The notes under the pieces were generated by a model that did no database searches, was not told where the DNA came from, and saw only the letters and a program-made list of their open reading frames with translations. From Vitis vinifera (Eukaryota; Streptophyta; Magnoliopsida; Vitales; Vitaceae): DNA of 64,000 nt. Shown here piece after piece: positions 1 through 64,000 of this stretch (position 1 is the stretch's first letter; each line of letters begins with the position of its first letter). Where the stretch lies: the NCBI RefSeq assembly GCF_030704535.1, contig NC_081807.1, forward strand, positions 7,714,001-7,778,000, written 5' to 3'. The position numbers and the translations under genes are program-made.

Positions 1-1975
1 CAGTTTGCCTCACTGCACTCCATCATGTTGGATGAGAATTTAAGGGGCATGGGAAAACATCTTTTGTCCTTCCAACTACCACCAAAACAAAGCCCTCAGT
101 AACAGGGCAGGAGTTGAAGAGAGAGGCTTTATTGTTTGTCGCATTAATCTAATTTCTTCCTGTCTTCACCTGCTGTTTTCGCTAAAGAGTGTTCCCATTC
201 TTAATGACAATGCCTCCTTATTGCTTATCTGACCAAAATTTTACTCATAAATATCTGCCACATGCATGTGATCTAAGTCAGATTGCATGAGCACTGCGAT
301 GACCAATTCCCACCGATCTATAGTCCTAAAGGAGTATGAGTCATATCCTACATGCTGCTCTTTATGGGTTGCCCATGATTATATCTTTTCTTTGCCAAAG
401 GGGCTATCATTAACCAAGATTTGAAGTTCATGGTTATATATATGGTACCAAGTCTCATTAAAATAAAATTTTTAACATGCTATTCTCTTGCTTGTAGGTG
501 AACATTCAGTCCATTATGGTCAAAGTAGTAGATCAATTTGGACTTTCAAGATGCTCAAATACAAATCAATTTGATTGTCCAAGTCACAAGGGATGTGGTC
601 AAATAGATCCAAAGGCTTGGGCAATCTATTAATTTCCTCCTGCAATCACACAAAAAGGGAGGCTGGATGCCTCCGCCATTCCTAAAATGAGAAATCACCA
701 AGGAAGTTAAGGTTTGACTTCAGAAATCTTCAGCATTTGTGATTAATCAAAGCAATGGGAAAAAAATCTACTAGTATCAGCACGATTTGTTGACTGAATA
801 TTAAATATAGTAGGATTGTTCCATATGGATAAGGGATGTAACTTAGAATTAAGAAGCAAGAGGATCACACATCTCAAGGATTTTTCTCAAAGAAGTATTC
901 TCTGGGTAGCACATCATTTTCATTACTCCCACATCTTGAAGCAATCTCCTCACATTAAGAAAAGCAGTTGGTAGACTTCGACTAAATCTATGATCCGAGT
1001 AAGCTCTTTCCTCCACTTCTTGCAAGCCAATCTCCCAACTTCAAAGATTGGGAAAATACAGGCTAGTGGTTGAGCATGCAAATCAACATGATCTAAACTC
1101 TCCAACACATCCATTTGTCTGCATTTTTTGTATCAATTTGTTCATTCATTTCCATATACATCTAATCAGAATCATCGATTAGGGTAACCCGATTGTATAT
1201 TTTTGGAACACTAAATGAATTATGATTAGGCATGGGTATTAGGCAGGCAGTCCGGCTCTCATGATCTAAGTTACAGGAGATGAAAGAACAATAGGAAAGC
1301 CTAAAAGCATGTGGGTGGATCAAGGTTTTGTAAGAAAAGACATGGAGAGATAATGACTTGATGGGGTTATTCATGAACTATCTCAAGGCATTTAAGATTA
1401 GGCTTTAACCTTAATCTCAGTTGTAGGGAAAGAAGTGGTCTGTCCAAGTGGATCAATTTGTTTAAGGATCAAAGATAACACTCTGATGTGTACAAGCTTA
1501 GACAGGACTATCTAATATTGATTGAGATTCACCTACTTGGTATGGGGTTTAATTGAGGGGTTTTTGACTGTAAGCAAGACTTTTATATCCCTCAACCACC
1601 CTCCCTTTAACATATTCATTTATTGAACTTCCCAGCTCCAATGGTGGTCATCAGAAGAAATTGGGCTACAAGGCCAAGTTTGAAGCTATATATGGAGAGA
1701 TAGTTCCAATGGTTGTATTTTGAAATGAGAGTAGAATTAAAGCCAATCCAAATGCCATAGTAACACTCAGTCTGAACAAAGTGGCATAAAAATGTAACTT
1801 TTAAATGGTACTATACAAATTAAAATAGACTAGTAATGTGAAAAATTATCAACCACTTCCTTTAAGAAGCTTATCTACTTGCATAGTGCCTACAAACACA
1901 ATAAATTTTTCCTGAAATTTAATATAAATTGACACTAAATCCGTCATAATATACCGATCAACTGTTGAAGTGGCC
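1..1975. other. No recognisable gene
   Basis: No intact gene could be recognised. On the minus strand around 880-1075 two short frames look vaguely protein-like: a stretch rich in Lys/Arg, then, one frame over, one ending with Cys-Tyr-Pro-Glu. No splice structure or family motif supports them, so they are not called. The rest reads as ordinary intergenic or old repeat sequence. Confidence 0.5.
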
Positions 1976-2193
1976 TTATTTGTTCTTTTTAAGCCAATCA
2001 AGAATACCCTTCTCTGATTCAGATAGCTGCTCCTTCCCTGCCAAAGATCCTTCTACAAATTCAAAGTAATCTTTGTAGTTCCGCTTGTAAAAACTATCCA
2101 GTCTCTGTAAACCAATATCAAAGGATTAGAGTGAGAGATAAGTTTTGTATGACAAAATCAGCAGCTGGAAAATGAAGCTTTGAATATTACCAC

Positions 2194-2228
<35 letters not shown>

Positions 2229-2712
2229 ATCCCTTATCAGAAATATAAGAGTTTCAGAAATTCAAACTACTGAAGTGAAGCTGGAAATTTCAAAGCTGGA
2301 AAATGAAGCTTTGAAAAAAACCAAATCACAATTTTTTTATTTTTTATTTTTACCTCCTTGTCATTTTTGGCCTTATTTTCTTCTGATTTCTTCAGATATT
2401 CTGGCACAGAAATTTCAAATAATGGGTAAGACAGCTTTTACAGACAGCTTTTACAAGAAATGAAAGTAAATTGAAAGAGGTGATGAAGAGAGAAACATAA
2501 AAGATGAATGACATTTTACTTTTAAGAAGCTCAGTCCTGGAGTCACTGACTTGAGAAGCAGCAAGGACAGAGGACAGGAGAAGACCTGATCTCCTTCCTA
2601 TTTCTGTGGTTCTTGTTGTTATGCTTCCTTTTCCTTTTCCTCCATGAATTGCCTGTACATTTTGTGAAGCAAACTTGCTTAAGGAATTAACAGCTTGTGC
2701 CATTACGTACAA
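1976..2712 (-). CDS. Small conserved plant protein, probably plastid-type, 3 exons, possibly 5'-incomplete
   Basis: Three exons splice cleanly: 2520-2703 or 2520-2712, then 2354-2400, then 1976-2104, with GT-AG junctions and a TAA stop, giving about 119-122 aa. The conserved core starts with a Gly-Arg-Arg-Ser-Gly segment followed by a hydrophobic Leu/Ser/Ala stretch. It continues into SDSRTELLKKYLKKSEEN, which crosses the first splice, then a Tyr/Lys-rich YKRNYKDYFEFVEG block in the last exon, and ends near WLKKNK. From memory this matches an uncharacterised plant family predicted to enter the chloroplast; no function is known to me. The region before the Arg-Arg motif does not look like a normal transit peptide, and an inverted-repeat arm begins 84 bp upstream, so the 5' end may have been replaced or an upstream exon lost. 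The other repeat arm lies in intron 2. Confidence 0.65.
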
Positions 2713-2870
2713 TCCTTTACTACTACCAGCTATGTGTGAATGAAGAGATGATGCTGATTATGATGAGTTTTCTTTGGTCCACATCTCTTTGTAGGTCACT
2801 TCAGTAGTTTGAATTTCTGAAACTCTTATATTTCTAATAAGGGATATGCCTCTCTCTTTCTCTCTCTCTT
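2196..2870. repeat. Long inverted repeat with (GA)n ends enclosing two exons
   Basis: The left arm is 2196-2278: a (GA)n run followed by a 55-bp unique core at 2224-2278. The right arm, 2796-2870, is its reverse complement, with only two mismatches in the core. About 520 bp lie between the arms and contain exons 1 and 2 of the small gene, while exon 3 lies outside. A second, direct repeat of about 20 bp (GCTGGAAAATGAAGCTTTGA) flanks the left arm at 2164 and 2296. No convincing target-site duplication is visible outside the arms, so this may be an inverted duplication rather than a clean TIR transposon. Confidence 0.75.
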
Positions 2871-3939
2871 GTGAGTTCCCACCAGTGAGCACCAAAAGTC
2901 TGTCCATATTTGGACTATGTGATCAAGCATGAGAACAACTGCAATGGGGACCATGTCAGTTTCCCATGGTAGCCATATATGTCTTCAGTAAAAGCTCCAG
3001 TATTTTTCTGAAATATGATTTTAATGGCATTTTCCTCTGGTTCACATGAAAGACGACAAATCTAGAGGGTACACTTGTTGGAAAGGACAAGCTTTTACGA
3101 GCATTAATTTCTTTTGAATGTTCTTTATATGGAGTTCTAATAAGAAAAGGGCAAAAAAAAAATTATTTTCTTTAGATTAGGTTGGTAATTTTGTTCTGAT
3201 TATAAGTGATCTAACAGAGATTATCCCCTTGGGTCCTAATTCAGTTCAAGTTACAATTGAACTTGAAAAAACTCAAGAGCACACTTCCAATTGATATCAT
3301 AATATGTTAAAATTTTAAAATTAAGGTTTTGTTTGAATATATCTCCTAATTTTATTTTTAAAAATAAAAAATAATAATAACTTTTTTTTCAAAAAAAAGA
3401 CTTTTATGTAAATAATATAAATTTAACTTATATTCTTAAAAATTATTTTAAAACTTTTAAAATTTGAGGTAGTAAATTTCTTTTAATATCTCAAATTTTT
3501 AAACATTTTTAAAAATCATTATTATTATTTTTTAATGTAAACCTCTAAAATTTTTGTATTTGATATAAAAGTTACTATTATTTTTTATTTTTTATTTTTA
3601 AAAATATAAGACAAAAAATGTATCTAAACATACATTTTTCCTTTTTTATTTTTTATTTTTTATTCTTGATTCATGGAGTAGGATCATTGATTAATTTTTC
3701 AAATTATTTTATTATGAAATAACTTATTTACTTTTGAAAATTTTAATTTTTAAATAAGATTTATAAATTATTTTGCAAAAAAATGTATTGGTTTATTCTT
3801 TTAAACTCCATTTGTAAATAAATAAATCATCCAATCATCCTTTAAAAAAATTAATCTAACAAAGTGTCACATAAATTAAATCATTAATAATAATTTAATT
3901 ATAATTTTTATTAAACTACTAAATGTTAATTTAATTACA
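2871..3939. other. Gene-free AT-rich stretch with a weak MITE-like palindrome
   Basis: No coding sequence is seen. From about 3322 to 3640 the sequence is folded on itself: a TTTGTTTGAATATATCT-like left end faces a similar right end near 3630, with A/T-rich arms. This resembles an old MITE, but no target duplication was found. Confidence 0.35.
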
Positions 3940-4621
3940 ACTTTCTGCCTTTAAGAAAATAACAATTCAAAATATATAAAATTTATTTAGCAGAAGTTGT
4001 GATGCCATACTTTCAATCTTCGTAATTTGATGAGGATTGCCTCCAACACGTTCGCTAGTGCTATATATAGAGCTTTGAACAATTTATGTTCTACCCTATC
4101 TATTGTATCTTATGCCATTAGTATAACATCGGACCTCTTTCGGAGGGAGGTAGGCTCTTCACCAGCTTGTTCGAGTTGCTAGATTCTACAAGGCCACTAT
4201 TCCTGACCCAAGTTAGGAATAGATTAAGGTGCCCTTAACCTAATAACCTAAGGCTGTTATTCGGAAAGGAATATGATAAGGCCTTTACTAAAACCTATGG
4301 TCATGGGAAAATGCTAACTAAAGTAACCATATACCAATCAAATTTCAACTCTGAATAGTTAAATGTGTATGCTGAAATTTATACCGTTGAGTTAAGGTAC
4401 TAATAAATAGGATAAAAATACAAATAAATGAGATATTAAAGTGTTATGTGTCATCATCTAATTGGTAGTATCTTTTTCAAGTTACCAAAATATGACCCTA
4501 ATTTTTGAGTGTAATATCATTTCTGTTTTATGTATATAATTTTATATGTCCATTCATGTTACATTACATTTTAGATTCTTAAATCGGTTTTGTTTTGGAA
4601 TCAGTCAACTGTAGATATATG

Positions 4622-4692
4622 GAAAGGCATTTGTTCCTTTCAGTTGAATTGCCTCTTGGGTAGAGTTCTAACCTCTTGAGTAAGAGATCAAA
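4622..4692 (-). pseudogene. MATH-domain exon relic
   Basis: The minus strand reads RLELYPRGNSTERNKCLS, matching the start of the fifth coding exon of the neighbouring MATH genes (K-L-x-L-Y-P-K-G...K-N-K-S-L-S). Only this short piece survives. It is the counterpart of the longer relic at 5420-5707 in the duplicated unit. Confidence 0.55.
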
Positions 4693-5419
4693 TTTGACAA
4701 TACACGTAAGAAAATGTATATGATTTAGAATGTATTTGACAGTGATTTAGGAAACACACTCTAAAATTGACTGGATCACATACATAAGTAAATGTCTTGA
4801 TAATGCTCTAGAAGAACTATTATAATGAGAGAACGCTGATGAATCAAGTTTAGAGAGATAAGCTTACATAGAGTATTGACGTTAGAATCATGATGGGAGG
4901 TTCTCAATTCCATGACTTGGTTCAACTGTAGATGATGCTTGAGAAATTCTTGTATTTATAATCTCCGGAGGTTGAGCATTTAGTTCTGAAGCTTCATAAT
5001 CACTTATTGTCCCTTAGGTTCCCCATGCATGGAGATTCCATCAGTCCACTTCGTTAGCAGTGAACAGCTAGCCCCATTATTCATTAGGGTTTGCATGCCT
5101 AATCATAAGATAGGAGCCCTTAATTTTGGATCTGTTAATTGAGTTGTACTCACGAGTGGCTTCACTTCTGTTGTTTATTTTTAAGTCATTGCTTTGTTCT
5201 AGGAAAGTTAATTTGAGGAAAAGTATTACTAAGTTGAATCATTTATAACAATGCAGTCATTTGATTACATCTTTCTGCCTTTAAGAAAATAACAATTCAA
5301 ATCCAAATCCGCTACTGATTTTCCAATTATCCCAGGGGTGGGACGTAATGTTGGAATGGAGAGCGTGACAGCCAACGCAAACCAAATTAGTGTAGAACAT
5401 GTGAATTTGGGTTAGTTCA

Positions 5420-5707
5420 AAATCAAGAGGCACCTAACAAAATCCAAGCTGCACTTTGAATCCGGGAATCTGCCATGGCCTGCAAGAAAAAGTTGAAAAA
5501 TCAAGAAATAGAAATATAATTGAATAAAACAGTAAAATAAGGGTTTACCTTCACGTTCATGTTGCCTATCAGTGCAATGATTAATTTGTACGCTGCATAT
5601 AATTTTGGGTTAAGGAAATGGACATGGGAAGCAGACAACTGCAGAAATAGCGACAGGCATTTGTTGTTTTTAGTTGATTTGCCTCTTGGGTAGAGTTCTA
5701 GCCTCAT
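5420..5707 (-). pseudogene. MATH-domain gene relic, two exons
   Basis: An exon at about 5549-5700 begins with an LELYPRG motif and continues with KCLSLFLQLS and a PKLYAAYKLI segment, equivalent to the second MATH domain of the intact neighbours. It is followed by a plausible GT donor. A second piece at about 5420-5473, after a TTGCAG acceptor, encodes a FPDSKCSLDFVRCLLIL-like segment matching the terminal exon of the family. Upstream exons encoding the first MATH domain are missing, so this is a fragment. A separate function cannot be excluded but nothing supports one. Confidence 0.55.
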
Positions 5708-6499
5708 GAATGAAAGAGACTAATTTATATAATTCACCTGAGTGAATTTTTTCAATGTTGGATTTCAAAAGAAGTGAGAAAGGCTCTATTTTAAAGGTGT
5801 AGTGTGCTGGTGGGAGATATCTCATTGATCTCGAAATTCCTGAAAGAATTAAAAAACATGTCTAGATAATTACTATGCACATATTTAAATTGCTATGGAG
5901 AAAAAACACACGAGGAACTTGAATTATGATGCTGATGATGATAACAGAAGAAATAATCTAGTTAGAAAGATATAAGCTCACCCAGACTGTTATTTTGATA
6001 GTCATGGTGGGAGATCATTGCTTGCATGATTTGGATCAACTGTACATGATGCTTGAGAAGTTCTTATATTTATAATCTCCAGAGGTTGAGCATTTAGTTT
6101 GTAGCTTATTGTCCCTTAGGTTCCCAATGTATGGAGCTTCCATCAGTCCATTTCGATAACTGTGGACAGCCCCATTAATTGATTAGGGGAGCATGCCCAA
6201 TGCACTGTAGGATGAGCACTGCAATAAATAAAACAAATAAGAGAGGAGCCCTTGTTTTTATTAAGTTAATAGACTTCTATTCCCCAGTAACTTTTCACTT
6301 TGGTTGTTTACTTCTAAGTTATTGTTTAGTTCTAGGAAGGTTAATTTGAAGAAAAGAAAAGAAAAGAATGAAGAAAAATTGAATTCAAACAAAAGACATG
6401 TCACCTTAGTTTTGAGATCATCCTCTTTGAATGTTTTTATTCCTCTTTATTTTGTTTTACTCATAAAATATCATTTTCTTATTTATCTTATTATTTGAT

Positions 6500-7239
6500 T
6501 TTTTTTTATAAACTCACGTATATCTTCAATTCACCTTTTTTTCCCTAATTCTCCGGCTTTCTCTCACTATCATGATTTCATCTTTATGACCTCCAACTTA
6601 CATTTTTTTTTTTCACATTGTCTTGAGCTTGCTATCTTTCTCAATTGACGATAGTCAATCTGATCTCATAATGTTTTATCCCATTCTCACGTTTCTCAAA
6701 CAATTCTTTTTCATTCTCTTATTCCAAATATTTATTTGAACTATATTGAGATTAAATTTTATTTATAATTTATAAATTTAACTAAGGTTGAATTCTTATT
6801 AAGGATATTCATTTAAATTGCAATGGGGGTTCGATTTTGTTTTTTTTCTTTTGGCAAAAAACTAAATAAGGATGTTCTCAATGATAATGATATAATGAAC
6901 TACACTATGGTTAAATTTTATTTACAAATTAATTGGGATATAAGTTTCCATTTCATTAGTAAAGAATTGATTATGGTCACCTAAATCGTACTATGATTAT
7001 GTTTTATTTAAAAAAACACTTAATTGAGGTAAGTTTTTTTTTTTCATTTAAAAAACCTAATAATTAAGATTAAATTCTTAATTAGAATCTTCATCTGATT
7101 TAAATATCAAATTGTAAGACTTAGTGAGAAAAAAATTGGATGAGAGATTTAGCCAATAACAAATTTCTATCCGATCTTCAACATTGTAGAGGTTCAAAGA
7201 AATTGTAAAGAAACCCCATCAAAACACTACAAAAAAACC
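6500..7239. other. Gene-free AT-rich interval
   Basis: Nothing coding is seen. It is AT-rich spacer between the duplicated unit and the 3' flank of the first intact MATH gene. Confidence 0.5.
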
Positions 7240-7467
7240 CTAACCAATAGCAAAGTGATTGAAGTTTTTGGTTTGGTGCTTCACTTCAACAGAATATTTT
7301 GGAACTGGCAAAGTAGAAGGACAATATGATTTCAACTTAAACCAGACAACAGTAACCTTGTCATGAGTTAAAGCAGGAGAATATCTCCCTGCATCTCCAT
7401 AATGCAATACATATATATTTGGTATTAACATGCCGTGTTTTAAAATAAGCACATTCATCATTCTTTT
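7240..7467 (-). other. Conserved 3' flank (probable 3' UTR) of MATH gene A
   Basis: This block lies just downstream of the stop codon of the MATH gene and recurs at the same place beside the other copies (about 30180-30300, 32960-33130 and 38440-38610). Shared pieces include a CAACTTAAACCA stretch, GAGTTAAAGCAGG and ATATCTC. An open frame crosses it in copy A only and is not preserved in the other copies. A transcribed 3' flank therefore fits better than an extra exon. Confidence 0.5.
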
Positions 7468-8960
7468 TTAATTAGAGATATTACTTGAGAGCATCATGAG
7501 TGCAATCTTTGCTTGAACCGTCAAATTATAGATTAATACGAAGCCCTTCGATTTGTTATTGAAATCACACAGAGATAACATATTATGGAGTCCCCATTCC
7601 TTCTTTGAGTGACAGAACCAGTTCTTAGCTGCAAACAGACAGATGAAAAAATGGTTATGCTTTTCCGCTAAACAAACCAAACTTTACAAGAAGGAAAAAG
7701 AATAATATGTACCGTGGTGTTTGACATATCCAAGGTTGCCTTGATCACTTATCAACAGCTCGAATTCAGCATACAACTTACTCTGATTATCAAGTGTTTC
7801 ACAGTCAGCCAGCTCTAGAAAGAGGGATAGGCTTTTGTTCTTTGTCTTAGAACTTCCTTTGGGGTAGAGAATTAGCTTCCTGATTCATTTAGGAAGAGCA
7901 AGAAATAAACAAACAGCTTACATGTGAAACTTAATCTACTATACTGTAACTAAGAAAGACTAGAAGTAATGGAAGTACATAACACATGCCATTTGAAATC
8001 TTCAACTGTGAATACATCAGAGTACATGACTTTCTCCTTCAGTGTAGAGAAATTCTCAATCACCCAAGTGAAAGTACCATCAACAGGTTCCTTTATCATG
8101 GAAAGACACTCCCCTTTGCCACTATATTTTATAACAAAAACCTCTGCTCCAAATATGCAAGAGTCCTCCATCAGGTATCCATTACAAGGATCATTGAGAA
8201 CATCTAGCGACAGAAACTGAGGAAAACCACATTGAGTCTTCATCACATTGAAGCGGGTTAGCTTCCCACCAGCATCTAAGTTGTGATCGTGAGTACATTT
8301 ATACAATTAGTACATGCTATTGCAACCAAAGTATTGTAAAGAGGTTTGTTCACTTTGAAAAGATCCTACCTTGGACAGTTAAGTACTGGTCATGTTTATG
8401 ATTAAACACAAACAATTTGAAGTTAACATTAACCTCCCAACCAAGAGGAAGCATTTTAGTATCTGCTATTGCTAAGTAAAGGGAGATGTAACCTTTCCCA
8501 TTACTTTTTATATTCCCGTTTGGGTAGAGACACAATCTCCTGAAAATGTTAAAAAAAGAAAAAAATTTAAGTGGGGAAAAGAAAGAAAGAAAGAAAACAG
8601 AAGTTGAAAAGGGGATTCAAAATAAACCCACCATTTGTAGCCACCTGCTTCAAATTTCCCTGATTCATACTTTTCAATGTTTGTGTTCATCAGGGAAGAG
8701 ACACACTCTACCCGGAACAAGTAGTCGGACGGTTGGATGTATCTTAATGTTCTGGAAATCGCTGCAAAATATTCAAAGCATCCAAAGACAGTATTAGTTT
8801 GAACTTCTGTATGATAAGCTTGATTTCACGCATGCAATGTCCTTTCAGCCATACCTGGTTGAAAAGTGAATGTTAAGTCTGAGAATTTGTCTATATACAT
8901 GTAAAAGATGTAGAGAGGATGAAGAGAACAACACTGACCTGGTAATTTCCCGTCTTCCAT
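7468..8960 (-). CDS. Two-MATH-domain protein, copy A (six exons, 311 aa)
   Basis: Hand splicing gives exons 8939-8960, 8632-8761, 8370-8539, 7990-8275, 7713-7879 and 7468-7628, totalling 936 nt with no internal stop. The start ATG at 8958-8960 heads a 22-nt exon present in every intact copy. The protein is two tandem MATH (meprin/TRAF homology) domains. The first covers roughly residues 8-125 (FRVECVSSL, YESGKFEAGGYKW, LCLYPNG, FKLFVFNH). The second covers roughly 150-290 (GTFTWVIENFSTL, FKW, LILYPKG, KNKSLSLFLELAD, FELLI). MATH domains bind short peptide motifs and often act as adaptors in ubiquitin or autophagy pathways; no BTB or protease domain is present. Intron 4 uses a GC donor (7988-7989). 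A perfect 182-bp tandem duplication lies just upstream of the start. The specific role is unknown. Confidence 0.88.
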
Positions 8961-8997
8961 GGTTGGAAACCTCTAATCCCCTAAACTTTTAAAAAAA

Positions 8998-9362
8998 ATA
9001 AGGATTTGTTATGGAAGAGAGAAAAAAAAGATTAGAGTGAAGGGGATGAAAGGTTGTGATTGTTTGGCTGCAGATGTGGGTGTTTTGGTGTTCGGTTAAG
9101 TTGTGTTTGGTTGTGGCTTATTGATTCAATGATAAATAGCTATATCTATTTTATCATGTCAGTCTACGTCCTGTAGGATAATAAGGATTTGTTATGGAAG
9201 AGAGAAAAAAAAGATTAGAGTGAAGGGGATGAAAGGTTGTGATTGTTTGGCTGCAGATGTGGGTGTTTTGGTGTTCGGTTAAGTTGTGTTTGGTTGTGGC
9301 TTATTGATTCAATGATAAATAGCTATATCTATTTTATCATGTCAGTCTACGTCCTGTAGGAT
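8998..9362. repeat. Perfect 182-bp tandem duplication in the promoter region of MATH gene A
   Basis: The sequence from 8998 is repeated from 9181 (offset 183 bp), with no difference seen by eye until the last base or so. The duplicated block contains TTTGGCTGCAG and TTTGGTTGTGGCT motifs. Related versions lie upstream of the other MATH copies (about 31985-32043, 34915-34935 and 40400-40430), so it probably includes promoter or 5'-UTR sequence. Perfect identity implies a very recent event or an assembly artefact. Confidence 0.9.
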
Positions 9363-9555
9363 GCCTCATTCTACTCAAAAGATAAAAGGAACTTTTTCAA
9401 AGAATATTTAATTGTTCTAGGTTTGCTCAAGTGTCCTTCGGAACTTTTTAAGTTTCAAATCACTTAAATATAAATTTGTTCCAATTTTTTTTTTTTTTTG
9501 GGTCCTATCATTTTTATAATTTATGGAAGCTTTGCTCAATATTTTCATAAAATTC

Positions 9556-9960
9556 TGTTTGGTAATGGTTTTCGAAAACAATTTTGAAAAATAGTTTTTG
9601 AAAACTGTCTTAAAAAAATTGTTCTTTGATTTTTATAGAATAAAAGTTTATTTGAAAATCTAAAATATCTTTAATCCGTTTATAATATTTTTAAATATGT
9701 TTTAAAAATAATTTTTATATTTAGTATTTTATTTTTAATAATTTCACATGTTTGCATAATTATTTCTTAAAACAACTATCATAAAACAAGTAAAAATAAT
9801 AGAAAACAACTAAAGTATGTTATTTGAAAATGTCATATTTTTTTATTTTATTTTTAAGAACAGAAAATAGAAACATTTTTTTATTGTCAAATATGTTTTC
9901 TATGTTTTTTTATTTTGAAGAACAAAAAACCGTTTTAAAAAACTATTTCCAAACAAACCC
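9556..9960. mobile_element. MITE-like element with TGTTTGG-type inverted ends
   Basis: The left end reads TGTTTGGTAATGGTTTT. The right end, in reverse complement, reads GGGTTTGTTTGGAAATAGTTTT. Between them is A/T-rich sequence with further internal symmetry and no coding capacity. Ends of this style are common in plant non-autonomous DNA transposons. The arms are imperfect and no clear target duplication was found. Confidence 0.45.
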
Positions 9961-12900
9961 TAAGTATCTATATACCACATATTTATGATATTTTCATTCT
10001 TAGGCCGAGAATGATATGGGAGATACTAAAGTCATGGTTCTCTCATTGTAGTACCAAGAAAGCACTTAAGATGAGGAAAATGCTTAGAAAAGATGCATGG
10101 AGAGACTCATATTATAAATATAATTTCTTATAAATAATTTTGTCGTTTCTTTTGCTCAATCTTTCTTATGTTCCTCTTCAATTTTCTATAACTAAATTTA
10201 TAATTTATATTTATAGAAACCTTCTAACTTAAGTTTATTTTGATGTGATTAAACAAGCTGACATGTCATTTAATTTATTTGCAATCTATGTAAAATATAT
10301 TTAAAAAATCATATATTTTAGACTAATTTATTATTTAATTTTTTGTTGAGTATTCAAATCATGATTAAATTTCATTAAGGAAAAATGCATTCACAGTGGA
10401 TGAAGGTGTGTAAACTTCTGAAATTACTTTAACACAGAGAATTTGTCATAAGGGAAAAATATATATAAAATTTTAAATAAATGTAAAAGGAAATAAAAAA
10501 TTAAATGTTTGATTTGAGAAATAATAATTAAAGTTTTTCCTTCAATTTTGGAACTTTTGGCATTCAACTAATAAAATCTATATGACATAATTTAAATAAA
10601 GCATTGTATTATATTAGCATTCCGACATGGTACAACCTAAGTGCTAGACATTTTTTGTTATAAATTTGTTGATTATAAAAGGAAGGTTTTTAAATTCTTT
10701 TTTATTTTTTTACTACACGACTTTCATTAATAATTTTTAAATCCCAATAATTTCATTATTCATTAATAGCAAGACAAATTAAAGGTTTTTTCTATTAAAA
10801 AAATTTAAGGCAATACCTTGATTACCATGTCAACATGTTTATGAGATACAAATTTCCAAGCATAAGCCATATGCATATGAAATAATTTGTCAAAATTTTA
10901 TATATATTGAAAATCGATTTTGGAATAAAAATTTAATAATTTAAAATTCCCTTAACTATTCCTAAAATCGAGTTTTCTCACTTTTATTTTATTTATTTTT
11001 TTTGCATTTTAAGATTTTTTTTTTACCTAGATTTCATCAAGAATAGAAACGTCAATGGTGAGTTTAAGATATGTCATATTTATCTCAAGTGTAGCCTTAT
11101 AATAAAAATATATACCCATACCTTTTTAAACCTAAAAGGGAGCATGGAAAGTTGGGGCAATGTGGGAAAACTAGCCGCTAGGAATGGTAGAGTGGGTTTG
11201 GGATGGAGCACCTCATGTATTACTCAATTCCCTAACCTTAAATCTCATACGGTATATGCTATTTATCTTTGGGGCTCTCTAGATCTTCCTTAGCAAAAAA
11301 AAAATTGTTTTCAAAACAAAAATACATATTAGATTAGAGATAAAAAATTCAAACATGTGATATGGATGTTTGCAGATCAAATCTCATCCAATGAAAATAC
11401 CAAAATTTTGTTAGTCATTGTAGATCTCTCATCTACCCAAGAGGCTTCCACCCTATCCTTCCCTTTATGGTTTTTGGCACGAAAGAAGGGTGAACTTCTC
11501 TTTTTCCCATGAAGGTGGTTAGGGTTACTCTCTTTGGAATCTCAAAAATCTAAGCAGGAAGATTTAAACCGTAACTCCTAAGGAGGTTTATATAGGTTTC
11601 CTTATGGGCTTAACTTGAGCTCAAATTGGGTTTGGGTCATTTAATCTGGCCCACTTTGGTCCTAATTAATTCATTAGTCATATTGAACTCCAATTAATTA
11701 ATTAACCAAATCTAAAAAGACCATTCATATGATCTAGTGCAATATTGTGTTTTACTAAAACACCCTTATGCACACTTATAAATTATATACTCAAAATACC
11801 CTCAAAGCGTGTGTCATCATGAACTAGGAGCTCAAGTAGGGACCATTGGGATCCATAGGAAAATATTTATTCCTTCAAAATCTAATTCTAAAATTGACTT
11901 AACACTCTACTAAATAGAATTAATTGCAATTTAGTATCCTATGGAATTACAATGATGCAAAGCTTAGGTCCATGACCTATGATCCATTACATGCAGACTC
12001 CCTATATACTGGTATCTGTTATCTAATAGGGTAGTGCTATCAACCTATCAAGATTACCTCTGTAATTCTTGAGTTATAGATCCTAATATTAAGTAATTAA
12101 TTGACCTATTATAATTCCAAGGAGCAAATGCCAAATTTTATTAAAGAAATTATTATGACTTCAAATTTCATAATCATATGTCATTTGAATCACCCAAGGG
12201 GACACATTATCTCAATTCCATGAGATATCATGATGCCTTCATTAAGAATACTTGTTACTACCAACCTTTATGAAGAGTGACCCAATCCGTAGGGATATGT
12301 GACCACATTAGGGCCTCACTTATATGTCAAAGCCTCCTATTGATTTTAACATAGACTCAAAATACTTTTAAAATTGAGAGTCCATGAAATATTCTAAATT
12401 AATGAATTATGATATCATGATAGCCTTATATCATGATTTATAGTAGATCTTCAACCTATAATCCTGCATACTAGTGTACTCACTATGTGAAACTTATCTC
12501 TACGGCCAAGATAAGTCATCCCTTTAATTGGAAGGTAGTGCACTATAATCTCTATTAGATTACCCAAATCCATAAATTGATTGTGAACAACTTATATCTT
12601 ACAAGGAACCCATGACTTGTATCTTTTATACAACTCTTAATGCAACAAAGTCATGTATAATACAAGTGATATGGGATGGATGCTCAAATCAATATTAATG
12701 CATACAATGGATAGAAAAGTGGAAGCTCATGTCTAACTTTGTTATATCATGTCTTGCTATTAAGGGCTCTATCCTAACAAGACCCCTATCCTATTCTCAT
12801 CTTAATTATATTATTATTTTTTATCTCTGCTCCAAACCTAGGGTAGGGTGGGTTAATGTGCTCCCATCCTTGTTTATAAAAAATAATATTAATCTAGTCC

Positions 12901-14390
12901 CGCTCTATCTCATCCCATAGGAGTATTTTTGTATGGTTAGGTTTCGAACACAAAATCATATACTAAGAAAAACAATTTTGTAAATCTCATAACTAACATA
13001 TAAAAAACACAATAACAACCTAAACAAATTCCAAAATTCCATTCTTAGTTCTATAAAATAATTGCTCATCAGTATTAAAATGGCTTAGAATCCACCACAC
13101 AGATTTGAAAAAAACAAAAACACAAAAATAGAAATACCAATCCTAATGCCAAAAAGCATCCGCTTTCTTCAAGCCCCTTTTCTTGATAATGAAGCTAGCA
13201 TCAACGAATGAAATTGAAAGAGAGGGCCAAGACCAAGCTTTTGGTGTTGTTAGAAGACATAATCTGGGCCTAGTGCCACAAGATCTCAATCTTGGATGAA
13301 GTCATCACCATGGTTAGAACCCCAACGCCCGGTTGTCTTAGCAAACCAATCTCAAAAAACCCTTTGAGTCCATTCCATACAATCCCATTAGATCATCATC
13401 ATTGATGCAGATGTGTTATAGTTGGGATTTGAAAAGAAAAAAAGGCATTTGCAAAGAAAAAAGTTATGAGATTTGCAAATTAGAAAATGAAATAAGAGAA
13501 ATACTAAGAAATGTATAAGGGAAAATGGTGAGTTGGTTTTGGGGAGAGGATGCAGTTTTAGAGCAAAGAATGGGGAAAATATCTAAGAGAAGCCCTAAAA
13601 TGTGGGTTGAAACAGATACTTATGCCAAGTGTCAATTGGTAAATTCATATCCGGGATGGAGCAGGGTAGGTTGGTACAAAACCATACCCATTCCGAACCT
13701 AATTCAAATTTTGAATAAGACCCATATCCATTCCATCCTCGATTAATACACTTTTATACCCATCCTAATAGGGCCATAGTGGGGTAGGTAACCTGTTTAA
13801 CCCACAAAACTATCATTCTTCATTATTGGCCGCTAATACCTACTGTACACTACCACTTTAAAGTTTTTAATTATAATAATACAAAAATAATTTAAAAATA
13901 GCTAAACTAAGTTTCCAACAATTCTTTTCTAATAAAGGTAATGTCTCCAAGTTAAAAAAAAAATAAAATAAAATACAATCCAATAGGTGAAAGTGATCAA
14001 TAATCAAAATTTTATAACAAGAAATATGAATATATAGAAGGCAAAATGAAGATGAATTTGATAAAAACTTCTGCTATAAGAAATCAACTTCAAAAACACT
14101 ACAAACTTGTCTAATTAGTGTTTGTCAACAAGGATATTTTTAAAAGGATTTAGCTTATAAGAAAATTATAAAAATAAGAAACCAAAAGAAAAAAAAAGCC
14201 AAAGAGAAATGATTGGAATTTAGGAATATTTATTTTTTCAACCTGATATCAATGATTCTTTCCCATTACCACCACATGGTAGTACGGTTTTTATAGCACT
14301 AGTCATTATAATTTTGTATTACTTTTAATTTAATTGCAAATGTTCTATAATTTTTTTTTTTGGAAAAATTAATTTTGGTTGTTATGCATT
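9961..14390. other. Gene-free interval with probable old repeats
   Basis: No coding sequence could be supported. The interval 11390-12700 is less AT-rich and reads like LTR or other non-coding repeat sequence, but no ends or repeat partners are in the window. At 12830-12870 and 13650-13790 there are G-rich and complementary C-rich tracts (GGGTAGGGTGGG, GGATGGAGCAGGGTAGG). They resemble the hAT-like MITE at 37.9 kb and suggest relatives of it. Confidence 0.4.
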
Positions 14391-14395
14391 TTGAA

Positions 14396-14717
14396 ATTAG
14401 CTTATGGATCACCACTAAATGATTGTTCTGCGCATGGTGAAGATAATGCAGGCCCATCAACCTCACAGCCAGCAGTGCAACAGTGTAGTATACTTTCTGC
14501 ATCTATATGTTTTAATATACAAATAATAATGAGTACATAATAATGGCTAGTCTTTCTTGTGCGTGTTATTTTCTTTAATGAATTTTATTTTCTCTTATTT
14601 TCTATACATATAGTTGAGGATGAAGTTCAAACGAATGCTATTATTCCTTACCAGACTAGACATCCTCCAGTACGTTCATATCGGCTACGTCGACATGCTA
14701 CTGCCCTACAATCATGA
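14396..14717 (+). other. Possible C-terminal coding tail, two exons, unidentified
   Basis: A plus-strand frame near 14400-14490 reads a Ser/Pro/Gln-rich segment containing HGEDNAGPSTSQPAVQ. After a plausible ATATAG acceptor at about 14613, a second segment reads VEDEVQTNAIIPYQTRHPP and ends with an Arg-rich tail and a TGA. The composition looks like a real protein tail, perhaps of a transposon-borne gene, but I do not recognise the family and upstream exons were not found. Confidence 0.3.
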
Positions 14718-14739
14718 TAACCCGACTCTTGGTAGCTTG

Positions 14740-15735
14740 GCATGTAAGGGTATCAACAAAATTTATACCTAACGTCCTTACACTAAAGTAGCAAAGCTAC
14801 TATAGCATAGTGGCTCTAGGATCGAACACTGGGAAGGGTTTTTACTTTAACTGGTGAAGTTCGGAGGATGGAGTGAACTTTTCTTAATAAAAATTAAGTT
14901 AAGATGAAAACATATAGAGATGAAGGTGTGTAAACTAAACTAACATGAAAATAGGTTAAAAGATGGAAAAAGAAGTTTCTCAAAGCTTTGGATAGCCATG
15001 CTTAACTCACTATGTAAAAATGGAGATTTTGGAACTTTTCACCTCGAGTTGGGGAAGCAACTAAGGTGATGCTTACTTCCCGAACCGGTATGAGTTTAAC
15101 AACTGAGTTTTAGTCCTTGAAAACTTACAAAAAGGGTAGTTGAACCTCATAAATGCTCTTTTAATGATATAGATCATCTCCTCGACTTGCAATACAATGG
15201 CTCGTAGGGGATAACTAATGAACATCAGTGGATCTAACAATAAGAATCCACTGAGACCAAAAGCTTATCAAGTATTGGCCATTCAAAGCAAGTCAGAGGG
15301 ATTAAAAGCTTTACTTTGAATGAAAACATTTATGACGCTCAGCTACTTACATTCATGGCTTGGAAATCTCCATCCTGACACGGGAGCTTCACATGGCATC
15401 CATTACTTCAAGAAACTAAAAGGTTTTAGCCTCTCATCCTTGGGGATTTCATCCTCCAAGGGTGTTTGGCTACTAAGAAAATGAGAAAGAAAAGAGAAAA
15501 GAAACGTATGAACAAAAGCTCTTATAACTTATAAAGTTACAGGTTACAAGATTTTATGATCTGAGGCTCTTCACCTCTATTTAAAGACAATAAAAAGCTA
15601 AATTACAAGAGCTATTACAAAAGCAACCTATTCATTGGTTGATTACAAGGGTAAAATAGGTATTTACAAAGCTAAAAATCAAGCAAAATATCTTGGAGAA
15701 CCGGTAGTGGAATAACATCAACAACGTCTCAAAAC
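14740..15735. other. Gene-free, probable repeat sequence
   Basis: No coding sequence is seen. The style (TATAGCATAGTGGCTCTAGG, then a long non-coding run into the hairpin repeat) suggests part of an LTR or untranslated part of a retroelement. No paired copy lies in the window to confirm this. Confidence 0.3.
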
Positions 15736-15739
15736 AGGG

Positions 15740-15960
15740 GATTCAAAGGAATTTCGCAATGTGCCTAAATCCTCCTTGCGAAATTTTCGCAATGTGAAAT
15801 TCACATTGCGAAATGGAAAAATTTCGCACCATGAAGAAAATCCCCTTGCGAAATTTTCGCAATGTGAAATTCACATTGCGAAATGGCAAAATTTCGCACC
15901 ATGAAGAAAATCTCCTTGCGAAATTTTCGCAATGTGAAATTCACATTGCGAAATTGGTCA
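15740..15960. repeat. Three 70-bp tandem repeats, each with a perfect hairpin
   Basis: The motif TTGCGAAATTTTCGC starts at 15776, 15846 and 15916, a constant 70-bp period. Each unit contains TTTCGCAATGTGAA followed after a short spacer by its mirror complement (TTCACATTGCGAAA), which would form a stem-loop in single-stranded DNA or RNA. A further unit boundary motif is ATTTCGCACCATGAAGAAAAT. The third unit is cut short at its right edge. Confidence 0.85.
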
Positions 15961-16639
15961 TTTGACATGATGCAGTTTCCTTCCAAAGGCCATATCTTCC
16001 TCATTTCAGCTCCAAATCATACACGGTTTGAAGCGTTGGATTATTGACTTCCTAAGCTTTCAAATGGTATATAGCATGAAAAAAATGGACTTCGGGAAGT
16101 GCTCCAAAAGTTCAAAGGAAGACTGCAGCTGTTTTCTTCACTCTGTTTTCTTCACTCTGTTTTCCTCTTCTCCATTGCTTGTGCTCGTGTTTCCACTTGA
16201 AATTCAAGCCTATAAACGTACAAAATCCTTGCTTAACTCGCCCAAGTAGCTCCTCCATCAATTGGCATGCTTGAATTGGTTCATAAGCTAATAAAAACAT
16301 GTAAACTTGCCACAAAATGGTTAATACCAATTACTAAGGACCTTAATGAATTAATTGGGTTAAATGAATATGATTACTACTCAAAGGTGCTTAAAACCAT
16401 TATTATTAGGTCTACAAAATAGCACTTTGTGGTAGTAATCAAATCACCATAAGTGGTACAACCTTCAATCAAATTTTCAGCATCTTCAACTGTAGCAAAG
16501 TAAGTTTTGGCATATGCATTGGAGGATACATGTGATGAAAGGTAAGGTTGAACTTAATTTTAATATAAACAAATACAATTAAGATAGCCATTTGAAATAA
16601 TTAGTTTTAATTTATAACATCATAATTATTTCTATGTAG

Positions 16640-18063
16640 CCAAATATTATGTTCCATGTATGATTTCTTCTTGACAAGGTTCGACTTCAAATGCTTGGGA
16701 CCCAGCAAATTGGTTGACAATAAGGTATTCATATTTAGTTATGTCAAGTTAGGATAAAATTACTCTAAAACTATATATCTAATTTTCATTAATTTACATG
16801 AAGGTTGTAATCATGCATTATCGAATTTTGAATGGTATGGATAAAGAAAATAGGAAGCATTTCTTATCTCCAAACTTTGCGGTAAGATATGTTGTAAGAA
16901 TTATAGATTGGTTTTCTTGTTTTAATATAATATATGTTTTGTATTTTTTTTATTACAGTATGATGTGGAAAATAAGAGAGGGTGTGTTTGGTTATAGTTT
17001 CATGTGTGATGGATAAGCTTATCTACTCATAAAGGAGGAAAATAGGTGAAAAAGCACACCTTTTGGAGGGTATGTTTATTCCCTGAAAGCCAAACAACAG
17101 ATAGCTATGATCTTGGATGGAGTTTATCTAGGACAGAGCCATGACTGCACCTAAACATTGCTAGAGTCCCAAACAAAGTAATCTCCAAAATACAGATGTG
17201 ACAATTTAAGAAAATATTTAAAAAATACTCAGCTGTGCACATATGAACAAGTTTTATTTAGTTTAATGAAAATACTTTGTAGTTGGATATTTTTAAGTAT
17301 TGTGCAGAAAATACATGAACACAACTAATTTGATAAAATCATTGTTTTTTTTTTTTTTTTGTTACTTTTAGTTGTTCATACCAATATGCAAGAAAAATCA
17401 CTGGTATTTAAACATTTTGAATATTCATGCGAAAATAATCGAGTTGTTGGATTCATTAATTGACGGAAGGAAAAAACGGATGGATGTCTTCACAGAGAAA
17501 CTGGTAAATATAGTTATAGTCCAATTACTTATGTGAATTGTTGTCATTATTTTTTAAAGATGTCCATATTTATAATTTTATATTGTGTTAAGGTGAACGT
17601 TTTGTCAATTGTTGTTGGGATTCAAGAAAGAAGACCATCAGTGGACATGACAAAATTTGAATTCGTTGTTCCAGAAATTGTCCAACAATTGAATCCATAA
17701 GTTGCAAGATTTGTATTCCTATTTAACTATGGAAAGCAAATCAGGTTATAAATTTACTAATTTGATGCACAATTTACTTATAATTTCCTTAATTACTATT
17801 TGCAGGACAGATTGTGGCATATTTGTAATCAAGTTTATGCAATTAGGGAGTAACGGTGGACTTTCTCGTGCAATTTCAAATGTATTCTATTGTGCTAAAT
17901 AAAATATTTTTTATTTTTTATGATCGTGAATTTTCATTAATATTCTATTATATACTCTTTTGTTCAGGACAAGGTCATAAAGTATAGGGAAAAACTCATA
18001 ACACAACTGATAATGTCTCCAGAAAATGAAGTCAGGGAAAATGTCTACCAGGCTATGGATTAG
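16640..18063 (+). pseudogene. Ulp1-like (C48) cysteine peptidase catalytic domain, degenerate
   Basis: The best exon is 17372-17503 (44 codons, AG/GT borders). It encodes FIPICKKNHWYLNILNI followed by a LLDS segment, the Ulp1-family pattern with the catalytic His in NHWY. The exon at about 17805-17898 encodes TDCGIFVIKFMQ, the motif holding the catalytic Cys. The last exon, 17968-18063, ends YQAMD and TAG. Candidate upstream exons are at about 16640-16724, 16808-16881 and 16958-16982. At 17698-17700 a TAA interrupts the frame just before a possible donor, probably from CAA by C-to-T change, and reading phases across this intron do not agree. C48 peptidases remove SUMO or related modifiers; many plant copies ride on Mutator-like transposons. 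With a transposase relic 2.6 kb away, a transposon origin is likely. Confidence 0.65.
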
Positions 18064-18304
18064 TGATGTTGTTTCATTAGACAATTGGGCTATGTTGTTT
18101 CTGAAAGAGGATTTATTTAAGATTATATAAGTTGAGAAAAGTCATTCTATGAGTTTGTTTGGTCTATAACATTGTAAGCATGATGGAGTCACATTATGAA
18201 ATTATGGTTGGCAGGTGGATAATAGTTCATACAAGCAATAGTTTGGAAATAGAAATTCTATTTTGATTTTCTTATTTTTTGTTATTTTGTTGGTTTATAG
18301 TAGT

Positions 18305-18338
<34 letters not shown>

Positions 18339-19981
18339 GTCTGATGGAGTTCCATTTCCAAATTTACTAGTTTGATGAATGATATAGATATTGAAATGAC
18401 CATTGCCTATTTTATGATTTTTTTGCAAGTGGAAAATGATGATTGCCTATTTTACCATCATTATATACCTTCCTAAGAAGCCGAAATAGGTGAGCTTTGC
18501 TTGTGTGCCGAATATGGGAACATCACATGCACACCTTTAGAACTAAATGACAAAATGTTTTACACTATTTTTGCATGCATTTAATCATGCTTTCCTTCTA
18601 ATCCCATATGAATTTTTTTTTCTTCTTTTTCTTTTCCTTTATGCATTTCATTTTCTCAATTTTATGACAATCAGCCCCATTGTAAATATACATACAATCA
18701 AATACAGAACAAAAAACTAATCAGTCACAGTTCTCAAATGTATTTGAATTGAAGCCATTAGCCTCTTTGCATAGAGGTAAAAACTAGGATGAGAGCATAA
18801 TGATGAAGGGGCATCTTTTAGGTTTAGAGGCAATTGATTATTAAATATGGGGATTAGTCAAAGAGAGAAAAGCATTGTTAGTTTGACTCTTTTGCTTGCA
18901 GAGATTACCCCAACAATGTGGTCACATGAGAGTAATTGTTCAGCATGTGATAGCCCATTTTCCAACTCAATCAAAGATACATTAGATGTCTCCCAATCAC
19001 CGAACTACCCTTTGAATGACTTTGATTTTTACTAGTATATTCTGTGATTTTCTCCATCTGGGTAAGGGTTGTCCTGTCATTGAAACAAGTTTACAAGTGG
19101 TAGATATCATGTTCATTTCTTGAAAAGATTCCATAAAGATTTTGGCAACTCTATTCTAACCAACATAGTCTAAATCTTTTTCATATTATATATGGGTTGT
19201 GCCTTCACATGGTAAAAACTACCATTTTAAGTTCATTTGAACGAAAAAAATTATAAAAAAATAGAAAAATAAGAAATAGATTTTAATATAATAAATAAAT
19301 AAAATTAATTTGACATATTTGTATAATTTATTTCTATACAAAAATAAGTTTATAAATAACTCTATTCTATAATGTTTTTAGATCATTGCAATTTAAAAAA
19401 AAAAAAATACAAAAGCTCATTATCAAAGCTAAGAAGACATTTCTAATTTGAGGTTATAAAAAAAATTATTTTAAGACATACTTGGTGAGAAGGATATGAT
19501 TTTCCTTCAATATTATGTCTTGATATTTGCCTTTAAAAGACATTATACCAATCATTGTGAAGAATTGCAAACATAAATCTTTCAAAAAACGGGTTAATAT
19601 GATGACCAAACTTTTCAAACAACTTTTCTCTGTTGCTTTTAAGTAGCTTCACATTTGTTGAACCATTATATATAAGAAATTGGTAATCAACCCAACAAAT
19701 TGGACTTTATTTAGTCAAAATATTGCATTGTTAGTTTATGTTGTAATTTATCATATGGTTAATGTTTTTTTTATCGTAATGTTAGTGAATTTATGTTGTA
19801 AATGTAATAAAAAATGTAAGGAAAATTGTGAACTATTATAATAAAAAATCTAACACAAATCCACATAATGGAGATAAATAACCTATTACAAATAACTCCA
19901 AATACAAATACATCAAAGTACAATGCAATTAAGCATTACATATATAATCCAAAACATAATAGACATGAAGTAAGTGTATGA
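18064..19981. other. Gene-free interval
   Basis: No gene is supported. It contains a long T-run at about 18308-18337 and AT-rich sequence. No terminal inverted repeats of the neighbouring transposon could be placed. Confidence 0.45.
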
Positions 19982-20362
19982 TTAAGCAATTTTCAAACAT
20001 AGAACAAAAAATAAAAGTAGTCCTACTAAAATTACTTTTTGCAAGAACTCAATTCTTGTTAAAATATGTTTAAAATCTTCATCCACACCATACGTTCTTC
20101 TTTGAACCTCTTCTGGTTCTTGGTAGGTGTTGTTATCACCAAATCCTTCGGGGAAAGCCCATTTAAAGAAATGACAGTCATCTCTAGTATTTGCATATTG
20201 ACAACAATAATATAACCTATTTGGGTTATCATTTGATTTAGAAATTCTAATAGTTGCCCTCTGTCTTGGTGAGCATTTACACATACAACTATGATAAAGT
20301 AGATATTCACCGTTTCTACTATTACCTCTTATATTTCTAAATGAAACACTTGAAGATGTCAT
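19982..20362 (-). CDS. GRF-type zinc finger protein with C-terminal membrane helix (126 aa)
   Basis: A single open frame begins with ATG at 20360-20362. Residues about 25-70 hold four spaced Cys/His residues and aromatic residues (CKCSPRQRATIRISKS, LYYCC, CHFFKWAF) typical of a GRF zinc finger, a nucleic-acid binding fold. The C-terminus, residues about 105-126, is a hydrophobic helix (ILVGLLLFFVLCLKIA) after a short coiled segment. This finger-plus-tail architecture occurs widely in plants as short proteins of unknown role, often near Mutator-like elements. It lies 295 bp downstream of the transposase relic on the same strand and may belong to the same mobile element. The frame is intact, unlike its neighbour. 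Function is unknown. Confidence 0.6.
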   Translation of the reverse strand: MTSSSVSFRNIRGNSRNGEYLLYHSCMCKCSPRQRATIRISKSNDNPNRLYYCCQYANTRDDCHFFKWAFPEGFGDNNTYQEPEEVQRRTYGVDEDFKHILTRIEFLQKVILVGLLLFFVLCLKIA

Positions 20363-20657
20363 GATGTAACCTGTATTTCAATGGAAAACAAGTTAAACAA
20401 ATGTAATGAACATGTACAAAGTTAATAATGATCTTCAAAATAACATTAAAAACATGGTTACAAACCACCCTAAATAATGATAAGATCATAAGTCTAAAAT
20501 AGTGGCATATGTAATTCAAACATCTTTGTCATGACAATCAAGTAAATAAGTAAGTTCCAAAACAAATTCTTACAGATTCTAATTTCATAAACCACACATC
20601 ATCACAATCAAAATAAGATAAAAAGTAGCATGCCACCATACAAGCATAACACTAAAA

Positions 20658-22990
20658 TCATGGAACGGGTAATGGATTTTTGCATGAAGCTTGATTATGG
20701 CCTGCAACTTGACATTGCGAACAGAAGGTAAGTCTTTTTGTACTAAATTGAGACTCTATTCGACGGTGTTGAGGCCTTCCAGGTGGTCGTTTTGAGCATG
20801 GAGGTTTAAGTGAAGAATATAAGCGACCTTGAGCATCACGAACACATCCATCAGCATCAATTGTAGGCATATTATGATTTGGAATTGAATTGAAGTGTCC
20901 AGAATATATCAACTCTTGCATTAGAAGCTTGAAATATGAGTCAACATATTCATAAACATCCTGTTTCATCTCACGTATTGTTGTACATGCATGCTCACAA
21001 GGTATTCTGACCATTTTCCAAGCCTTACAAGTACATGTACGCTCTCTCAAGTTCACGTTTACATATACCTTCATATTGAATACCTTAAACACACCACCAA
21101 CATAGGGATATACAGGAAATGACCCACTCTTTATAATGTTTTCCAACAACTTTTCCTCGGTCTTTCGGTAATTGGAGCTTTCCAATTTTCTGTAGTAGCC
21201 ATATGATCACATGCTAGATGAGCAAACTTATCCATATGTGTCATTACTAAGTTGAAAATTGTGTAATGACGTTCCTCCTTCAGCCAAGCATTGAATGATT
21301 TAACAAGATTAGTTTTCATCTTATCCCATCGTTTTTTGGCAAACTTTGACATTGCCCAATGTTGTGGACTGTTCTCTTCAACCCATTTCTCTAGGTCAAT
21401 GTTGTATGTCTTTAATTTGTTCATGGCTATAACATAATCATCATCCAACCTAGCATACGCAACACTATCAAGTAGCAATAATGCATCCACTTTACATTTT
21501 TTCCCTTCAAACCATGTTTCGTCACATAGCTACTAAAATTCTTTTTCACATGATAATAGCAATATACATGATTTTCTACTCCAAAAAGTTGAGAAACACT
21601 ATGAAGGATTGCTTGATGCCTATCTGATATTATGACTACCTCTTTATCTTGAAGTATGCCCTTCAATTTATGTAAAAACCATAGCCAATCCTCATAGTTT
21701 TCTAAACTTACAACACCAAATGCAATTGGGAACATGTCATCATCAACATCATAAGCTGTTGCAAAAAATAAGGAGCCCCTATATGGTCCACTCAAATGAG
21801 TTAAGCCAATTGCAATAACAAGTTGACAACCCATTAAAAACCCTTGAATTAAAAAAGAATGTGCAATGAACAATTGCCAAAAATGCTCATTTTGTCTGGT
21901 ACATTCAATAATCATCCCTGGATTAATGTCTACCAATCTATGACATAACCATGGCAACAAGATATATGAGTTTTTTGGAAGACCATATATTCTCTCCTTT
22001 GCCATTTCTTTGTATGTCCAAGCTTGCTTATAACTGAATGAAACACCATACCGACTCCTGAAATCTTTGCAAATTTGATGGGGCAAATACTGAGGGGTTG
22101 CCCTTATTACTTTCTCTATGACACGAGCACCTCTCTTTCCCCGCATTGAAGATTGGCTTGAACACTCAACATCTACACAATGATTGTGTACATCATTGAA
22201 GATGTTAACCTTCAAAATTTTGGTTATGCCTACTGAATTAACAGTAATTCTCCAAGGGTACCCATCCACTAAACAACACACAGATATTCGCTTTGGAGAG
22301 TTCTTTTTGAATTTGTATTGAAATCTACCAACTAATGACATCGTATATAATGCATTTCTAAATTCATCTGCATTAGGAAAACTATGCCCACACCCAATAT
22401 TAGGTTGAGGACAAAGACTTAAATCATGTGGCCTAACTTCAGTTTCTGCACATTTGGACATGAAGCCTTGAGAAAGTCCTAAATTAGACTCATTGTTTGC
22501 TTGGCATGATGCAATTGAATTGTGTGTCTCCTCCATACTATTATGACTGCATTTTATAGCACACTTAGTTAATTAATATTATAAGCACCTTGCATCATGG
22601 AATTAATGACAACTAATACAAGATATATCACTTACCAATAATCATTTTGCACATTGACTATACCTCTTTCAACTTCTACTCTTCGAGTCCGTTTTAATAC
22701 ATCAATACGAGCATAGCCATAACTATGGGATAACATCATATGCATGTCCTCATCATCATCCAACTGTTGAAGTGCAGATGGATCAAACTCAAGGGTATAA
22801 TGAAATGTATATTCATTTGAATTAATATCCAATCATTCACATGCCTTTGAAACAAAATCAACATATGACATCCCTTGTCCAATGTACATGCCTTTTTGTT
22901 GCCCACCCTTGTATTGTATTTGTTTATCCTTCTTAGGTACAATCTCTCCTCCTTCATGAAGGTAGCCATAAATGGATTTTCCCAAGTCCA
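20658..22990 (-). pseudogene. MuDR-type Mutator-like transposase, decayed
   Basis: Exon 1 (about 22636-22990) encodes a PB1-like N-terminus (KGGQQKGMYIGQGMSY, then an acidic QQLDDDEDM stretch), with an in-frame TGA at 22833-22835. After a GT-AG intron, exon 2 runs from 22546 through the MuDR DNA-binding region, with GRFQYKFKKNS and a Cys/His segment. It continues through the MULE catalytic core (GPYRGSLFFATAYDVDDDMFPIAF cut by me into parts: GPYRGSLF, FPIAFGVV; then IISDRHQAI). A SWIM zinc finger follows (CTCKAW, then IPCEHA) and a C-terminal CCHC knuckle (CSQCQVAGHNQASC), with a stop at 20658. Frameshifts lie near 21490-21515 and 21150-21195. The usual first catalytic Asp position reads Gly (IGLTHLSG), and the usual Ala-Glu-Ser reads Val-Lys-Ser (VKSFNAW). 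It cannot be an active transposase. Confidence 0.85.
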
Positions 22991-25192
22991 TTTACCAATT
23001 CAGAAGTACATTTTTTTCACCAACAATCAAATCAATCTATTTCACAATATTACAACCAAGGAAAATTTTTACAACAAATACAAAATAAACAAATGAAAAT
23101 TATAATCAATTGAGACATATTTTATATAATAAAGAACAATATTTGTTGTATATTAGACATGTTAGGGGTATGCTAAAGAACCCACAACTGCCCAGTTTCA
23201 TAAGAAATTTGAAATTTTCAAAATTTTACCTTATCGTAATGTTATTGTATTTGTATTGTAATTGTAGTGTATTTTTATTGTAACTCTATATTTTTATATA
23301 TATATATATAAAAAAATTTTATAGATTTTTTTATCCATCATTGGATTATCATGAACAACTTCATGTATTGAAATTACAATAGTGTATTTTTATTGTCTTT
23401 TTATAATTTTGGCTTGCAAGGATGCTTTATGATAGGAATACAACATGATACCCTAGAAATGCCAGTTCAGTAAAAAACAATTCAATAGTTTGTCATTTTG
23501 GTATATTGTAATGTATCGTAATGTTAATGTTTTTTCATTGTAACTGTATTGCATTTGTATTGTACTTGTACTTTATAACTGAAGTAATGGTTCTTTTACA
23601 CAACCTTCAAACTATTAGGCATTCAACTCATCATACCAAAATAATACTTATACAAAAAGGTAACAAATTCATAACAAAAATATAGTGATCTTAACTTTTT
23701 AACAAATTCATAATAAAAGACAAAGTGGTCCCATACAAAGGGGATTTCAGTTTTCAATGAAAATCCAAATATGTTCATAAATACACAAACAAAGTGGTCC
23801 CAAACAAACATGAAACAATTGAGAAAATTTTTTCTTCTATCATGTCAAAAAAGTCTTAACAACAAAACTAAAGTGCAAACATTTTCAATGGAAATAAATA
23901 ATAATCATATCAAACAACCCACCCAGAAAATAAATTAAAAATAAAAATACATCTTCAATATGACCAAAATAATATTAAAAAAATTCAAAATAATAAATTT
24001 AAATAACATTTTACACAAAAAATGTAATTTCTTTCTCAAAACCTCCTTCAATATTTCAAATCTAATATCTTAGATCTACATTGTTAAAATTATTAACTTT
24101 TCGTTCTTTCAATCTGATTTTTAAATTATTTATTTATTTATTTGCATAAACTAACGTATTTTTGTTTTTTTGGCATTTAAAAAAAAACTTACCTTTAATG
24201 GATTTCTTGCTAGATTCACACAAAAAAACAAACTTTGTGTAAATGTTTTAGATCATGACCTAAAGTGCTGAACCTTTTTCCTTTTTCCTTTTTTTCTTCT
24301 ACAACACAGACAAACTGCAGGTAGGTTAAAGAAGACTCTTTTTTCTTTGCTGTTGCTTTTCACTTATTAATGGTAGTTTTGGAATTTAAACAAAATAAGG
24401 ACTTTGGAAGAATTATCATAATTTTACCATACCCTTCAGAAGAATTATCAAATTTACCCACCATTTTTTATCATATTTTTCCCTAGCCTACCCTTAAGGG
24501 TAATTCTCCCATTTATCTATTAGGTAATTTAATGCAATAAAATATTAAAAGTTAGGATACAGATCAACTCTGAGGTGTGGAACTCAGGTTAATCTCGTTA
24601 GACCATGCATTTTGATTACCGTAAGACTATTAAATTACATACCCTTGTTTTGACTAAAGGTTTATACTTGAGATCCCCAATCTTGATTAATTGAATCACA
24701 AATCAATAATTATTTTATAATTTAAATAGGTTTATTTAGAAAATTTTCATCTACATCTTATTCTAATTTTTTTGAATTATATATATATATTTGAATCTAA
24801 GAACAAATAAACATATTAAAACTGATCTCAGAGGACGACAATGCGAAATACTATAAAGCCGTGGTAATTTTATCTCTGGTTTTTCTTGGTTAGAGTTATC
24901 ATGTATTTAGGCTTTAGTATTTTATTTACAACAGAGATTTATGGTCACCCATGTCTCTAAGATTAACCCTTGTTTGATTCTCTAATAATATATGTTTGTT
25001 TGATTGCCACTAACATTGTATTTGATTTCTCATAAAACAAATAAAAGATGTTTGCTTTATTGCCAACAACATTGTACGTATTTGATTCTTCATAAGTAGA
25101 AAAATAAAAAAAAAATAAAAACCCAATAATTCTTTTCATTGAAATTCATATATAATCCACAATCTAGAAAAAAAAAAAAAAAACAAACAAAA
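22991..25192. other. Gene-free AT-rich interval
   Basis: No gene is seen. Repeated TATTGTAATTGTATTGTA-like low-complexity stretches occur near 23235 and 23530. They may be subterminal sequence of the Mutator-like element, but no matching opposite end was found. Confidence 0.4.
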
Positions 25193-25264
25193 AGGGCCCA
25201 ACCGGGTTCGAACCGGTGACCTCTTGATCTGCAGTCAAATGCTCTACCACTGAGCTATGGACCC
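25193..25264 (-). tRNA. tRNA-Cys (GCA)
   Basis: The minus strand folds as a complete 72-nt tRNA. The 7-bp acceptor stem is GGGTCCA with TGGGCCC (one G-T pair), discriminator base T. The D arm contains AGCTCAGTGGTAGAGC, the internal A box. The anticodon loop is CTGCAGA with anticodon GCA. The T arm has GGTTCGAACC, the internal B box. There is no intron. A long T-run beginning a few bases past the 3' end is a strong RNA polymerase III terminator. No 3' CCA is encoded, as expected for a nuclear gene. The sequence looks intact and functional. Confidence 0.95.
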
Positions 25265-25395
25265 TTGATGGCTTGAACAAATAGATATTTATAACCTTAA
25301 CTCTTATTTCAAAACTATGTGATCTCAATAAGGATGCAACCCACATTTTTTACTTTACAACCAAAAGAAATCAAGTTGATCCAATAATCCTAAAT

Positions 25396-26481
25396 TTTTA
25401 CCATGAAAGTGTTCATTGTAAATAAAGAACAATTTGTTATGATTACTGTATTATGATGAAAAATTTTCATCATAAGGTTTATAGACAAAAATTCATTACT
25501 AATTATCATGATATACAAATCTCTTGTTTTATCATAGAAAGTTAAGCAATGTATGCAAAATTTGAAGTATCACTGAATGATCACATTTTATGATGCAAGA
25601 AATCTTCATAAAAAATAACAAACTTTTGTCATTAGATATTGTCATTTCATCACTAAAGAGATATTGTTGTAACAAAAATAATACAATTTTGATAGAAAAT
25701 GCCTATTTTTTATGATGAAAATTATCATCACCAAAAATATATCTTTAGTAATATTTTTGAGCTTGATTCCATTTCGAAAGTCATGATGCCCATCTTAAGT
25801 ATATAAGGAAGACATTTTATCCCTTTAATAATTAAGGTATTGACTTGTAATTCCCGTGATTCAAACTCATGACCCTTCACTTTATAATCATTTTGTTTTG
25901 TCATATCTTCTATGAAGCATTTGATATTTAAAGAGATATGCTAAACTTTTAATTAAATTTAACATTACCCTTATCTCTACACCTATCTAAAATTAAGATT
26001 ATTTTTCATAGTTATATTAATAAAATGGTTAAAAGTTGAAAAAAAAAATTAAAGATCTCAAAATAAACTTCATAGAATGATTAATTCTTATGTGTATGCA
26101 AACATTTGGTACAACAAATATCCACTTTTACCACAAAAGTGTTTGTCGTAAATAAATAATAGTTCATCATTATGAGTGTTTTGTGATGAAAAAGTTTTAT
26201 CACGAGGTCTATAGACAAAAGTCTATCACTAAAAATCACGATTTACAATTCTTCTCTTTCATCATGAAAATTTAAACATTGATGACAAAATTGGAATTAT
26301 TATTGAATAATCACATTTAATGTTGCAAAAAAAAAAAAAATTCATCATAGAAAATAATAAAATTTGTCACTAGATACTACCATTTTGTTACTAAAAGAGC
26401 TATTTTTTGTGACAAAAATAATACAATTTCATCACACAAATACGTATTTTTTATGACAAATAATTTTTCATTAATTATGAA
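25396..26481. repeat. Two diverged direct copies of a roughly 360-bp repeat
   Basis: Copy 1 is about 25396-25754 and copy 2 about 26122-26481, some 725 bp apart. Both follow the same order of motifs: AAAGTGTT..TGTAAATAAA; a TGATGAAAA..TTTTATCA palindrome; TATAGACAAAA; CACTAA; AATAATACAATTT; ATTTTTTATGA; and ATCTTTAGTAA. Similarity is roughly 70-75% by eye. Dense ATCACTAAA and TTTAGTGATG-like motifs on both strands resemble subterminal repeats of CACTA-type DNA transposons, but no terminal CACTA ends with a 3-bp duplication were found. Confidence 0.5.
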
Positions 26482-26649
26482 AAATGTATCTTTAGTAAGT
26501 GAATATTATATATATATTTTTAAAAAGATCGAAGATAAAATGTAGGAATTATGTGAATTGAAATATAAGGAAAGTTAAAATTTTAAGTAAAGAAATATTT
26601 TGAAAAATATGGTACTTATGTAATTGAAAGAAAAGGAAAGTTAAAATTT

Positions 26650-26650
<1 letters not shown>

Positions 26651-26725
<75 letters not shown>
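26651..26725. repeat. (TA)n microsatellite, about 75 bp
   Basis: An uninterrupted TA dinucleotide run of about 37 units. Confidence 0.97.
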
Positions 26726-26728
<3 letters not shown>

Positions 26729-27396
26729 TAGGTAAAAAAATAAGAAAAAAAATTTATTTATTTATTATATGTTTTGTCTTTTATCATAGAATATATGCAA
26801 TCTCAGACATCATATTCATTTATTTCTTAAATTTTTTGTAATTAAACATCATATGATACAATGGTAAATACACATACAACAAAATATATTTATCAAATAG
26901 GATAAAATAATGAATCAAATTCATGACATTATATGTTTGTGAGGTATCCTAGTATTATAAGAATCAGACTTACTTAGGTAAGGTCATGATTTTTATTACT
27001 AAATAGAAATTCTCTCAAATTAATCTCATTGTTTTAAACTAGAAAGTTTATAAGACAAGATTTACGTACCTTCTTATTTTATACCTAACTATGAAAGTGG
27101 AACTACTTTAAGCAATTCACTTCCATATCTAAGTTAATTGTCTAACCATTACCCTTGACATCATCGTTACTAAATAAAGAGTTTCATCTTAAGAATTAGT
27201 CACTTCAATTATTAACATGTATAGTTCAATCAAAATGAAAGTCTACTTCCATTGATTCCTTATTTCAATCTATTTTTAGTCTAGTGAAAAAATAAAATAA
27301 AAATGGACTTGAAAATGGAGGCTATGGGCTTGCCAAGGCCTTCTCTCACTTATCTATTAAAATTTAAGAGCTTTTGAAAGTAGCCATCCTTGTTAA

Positions 27397-28029
27397 TAAA
27401 TTTACCCAATTGCTATTCGCAACACCAATTTTACTAATGCAGCATTTTACATTCCTAAACTACCCTCCCTTATTTCTTTCTCCTCCCCCTCCTCTCCCAC
27501 TCTTCTCTCTTTTCTCCTCTCTCCTCTCTCTTCCCAACCTCACGTCCCAATTGCACCCTTTTTTTATTTTCTTTTTCTTTTTTTTTCCCCAACCCACCCC
27601 ACATTTTAGCATTTTTTTCTTTTACTTTTATCTTCCTTTTCATCTCTACCCACCCAACCCTTCACCCCATGTAAACTTTGTTTTTTTTTTTTTTTTTTTT
27701 TCATTTCTTTTATTTTTTCACACACAATTGTTTTTCATATTCTTTTTCTATTTTAAAACAAAATAATTTCTTTAAATAATAAATTATAAAATAAATCTTA
27801 CCTAAAAATTGTCATTAAATGATTGAATTTCATCATTCATTGTCTTTCATATGTTATTTGTAGTCTTAATCAACTAGAATTTAGGTTTAATATGTTGAGA
27901 GGAAGTTAAAGAGAGTTTTTTATTTTATTTTATTTTATTTATTAAAAAGGGAATATGTGAAAAAAATATGACAAAAAAGTGTTACGTTTAACAAAATGGA
28001 TGTTGCGAATAGCAAACCCCCTAAATTTA
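27397..28029. mobile_element. Non-autonomous TIR element with pyrimidine-rich core
   Basis: The ends are mirror images around a shared 15-bp core, TTGCTATTCGCAACA. The left end reads ATTGCTATTCGCAACACCAA from 27409. The right end, about 27993-28018, is its reverse complement with a few mismatches. The 8-bp word TAAATTTA borders both sides (27397-27404 and 28022-28029). Because it is its own reverse complement it could be either a target duplication (hAT-sized) or the outermost TIR. The interior has a strongly CT-biased stretch at 27465-27730 and no real gene. Confidence 0.65.
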
Positions 28030-28427
28030 TCAACTAGGGAGAATCTGATTAATTTTAAGGCAATATCTATTTACCTAAATTAGAGATCTAGTGTAATAAA
28101 GAAAGTCCCCTTTAAAAATTTGAAAATCCAAAAGAAAACTGAATTTTTAAAAATAAAAGGCATTTCTTAGAAAAAAAAATCATAAAACACTTCAAGAATA
28201 CTTTATAAGGAAACTTGGCTTTTAAAGAATTCAAGAAACTCTGTTTTTAAAATTTACTTATCTTACAATATTCCAGTTTAATAGACATTCTTAATTGGAA
28301 TATGAGTATGAAATTATTCATGATAACTCTATTTCAATCAAGGATATATTAGTTTCAATTATCATGCATTCAAGTGCTTGTGCAGGCGCGCATGTGCGCA
28401 CACACACAAATAGCACGAGATGCAAAA

Positions 28428-28528
28428 TCAAGATAATTGGTGATGTCATATGCAAAATAAAAGGAAGCAAGATGATTGGTCATCCCATATACAAAATATA
28501 AGGAAGCAAGATAATTGGTGATCCCATG
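28428..28528. repeat. 39-bp minisatellite, 2.6 copies
   Basis: CAAGATAATTGGTGATG... recurs at 28428, 28467 and 28506 with a few substitutions; the third unit is partial. It is preceded by a short CA/GC-alternating tract at 28385-28410. Confidence 0.8.
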
Positions 28529-28529
28529 G

Positions 28530-29037
28530 CTATAGGTTTCCAATTTTCCTTAAATTAGCAATCATTTGTGGATCATTTTCGACCCTTGAAAAAAATAAAA
28601 AATTTTGACATAACTTTTTACCATTTAAAGCCCATATTGTATCCTGATTTCTATCCAAAAACGTAGACCAAATCTTGGCCCATGAAGCTCTAAAAAACCA
28701 ACAGCTCATGGATGCAATGGGTTTTGGGGACTTGCATTTCTTTGTTCCCATACCCTGAATCAAATAGGTACATGATAACTACCTAGGCCTATGCAATGGA
28801 AGTGAAAAATAACAGTTTTAACATTCCAGGATCTAGATTAAAGGCATTAGAAAACTTCAACTCCAATTTGGGTACCGGTGATCCCCAATCAATTTGGGGG
28901 ACGGGGGGCAGTGGTGAGGGGGTGGGGGTTTATTTTTTTCCTTTCTGGTCACAGTTGTGCAGTTCACTTTCATATCCACAATGGTTACTGTTGGTTTGGG
29001 AAAGTACTCCCAGTTTGCATTCTGCATACAATTTTTA
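28530..29037. other. Gene-free stretch before MATH pseudogene B1
   Basis: No gene is supported. A G-rich tract lies at 28896-28930. A minus-strand frame with a WFFRASWAKIW segment near 28680 could be a remnant of a MATH terminal exon, but this is too weak to call. Confidence 0.3.
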
Positions 29038-29893
29038 TGAGAAATGGTTTTAGAGGGATATGCTTTTGCTCTTTGCTGAAAGAACCTTTGTGATAGAGCA
29101 TTAACTTCATATCTCATTAATATGGAAAGCAAAAGTTAATTGATTAGATCTAGAATCAAGTCTAATAGATTGGATAGAATATTAGCTAAATTAAGAAGAT
29201 ATAAAATATACCAATTGAAGTTTCCAAAAGTAAATGAACAAGAGTGGATAAGCTCCTCTTGTATAGTTGAGAATTCACTCATTACCCACAGAAAGGTACA
29301 TAAAATTAACAGATTCCATTACCATGTTGAAACACTCGGTGGATTCAGAAACAAAAACTTCCGCTCCAAACATGCATGAGTCATCAACAAGGTACCATTG
29401 TTGATGTACCCGGCAAGAGCAGTTTCGAAAAATGCCATTGATTAGTAGGGGCATGTAAGTGCCTTACTTTGCCATTGGCATCTAAAAAGCTGAGATTTAT
29501 TGATAAATATTAGTGTAGTAATAGACTAAGATGAATTAAAGTTCTGAGTACTTATCATGGATATGATTAAACACGATCAACTTCAAGTTGGCATTCGCCC
29601 TCCAGCCCAGGGAAAGAATCCCTATTCACTATTGACAACTAGAGACAGATGTGCGACCCTTCCCATCGCATATCTTGTTTCCATTTGGATAGTAGAGACA
29701 GAAGCTCCTGTAAATGTAACAATATTGGATGAACAAACTTGTTTTGAAGCAGGAGTTTGAAAACCATGCTTCTGAACATAACAAGCTTCAAATTCACCAG
29801 ATTCATATTATTCAATCTGTGTTCAAAAGTAGATAGTAAGAATCTTCCAAATGTGTAATGCGCTGGTGGGATGTATCTCCATGTTTTTAATTT
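29038..29893 (-). pseudogene. Degenerate two-MATH-domain gene, copy B1
   Basis: Pieces of four exons follow the family order on the minus strand. The exon-2 relic at about 29756-29893 has IHPTSALHIWK in one frame and PAHYTFGRFLLS in another. The exon-3 relic is at about 29550-29700 (LGWRANANLKLIVFNHIHDK). The exon-4 relic, starting at 29481 after a TTTTTAG acceptor, has DANGKVRHLHA, VDDSCMFGAEVFV, then FSTIQEELIHS one frame over. The exon-5 relic is at about 29038-29111 (KLMLYHKGSFSKEQK). Multiple frameshifts and stops separate these pieces. It is much more diverged than the other copies, so it is an older member of the cluster. Confidence 0.7.
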
Positions 29894-30321
29894 TTGCTGC
29901 CATATATTTAGAACAATCATGCATCATGTTAAGGTATATTTCTATTTCAAAACATAACAAGTAGTGTAGTGATGTGCGGTAAATATAAATCTTCACCATG
30001 GAATGAGTCTGTTGGGCTTGCTGGTTACAGACAAGACAGGGAAGTGATAATTCCAAAGCTAGCTAGCTGCTAAAAGGAAAAAAAAAAAAAAAAAAAACCA
30101 GGAGTTATCTAAAATAAATTAAAAAAAAATTAAAAAATAAAAGAGAAATGCACCATGGCATTTTGTTGTGCAAGTTGAAAACTGCCTTTTGAAATAAGGC
30201 AAAACATGCCATGAGTTACTCTCAGCTTCTCTATAATGCGATACATACTTTGGCCTAAACATAATGTATTTAGAATAAGGACATCTTACTTTTTTAATTA
30301 GAGATTTCTTTAAATGCCTTA

Positions 30322-31882
30322 TTAGATATTCTTCAAATGCTTCATGAGTGTAATCTGCACTTCAACCATCAAAGTATCCTTTAATATGTAGCCGTTCAGT
30401 TTGTCGTGATTGAGATCACTCAGAGAGACCATATCTGGAAATACCCAAATTTTTATCGAGTCACAGAACCAAATCTCAGCTGCAAATAGAGAAATAAAAA
30501 GACAGTCATGCTTTTTAGTTAAACAAATCAAACTTCAGAAGGAGGAAATTAAGGATTAATATTTTGTGTAACAAAATCAAAACAATGAAAACAATAATAC
30601 TAGTTTAACAATGTAAAATATGTAGCTTACCATTTGATTTAGCATGCCTACCGCGGCATTGATTCTTTGTCAACAACTCAAATTCAGCATAAAATTTTGT
30701 TGGATGATGAAGTGTTTCAGCCAGCCCTAGAAAGAGGGACAGGCTTTTGTTCTTTGCCTTACCATTACCTTCTGGGTAGAGACTCAACTTCCTGAATCAT
30801 TTAGGTAGAGCAAGAAATAAACAAACAGCTCAAATTTGCTATACTGTAATCAAGAAAGAGAAATAAGGGAAGTACATAACACATGCCCTTTATATTCTTT
30901 AACGTTGAATATTTCAGAGTGAAGGACTTCCTCATTCAGTGTGGAGAAATTCTTAATCACCCAAGTGAAAGTACCACCAACAGGATCCTTTAGCATGGAA
31001 GGACACTCCCCTTTGCCACTATATTTAATAACAAAAACCTCTGCTCCGAAAATGCAAGAATCATCCATCAAGTATCCATTACGAGGATCCTTGAGAACAT
31101 CCAGTGAAAGAAACCGAGCAAACCCACATGGAGTCTTCATCACATTGAAGTGCCTTACCTTCCCATCAGCATCTAAGTAGATGAGTGCATAATATTAGTA
31201 CATGCTGTCTTCATCATAAAACTGTAAAAGAGGTGTATTAGCTAGGAAAAAGACTACCTTGGACAGTTAAGTACTTTTCATCCATATGATTGAACACAAA
31301 AAATTTGAAGTTGACAGTAACCTCCCACCCAGGGGGAAGATTTTGAGCATCTGATATTTCTAAATAGAGGGATATCTGACCTTCCCCGTCACTTTTTTTT
31401 TATTCCCATTTAGGTAGATACAGATTCTCCTGCAAATGTACAAGTATTTTAATTTTGAGCAAAAGCAGTAATAAGAAAAGTGGAAAAGAGGATTCAAAAG
31501 AAATCCACCATTTGTAGCCACCCGCTTCAAAATCCCCTGAATCATATTTTTTTAATGCTTGTGTTTAGAAGCACGGAAACAGACTCTACCCTGAATAAGT
31601 AATGGGCTGGTTGGATCGATCTTAATGTTCTTGAAACTTCTGCAAAATATTCCAAGCATGTAAACATCGTATTAGTGTGTACTTCTGCATGGTAAAGTAA
31701 TGGCTTGTAAAAACTAATGTTGAAATGTAATAAGGATTGATTTCAAGATCTTCTCTGCCATTAGTAATTGAACACTGTATATTAGCTTTGAGAATATGTA
31801 TACACACACATGAATATGTGTATGTGTGTGAAGACGTTGAGAGAATGAAGAAACAAAACTGACCAGGTAATTCCTCCTCCAT
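30322..31882 (-). pseudogene. Two-MATH-domain gene, copy B2, frameshifted
   Basis: All six family exons are present: 31864-31882, 31509-31639, 31258-31429, 30887-31172, 30631-30791 and 30322-30479. Exon 2 has one extra A in an A7 run (about 31546-31552), which shifts the frame straight into TGA. Exon 3 has two extra As in an A9 run (about 31393-31401). Together the two insertions add three bases and restore the original frame downstream, but the stop in exon 2 remains. The Trp codon split by intron 4 has become GGG, with the GC donor at 30885-30886 retained. The remaining exons are open and close to the intact copies, so inactivation is recent. Homopolymer sequencing error is an alternative. 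Confidence 0.85.
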
Positions 31883-32056
31883 GGCTAGAAACCTCTCTGA
31901 TCCGAAAGATTGTAAAAGATAAAGATTTGTTAACGAAGGGAGAGGTAGTTTCAAGGGTACAGTGAAGAGACCAATGGTTGTGGTTGTTTGGCTGCAGGCG
32001 TGTGGGTGTTTTAATGCTGGGTAAAGTTTGGTTTGGTTGTGGCTAAGTAACCCTAT

Positions 32057-32156
32057 CCATTGTATCATGTCAGTTGGTTCATTTGATACAACATTCCAAT
32101 CAAAGTTTTGTACCTTCATCATGGGCTATTGTCCCTTAGGTTCCCATGGAATTCCA
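32057..32156. repeat. 100-bp block, identical copy at 37475-37574
   Basis: The block from CCATTGTATCATGTCAG to ATGGAATTCCA is identical base for base at both places. At 32 kb it follows the promoter-like sequence of MATH copy B2 directly. At 37.4 kb it is preceded by GGTTGTGGCT, part of the same promoter block, with the intervening bases deleted. It marks one edge of the MATH-gene duplication unit. Confidence 0.92.
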
Positions 32157-32479
32157 TCAGTCCACTTCGTTAAATGGAACAGTCCCCATTATTAATTAGG
32201 GTTGCATTTTTTTTCACAAGTGTTTTCGGCAAGCCAAACACAACACCTCTTTCCCATCTTAGCTTACTCAGCCCATTTTTCATATTGTATTCTCTGTTGT
32301 GACTCACTTCTTACTTAATGCATGCTGAAGGGAGTTATGTCTTCAGCTAGCAGTTAAATTTGGTAATATTTTTTAGATTTGTTTATTTCATTTGTTTGCA
32401 TTCAACCAACTGTTGATGCAAGATCGCTTAAAAGTTAAAGAGTTCGACTTGAGTGGGTAACATTAAACATGGTTAAAAA

Positions 32480-32690
32480 CTTATCGGGGATGTGATTAAA
32501 CACAAACATTGTTAAGTAATCATTCTCATTGATTTTCTTAATTCCGTTATTCTCCTGCGAATGTAATGATACTGGATGAGCAAATGCTTTGAAGCAGGAG
32601 TTAAGAAAACCATATTCTTAGCAAACCCACCATTTGTGGCCACAAGCTTCAAATTCACCTGATTCAAAATTTTCATTCTTTCTATTGAAA
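32480..32690 (-). pseudogene. MATH gene relic, parts of two exons
   Basis: At about 32612-32672 the minus strand encodes NFESGEFEACGHKW followed directly by GTGGG, the same residues and donor as the end of exon 2 in the intact genes. At about 32485-32510 a piece of exon 3 (FNHIPDK-like) remains. The rest is missing. Confidence 0.55.
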
Positions 32691-33147
32691 AGTATGCATG
32701 GTGAATAGCTATGTGTAGAATGGGGAGTTCAGGATTGGGTATAGATCGATATAAGGACTCATGTTTTTATCATTTGTAATATAGTATAATAAACTCTCTT
32801 ATTCGTAAATGTAGACATGGTTGGTAGAATCACATTATGCTCTTCAGAAACATTAGTACACCTCATTGCTGAGTGGGGAATTGAAAGATACATACTGTGT
32901 CCTAGAGCTGAACTGAATTGTCCCTGCTCAGAATCAAAGATTTACTTTAACAGATTGAAACTGGCAAACTAGAAGTGAAATATAATTTCAACTTAAACCA
33001 AACAAGCCAAACCATGACATGAGTTAAAGCAGGGGAATATCTCTCCGCTTCTCTATAACTTACTGTAATACATACCTTGGTATAAACACAATGTAATTTA
33101 GAATAAGGACATCATACTTTTGCAATTTTGGATCTTTGAATCCATCA

Positions 33148-34797
33148 TTAGATATTCTTCGAATGCATCATGAGCAAAATCTTGGCTTCGACTATCAAAC
33201 TATCATTCAATAGGAAATCTTTGGATTTGTCATTGAGATCACTCAGAGAGACCATATCAGCAAAACCCCATTCTTTGTTCGAGTCACAGAACCAAACCTT
33301 AGCTGCAAATAGACAGTCAAATAAAAAGAAGGAAAAGGATTAATATTTGTTTGACAAAAGAAATATCTAAACATAATACATGGAAAACAATAGCATTTGT
33401 TTAAGAAAATAAAATATGTAATGTACCATTTGATTTAACATGCGATGGTTCAACATTTTCATCATTGCATTGATCCTTTATCAACAACTCGAATTCCATA
33501 TACAATTTCCTTTGATGATGAAGTGTTTCACAATCAGCCAGCTCTAGAAAGAGGCACAGGCTTTTGTTCTTTACTTTACCATTACCTTTTGGGTAGAGAC
33601 TCAACTTCCTGAATCATTTAGGTAGAGCAAGAAATAAACAAACAAACAACTCACATTTAGAATTTAATCCACTTCACTGCAATCAGGAGAGAAGATAAAT
33701 GAGGGAAATGCATTAACACATGCCATTTGATTTCTTTAATAGTGAATGTTTCAGAGTATAGGACTTCCTCATTCAGTGTGGAGAAATTCTCAATCACCCA
33801 AGTGAAAGTACCATCATCGGGATCCTTTATCATTGAAAGACACTCCCCTTTGCCACTGTATTTAATAACAAAAACCTCTGCTCCGAAAATGCAAGAATCA
33901 TCCATCAAGTATCCATTACAAGGATCCTTGAGAACATCCAGTGAAAGAAACTGAGCAAACCCACATCGAGACTTCATCACATTGAAGTCCCTTACCTTCC
34001 CATCAGCATCTAAGTAGATGAGTGCATTCTATTAGTGTATGCTATCTTGACCATAGAACCGTAAAAGACGTGTATTAGACAAGAAAAAGACTACCTTGGA
34101 CAGTTAAGTACTTCTCATGTATATGATTAAACACAAACAATTTGAAGTTGACAGTAACCTCCCACCCAACAGGAAGCTTTTGAGCATCTGATATTTCTAA
34201 ATAGAGGGAGATGTGATCTTCCCCGCCACTTTTTTTATTCCCATTTGGGTAGAGACACAATCTCCTGCAAATATAAAAGTACTTCAATTACGACCAAAAG
34301 CAGAAAAAAAAAAAAAGGTAAAAATTAGGATTCAAAATAAACCCACCATCTGTAGCCACCCACTTTAAATGAACCTGATTCATATTTTTCAATATCTGTG
34401 TTAAGAAGCACTGACACAGATTCTACCCTGAATAAGTAATGGGCTGGTTTGATAGATCTTAATGTTCTTGATATTGCTGCAAATTAAATATTTAAAAGCA
34501 TGAAAACATAGTATTAGTATGTACTTGTGGATGGTAAAGTAATGGCTGACCAAAAGTGATCTTCAAGTGTAATAATAAGGCTTGAATATCATCAAGCTTG
34601 AAGGCAAACAAGTCATAAAGAAGGAATATAGAGCATACAAGTGGTACTGTTACAGATAGAGGTAGGATGCAAGGTCTTCTCTGCCACGACTAGTTCAACA
34701 GTGGAGATTAAGTTTGAGAACTTGTCCGTATAAACCTATCAAGATGTTGAGAGGAGGAAGGAGAGCTACACTGACCTGGTGGTTTTTCATCCGCCAT
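33148..34797 (-). CDS. Two-MATH-domain protein, copy C (six exons, 314 aa)
   Basis: Exons are 34776-34797, 34347-34476, 34095-34264, 33724-34009, 33427-33608 and 33148-33302, totalling 945 nt with no internal stop. The protein starts MADEKPP and carries two MATH domains: about residues 8-125 (YLFRVESVSVLLNTDIEKY, GGYRW, LCLYPNG, VTVNFKLFVFNHIHEKY) and about 150-290 (GTFTWVIENFSTLNEEV, KLSLYPKG, KNKSLCLFLELAD, FELLIKDQ). Exon 5 is 15 nt longer than in copy A. Intron 4 has a GC donor (33722-33723). The TAA stop is followed at once by TGA. Copy C, its flanks and copy D form a recent segmental duplication. It is probably a peptide-binding adaptor; partner unknown. Confidence 0.9.
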
Positions 34798-34989
34798 GGC
34801 TGGAAACCTCTGATCCCCAAAAGATTGTATGAAATGAGTTGGTAAAGTAGACTTAGATGGGAAGAAAACTGCAGAAGGGGTTGACTAAAGGAGACTAAAG
34901 GTTTTATTCTTGTGTGTTTGGCTGCAGGATTGTGGGTGGACCCTCAATGACTTAAATCGTGATGATTCATTTTATTATTTCAATAAATA

Positions 34990-35556
34990 AAAAAGTAATA
35001 ATTTTTTATTTTGTAGTCCCACTGAGTCTTTTAACTTCTTTTGCTAATAGCTAGAGAAAGTGAAAAAAATAGGAAACATCATCTACCAATGTTATGGAGC
35101 TTGACCACATAAACAATTTTTTTTTTTTTTTTTTGTCTCTCTTAAATTTTTATTTTTTACAATCTCAATTTCTCATATTTCCTTATTGGCATAAGTATTT
35201 TTATTTTTTAAAATTTAAATGAAATTTTATTTCCCTCTTACTTTTTCCACATTTCTAATTTTTCTTTGAAACATGCTCATTAAAATTAAGTTCCATATGT
35301 TTGTTTTTGTACTTTTTACCTTTTAATATAATATTAATTTTTTTTCCCAAACTTACAATGGTTTTTCACTTAAATGATTACTTATGGTTGTTATTTCCTT
35401 AAAGAATATCTTTATTCTTTTTCTAAACTTCAAAGGATTATCCTTATTATATTTTAACTTTTTTTTTATAAGAAAAAATAGCTTATCATGAATGGATATA
35501 TAATAATATGTCCATGGATAAAGGATAAAGCAAAAGAAATGTTATTTGGTTTTATA
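34990..35556. other. Gene-free AT-rich interval
   Basis: Nothing coding is seen. The stretch at 35040-35400 is similar to 41370-41800 (motifs AAACATCATCTACCAATGTTATGG, cut here; TTAAATTTTTATTTTTTA; AAATTAAGTTCCATATG). It is thus the far flank of the duplicated MATH unit. Confidence 0.6.
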
Positions 35557-36783
35557 GGTTATGTTTGGTTCCTGGAAAATGTTAAGGAAAGGAAAAAAAA
35601 TCATGTGGAAAATGATTTTCTTTAGTTTGGGTTACATAGAAAATATGATGGAAAAAAAATATAAATGAAAATATTAAAGAAAATATCATAACATTTTTCC
35701 TACTATTTTCCTTAAAAAATAAGGGAGAAAATAAGAGAAAAGAGAGGGGAAAAGTTGGGGAAAATTTTATCCGGGTGGTATCGGCTTGCCAGAAGTGAAG
35801 GCTTTGCGAATGAGGGGACCGAGATCTTCATTGTTGCAGATGGCGGAGGAGAGGAGAAGTTGATCAAACTTCTCAGATGAGTAGCCGTTGGTGGTCGTCG
35901 GGACCACTTTGCAGCGCATTTTCGACGACTCCATCATTGTTTAACCGTTGGAGACGGCAAAGGAGCAGTGGTTGTATCGCTCTGGGTTTCATCAGGAAAC
36001 TCATTTTCTCGCTCTTTCACTTTCTGGGTCTCTTCGATTTCTTGGAAACTGACGTTTCATGGTCCGAAATGCAAACGCAAGTGTCGGAATACCAGCTTGT
36101 ATCGGCGGTTCTGATTCGTGAAATCTTTCTGGTGATGAAGTTCGGGGAGGCGGTTTGCGATGGCAACGCGTCGTATGTCTGTACGACTTCGAGGTAGGAG
36201 AAGAGATCAGGCGGTTGACCAATTGTAAACACATTTTCCATCGAAGCTGTTTGGACCGTTGGATGGATCACGATCAGAAGTTGTGCCTGATGAGATGCAA
36301 GATGAGTTTAATCAACGGCTCAGGGCTGCCTCTGGGATCACATGGGTTTTATTTTATTTTTAAAATTTTGGTATGGTGAGGGTGAGAGGGTTGAACTGTA
36401 TATACACGAAGAAGGAAAAAAAAATGCCAGGTACCATTAAAAAAGGGTAAGTTTTCAATAGTTATTGAACAATGGACTCCCATAAAATGCGTTCTTCTAT
36501 AATTATTTTTTAGAAAGTAAGAGTACAAAATTTATTTTATTATTTAATAAATTGATAATCATTTAAGACAAATTATTGATTTTGTTTTCCTTCTATTTTT
36601 CCTTAACTTTTTTTCGTGGTTAACCAAACAAAAGAAAATGAATTCAATTTTTTTTTTCCCTGAATTTTTCATAGATAATCAAACAAGTGAAAAAATTTAT
36701 ATTCCTCTCCTTAGTTTTTTCTTTCCTTCCATTTTTTCTCCCGATTTTCTTTCTCTCGCATTTTCTGGGAACCAAACATAACC
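35557..36783. mobile_element. TIR element carrying a RING-H2 gene copy
   Basis: The left end is GGTTATGTTTGGTTCC plus TGGAAAATG. The right end (36759-36783) is its reverse complement, 23 of 25 bp matching. Further A/G-rich subterminal similarity runs inward for some 40 bp (AAGGAAAGGAAAA and its mirror). The trinucleotide ATA flanks both ends, compatible with a 3-bp target duplication as in PIF/Harbinger elements, though this could be chance. The interior holds the RING-H2 pseudogene and otherwise AT-rich sequence. The layout is that of a Pack-type element: a host gene between transposon ends with no transposase. Confidence 0.65.
35958..36345 (+). pseudogene. RING-H2 finger protein (BRH1/RHA-like), broken in three frames
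   Basis: Frame 1, up to about 36170, encodes LGFIRKLIFSLFHFLGL, then SEYQLVSAVLIREI and MKFGEAVC, the N-terminal membrane and linker part of plant BRH1-like RING proteins. Frame 2, from about 36173, encodes VCLYDFEVGEEIRRL, CKHIFHRSCLDRWMDHDQK, the first half of a RING-H2 finger with its His residues. Frame 3, from 36289, encodes DEMQDEFNQRL, the usual C-terminal tail. Between the frame-2 and frame-3 pieces about 10 codons are missing, including the last Cys-x2-Cys zinc ligands. The E3 ligase activity expected of the family is therefore lost. The parent genes are normally intronless, so processing cannot be judged. Confidence 0.75.
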
Positions 36784-37474
36784 ATAAAGTCTATTTTGAG
36801 TTATTTAGAGATTGTTTGGCCTTATGATTAAAAGGTAAATCGTAGTTCTTTGTTTTCGATTCTTAAAAATAAACTAATAAAGTGAAATAAAAAGTAGCTA
36901 TTGACCCCTCATTTTGGGTCGGGTAAGAAGGCTTTTTTTATTTTTTATTTTATTTTATATTTTTATTTAAGGCCAGCTGGGGCTGTTAAGAGCTATGGAG
37001 AAGATATTCTTCGGGGTTCAGATGAGAACACGTGGCAAAAAGGGGATATTCTGGTGGTTTGTTGAGGCAGCTGATATTCTCTGCAGGTGAGGACATGTTT
37101 CGTAGGGGGATTGCTTATTCTTTTGGGGTTGGTTAGTGAGCTGAAAAGCAAAAGGAACCAGTAGAGCTTGGGGGTAGCAAGATTTCTAGGGGGGAGCCAT
37201 TTTTGAGAGGAGGGGAAAACCGGTGGAAGCTGTGGGAAGCACATTCAGAGCTCTTGAGAGAGAGGACTGATACATGAGAGAGCAAAAACAGAGATCTGGA
37301 GTGTGTGTCTTAGAGAAAAGAAGAGAAGAACGAGCAGAAGCAGAGGCTGGAGCTGACTGGATTTCGGTTTTAGGAGAAGAAGCAGAGCACCTTGAAGCCA
37401 AGTAAATCTTTGTTTGAGGGAAGCTTTCCAGGTATGACTACTGTGAGCTTCTTTTCTTGTCCCTGGTTGTGGCT
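36784..37474. other. Unassigned, less AT-rich segment
   Basis: From 36970 to 37440 the sequence is purine-rich and less AT-rich than its surroundings. Several overlapping open frames exist on both strands, but none shows a recognisable domain or splice pattern. It could be 5'-UTR or exon sequence of a gene cut off by the MATH duplication boundary at 37466. I cannot support a gene. Confidence 0.4.
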
Positions 37475-37574
37475 CCATTGTATCATGTCAGTTGGTTCAT
37501 TTGATACAACATTCCAATCAAAGTTTTGTACCTTCATCATGGGCTATTGTCCCTTAGGTTCCCATGGAATTCCA
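37475..37574. repeat. 100-bp block, identical copy at 32057-32156
   Basis: Identical to the block beside MATH copy B2. Here it has lost the adjoining gene, showing that the region was broken and rejoined after duplication. Confidence 0.92.
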
Positions 37575-37882
37575 ACCTAATTATGCTCTAATGTGTAAAT
37601 TAATAGAGCTTTTGATTCTATATTCTCAATAAAAATATAGCTTTTTCAGATATCTTTGGAAGTAGGTGAGCATTTACAATGATTTTAGTTGATATTTATA
37701 AACTCTAATACATGTCATTGCTAAAATGATTCAAAGTTTTTCTTTCCAAAATGAATGAATGATCATTATTGAAGTAGCACTTGGTCACTGAAGATTTTTC
37801 CTTTCATAATAATCTAATTCATTGAAGATTTTTTCCATATAAAAATTAAGAGTAATTAAGTGTGAAATTGAAAGATACATAT

Positions 37883-38373
37883 TTAGGGATGAGAATAGGA
37901 TGGGTTTAGGCGGGTCATCCTCGTCCCAACTCTGCCCTGTTTATTTAAAATAATTTTCATCCCTATCCATTTAAAAATTTAAATAGGTGGGGTGGGGTGG
38001 GGTGGGTATAGGAAATTCCCATACCCATCTCGCTATGCCATGTTTAATGTTTTTTTTGAAAAAAAATTAAAAAATTTAAATTACATTAAAATAAATATAT
38101 TTTATAAATAATTAAAATATTATAATTTTTATAATTTATTTTATTGAAAATATTTATTATTATTCATATTATAGGAAAATATAAATTAAATTAAATTAAT
38201 TTTATATATAATGAGGATAGGGCGAGGTGAGACGAGACAAGATAATGCTTGAATCCATGTTAAGTTTTTAAAAAATCTCAAACCCACCCCTAATCCGTTT
38301 ATTTAAACTTCAAATTCATCTTATTAGGGACAGGTACTCGAAACCCCCCGACCCTTCCCCCATTGCCGTCCTT
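37883..38373. mobile_element. hAT-like MITE with paralogous empty site
   Basis: The element is 491 bp. The left end is TTAGGGATGAGAATAGGATGGG. The right end in reverse complement is AAGGACGGCAATGGGGGAAGG; the two are similar but diverged. The interior has GGTGGGG tandem tracts and AT-rich sequence, with no gene. Flanking 8-bp words ATACATAT (37875-37882) and ATACGTAC (38374-38381) are near-identical. The paralogous flank beside MATH copy C at about 32885 reads GATACATACTGTGTCCTAGAG with no insertion, which defines the empty site. The insertion came after the C/D duplication. Confidence 0.85.
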
Positions 38374-38626
38374 ATACGTACTGTGTCCTAGAGCCAAATT
38401 GAATTGTCCCTTGCTCAAAATCAAAGATTTACTTTAACAGATTGAAACTGGCAAAGTGGAAGTGAAATATAATTTCAACTTAAACCAAACAAGGCAAACC
38501 ATGCCATGAGTTAAAGCAGGGTAATATCTCTCCGCTTCTCTATAATACAATACATACCTTGGTATAAACATAATGTACTTTAGAATAAGGACATCATACT
38601 TTTGCAATTTGAGATCTTCGAATGCA

Positions 38627-40279
38627 TCATGAGATATTCTTCGAATGCATCATGAGCGAAATCTTGGCTTCGACTATCAAACTGTCATTTAATAAGAAGT
38701 ATTTGGATTTGTCATTGAGATCACTCAGAGATACCATATTAGGAAAACCCCAATTTTCGATTGTGTCACGGAACCAAACCTTAGCTGCAAATAGACAGAC
38801 AAATAAAAAGACGGTTAAGCGCTCTTAGTTAACAAATCAATCTTCAGAAGAAGAAAGGATTAATATTTGTTTGACAAAAGAAATCTAAACATAATACATG
38901 GAAAAGTAAAATATGCAATGTACCATTTGATTTAACATGCGATGGCATAACAATTTCATCATTGCATTGATCCTTTATCAACAACTCGAATGCAGTATAC
39001 AGTTTCCTTTGATGAAGTGTTTCACGATTAGTCAGCTCTAGAAAGAGGGACAGGCTTTTGTTCTTTGCCTTATTATTTCCTTTGGGGTAGAGAACCAACC
39101 TCCTGCTTCATTTACATGAGCAAGAAATAAACAAACAGTTCACATTTGGACATTAATCCACTTCACTGCAATCAAGAAAGAAGAGAAATGAAGGAAATGC
39201 ATTAACACATGCCATTTCAATTCTTTAACAGTGAATATTTCAGAGTCTAGGACTTCCTGATTCAGTGCGGAGAAATTCTCAATCGTCCAAGTGAAAGTAC
39301 CATCAACAGGATCCTTTATCATGGAAAGACTCTCCCCTTTGCCACTATATTTAATAACAAAAACCTCTGCTCCGAAAATGCAAGAATCATCCATCAAGTA
39401 TCCATTACGAGGATCCTTGAGAACATCCAGTGAAAGAAACTGAGCAAACCCACATCGAGTCTTCATCGCATTGAAGTGCCTTACCTTCCCATCAGCATCT
39501 AAGTAGATTGAGTGCATAATATTAGTACATGCTGTCTTCATCATAAAACTGTAAAAGAGATGTATTAGCTAAGAAAAAGACTACCTTGGACAGTTAAGTA
39601 CTTTTCATGTATATGATTAAACACAAACAATTTGAAGTTGACAGTAACCTCCCACCCAAGAGGAAGATTTTGAGCCTCTGATATTTCTAAATAGAGGGAG
39701 ATGTGACCTTCCCCGTCACTTTTTTTATTCCCATTTGGGTAGATACACAAGCTCCTGCAAATATAGAAGTACTCCAATTACGAGCAAAAGCAGGAAAAAA
39801 AAAGGGTAAAAAAGAGGATTCAAAATAAACCCACCATTTGTAGCCACCCACTTCAAATGAACCTGATTCATATTTTTCAATATCTGTGTTCAGAAGCACT
39901 GACAGAGATTCTACCTTGAATAAGTAATGGGCTGGCTGGATAGATCTTAATGTTCTTGATATTGCTTCAATATTTAATTTCAAAAGCATGAAAACATAGT
40001 ATTAGTATGCACTTATGGATAGTAAAGTAATGGCTGATGAAAAGTGATCTTAAAGTGTAATAATAAGGCTTGAATATCATCAAGCTTGAAGGCTAACAAG
40101 TCAAAAGAAGGAAGAGAGCATACAAGTGGTGTTACAGAGAGAGGTAGGATGCAAGGTCTTCTCTGCCACAACTAGTTCAACAGTGGAGATTAAGTTTGAG
40201 AACTTGTTCATATGTATGTATCAAGATGTTGAGAGGAGGAAGGAGAGCTACACTGACCTGGTGGTTTTTCATCCGCCAT
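38627..40279 (-). CDS. Two-MATH-domain protein, copy D (six exons, 314 aa)
   Basis: Exons are 40258-40279, 39835-39964, 39585-39754, 39213-39498, 38924-39102 and 38627-38784, totalling 945 nt with no internal stop. It starts MADEKPP like copy C. MATH 1 spans about residues 8-125 (YLFKVESLSVLLNTDIEKY, GGYKW, LCIYPNG, FKLFVFNHIHEKY). MATH 2 spans about 150-290 (GTFTWTIENFSALNQEV, LVLYPKG, KNKSLSLFLEL, FELLIKDQ). The acceptor of intron 1 is AAG here rather than CAG. Intron 4 has the GC donor (39211-39212). The stop has moved by a few bases relative to copy C (TCA TGA instead of TAA). It is probably a functional recent duplicate. Confidence 0.9.
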
Positions 40280-40469
40280 GGCTGGAAACCTCCGATCCCC
40301 AAAAGATCGTATGAAATGAGGATTTGGTAAAGAAGATTTAGAAGAGAAGAAAACTTGCATAGACTTGGAAGACAAGAAAAGACTAAAGGTTTGGTTCTTG
40401 TGTGTTTGGCTGCAGGATTGTGGGTGTCCCCAGTATTGCTTAAATCGTGATAATTCATTTTATTATTTC

Positions 40470-42063
40470 AATAAACAAAAAATTAATCTTTTATTTGATT
40501 TTAATTTATTTTATTTTTAATCCCACCAAGTCTTTTAACCACCCAAATCATCACCTTTAGTTAATCTGTTTTTTCGGATGATGAAAATATTTGTGATCAG
40601 AGATATATTAGTATTTCAATTTTATGGATATATGACGAATATTATTATAAAAATATCTCTAATGTAAAAACTAATTAAAATTATGAAAATATTAAATAAA
40701 AACTCTAAAAATTATATAAAAAGTAAAAATAGATATTTTAAAGTTATTTTTTAATTTTTAATATATATATATATAATTTATCATAATAATATCATATACA
40801 TGGATAAAAAATATAAATTTTATAAGTGTACATTTATTAAGTTGCATTATATTTATTTTACAATAATATTATGACAACATGTCTAATTTTGAAATATATT
40901 TAATATTAAAATTATGGTCTATTTTAATTTAAATGTATTCAATGATATCAAATAAATAATAATATATGTATAATTTTTTTTAATATTCTTATTTTTTATA
41001 TTTAATAAATATATAGATTATATAAAAAAACAGAAAATTATGTTTTTATATAATAAATTAAATCAAATGTAAAAATAAAATAATTAAAATTAAATCATTT
41101 AATAATCCAAAAATTAAAAAATGGTGAAATATCGATAAAATATCCAAAAATATCGATTGAAACACGGAAAAAAAATTGAAATATAGATACAATATCAAGA
41201 AATATGAATTGATGAATATATCTTTTCAAATTTTGTATCGGGGTTTATAAATATTGGATATATAAAAAATATATCGGCCATATATCCGAATATTTCAAAC
41301 TTGGTTTTTACTTTTGTATTTAATTATTATATCTCTTTCTTCCTAATGAAGTTATGTTGTTCTTTAGCTAAAAGTTAGAGAATGTGGAAAAATTGACAAA
41401 GAAAAGGAAACATCATCTACCAATGTTATGGAGCTTGCACACATAAACAATTTTAATTTTAATTTTTTTTTCCCATTTTGGTCTCTCTCTTAAATTTTTA
41501 TTTTTTATTCTTTCAATCTCAATTACATCTTTTCTTATTCGCATAAGTATTTTTTTTTTTAAAAAAAAAGATTTTATTGAAATTTCATTTCTTTATTACT
41601 TTGTCCACATTTCCAAATTTTCCTATTTTGTTTTGTTTTGTTTTTTTTTTTTGAAACATGCTTGTTAAAATTAAGTTCCATATGTTTATTTTTCTACTTT
41701 TTACCTCTTAATATAATATTATTATTTTTTTCAAGTCATGAACTAGCAATGATTTTTTACTTAAATGATTAGTTATGGTTGTTATTTCCTTAAATAATAT
41801 TTTTATTCTTTTTTTTTTTAACTTTATAGGATTATCCTTATTACACTTTAACTTTTTTTATTTTTTATTTTAGCATATCATTAGAGCATAATAATATATT
41901 CACAGATAAAGTAAAAGAAATCTTATTTGATTTCATAAACTCTATTATGAATAATTTAGTTTATTTGCCTTAATGATTAAAAAACATGTCGTGATTCTTT
42001 ACTTTCAGTTTTTAAAAACAAAGTGAAATAAAGAACATCTTTAAGAGAAGAAATATAAGTTTG
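40470..42063. other. Gene-free AT-rich interval
   Basis: No gene is seen. The part at 41370-41800 repeats sequence found at 35040-35400, the flank of MATH copy C. AT-rich spacer then leads to the start of the LTR at 42064. Confidence 0.5.
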
Positions 42064-44970
42064 TGGACCCTACAATTTCACGCGCATTCCCACTCGACGG
42101 TGTGACTCACTTTTTATTTTATTTGGTGAAAATTAGATTTTTTGACAAGACTTAAAGTCATTACTTATTTTTGTTTTATTTTTTAAGGGAAAAACAAAAT
42201 AAGAAATAAAAACCCTAAGTGTGACTTCTAAAGAAAAAAAAAAACAGGTCTGTGAAAAACCGAGTCTGGGTCCGAGGGTCAGGTTACTTATTGGGAAGGT
42301 ACAGTGATGAGTCGTAGCACCCCTCTAAGTCCGTATACGTACAACCTCTACTAAACGAATTGAGGGAATTGTGGCAATTAATTAACTCATTATGGATACC
42401 AAGAAAAATAATCAATGTACAAGTCATGGTGAAAATTAATATACACAAAATAATGATGAAATCTAATTATAAGAATATACAAAATAAATGACGACGAATT
42501 ATGCAAAATGATTTATTGAACTAAAAAAAATTAAAAAAAATAGTTTTCAAGAAATTTCAAAGGATTTTATAAAGAATGATTTCGAATTATTGATTTTAAT
42601 TTATTTATTTACAAAAAATAAGTTTCAATTTATTTTCAATTGATGATTTGTTTCAATTTCATTTGTATTTAATTTTCAAAAAAAGTTATTTGTATTTATT
42701 GTATAAAAAAAAATTTATTACAAAATTTTAATTTGGCAACAAAAATTATTTTACTTGCTTTTTTTTAGAAAATAATGAATTTTTACAATTTTATTTACAA
42801 AAGTATTTTGATTCATTTTCATTTAAAAAAAAAAGTGATTTTTACAAATTATTTAAAATGACATAACTTTATTTGCAAAAGAAATTTTAATTAAAAACAA
42901 AAACAAAGATTTAAATCCTCTATTTCTAAAAAAACACTTTTAATCCCATTTTAATTAAGGAAAAAGAATCCATTTTTAAAAAATATTTTTGGACAATTTT
43001 TATCAAACAAAGAAATTTTTGGACAATGTTATTAAAAACAATTCTTTTGGATTTTTCTAAATGCATTTTTCTGAATTTTTATAAATAAATAAAAACTTTC
43101 TTTTATTAAAAATAATATTTTAAAATTATTGTTTTATCAAAACACATTTATTGAATTCTTCCTCTCATTTAAACAAAATTTCTAATTTGTTCGATGTTCA
43201 ATTCTGTACACACTCAATAAATATATACAAACGAATATTTACAAGAACTAAAAAAAATACAACCAAATAAAAGTGAAAAATAAAATATATACCCAAATAA
43301 ACTTACAACAAGCTCTACGTGTCATAAATTCGTATTAAGCTATCAAGATTGCAGAATGAACCCATGCAAAAACAAAAATAGCACAAATGTAAATATCCAA
43401 AAATATGTAGAATCCAAAATAATTATTCAAGTTTCAAATTAGTCCAATAAATTTTAGCAATTAAAAATGGGCTCAAATTAACAAATATAGCCCTACAAAA
43501 ATATCTCACATGTCATAACCCCTAATATAAAATTTTCAAATTAATAACCAAAATATAAGCTCAATTAATCAAACCCAAAACATGATAAATTAAAATAAAT
43601 CTAATTCGGTCTAAATTTAATATCTTATAATCCAAGCTCAATTTTATATGCAAACTTAAATCCACAATCGAAATCAACTTAATTTAATATGCAAACTCAC
43701 ATCCAAAATATAGTACAATATTATATCATATCCGAATTAAATAATTAAAAGGAGTATAACCATATAAATTATCAATTAATTTAACCTAAATTAGCCAATT
43801 CTAAATTAATTTACCAACAATAAATTATCTCAAATTTTATATTAATTTACCAACAACAAATTAAACTAAATTCCATACTAATTAACAAAGCCCAAACATA
43901 AGGTCCATCAACAAACATATAGTGATAACAACAGCAATAACAACAAAAATAATAATAATAATAACAATAATAACAATGATAATAATAATAATAAATGCAA
44001 GTGGTGAGTGGCAGTGTGTGGGAAGGACCGTAGGGAGAAGAAAAATGGAAGCTAAAAAAATGGAAGCTGGCGTCTCGATCAGAGTCGTGGAGAAAGGCCA
44101 GAAAAGAGGGAGAGAATGGACGGGGGAAGAGAGAAAAGTGACAGTGGGTGTTCGGAGGGAGAAAAAAATAACCAGAAAAAATAGGGAAGAAAAAAAATCT
44201 GGAACTGGTCCCCGGCTAGCCGTGTGGAGCAAAATGGAGAAAATGGGGAGGAGGAGAAGAGAAATGGAGAAAAAAAATCGGTTGCCCCCTGTGAGAGTTC
44301 TTAGAGAGAAGTAGGGAAAGAAAAAAAAATCCAGCCAAGAATGGGGGCCCGGGCGGTCTTTCTTTTGGGATAGGTGGTTGTGTGTGGGAGGATCTAGAGG
44401 AAGAAAGGAGAGGGAAGGGAGAAAAAACCAAAAAAATGGGTGGGTGACTGTTCTTGGGAAATGAGAGAATGGGAGGGAAAAAAATAGGGGAAAAAAATGA
44501 GAGGGCCATCTAAAGGGAATTGGGGGTGAGAGAGAAGAGTAGTTGGGAAAGAAAAAGGTTAAAAGAAAAAGAAAAAAAAATGGGATGGTGGCCGATGGTG
44601 TTGGGAATGGGGGGAGGTATGGGAGGAGAGAGAAAAAAGAGTGGGGTAGGTGGGGAATGTAAGAAGAGAGGGGAGAGAGATGAAAAATAATAAAAAATAA
44701 AATAAAATATAATAATAATAATGGTAATAATAATGATAATAATAATAATGATAATAAGAATAATAATAATAATAATAACAATAATAATAATAATAATAAT
44801 AAAAGTAATAGTAATAAAATAAAATAAAATAATATACAAAATAATAAAAGCTAATAATTAGATGGTGAGTGGGCAAAAAAAACATATGTGATTGGAATTT
44901 AAAATCTGAAGACAAAATTGGGCTTAAAATTAATGTAAAAATAAAATTGAGACAAATTTTAAGGTCTACA
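42064..44970 (-). repeat. LTR 1 (3' LTR of the outer element), 2907 bp
   Basis: The plus strand begins TGTGGACCC and ends GGTCTACA; read on the minus strand this is TGTAGACC...GGTCCACA, a TG...CA LTR with 7 of 8 terminal bases inverted. The first 300 bp match the other two LTR copies at 48008 and 61501. The part 43930-44830 is low-complexity. Next to its inner edge (44971-44985) the minus strand reads GAAGAGGGACATATT, a possible polypurine tract where plus-strand priming would occur. No host gene fragments were found in this copy. Confidence 0.75.
43930..44830. repeat. AAT microsatellites bracketing a purine-only-biased stretch
   Basis: (AAT/AAC)n runs lie at 43945-43995 and 44700-44830. Between them, 44010-44690 is overwhelmingly G and A on the plus strand. 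The long open frames across it on the minus strand are Phe/Leu/Pro/Ser repeats created by that bias. Confidence 0.85.
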
Positions 44971-45590
44971 AATATGTCCCTCTTCGGTAGAGTTCACGAG
45001 TAAAGTAAGTGTATACACAAACGAAACGAAGTGAACTTTGCCGAAAAACAAGAAAGACCACCAAATTTGTCCCAGTATAACATGGGCTCTCTTAAACAAA
45101 AACAAGAACAAAGAGGCTCTAAAACCCGGGTGACTCGAAAAATTGATATCGAAGTCGAGTAACAGTCAAACCACCAAAGTGCATTGGAACGAGCACAATG
45201 GGAAAAACCATACATGCACCATACGAGGACACAGGGTGTAGGGTGTCTAATAATACAATCAAGACACAAGCTACTAGCTCAAGGGCCATATCACATACAA
45301 TGGAGAGGGACAAACTCTGGAAAATCACAACTTCGAACGCCCGAAATATGGCTCTAAAAACCAAGACTGAGACAAATGATTTTGAACAACTAAATTATGG
45401 ATTTGAATGCCTAACTGTGAGAAATGGCTCTGAACACCAAACTATGAAGAGATAGTGGCTCTGAACGTCTGAAACTGGAAGAGATGAGTGGCTCTAAAGG
45501 CCTAAAACTGATGAAAGAAATGGCTTTGAAAGCTTAAAACTGGAAAAGCGCCTATGAAGGAAAATGGTGGCTTTGGACACCTAAAGGGTG
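44971..45590. other. Spacer between LTR 1 and the tandem repeats
   Basis: No gene is seen. From about 45360 the sequence passes into loose copies of the ATGGCTCTGAACGCC-type repeat. Confidence 0.5.
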
Positions 45591-46090
45591 AAAATGGCTC
45601 TAGATCATGAGCTTAAAGCCCTAAATGCTAAGAATGACTCTGGCCATGAATAAGAAGAACGACTCTAGGTCGTGAGCTCAGGGCTCTAAATGCTAAGAAT
45701 GACTCGAGGTCATAAATGAGAAGAACGACTCTGGGTCGTGAGCTCAGGGCTCTAAATGCTAAGAATGATTCTAAGTCATAAATGAGAATAATGTCTTTGG
45801 GTCGTGAACTCAGGGCTCTAAATGGAAAGAATGACTCTGGGTCATGAATGAGAAAAACGAGTCTAGGTCATGAGCTCAAGGCTCTGAATGCTAAGAATGA
45901 CTCTAGGTCATAAACAAGAAAACAACTTTGGGTCGTGAGCTTAAGCCTCTGAATGCTAAGAATGACTATGGGTCATAAATGACAATAAAGACTCTGCGTC
46001 GTGAGCTTAGGGCCTTAAATGGAAAGAATGACTCTAGGTCATGAATGAGAAAAAACGACTCTAGGTCGTGAGCTCAAGGCTCTAAATGGA
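45590..46090. repeat. 66-bp tandem repeat, about 8 units
   Basis: The motif GTGAGCTCAGGGCTC (with variants) starts at 45672, 45738, 45804, 45870, 45935, 46001 and 46068, intervals of 66, 66, 66, 65, 66 and 67. Each unit has two sub-parts built on the word ACTCTGGGTCRT. Related partial units recur at 46190-46560. The period equals 22 codons, but no frame stays open across the array. Confidence 0.88.
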
Positions 46091-46559
46091 TAGCCGATCA
46101 GGATGCTTTCTGGCTCGTGGTGCCGGGTCGAGGCCACTCATAGGTGGCTAGAATGATGAAAATGAAACATCTCAGGGATGTGAAGGATAGGAACGACTTC
46201 AGGTCATGAGCTCAAGGCTCGGAATGCCGTGAATGACTTTGGGTCATGATGCAATGAGTAACTCGGGGTTACAATGAATAGCTCAGGGCTAGGTGAACAG
46301 CTCAGGGCTATGAGCTCTAGGCTCTATGACTGATCGGCTAGAAAGAGAATGCGATACGCAAACTCCAGGTCATACCACTCATGAGCGACCAAATGATGAA
46401 GGCTCAGCTCAGGGCTTTAAATGGAAAGAATGACTCTGGGTCATAGATGAAATGAACGACTCTGGATCATGAGCTCAGGGCTCTAAATGGAAAGAATGAC
46501 TCTGGGCCATAAATAAGAAGAATGACTTTAGGTCGTAAACTCAGGGCTCTAAACATCTA

Positions 46560-48007
46560 AAGTGGAGAAGATGACTTTGAACGCTAAACTAAAAGAAAAT
46601 GACAACTCTAAATGCTAGTAATGTAGCTCTGAATGCCGAACTAAAAGATAATGGCAACTCTAAATGCTAGGAATGTGGTTTTGAACACCAAGCTGACTAA
46701 TGGATTTGAATGTTTGACTGTGAACGATGACACTCTAAATGTCAAACTATGGAGAGATGGTGGCTCTGAATGCCTGATTGTGAACAATGACTTTAAGTGC
46801 CAAACTGTGAACAATGGCTCTGAACGCCAAACTAAGATATGATTCAGAATGCCAAACTAAACAATGGCTCTGAATGCCAAACTAAAAACATGGCTCTAAA
46901 TGTCAAATTGAAACAAACAACGGCTCTCTAAACGCCAAAATGAAGATGCAGCTCTAAACATCGAACTGAAATAGATATGATGGATTTGAATGCCTAACTA
47001 AAGAAAGACATGATGACTCTGAATGTCGTAACTAAGAAGATATGACAGCTCTGAACGCCAAGCTGTAAAGAGATGATGGCTCTGAACACTCAAATTGAGA
47101 AGAGATTGTAGCTCTGAGCGCCGAAACTGAGAAGAGATAGTGGCTCTGAATGCCAAAATAAAAAAAGATGGTGGTTGTGAACGTCATAACTGAGGAAGGA
47201 TGGTGGCTCTAAATACCAATCGGAAAAAAGACATGATAACTCTGAATGCCGAACTAGGAACAAACAATGACTCTGAATGCCAAACTGAAAAAACGGCTCT
47301 AAACATCAAACTGAAAAAAAATGGTGGCTCTGAACATTGGAAAGGTGACGACGAATGCCCGATCGTGATAGGATGATGGCTTTGAACGTTAAACCGTGAA
47401 GGGATAGTGACTCTGAACACCAAACTAAAAACATGGCTTTGAATACCAAACTAAGAAGATATGGCGGCTCTGAATGCCAAACTAAGAACTGATATCCCTG
47501 AATGTCAAACTGAGAAGGATGACTCTGAATGTCGTAACTGAGAAATGATGATGGCCTTAAACATCGAGTTATAAGGAGCTGGTGGCTTTGAACTCCAAAA
47601 CTGAGGAAGATGACTCTGAACGTTGTAACTGAGAAGCAATGATGACTCTGAATGCCGAGTTGTGAGGAGATGGTGGCTTTGAACGCCATAACTAAGAACT
47701 GACATCTCTAAATGCCAAACTAAGAAAGATGACTTTGAACGTTGTAACTGAGAAGGAGTGGTGGATTTGAACGTCAATCGGAAGAACTGACATCTCTGAA
47801 TGTCAAATTGAGAAGGACGACTCTGAACGTCATAACTGAGAAGAGATGATGGCTTTGAACGCCAAACTGGAGATGCGGCTTTGAACGCCAAACTGAAGAA
47901 GATGAAGGCTCTGAATTCCAAATCGAAAACATGGCTCTGAACACCGAACTAAGAAGGATGAAGGCTCTGAACGCCAAACTAAAGATGCTGAAAACTCTAA
48001 ATGCTAG
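46560..48007. repeat. Degenerate array of about 26-36-bp units (GGCTCTGAACGCCAAACTGA type)
   Basis: Dozens of copies of TGGCTCTGAACGCCAAACT-like units follow one another with variable spacers. The array continues at 57160-58000 after the nested LTR. Sequence AACTCTAAATGCTAGGAATG at 46656 is the same as the rejoined junction of the nested insertion (48007 to 57160). Confidence 0.85.
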
Positions 48008-48849
48008 TGTGGACCCGCATTTTTCACATGCGCCCCCACTCGATCCGCGAGACTCGCTTTTTATTTGTGAAAAAATATTTAGTTTTGGAAAAGTTGGAGC
48101 CGCCACTTATTTTATTTTTATTTTAAAGGGAAAATAAAACAAGAAAGAAAAAACCCTAAAATGTGACTTCATAATTTTTGGAAAAAGCATGTCTTTGAAA
48201 AACCCGAGTCTAGGTCCGGGGATCAGGTTACTTATTGGGATGGTACCTCTAAGAGGTAGCACCCCTCTAAGCCCTAAAAAGGTCTCTACTAATTAAGTTG
48301 AGGGAAATGTGGTAATTAATTGGTTAATTATAAGTACCTAAGTAGGCTAGGTGATTCCAAATAAAATAGCATGCCAAACAAGATCAAATCACAATAAAGG
48401 AATGTTAGGATGCGTACCTGGACTGCCTCTCAAGCGCTATCACAAAACATCAGAGTTAGTATAGAGGTATAGCACTCAACATGCATTTTATCCAAGCAAG
48501 TCAAGCATGCATCTAACATGGACATAGTACACGAGGACATAGATATTCCTGAATTTTGAAAATAGGGTGATGGAGAGCATACCTGGATAGTAACTTGAGC
48601 ACTTTATTGGGAAGCAAGGTTAGCTCAACAATAAATATAAAACAAATTCAAACATATCTCCAAGAAGAATCAAAATCAATCAAATACCAAACAATCACCT
48701 TTAGAGTCAAAATCAGAGAAGATATCAAGAATGTAGGACTCCCCACCAAAGTCCATATTACTTTTGCACGAATTGATTCAATGAATTCCATTGTTTGGAA
48801 TCATGAAGTGTATTCATGCTTGTTGAAAATCGAGAAAATCACGAAAATA

Positions 48850-49550
48850 GTTAAAAATCAAAGAAAACAGTGAAAGTGCATACCCGAAATAAAGTGGCAG
48901 CAAATTACATGTTAAAATCTGGATTTTGTACCTAAATGCTTCTAAGGAACCTTAGAGAAAACCAAATTCATTTTTTGATAGAAAAAGGTTTTGAAATCCG
49001 GCTTTAAGACGTATAAGATCATAAAAAAGAAGAGGAAACAATAGGAGGAGTACGATGTGAGGCAAGGCGGCCAAGCTGGATTAGTGTCTAAGCTGCTTTT
49101 GAGACTGAGTTACTTAGGTTGCCTGATGGAGTGGAGTTCGGGATAGAAAGACCCAATTCGTTGCCAAAGTATTCAGTGATCAGAAGCATTTCCATTTATA
49201 TGATAACTTGGTTCATAAGCTCAGATGGATTCTTCCCGACACTGGTCAAACACTGAACATGAAGCTCAAAATTCTTACTTTTCTGTATTATTATATTTCC
49301 TGCATTCTGTGCTATTTTCTCATCATCAAGGCTTGATTCTGCAGCTCTGTTAGAATACATACCCTTGCTGTTGCCATGAACCAATCAGATTTCATATTAT
49401 TCAATTTAGCTGTAGTATGATTTATCAGCTCATGAATTCCTTTTACTGAAGCAAAATTCCATTGCCCTTTTAAAAAATGATTGATACCTATTCTGTCTCT
49501 TCAAATGTAGAAAGAAAAACAGGGAGCCTTTGCAATTCTCTGAGCTGCAA
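48850..49550. other. Mixed LTR and unidentified captured sequence
   Basis: LTR similarity fades after about 48850. The minus strand at 49196-49384 has an open, exon-like stretch (SSLDDEKIAQNAGN, then FELHVQCLTSVGKNPSELMNQ) that I do not recognise. Sequence 49390-49550 reads like intron or intergenic DNA. Confidence 0.35.
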
Positions 49551-50510
49551 CTATCTTTGCATCACCATCTTGATAGAATCAGCATTATGACCACGTGTGT
49601 TTTTGTGATAAACTGTCCAAATTCCTTTGCAACCAGGTAGTTCAACCTCAGTGATCCTTTCTGGACGAATTGATTGCTGCAGAATACAGAGAGCACCATT
49701 CTTTCCATGACCGGAACAACACATCAGTTCATAATTACTTTGTTTAACAATGCCAGTTGCTTTTAGGTCAGTATTAATTCGGAGACCATAGGCGAAGTCT
49801 TTCAACGGACCAACATTGATGAGTGAATCACTCACTGAAAATGAAAATGTCTTCTGTGATGTGTCTGTGCTATTTGGAGCCAAACCATACAATGGCAGCT
49901 TATCACCGTTGTCCATATCTTGCAAAGCATCAGAAGAGGACCTGCGCGATCGCTTTGTTGAAGGCACATCACCTTCACTATCTCCAACCTTTTTCTCCAC
50001 ACTAGAAGACGGTATGGCAGTAAATTGCACAAGCAAACTATCTCCCAACTGACTGCCTGGAAAAGATAATGAACTTCCAATAGCAGCAATTCCCGAAGTA
50101 AACACTGATGCCCTAGACTTTGAAAGACCGAGTTTGTAAACCACCCGTCCATCACAAACCAGTGTCAGTAAAAGTAGCTCTCCTGTTTTTGTTTACAGCA
50201 TAGCCATATCATTTGATAACCAAGTTGCATTGGCAGCATCAAGCTCCACACTAAAAATTTGACTTGGGTATCTCTTGGCTGTTATCAATTGGAGGAGGCA
50301 CTAGAAGAAGCTTGTAAGCATTATGTGGGAGATCAACAGCAAACCACATGAGAGGATGCTGAGTTGTACTAATACTAAGCGCAGGAATCATGCAAGTATG
50401 ATGCTTTCATGAGACAGCCCAACCCAAGTAAACTCCCTCTCATGAAAAATTATCATCACAGGCTCAATATAACCATGTACAAATGTGAAGCTGTCCAGTT
50501 CTTCGCAATA
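49551..50510 (-). pseudogene. Captured fragment of CPSF subunit 1 (CPSF160)
   Basis: CPSF160 is the large subunit of the pre-mRNA cleavage and polyadenylation complex, a nuclear beta-propeller protein of some 1450 aa. Here only part of its N-terminal third remains. In order on the minus strand: FVHGYIEPVMIIFHERELTW near 50480, a damaged stretch with stops, SVELDAANATWLSND near 50240, KTGELLLLTLVCDGRVV, then a long clean frame 49551-50144 with SRASVFTSGIAAIGSSLSF, GDSLLVQFTAI, a basic KRSRRSSSDALQDM stretch, DFAYGLRIN and MCCSGHGKNGALCILQQS. It ends after HKNTRGHNADS at what looks like an exon border followed by GT, so some intron sequence is kept. The fragment cannot make a functional protein. 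Confidence 0.8.
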
Positions 50511-50716
50511 CTAATGACTGGTGGGGCAGGCCGATGTTGAGTGAAGCCTTCTATAGACCAAGATATTATGTAGAACAATAGACATTACTGCAGAAAACTG
50601 GGTGAAGTTAAGTCATGGCAATAGCTTGAGTGGAACTTCAATCCCTGATTGTTCCACAAATAATCAGCAAATTTCAGAATTTTCCTTGTTCTATGAACTG
50701 GGATCACCACATGAAA

Positions 50717-50955
50717 GGCTCAAAGTTGGACGATCAGATGGACTTGGAGACATCAAGTACTGCAAAAGGGATGCTTGTTCAGGAAATTCAGCAACCCAAG
50801 AAGAAGGGAGCTCTCCCTCCTATTTCAGATCATTAAGAACGATGCTTCTCTCCATTGCTGTTCCAAACGAGTGCCATAGTTCAAAGAATACAACTCCTAA
50901 GCTATACATGTCAGCCTTCTCATCAATCTTTGACCACCAGACAGTATTCCATCTG
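50717..50955 (-). pseudogene. Captured fragment of GCN2-type eIF2-alpha kinase
   Basis: The minus strand encodes IDEKADMYSLGVVFFELW, then GTAMERSIVLNDLK, a stop (TAG where a Gln codon is expected), then LPSSWVAEFPEQASLLQ and LMSPSPSDRPT. This is the C-terminal lobe of the protein kinase domain (subdomains IX-XI) of plant GCN2, the amino-acid-starvation kinase. Only about 75 codons are present, without the ATP-binding or catalytic loop. An intron boundary probably precedes it at about 50950. Confidence 0.8.
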
Positions 50956-52684
50956 TATATATGAATATGTTGATTTAAGCTTAGTCTCATGCACATTTAT
51001 ATCTGCCGAGTTTGCACATTTGTTGCAAATTGACATATCCTGCAGAAACAACTGGCTATTATCATCTGTATTTGGGCATGGAACAGCAGCGTGTGATTGA
51101 CCAGCTGGAACAATTTCAGATAGGAACTCTCGAGAGGGAGCTTGCTTCTATCCAAACCATTCCCCTTTTGTTTATTATGTGAAACATCATTAGCCGAATC
51201 TTGACCAGCACTGTCACGTGTTATTGGTGAGCTTGTTGGCATCTTGTTTTGGGCAGAATAATGAGATCCCTCAGTTAATTAGAGATCCATATCGACTAAA
51301 ACACCAGAATCATGGATTTCCCATGCTTTCTGCTGGACAACGATTGTCAGTTCTTTCTCTTGTTCACTTCTACTGGCAGTGGCTTGACTCTCCAATAAAA
51401 CCCCTGATGCACCCTGTAGCTCCTCATTTAATTCTGGATTCTTATCAGCATCGCTTTCTGTCATTGATGAGCTTCTAGGATGCTTGTTTTTGACAGGATT
51501 CTCTGACTGCTCATAATGAGTTACAAATTCCCCACAATAGAATATTATGATCGTCGGCCTTACAATACTGTTCTTTTAAAATTTTCTGCTCACTGGATAG
51601 TCATAGTTCAAACCATCTATATCAAAAGGCTTTCCCGGGCACTCATCTTCGAAACCTTCATGTTTGTCAAGGCCAACTACTCGTTCGCAATTATATCTGA
51701 ATTTCATCTTTGCAAGAGGTTCCAGGTACGGTCTGGTTAAGTATCCACTATTATCAAGCGGTTCCTTATCCAATTTATCCTCACTATCTTTCCCCTCCTC
51801 AATTTTCTTAGAAGAAGACTGCCTTGGAGATCCTGTGTCAGATATCCCATGAATGCTCTGACATTAGGACAGAGACTGCACTAAACTTGACACCAAATTC
51901 AAAGTAGAGTGAAGACTTGCTTTATTTATGATGCTAGCTCGGTCACCATTCCATCCACTCCTTGCGGAAGCAACATCTTTAATATCATCTGATTCTTTAA
52001 AGAATGATTCATCAAAATATTTGTCATCAATCTGTTTGACACCACTGTCTAAAAGAGAGAGATATGACTCAGAATCAGTATCAGATGCTTCGAAAACTAT
52101 CTCATTTTTCTCTCCGGACAGCTCTATTTCCACTGATTCACACTGTCCATCTAGAACATTTTGGATGGTATCGATTTTTAATTTGCATCTTTCAAGCTTC
52201 TGGCACATCCTATATGGACTTTCAATGGGACAGAGCTGCTATTCAGGACCTTCAATCAGACTTGTTTTGTGCATTGGAAGTATTCCTCGCTCATGTACGA
52301 GTCGTTGGAGATAGGTTCGCCGCTCACTTTCAGTATGGAGGACCCAGCCATACTTATCTTGATGAACAATTCGCAGCTCAGTATACATTGCTTCACAAAC
52401 CAATTCAAATGCACATTGCCACTCATTGATTTTTCTGAAGCAACAGACGCAGGGAAGCACTCACAAAGAGGCAGTAGTTGTTCTTTAGTAGAAAACATGG
52501 ATGCCAAATTTAGAGTGCTTGTCAGTAAGTTCTAAAGAGGAGTCAATCCGAACTGAAGATTCTTAACCAGTTCGGAATTTTTCACCAGTTTGCATCCTCA
52601 CAAGAAGTGTTGACTAGTATAGAATCTGCTCAACTATGGAATCTTCAGGAGAATGACCTAGGCTCTACACAAGCTGAAAGAATT
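50956..52684 (-). other. Unidentified exon-like pieces between captured fragments
   Basis: Several minus-strand open stretches have protein-like composition and splice-like edges. One at 51864-52208 is acidic (DTDSESYLSLLDSGVKQ, YFDESFFKESDDIKDVAS). One at 51576-51773 has RPYLEPLAKMKFRYNCERVV and ECPGKPFDIDGLNYDYP. One at 51279-51464 has LQGASGVLLESQATASRS. One at 52239-52460 starts after a TGCTTCAG acceptor and has EWQCAFELVCEAMYTELRIV. I do not recognise the parent genes. They probably come from one or more further host genes, with introns partly retained. Confidence 0.4.
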
Positions 52685-52939
52685 TCAATAACACAAGCAT
52701 AATATCGCAAAGAGCGACAGAACTTCTGATTCCCTAGCATCAGGTACATTCCTTGTGTAGTCACCAAGAACAGGATCCATCATTGGAGAAACAAGTTGCT
52801 TTCCAATTTGTGACTGATCTTCAGCCTTGTCCAAAAATATCTCAGTGAGCTTGAGAGTCTCTCCCTTAACTGACGGCAAAAGCTTTACGTAGGACGTTTT
52901 AGAGGCAAAGGGCCCTCCTTCAGCAATGCTAGAAATTTC
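52685..52939 (-). pseudogene. Captured fragment of exportin-1 (XPO1/CRM1), fused to SEC39
   Basis: The minus strand encodes AEGGPFASKTSYVKLLPSVK, GETLKLTEIFLDKAEDQSQI, GKQLVSPMMDPVLGDYTRN and PDARESEVLSLFA, the segment of plant exportin-1 just before its C-terminal HEAT repeats. The frame then runs into non-homologous codons and a stop at 52685, where the parent probably has an exon end. The upstream side is joined in frame to SEC39 sequence at 52928-52939, where both proteins have Glu-Ile-Ser-Ser. Exportin-1 is the nuclear export receptor of about 1075 aa; this is about 80 residues of it. Confidence 0.82.
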
Positions 52940-54475
52940 TTGATAATCCAATCTTGTTTTTAGCTGCTCTTCTATTATTTCAAACCCATTAAAGGCATCC
53001 GCAAGATTTAGCGGAAATGAGCAACCCATGAAATCCTCATCCCTAGTAACAGGTGGTTCTATAATTGATTTTGCTAGAGGGGCAATCAGATCATCTCTAG
53101 GAGCAAAACCATTCCTTGCCAACCAGGACAGAATGCTCAATATAGCTTCAGTTCTCACACTTATGCACTACTTTCCAGGAATTTAGCCAGGAATATATTT
53201 CTTACCATATTCTGTTTTCCTACTCAATTCAAGCAACCATGGAAGTTGTAATGCTGCAAAAGACAAAAATTTTCCATTCTCTCTCAGAAGAGATTCTCAA
53301 TCAGTCCCATTTTCCAAGGGTGAATTTTTAGCAACAACAGAAAGCATGGTTTTTTACGTCTTTGAAATGATTTTCTTGATCAACATTGTCAACCCCTTCA
53401 ACTAGTATAGAGCAATCTCTTAGATTAACAATATCTTGAATACTGTGAACTGGAAGTGAGATAACAGAAGAACCTTGAATTGAGAAATTGAGAGGATTTG
53501 TCCCTGTCGACATCATCAATGTCTCACACTGGCCTTGCGTATCTAGATCTTTCCAGGCATGTAGCAGTTCACCAATGGATTCCTCATCACAATGACTCAA
53601 GGCAAAACCTAGTAGCTGCTTTCGAGGATTTATATCCATGTTTTCAAGGGCAGGACCCCTTGCTATAGCAGCACATAAGTCCCAAATGGGACCATGTCCT
53701 TTCTTTGCCAAACTAAGCCAGAGATCAAAGGTCAATTGTAGATCACCAGCAACCGCTGCTTCTCTTGCAATAACTTCTTCAACAGCTGATACATCATCCT
53801 GAGAATTCAATCCAAGGAGTTTAGCAATTTCAATGAGTTCATCAACCTGTAGATAAGCTCCAGTTCGACTTGTTATTGTCTTTTTAATGATTTCCATAGG
53901 ATCTTTTATTTGCCTAAATTGCATTGGCAAAAGAGTGACTCCTAGTTCTGGAAGTTTAACAGTGAAAGCATCAATTACATCAGCCTCTACTTTGACATTT
54001 CTACCATCTGGAAAGAGCTTCAGACATTCCTTAGCCTTCCAGATTTTGGAACAAGTGAGACTGGAAGCTGAGAAAAAATACTCTCTTGTAGCTTAAATGA
54101 CTAAATTTTCTGCCTTCTTTGATGCCAAAGAAACTGGACCAATACCCTTTAGATAATTCCTTGCGAGGGAAAACTTCCCAACTTTCAGCAGTCCCTTACA
54201 GAATTCAATCAACATATACTTTAGATCCAGAAAAGGAAATACTTTTTCTTGCAAGTACTGCATATCATGCCACATGTTTGCCTAATCATTATTTGACCGG
54301 TTGGGCTGTCGACGAACAAATTTTGAAAGTATGAGACGAAGAATCTGTTTTACACCCTTTTCATCTGAATATGCCTCTGCAAAGAAATTTAATGGCTTTG
54401 GAACCTGGTAATATACCAACAGCCGCCCAGCTTCAATATGTCCTTCAGCCAGCTTTAGTCTTTGCTCCAGGCCCT
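52928..54475 (-). pseudogene. Captured fragment of SEC39-domain protein (MIP2/NBAS type)
   Basis: On the minus strand, in order: LKLAEGHIEAGRLLVYYQVP near 54450; SDEKGVKQILRLILSKFVRR; a stop at 54282-54284 (TAG for Trp); MQYLQEKVFPFLDLKYML; GKFSLARNYLKG; a stop at 54093-54095 (TAA for Gln); EYFFSASSLTCSKIWKAKEC; then a clean frame 53328-53930 with TGAYLQVDELIEIAKLLGL, GPIWDLCAAIARGP and ISLPVHSIQDIVNLRDCS. A damaged stretch follows at 53160-53330, then RTEAILSILSWLARNGFAPR. This is the Sec39 helical-repeat region of plant MAG2-interacting protein 2, a roughly 2400-aa tethering factor for Golgi-to-ER vesicles. The piece covers perhaps a fifth of it. No intron was evident within the fragment. 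Confidence 0.82.
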
Positions 54476-56330
54476 TCTACATGTGGAAGCTTTGATAAAA
54501 TGGCACTCATTATACTCTCTGATTCAGAAAAGCTGCTATCTCTACTAGTTCTGAATACATTAGATGATAGTGAGTTCTTGGACATAAATGACAAAGTTGG
54601 TTCGTTGTATTCTGTAGGCAAAATCTTAGGATCTTCATGAAGGATATTCCTATCGCTAATTTCATTTTGCTTCCGAGAATGAGGGCTTGACTGATCTAAA
54701 ATCTTAAGCACATTGCATGGAAACGATTCAGATGGTAGATGACAGATGTTTTCTGAACTATTCAGTCTCTGATCGTTCAGAGGCTAGCAAATCCTCTTTC
54801 TTTTGAAAACACACACTACTGATGGGAGATGTGGTAGTTCCTTTCCTATAAAATTGCTATCCCAATAAGTGAAGTTCATGCTCTGTTTCATCCTAGCCAA
54901 AAGAAAAACAGCTTCTAAAGCTTCAGCAACATCTCAATTAATAATTCTATTGCACATCACAAAATTCTGTAATGCACAAATTGCCACCGTTTTGTGCAGA
55001 TTTTAAGAAATGCCCTGACAAAACTGACAAAAATTCGCAGGCAGAGGACTTTAGTGCATTCAAGTTATCACCCATAGTTTGTGAGGTATTTTATCAAACA
55101 GCTCCTGAACAAAAGTAAAGCTTCCCACCTCAACATATGCACTGACTGTTATAGTTTGACACGCCATACCTTGCTCACGAATTGAAGAAAAACATCCAGT
55201 AGCAAGCAGCCAAGCTGTCCAATCCTGCCACATGTAAACTAAATCACTTCCTGCTTGAACCCATATTTCAGAACAGTGTCATATACAGACGAACTGAAAC
55301 TTTCACGCAGAGAATACGAAGCTAGACACATTGCTCGTCACTGATTCCCCCATCTAATCATCCTCCTATGTCTTCTTCTCAAATTTAACCCCTGATTTGC
55401 TCAAAGATAATAAACAGAAGACCCCGCAATTAATGGTAAACAAGCGCAAAACTCCTCTGCCACATACGAATCTTTAAAATCCCATTAACAAGTCAATCAC
55501 GGTTCAGGATTCAGCAATAACATCAGTAGAGAATTGGATTGTTTGAAGGGATTGTCGGGCTTGCCAAACAAAATGTCTTTTGAAACATCTTTGCATCGGA
55601 AGATTTGGCACCATTAAACTATGGCAGTGGCTTGAGCGGAGCTTCAGTCTTTAATTTCTCAGCAAATTATCAGCAGGTTCTAGAATTTTCCAATATCCGG
55701 AATACACTAGGATTACTACACACCTCATCCTTCATCCCTCATATCGACACTTCCGTCATTCCCCAATGCGCACCCAAATACAAAGGCGAGGATTCGAACA
55801 CCGTGTGGGGAAAGGAATATAGAATAAATAAAATAATAATAATAATAAAAAACGAAGTAAAACTCAGAGAAGGAAAGAGCAGAGGGTATTGATCAGTAAA
55901 CGTAAATAACCCCCATTTCAAGTGTTAATCCATGGGTTGATAATAGTGGGAATAGAGCAGAATAGGATTTAAACAAAAAAAACGAACATGATCACATTCA
56001 GGCATGGAGTCATATACTTTCGAAGACATCTATAAACCCAAAATCAAAACAAGGCAAACAAGCAGGCAACGAATCTCAACAAAACAAATTGTGGCCCTTT
56101 TCGTCCACACCAATCAACAATACATTGAATACTCGGAAACGAACACGAGGAAAAATCGAACATAGGTAAAAATTCCAATAGTAACGAAGAGCATACCTCG
56201 ACAGCCTTGATTGCAATTGCTCTGTTTCCGCTTCCTTTGTGTCTTCTCTTCAAAAATCCTCTGAAATCCTTTGTTGCTTGTTCACTCCTTTCTCCTTTTC
56301 TCCCCAATCCTCCTATGCGTGCTGCTCCAA
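54476..56330 (-). other. Further unidentified captured sequence
   Basis: A minus-strand frame at 54445-54711 (SKNSLSSNVFRTSRDSSFSE, MSAILSKLPHVEG) runs into the SEC39 fragment and may be its upstream part or another gene. Around 55180-55290 a piece reads WQDWTAWLLATGCFSSIREQ. Around 55010-55060 a piece reads LNALKSSACEFLSVLSGHFL. The frame 56044-56307 ends at a consensus donor (GTCGAG then GTATGC, about 56194-56205), as if it were the first exon of a gene. None could be named. Confidence 0.4.
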
Positions 56331-57154
56331 AAAGAATCTCCTCCCTCCATAAAAAAAAAGCTCCTCCTTCTCAACATGCTTTCACGTATATATATCAGCC
56401 CCCTCAAAGACCCAAATCTGTTCCCCCTAAAAAAGGCGAAATCTCCTATTTTCTCTCTTCTTTTCTCCTTATCCTTATTTTAAATCTTCCAATTCAAAAG
56501 CAATCTTCCAAATTTCAAACTCCCCTCCAAAACCTTCAAGGAGAGTCCCACCTTCCTTAAACTCCAATAGTAAGTTTCCTTGCAAAAGCATGAAATTTTA
56601 GAAGTTAAACAATTGCATGAATAGATAAATAAGTAAATAAATTAGAAAATGGTAAAAATAATAAATAAATAAATAAGTTAAGGAAAATAATATAAAGAGG
56701 AAGATAACCAATAAAAAGTGACTGAGAATCATAAAACTAAAACTAAAAATAAAAAATAATAATAATTAAAATAAAATAAAAATAAACAAATAAACAAAAA
56801 ATGGGCCCCACGAGCCATGCAAACACGCAAGTCATATAAGTCACGCTAAAAAAAACCTTAATAGACTCAGTATACCTAAACGGGCCTAAAGTGAGACTAA
56901 GTGGGCCTAAGATGATGCCTAATGGGCCAAGTGTATCTAAAAGTTATCCTAAAAAAAGCAAGAAAAGTCTAAATCTAAATCAAAACTGCCAAGGGTCACA
57001 ATAAGGGATCAAATAATCCCTCAACCAAAGTCTCCGAGGTGACTCAAAAAAAAGTAAATGGTATGAGTAGCTATGGGCCACCAAGGAACTATTGTGGAGC
57101 ATTGAAAACGAATTTTAAAGACATGTGCTAAATGGACAAAATTGAGGGTCTACA
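56331..57154. other. Distal LTR part with AAT and CT-rich tracts
   Basis: Low-complexity CT-rich (56300-56480) and AAT/AAAT-rich (56620-56800) sequence, then about 350 bp of unique LTR sequence ending in GGTCTACA. It corresponds in position and style to the purine/AAT half of LTR 1. Confidence 0.5.
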
Positions 57155-57431
57155 GCTAGGAATGTCGAACTAAGGACAAATGACGGAACCGAATGTCGAA
57201 ACTGAGAATGCGACTCTGAAAGTCAAAATGAAAAGGTGACTCTGAACGTCAAACGGAAAAGAGACATGATGGCTCTGAATGTCGAACTAAGGATAAATAA
57301 CGACTTTGAATGCCAAATTGAAGATGTGACTCTGAACGTCAAACGAAAAAGAGACATGATGACTCCAAATGTCGAATTGATGACAAATGATGGCTTTAAA
57401 CACCAAACTGAAGATGTGGCTCTGAACGCCC

Positions 57432-57800
57432 AAATGAAAATGCGACTCTGAAAGTAAAACAGAAAAGAGACATGGTGGCTCCGAATGTCGAACTGAGGAC
57501 AAATGACGGCTCTGAACGCTAAATTGAAGATGCAGCTTTGAACTCCAAAATGAAAATGCGACTTTGAACGTAAAATAGAAAAAAGACATGGTGGCTTCGA
57601 ATGTTGAACTAAAGACAAATGACGGCTCTAAACACCAAACTGAAGATGCGGCTTTAAACGCCAAAATGAAAATGCGACTCTGAACGTAAAACGGAAAAGA
57701 GACATGGTGGCTCCAAATATAGAACTAAAGACAAACGACGACTCTGAACGCCAAACTAAAGATGCAGTTTTGAACGCCAAAATGAAAATCCAACTTTGAA
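57432..57800. repeat. 116-bp higher-order repeat built from four shorter units
   Basis: The word TGCGACT (or TCCAACT) recurs at 57441, 57557, 57673 and 57789, an exact 116-bp period. Each 116-bp block is made of four related sub-units of about 32, 31, 27 and 26 bp, each starting with a GACTCTGAACG or GGCTCYGAAT variant. The surrounding 57160-58000 belongs to the same family but is less regular. Since 116 is not a multiple of three, coding is unlikely. Confidence 0.88.
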
Positions 57801-57999
57801 TGTCAGACGGAAAAAAGACATGGTGGCTTCGAATGTCAAACTGAGGACAAATGACAGCTCTGAATGCCAAACTGAAGATGCGGCTCTGAACACCAAACTG
57901 AAAGAGATAGTGGCTCTGAACACTAAACTGTGAACATGACAACTCCAAATGTCGTAACTGAGAATAGACGATGGCTTTGAAAGGCCGATCTGCAAGGAA

Positions 58000-58495
58000 A
58001 TGATGAGAGGAGGAATATGCCCCAGTGTAGCGTGTCGTCACAACTCTCAATCCACTGGAAGGGTCTAAAAGAGGCTCCCTGAGTCTCAAAAGATGCTTCA
58101 CTAGCGAGTCGGAAAGATCAAATCGACTATGAGTGCAAACTCACAATCGATCTGACTAAATCACGAGGCCTGATGATGTGTCACAATAAGTTAGACGTCT
58201 TTAACTCAAAATGATCTACTGGAAGAGTCCATCGTCATCTCAAATGAATGATCCACTAGGGAGTCTCAAGAGAATAGTCTGCTAGGGTAACTACCGTGAC
58301 CTCAACACAACAATCTACGGAAGAGTCATGGATAGTGGGACAGCCAAAACCCTAAGGTAGTGATCCTCTAGAGGCTCATCTCGACAAAAATCATCGAAAC
58401 AGTGACCAATAATGCGAATAAACATCACTCGACTGAGTAAAGAAGATTGTAGCAAGTATATGAGAAAACAATCATCTCCACAACTAAAAGAGAGA
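58000..58495. other. Spacer of the outer retroelement
   Basis: No gene is seen. It contains an early, diverged copy of the AATATGCCCCAGT motif at 58012, leading into the next array. Confidence 0.5.
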
Positions 58496-59600
58496 AATAT
58501 GCCCCAGTATAGCAAATAATGCATCTGGTCTGTCCTAATAACTTGGGGATAACTCCATGGGGATGTATAAGAGATCTGACATGTTCTCCACTGAAATGAT
58601 GATATGGGAGGCTATGCATCTAAGGTAACTCTATCCAAGAATCTCAACAATATCAAAAAGTACGAGCCCGACTGAATGACTCATGAAAGGCTCTACTAAA
58701 GAACCAGGACAAAATGAAAGCAAATCATTAGCTCGGTGTGTATCTCATAAATGGGGATGATCATGCAAATCAATGACGACCTACAAATCTCAACCAAAAT
58801 GGAAATATGCCCCAGTATGGCATCAGATGTGTGGTAGGTCAGAAAACCGGATGACACCAAATCATCAATCACCAAGGGTGTAATCCTAGCCAGCTGAATC
58901 AGATCAACATATCAAAGAAGCGTCTCCTAGAAAGAAAAACATGATGACATCCAAATGCCAAAAGGTGTGGGTCTGACTGAATGGCTAAAGAAAGGCTACC
59001 CTGGGAGATCATGATAAGATAGCAAGCAGGTCATCATCTCGGCTTATATCTCATAGGTAGGGACGATCATGCGACTCCATGAAGATCTGTAAATCTCAAT
59101 CGAAAGGGAAATATGTCCTAGTATGGAATCAGACGTGGAATAAGTTGAAAATCGAACAACATCAAATCATTCATCATCAAATGTGTGATTTATGTCACCC
59201 AAATCCACAACTGAATCGAACCCAAACATCAAGGAGACGTTTCCCGAAAAAAGAAGCATGATGATATCTAAATGCTAAAAAGTGTGAGCCCGACTGAATG
59301 ATCCAAGAGAGACTCCACTGAGGAATCATGGTAAGATAACAAATAGGTCATCGTCTCGGTGCATATCTCGTAAGTGGAAATGATCATGCAACTCCATGAA
59401 GATCTATAAATCTCAACTGAAAGGGAAATATGCCCCAGTATGACATCAGATGTATGGTAAATCGGAAAATCGGACAACCTCAAGTCATCCGTCATCAAAT
59501 ATGCAATCCCAGTCATCCATATCCACAACTAAATCGGGTCCAAACATCAAAGAGGTGTCTCCTAGAAGAAGAAGCATGATGATATCTAAATATCAACCAA
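58496..59600. repeat. About 310-bp tandem repeat, 3-4 units
   Basis: The motif GAAATATGCCCCAGTATRG starts at about 58494, 58803, 59106 and 59425. Each unit then has in order an ATCAGATGTGTGGTA-like part, a CATCAAATCATC part, GTCTCCTAGAA, AAACATGATGATATC, a GACTGAATGA part, TAGGTCATCATCTCGG and CATGCAACTCCATGAAGATC. Units are about 80% alike by eye. Confidence 0.85.
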
Positions 59601-60866
59601 ATCTCAAATACTTGTCCAAGTAGGGGTTATCGAAGACGACATCTGATCCCATGGCCTCAGGGTGGTCTTAAGACACGGGACGTAATGTAGGCTAGGGTGA
59701 TAAGGTAATAGAAATGAAGGGAAACTAGGCCCAAGTACCCAATGTTAAAAAAAAAAAAAAACTCATGCCCTCATGTATAGAATGCAACATGTATAGAAAA
59801 GCTCGTGAGCCATGGACCTGAGGGTGCCCAATATGAATATAATATCAATAATGAGACGATGAAGCAAATCAAACTGATAATAAGATACGTAAGAATGATG
59901 CAAGGGAAATATCAAACCTGGAATAGGTCAGTGTAGGAAAAGAATAATGGGGTGAAGCAAATAGGATAAATCATAAGCAATGACAAGAATGATGGCGAAA
60001 CAATGAATATACGAAGAAAAGTGATGATCAACTCAAGTCAAACATGGAGTGAAGTCATATCAATAATGAATGTAATGATGGAAAGGACAATGACCCAGAG
60101 TCCCTAGGAGAAGACCACTCATCTTACTCTCAAAGAAATATGACAAAGTGAATACAAAAAAAAGAGGATCCCAGAAAGATCACATACGAACTCTCAACAA
60201 CAAACATCCTCAATAAAATGACCCTCAAATATCAATATACATGTCCAACGATGGAGAATACTGTGCACATACACACATGTGCTTTTTTTTCCTCTATTTT
60301 TTTTTTAACATATATACAAATGCACACACACTTAACATAAACAAATGAACCCCAAAGATGATATCAATAATGGATAGACAAACTCTCAAGTGCTAAGGTA
60401 ACAAAACCTCTCTCTAACGAGATGACCTTCTCAAACTAAGGATCTTTGAATCAATGCCCATGGGATAGATAGTGAAAATGATGTGACTATCCTCCATGTA
60501 ATGAACTGAGGAGGATCACAATTCAAGGTCGAAAGAATATGAAGCAAAACAAGTAGTAGATAGAACAAAGGAGAAGAGATGAAGAACACAACCAATGGGA
60601 TATGGAGGAATGCAGTAATGTGATGATGGGAAAAATAATGAGAGAAAGATGCACCTGTAGGTCCACAACTCATGAGATTCCCAAACAATGCATGCATACA
60701 CTAAAGGGCCCCCATCCCGGTGCAAAAATGTAAGCAAGACGATAAGATAGAAAGACTATAATGCACATGCGAGACTCAATGGGCTAGCAACAGTTTATAT
60801 ATCAAAAGGGAATAACAATGTCTATGGCTAACCGAAATGATGGCCACCCATCTTGCAACCATGGTC
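59601..60866. other. Spacer between repeats and pol remnant
   Basis: No gene is seen on either strand. This is the part directly downstream of the pol stop codon in element orientation. Confidence 0.5.
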
Positions 60867-61100
60867 TCAAACATAATACTTCTTCAACTGATCTACATTA
60901 GTTGGCTCCGAGAATCGGTTTCCATCTAGATCCATCAACCATGCAGCGCCCTCTGGGGTCAGCTCCCTAATGAAGTAAGGTCCGCTCCAATTGGGTCTAA
61001 ACTTCCCTCTGGGATCTCTGATCAATCCTCTTATGACCCTTAAGACTGAGTCACCTTTCTGTAATGGTCTATCAATAATCTTTGCTATCTTTCCCTGCTA
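60867..61100 (-). pseudogene. Ty3/gypsy integrase C-terminus
   Basis: The minus strand encodes LQKGDSVLRVIRGLIRDP, RGKFRPNWSGPYFIRELTP and EGAAWLMDLDGNRF, and ends QLKKYYV with TGA at 60867-60869. The WSGPYFI segment is the GPY/F module that closes integrase in Ty3/gypsy (and not copia) elements; it fixes both the superfamily and the minus orientation. The reading frame is clean over its last 75 codons or so. Upstream it joins directly to gag-like sequence, so nearly all of pol was deleted. Confidence 0.85.
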
Positions 61101-61129
61101 GTGGGAGATGAAGGAAGAAATAGACTCAT

Positions 61130-61500
61130 CTGATCTCTATCTGAAACCCTCAAGCTCTCTCCTCGACACATCTATGACAGTATTAAATGAAAACTGTCAC
61201 AGAAACTCTTGAGCTAGGTCATCCTATGTCCTACGTCGCGAGGACTCCAAAGATGCGAACCAACGCTAGGCTAGGCCACTCAGAGATAAAGGAAACATGG
61301 TGATCATCTATGACTCGTCGAACCCATGGGCCCTCATCACAGTACTATAGAGTCGAAGATGAATGCGGGGACAACCAACGCCCGTGTACCTCTCAATGCC
61401 AGACATCCTGAACTTGGCTGGTAGATTGGCCACTAGTATACTATCAAGATCATCCTAAGTCGATAAACTGTCAGATACTCTCAACTGCCTGATACGCTGC
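61130..61500 (-). pseudogene. Retrotransposon gag (capsid-like) fragment with many nonsense changes
   Basis: The minus strand encodes RQLRVSDS, VANLPAKFRMSGIERYTGVG, CPRIHLRLYSTVMRAHGFDE, MITMFPLSLSGLA, RWFASLESSRRR, DDLAQEFL and QFSFNTVIDVSRRELEGF, the plant gypsy gag pattern. At least five in-frame stops interrupt it. Nearly all can be read as C-to-T (or G-to-A) changes in CAG, CGG/CGA or TGG codons. It starts at the very edge of the LTR at 61501, so the leader, primer-binding site and start of gag are missing. Confidence 0.78.
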
Positions 61501-62409
61501 TGTGGACCCCGTATTTCGGCTCATGCGCTTCCACTTGATGGTGAGCTCGATTTTTATTTGAAAAATGATTTTTATTTATTAAGAAAATGACTTGGAGTCG
61601 CCACTTATTTTTGTTTTATTTTTAAAAGGGTAAAAAAAATAAGAAAGAAACCCTAAGTGTGACTCCTTATTTGGAAAATGTGGTATGTGAAAAACCGGAT
61701 CGGGTTTAGGGGTCAGGTTACTTATTGGGAAAGTACGACAAAAACCGCAGCACCCCTCTAAGTCCCTAGAAACGGGTCTCTACTAATAAAATGAAGCTGA
61801 CATGACAATTGATGCGTAGATCAATGAATACCCAGAATGATTATACACGTATGAGAGTCAAAACACTCAATGCAGAATAACCGAAATGAGAGCAGGGCGT
61901 ACCTTGGTATCAAACGATCAATGCGCTATCACAAAAATAGGATTAGTACACAATAAAGACCATAAACATAGCTCACATGTCACTAAATCGAGTACAAAAT
62001 CATCAATGGCACGCATGACACTTCATTCGAAATTCATTTTTATTTTAAGGAAAATTTATTTGATGTGGGGCCCCCACCAAAGCCCGTTTTATTTCTGCAT
62101 GAATTGATTCCATAAATTCCATCACTTGGAATTATGAAATTTAATTTCTGCTTATTTTAAAACATTTTTTTTTTTAAAAAAAAAGGATGATGGCTTGCGG
62201 AAAAGAAAATGACAACCAATTTTATTGAAAATGGGACTTGTGAAACCTAAAAGCTCTAAAGATGAAATATGGGAGAGTCGGGATTATTTAAAAAAAAAAG
62301 AATTTGAGAAATTATTTGAGGAATGAGAGTGGGAAATTATTTATAAAAGCAAAACAAGGATGAAGAAAGTGGGAGGTGGCACGTGGCCCAAAGGTAGCCA
62401 TGTAGAGGT

Positions 62410-62945
62410 GATCCTGCAGTGAGACTGGATGCCTGAATTATCACTTGATCAAACGATGGCATTGTGGGGCTCTGCTCTCCATTGGGATCCCAGTCGAATC
62501 ATGATTTTAATCTTGACACCAAGGACGTTCCATCTGAGGAGAACATTGCCTCTTAGCTCAGTTAATACAATCCCCCAACAGATTGATCAGAAGAGATCAT
62601 GTACTCATCCTTAAACGTCACTGACTTGGCATGCTGAATATAGGGCTTTTCATTCACAACAAATCGACGTACTCTCACCTCTCTTTTCATAACAAAACCC
62701 AGGACACCATAGCAAATTCTCCGAACAACAGATCCTCCAAGAAGCTTGAATTACGGTGGATATTTTCTGAACCCTTGCAGCCAGTTCTCTTCTTCCCTGC
62801 TTACAGAGGACATTCTGAGTCTGGGTGGCATGAATGATAATCTCTGTGAGCATTGGAATTACTCTAACTTCAACGCCAGAGCCTCCGTCCTTAGCAAGCC
62901 TTCTAACCAACATCTCATTAAGCCCTGCGAATATGCTTACATCAG
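62410..62945 (-). pseudogene. Captured fragment of ribosomal protein S3 (uS3)
   Basis: On the minus strand: [56 protein letters not shown]. After a deletion and frame changes follow [26 protein letters not shown], and near 62450-62490 DWDPNGEQSPTMP, the C-terminal tail region. These match consecutive parts of cytosolic 40S protein S3, including the KH-domain region. The part between VVQK and the CYGVLRF motif is missing. Several stops and frame changes make it non-functional. Confidence 0.82.
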
Positions 62946-63149
62946 AGTGGACATATGCTCTTCATCGTTCGCGTTGGTGGGTGATGTCATCTATGTGCAC
63001 ACCTGCCAAGTTCACTTGCCGAGGACGCACAGATCAGAGTCTTCATCTAGATTGAAATGCACGGTGGTTCTGGTGTAGTTATAATGGATGCCGGCTGTAC
63101 TGTGCCACTTAGCGAATATGTCATTCTCTAGAGCTGGATCGTCTCTTAT
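62946..63149 (-). other. Short unidentified fragment between RPS3 and nucleoporin pieces
   Basis: At about 63020-63145 the minus strand reads DIFAKWHSTAGIHYNYTRTT followed by VHFNLDEDSDLCVLGK, with a stop after it. It looks like real protein sequence from another host gene, which I cannot name. Confidence 0.4.
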
Positions 63150-63375
63150 AGCTAACAGCTGGGAAATATTTTCAACCTTAGCGGCTACATAAGTAAGAAA
63201 AAGTCAGGCGCATTTGACATGACTTTTAGAAGAGGTTGTAGCAGGGTGGAACTGATGTAGGAAGAATTCCTATCAAAACCTATGAGTGACTGCTCTAACT
63301 CTTCGATTCGCTATAGGTATTCACCCAGATGCCTCTCAAATTTAGTAACTATTTTCAGCAACACTGGAGACGTTT
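63150..63375 (-). pseudogene. Captured fragment of nucleoporin p58/p45
   Basis: The minus strand encodes [52 protein letters not shown] and, after a frame break, AAKVENISQ. This is the coiled-coil region of the plant NUP58 family, a component of the central channel of the nuclear pore. One stop replaces a Gln codon (TAG). About 70 residues remain. Confidence 0.7.
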
Positions 63376-63750
63376 TCCTCGGGAGTCCACTGCAAAAAAA
63401 AAACTAGTGCCATGGAGATGAATATTGATTGATTGCTTGCACTAAGGACCAATGCTGCCCTTGAAACTTGAGTTGGTCTTGGAGGAGGGGGTCTTGAAGG
63501 TGGTGGAGCACTGGTGGGTTGTGTAAAGAGAGGAATATCTGATACAATGAGCCACACATCATCAGATGAAGACAAATTCTCTTCAGATCTAGGAGACATC
63601 TCTCCCTGGGGATTTGTTTCATTAGGAGTAGCATTCACATGTGAAGGAGGAGAAGACGTCTGACTGAAAGATTTATGAGAATCTGTGGAAATTGTAGGAA
63701 TGTCAAACAAGATTTGATGAGGTTCCCAATAATTTTCAGCATGCATCTTC
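63376..63750 (-). pseudogene. Captured fragment of an auxilin-like protein
   Basis: The clean minus-strand frame includes [59 protein letters not shown] and a Pro-rich [20 protein letters not shown]. This is the low-complexity, clathrin-binding middle region of plant auxilin-related proteins, which recruit Hsc70 to uncoat clathrin vesicles. The C-terminal J domain is absent. The frame runs on without a break into the nucleoporin fragment ([12 protein letters not shown]). Confidence 0.72.
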
Positions 63751-64000
63751 TTTTGAGATGGCTATCCTGACCCTCAACTGAGGAATTTTCAATTAGTTCC
63801 TTAGTAGCAAAAATTTGAGTCTCACTTGTTGGTTCTGTGCTCGAAGAACTCCTATGGCCAGCACATAACCAACGACATTCATTCTTCTTATCATCTGATC
63901 AAGGTTCCTGGAATTCAGAATGGACTGGTCTGATCCAAATATATTGCCCGGTAGCTGCTCATTTGGAGGGTGTGGCTGCATAGATGGATGCATGGGAATT
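63751..64000 (-). other. Unidentified captured piece at window edge
   Basis: A minus-strand open stretch (PNEQLPGNIFGSDQSILNSR, NLDQMIRRMN) has protein-like composition but is not recognised; it may continue past the window. Confidence 0.35.

Follow-up and report, generated by a model that had tools for sequence, protein, structure and literature searches.

A solitary 9.1-kb LTR of a grapevine Ty3/gypsy family carries fragments from five or more host genes

Within the window (the whole stretch of 64,000 nucleotides of Vitis vinifera DNA that was analyzed), the unit at 48008-57154 is a solo LTR of 9.1 kb that belongs to a Ty3/gypsy family of high copy number. Fragments from five or more host genes are present in this one LTR, three of them of spliced-RNA origin. 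In some LTRs of the family, host cargo is enclosed by a 5′ module with a putative promoter and a 3′ module ending at the PBS.

The ends of the unit were read directly as TGTGGACCC at 48008 and GGGTCTACA at 57154. GCTAG flanks each side (48003-48007 and 57155-57159), in agreement with the earlier note, which had described a clean target duplication around the whole unit. The unit is 9,147 bp long with its sense strand minus, has TG..CA ends, and an imperfect inverted repeat spans its terminal 17 bases (14/17 matching). The inverted-end score was equalled in 0/500 shuffles at 20 nt, 2/500 at 30 nt, 2/500 at 50 nt, and 44/500 at 100 nt. An LTR-sized direct repeat was sought within the unit, and none was found; comparison of the first with the last 500, 1,000, and 1,500 bases gave a score of 31, equalled in 1/60, 13/60, and 6/60 shuffles, respectively. 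On these two results, the reading as a two-LTR element was rejected; the whole unit is one LTR inside its own 5-bp duplication, without an internal region. Cargo between LTR-like ends had been proposed previously; the ends stand (TG..CA, GCTAG), and two LTRs do not. A likeness of the first 1,200 bases to the rest of the unit (0/20 shuffles) proved to be an AT-rich run.

Relatives of the unit were then compared. An intact and recent two-LTR element on C9 has LTRs of 6.3 kb each (C9:7176006-7182333 and 7189214-7195542), with TG..CA ends, the duplication CAAAT on both sides, and a PBS with 0 mismatches, as is characteristic of LTR retrotransposons. Its LTRs are near-identical direct repeats, with 3 mismatches and 1 gap in 5,093 bases and 1 mismatch in a slightly overlapping 1,534-base stretch (in total, no more than 4 mismatches and 1 gap). 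The unit block 52126-52532 lies inside both C9 LTRs (96.6%), and SPIRRIG was identified by tblastn in the one LTR tested. Otherwise, the C9 LTR contains unnamed ORFs and a sub-threshold FAT match (E=0.0014). In the relative L014, the LTR 3′ end is followed by the PBS TTGGCGACTCCACTGGGGA and then by ORFs with RVT_1, RT_RNaseH, RVT_3, and an integrase core; reverse transcriptase and integrase are recorded for the relative L059. The gag-like ORF of the coding relative had no Pfam match. Because the PBS comes next to the same end, directly inside the 5′ LTR, in both L014 and the C9 element, the left end of the unit is the LTR 3′ end. A TIR DNA transposon was rejected since relatives have a PBS and two LTRs, and a one-off single-LTR cDNA was rejected since the C9 element has two LTRs. 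The PBS and the second RNase H domain (RVT_3), which we take to be marks of the Tat lineage, suggest that this Ty3/gypsy family is Tat-like.

The PBS was detected at 1/20 sampled LTR ends (copy 1 being among the 20), which had been picked for likeness to copy 1 and hence are no fair sample. Among the other 19, 7 ends match copy 1 up to 48.90-49.08 kb, and the alignments of the remaining 12 stop at 48.45-48.52 kb. Some of the 7 longer-aligning ends have coding-like interiors as judged by eye, and three of these 7 gave no match when run against Pfam. For a coding element on C16, a second LTR was sought in the next 9.8 kb and was not found, and a Pfam search covering 3.2 kb of its LTR identified no domain. 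In a second family copy of the 64-kb window, the end modules are inverted, not direct; for copy 3, position 44970 is a tentative right end, and the flanks of this copy do not match. A viral-contig scan with a 22-mer gave 0 matches, and one with a 16-mer matched 7 stretches.

Alignments of family loci divide the unit into modules, all on the minus strand. The 3′ LTR module (U5 side) occupies 48008-49125 and contains minus-strand AATAAA motifs at 48065, 48116, and 48122; family-locus alignments stop at about 48.45-48.52, 48.90-48.95, 49.07-49.08, and 49.125 kb. The 5′ LTR module (U3 side) occupies 55079-57154, with a TATA-like box at 56394 and an inner edge at 55078-55085 that recurs in eight aligned loci; two of these loci are 97.5% alike. 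Between the modules, the block 49137-49401 is common to loci L018, L024, L027, and L049 (69-78%). The cargo block 50485-51658 was found, whole or partial, at at least seven other places at 93-96% (C1 twice, C4, C12, C18, C9, and C6, among the best 40 of 381 candidates), and the cargo block 51645-52532 is 98% identical to C19:11725877-11726768. A further piece, 52600-52711 (no strand assigned), matches C12:12550581-12550692 at 95% and was not assigned to a named gene. Genome candidates were scored as the best 40 of 3,785, 381, 233, or 247. The unit is thus a mosaic whose blocks match differing loci elsewhere at 93-98% and, as the comparison with other LTR copies called for earlier revealed, recur in other combinations at other family loci. 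An ordinary chimeric host gene or a processed-pseudogene cluster, flanked by repeats by chance, would fit the single occurrence of the exact cargo combination among the best 40 of 381 candidates. However, the precise LTR ends with their duplication, the same blocks with LTR modules at many loci, the stops and frameshifts in the cargo, and the cargo within both C9 LTRs make this explanation exceedingly improbable.

All five named host fragments are on the minus strand. CPSF160 residues 195-540 (P0121 numbering) are encoded at 49566-50504 (E=4e-29). The ORF at 50823-50996 contains a kinase piece with best match to eIF2AK1 (E=5e-7) and a match to yeast GCN2 (4e-6); to our knowledge, plants have GCN2 as their sole eIF2alpha kinase, and on this assumption we name the piece GCN2-type. 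SPIRRIG, a BEACH protein, is represented by residues 2128-2391 of P0001 at 51651-52439, with a 78% match to a Vitis vinifera protein. An exportin-1 fragment at 52707-52931 is followed by a SEC39/MIP2 fragment at about 52929-54517 (P0241 residues about 817-1351; E=1e-7), and the two share one open frame, ORF 52688-53167. The SEC39/MIP2 similarity starts near 54534; assignment of 54.5-55.3 kb to MIP2 was rejected, as 54535-55280 had no match to MIP2. Most cargo pieces had no Pfam match above the cut-offs. The four identities proposed earlier (CPSF160, GCN2 kinase, exportin-1, and SEC39/MIP2), as well as the claim of at least four unrelated host genes on one strand, were upheld by these similarity matches, and SPIRRIG was added. 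Neither a single multi-exon gene nor a collinear parent locus lies behind 49-56 kb: the pieces come from at least five genes, with parents at C16:2.3 Mb, C16:18.9 Mb, C16:27.1 Mb, and C7:0.86 Mb.

Mapping to the parents, which the earlier note had proposed together with a check of intron retention, was informative on introns for three genes: CPSF160, MIP2, and exportin-1. The CPSF160 parent shows nine separate exon matches across 27.9 kb, and the same stretch in the unit is 945 bp. The two edges of this piece each lie inside an exon match of the parent, one covering residues 159-208 and the other 512-562; 31 residues (270-300) are missing, and the gap ends where the parent exon match 302-349 starts. 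The MIP2 piece lacks two parent introns, one seen with GT...AG and the other with the AG side only, and the exportin-1 piece lacks one parent intron of 663 bp (8/8 genome candidates scored). The SPIRRIG piece sits within a single gap-free parent alignment of 911 codons. At the MIP2/exportin-1 join, the two parent matches overlap by 19 nt (52913-52931), and GAAGGxGGG is common with the MIP2 parent. Each named fragment corresponds to an internal part of an mRNA, and the CPSF160, MIP2, and exportin-1 pieces, with parent introns absent as in LTR-mediated retrocopies, derive from spliced RNA.

The earlier note had argued for copying at the DNA level from intron-like edges. The edges tested (SPIRRIG and CPSF160) fall inside exons, and DNA-level copying is overturned for the three genes because their parent introns are missing. 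The same result bears on its model in which a Helitron or MULE that gathers fragments landed in the LTR. Maize Helitrons hold up to nine fragments (PMC6431247), but DNA copying alone leaves introns, and those of the three genes are gone; the insertion is therefore unsupported. In addition, a repeat search of the unit gave no sign of a separate transposon inside it and no long inverted repeat except one AT-rich 20-mer pair, the same modules enclose differing cargo at other family loci, and the 5-bp duplication and 17-bp inverted end match differ from the 9-bp duplication and long TIRs of Pack-MULEs. We consider such an insertion highly improbable.

Intron loss would also follow if intron-bearing genomic segments had been joined into the LTR, by recombination or through a nested Helitron or MULE, and a long transcript then spliced and retrotransposed; this counts against direct capture from mRNA. 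Such a two-step capture would likewise account for the single strand and the amplified blocks, and grapevine TIR elements pick up exons together with introns (PMC2528002). However, splicing should put edges at splice sites, and the tested edges are inside exons (both of SPIRRIG, both of CPSF160, and the 3′ edge of MIP2). The 27.9-kb CPSF160 parent stretch is large for a captured genomic block, and parent matches overlap at the MIP2/exportin-1 join. Two-step capture is accordingly unlikely.

The named cargo of the unit has one orientation, its parents are unlinked, its blocks turn up in other combinations elsewhere in the family, and a SPIRRIG block is in both C9 LTRs. The most probable origin, in which we have considerable confidence, is that reverse transcriptase changed templates to host mRNAs while copying the LTR and that LTR lineages later recombined with one another; the template switch itself is what we infer. 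During minus-strand synthesis, the enzyme would depart from the element RNA at the R/U5 portion, copy co-packaged host mRNAs, and come back to the element RNA. Because the captured stretch lies in the LTR, finished reverse transcription would place the cargo in both LTRs, so that it is inherited. Later switching among co-packaged LTR RNAs would reshuffle the blocks, and the 9.1-kb unit would afterwards have lost its partner LTR through recombination. The earlier suggestion of an LTR family that collects gene pieces by itself is supported by the cargo in both C9 LTRs and the other combinations elsewhere. Against template switching, no full element was read whose two LTRs each contain several host genes identified by name, the C16 coding element yielded neither a second LTR in the stretch searched nor a Pfam match in the LTR part tested, and the inverted end modules of the window's second family copy are left unexplained. 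A broader reading, toward which we lean slightly less than not, is that the family LTR may be a standing capture-and-shuffle compartment, with repeated switching onto host mRNAs during LTR copying, cargo that is fixed in both LTRs, inherited, and recombined in blocks between the many family copies, an ongoing RNA-based exon-shuffling engine, and chimeric sense transcripts from the LTR's own promoter. Under this broader reading, the cargo would still be being spread, because the C9 LTRs are almost identical.

With cargo positioned in the LTR, retrotransposition copies it twice. LTR elements thereby gain a means of shuffling mRNA in a heritable, modular way, which is otherwise ascribed to Helitrons and Pack elements, and the template-switching site becomes testable through the junctions of many copies. 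The cargo may also yield small RNAs against donor genes.

Among known systems, the cargo of maize Bs1 is located between the LTRs, whereas the grapevine cargo lies inside the LTR and comes from at least five genes. Bs1 captured three cellular genes and resembles the grapevine family in holding several host genes in one LTR element (PMC5408686 and PMC13317346). In BARE-2, template switching likewise changed the LTR itself, but there a second retrotransposon, rather than host mRNA, served as the donor (PMC13317346). Retroduplicated NLR genes of pepper and other plants share intron loss and an LTR element as the vehicle; the sections available of PMC5664825 describe NLR genes inside LTR elements, not mosaics within LTRs. 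Helitrons, Pack-MULEs, and Pack-CACTAs also have multi-fragment cargo common to and shuffled among copies, but their capture is at the DNA level, able to keep introns, and their ends and duplications are different. Ogre elements presumably share the PBS and the second RNase H type with the grapevine family. They also have very long LTRs (1.9-6.5 kb), although host cargo in them is not described in the portion of PMC6431247 at hand. In LTR-mediated retroposition by template switching, reported by Tan and co-workers as recounted in PMC5408686, host mRNA similarly enters the cDNA of an LTR element where the two share short similarities; there, a parental mRNA lies between the LTRs, whereas in the grapevine family the cargo has many parents, lies within the LTR, and is inherited and reshuffled.

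The unit at window positions 48008-57154 (9147 bp) begins TGTGGACCC and terminates GGGTCTACA, and GCTAG was found on either flank, in agreement with the clean target duplication around the whole unit described in the earlier note. Over their outermost 17 bases, the two ends are imperfectly inverted copies of each other (14/17), and the inverted-end score was equalled in none of 500 shuffles at 20 nt and in 44 of 500 at 100 nt. A two-LTR structure was rejected because no LTR-sized direct repeat was present within the unit, which is a lone LTR. Since a TATA-like box lies toward the minus-strand 5' end (at 56394, 761 bases from it) and AATAAA motifs lie near the minus-strand 3' end, minus was taken as the sense strand. 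A 71-bp direct repeat within the unit (50615-50685 and 55621-55691, 76%) was also matched by three family loci, L045, L052, and L057. The unit interrupts a degenerate tandem array (46700-48007 and 57160-58000), which may be the interior of another family relative; the inter-LTR region of the contig C9 element described below has its own repeat array.

All five named host pieces, CPSF160, a GCN2-type kinase, SPIRRIG, exportin-1, and SEC39/MIP2, lie on the minus strand. They include every one of the four that the earlier note had placed there, with the kinase piece matching eIF2AK1 best and GCN2 next. A single open frame spans MIP2 and exportin-1 in the ORF at 52688-53167. Further coding-like pieces without a gene name were present, one of which (52600-52711) showed 95% identity to a place on C12. 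The top named protein matches of SPIRRIG and CPSF160 came from Vitis vinifera or V. rotundifolia; the Vitis models ranked lower for MIP2 because of gene-model differences.

The cargo parents are unlinked, and three of the cargo genes, CPSF160, MIP2, and exportin-1, are of spliced origin. In the CPSF160 parent (C16), residues 159-562 correspond to nine separate exon matches over 18935360-18963270, and captured residues 195-542 are contiguous at C3:7763560-7764504. A MIP2 parent intron (C16; GTAAGT...TTTCAG) is precisely absent from the unit, as is a second one before GTTCCAAAG, its AG side being read in the parent. The two exon matches of the exportin-1 parent (C16), 663 bp apart, are contiguous in the unit. 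Homologous proteins with retained-intron-like insertions point in the same direction, and the SPIRRIG piece, enclosed by a single 911-codon alignment to the parent that has no gaps, is uninformative on introns. The intron-like edges that the earlier note took to favour copying at the DNA level did not hold at the positions examined: both CPSF160 edges and both SPIRRIG edges fall within exons, as does the MIP2 3' edge. At the MIP2/exportin-1 junction, the two parent matches overlap by 19 nt, and GAAGGxGGG is common to the unit and the MIP2 parent. In addition, 31 CPSF160 residues are absent from the unit, with the gap ending at the start of a parent exon match, which fits an alternatively spliced template.

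Cargo blocks are shared in a modular manner. Block 49564-50824 matched C15, 50485-51658 at least seven places (some partially), 51645-52532 C19 (98%), 52602-52931 C14, and 53394-57154 another LTR end on C3 (95.5%). LTR modules recur, with the inner edge at 55078-55085 in eight aligned loci and at 49125-49126 in three. Different loci were likewise matched by cargo blocks from two other family members, the C9 LTR and the second copy in the window. For SPIRRIG, among the 40 of 381 cargo candidates that were scored, identity to the unit was 91% in the parent, 95-98% at six further places, and 87-88% at two. Most shared SPIRRIG copies look younger than the capture, because six places stand at 95-98% versus 91% for the parent; the two at 87-88% fall outside this pattern.

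When the genome (495.6 Mb, 21 contigs; window at C3:7714001-7778000) was searched with the left 323 bp of the unit, 3785 first-look candidates were obtained; among the 41 matches listed, 40 showed 91-100% identity and one 73%. The primer-binding site (PBS) TTGGCGACTCCACTGGGGA directly followed one of 20 examined ends, the unit's included. This was L014, a family locus on C16 with an LTR of 4851 bp, and ORFs with RVT_1, RT_RNaseH, RVT_3, and integrase domains lie downstream of its PBS. No partner LTR was found within the next 9.8 kb. The family may belong to Tat.

The same PBS, with 0 mismatches, occurs in an intact two-LTR element on C9 (LTRs 7176006-7182333 and 7189214-7195542) with a CAAAT duplication on both sides. 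Between its LTRs, 3 mismatches and 1 gap were counted over 5093 bases, plus a single mismatch over another stretch of 1534 that overlaps the first slightly. Both LTRs carry a block matching 52126-52532 of the unit at 96.6%, encoding SPIRRIG residues 2522-2620 in the one LTR examined; it is their one named cargo block, the remaining LTR ORFs having no gene name. The element is probably non-autonomous, because the listed ORFs of at least 110 codons between the LTRs are repetitive or low-complexity and none is of gag-pol size. On C1, C2, C6, and C9, at least four further candidate LTR pairs were found, in which cargo spans of equal extent lie on the same strand, 14 to 38 kb from each other.

A second family copy (L028; 61501-69899) occupies window 61501-64000 and continues to C3:7783899, with near-matching flanks (GCTGC/ACTGC) and ~770 bp inverted 3' modules at either end (74.6%). 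One half, on minus, carries RPS3, a weak NUP58 match (E=0.02), and a bHLH match slightly below the cut-off; the other, on plus, carries an Hsp70 match; the cargo faces outward in each half. An LTR palindrome and two facing elements are candidate readings, and this inverted geometry falls outside the capture model and is not explained by it. Adjoining this copy, minus-strand ORFs resembling degraded gypsy gag and the C terminus of pol were recognized by eye (60870-61454), with no Pfam match. A possible third family LTR (42062-44970, 2.9 kb) has a clear left end (73%), a tentative right end AGGTCTACA, and mismatched flanks. Elsewhere in the window lie a minus-strand Mutator-like transposase ORF (21430-22572; MULE, DBD_Tnp_Mut) and local duplicates (30192-31733, 32888-35035, and 38374-40539; 79-87%) that include a MATH-domain ORF (39143-39568).

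In the capture model, reverse transcriptase would switch templates onto host mRNAs within the LTR, followed by recombination between LTR lineages. The family may still be active, and any function of the cargo is putative. The titles and abstract openings searched, mostly of openly accessible papers, gave no description of host-gene mosaics inside plant LTRs. The arrangement is real and unusual, and is an LTR-mediated retro-capture of a form previously undescribed in those sources. A maize study recovered, under its conditions, no LTR element carrying more than one gene; the known exception in maize is Bs1, which has three (PMC5408686, PMC13317346).
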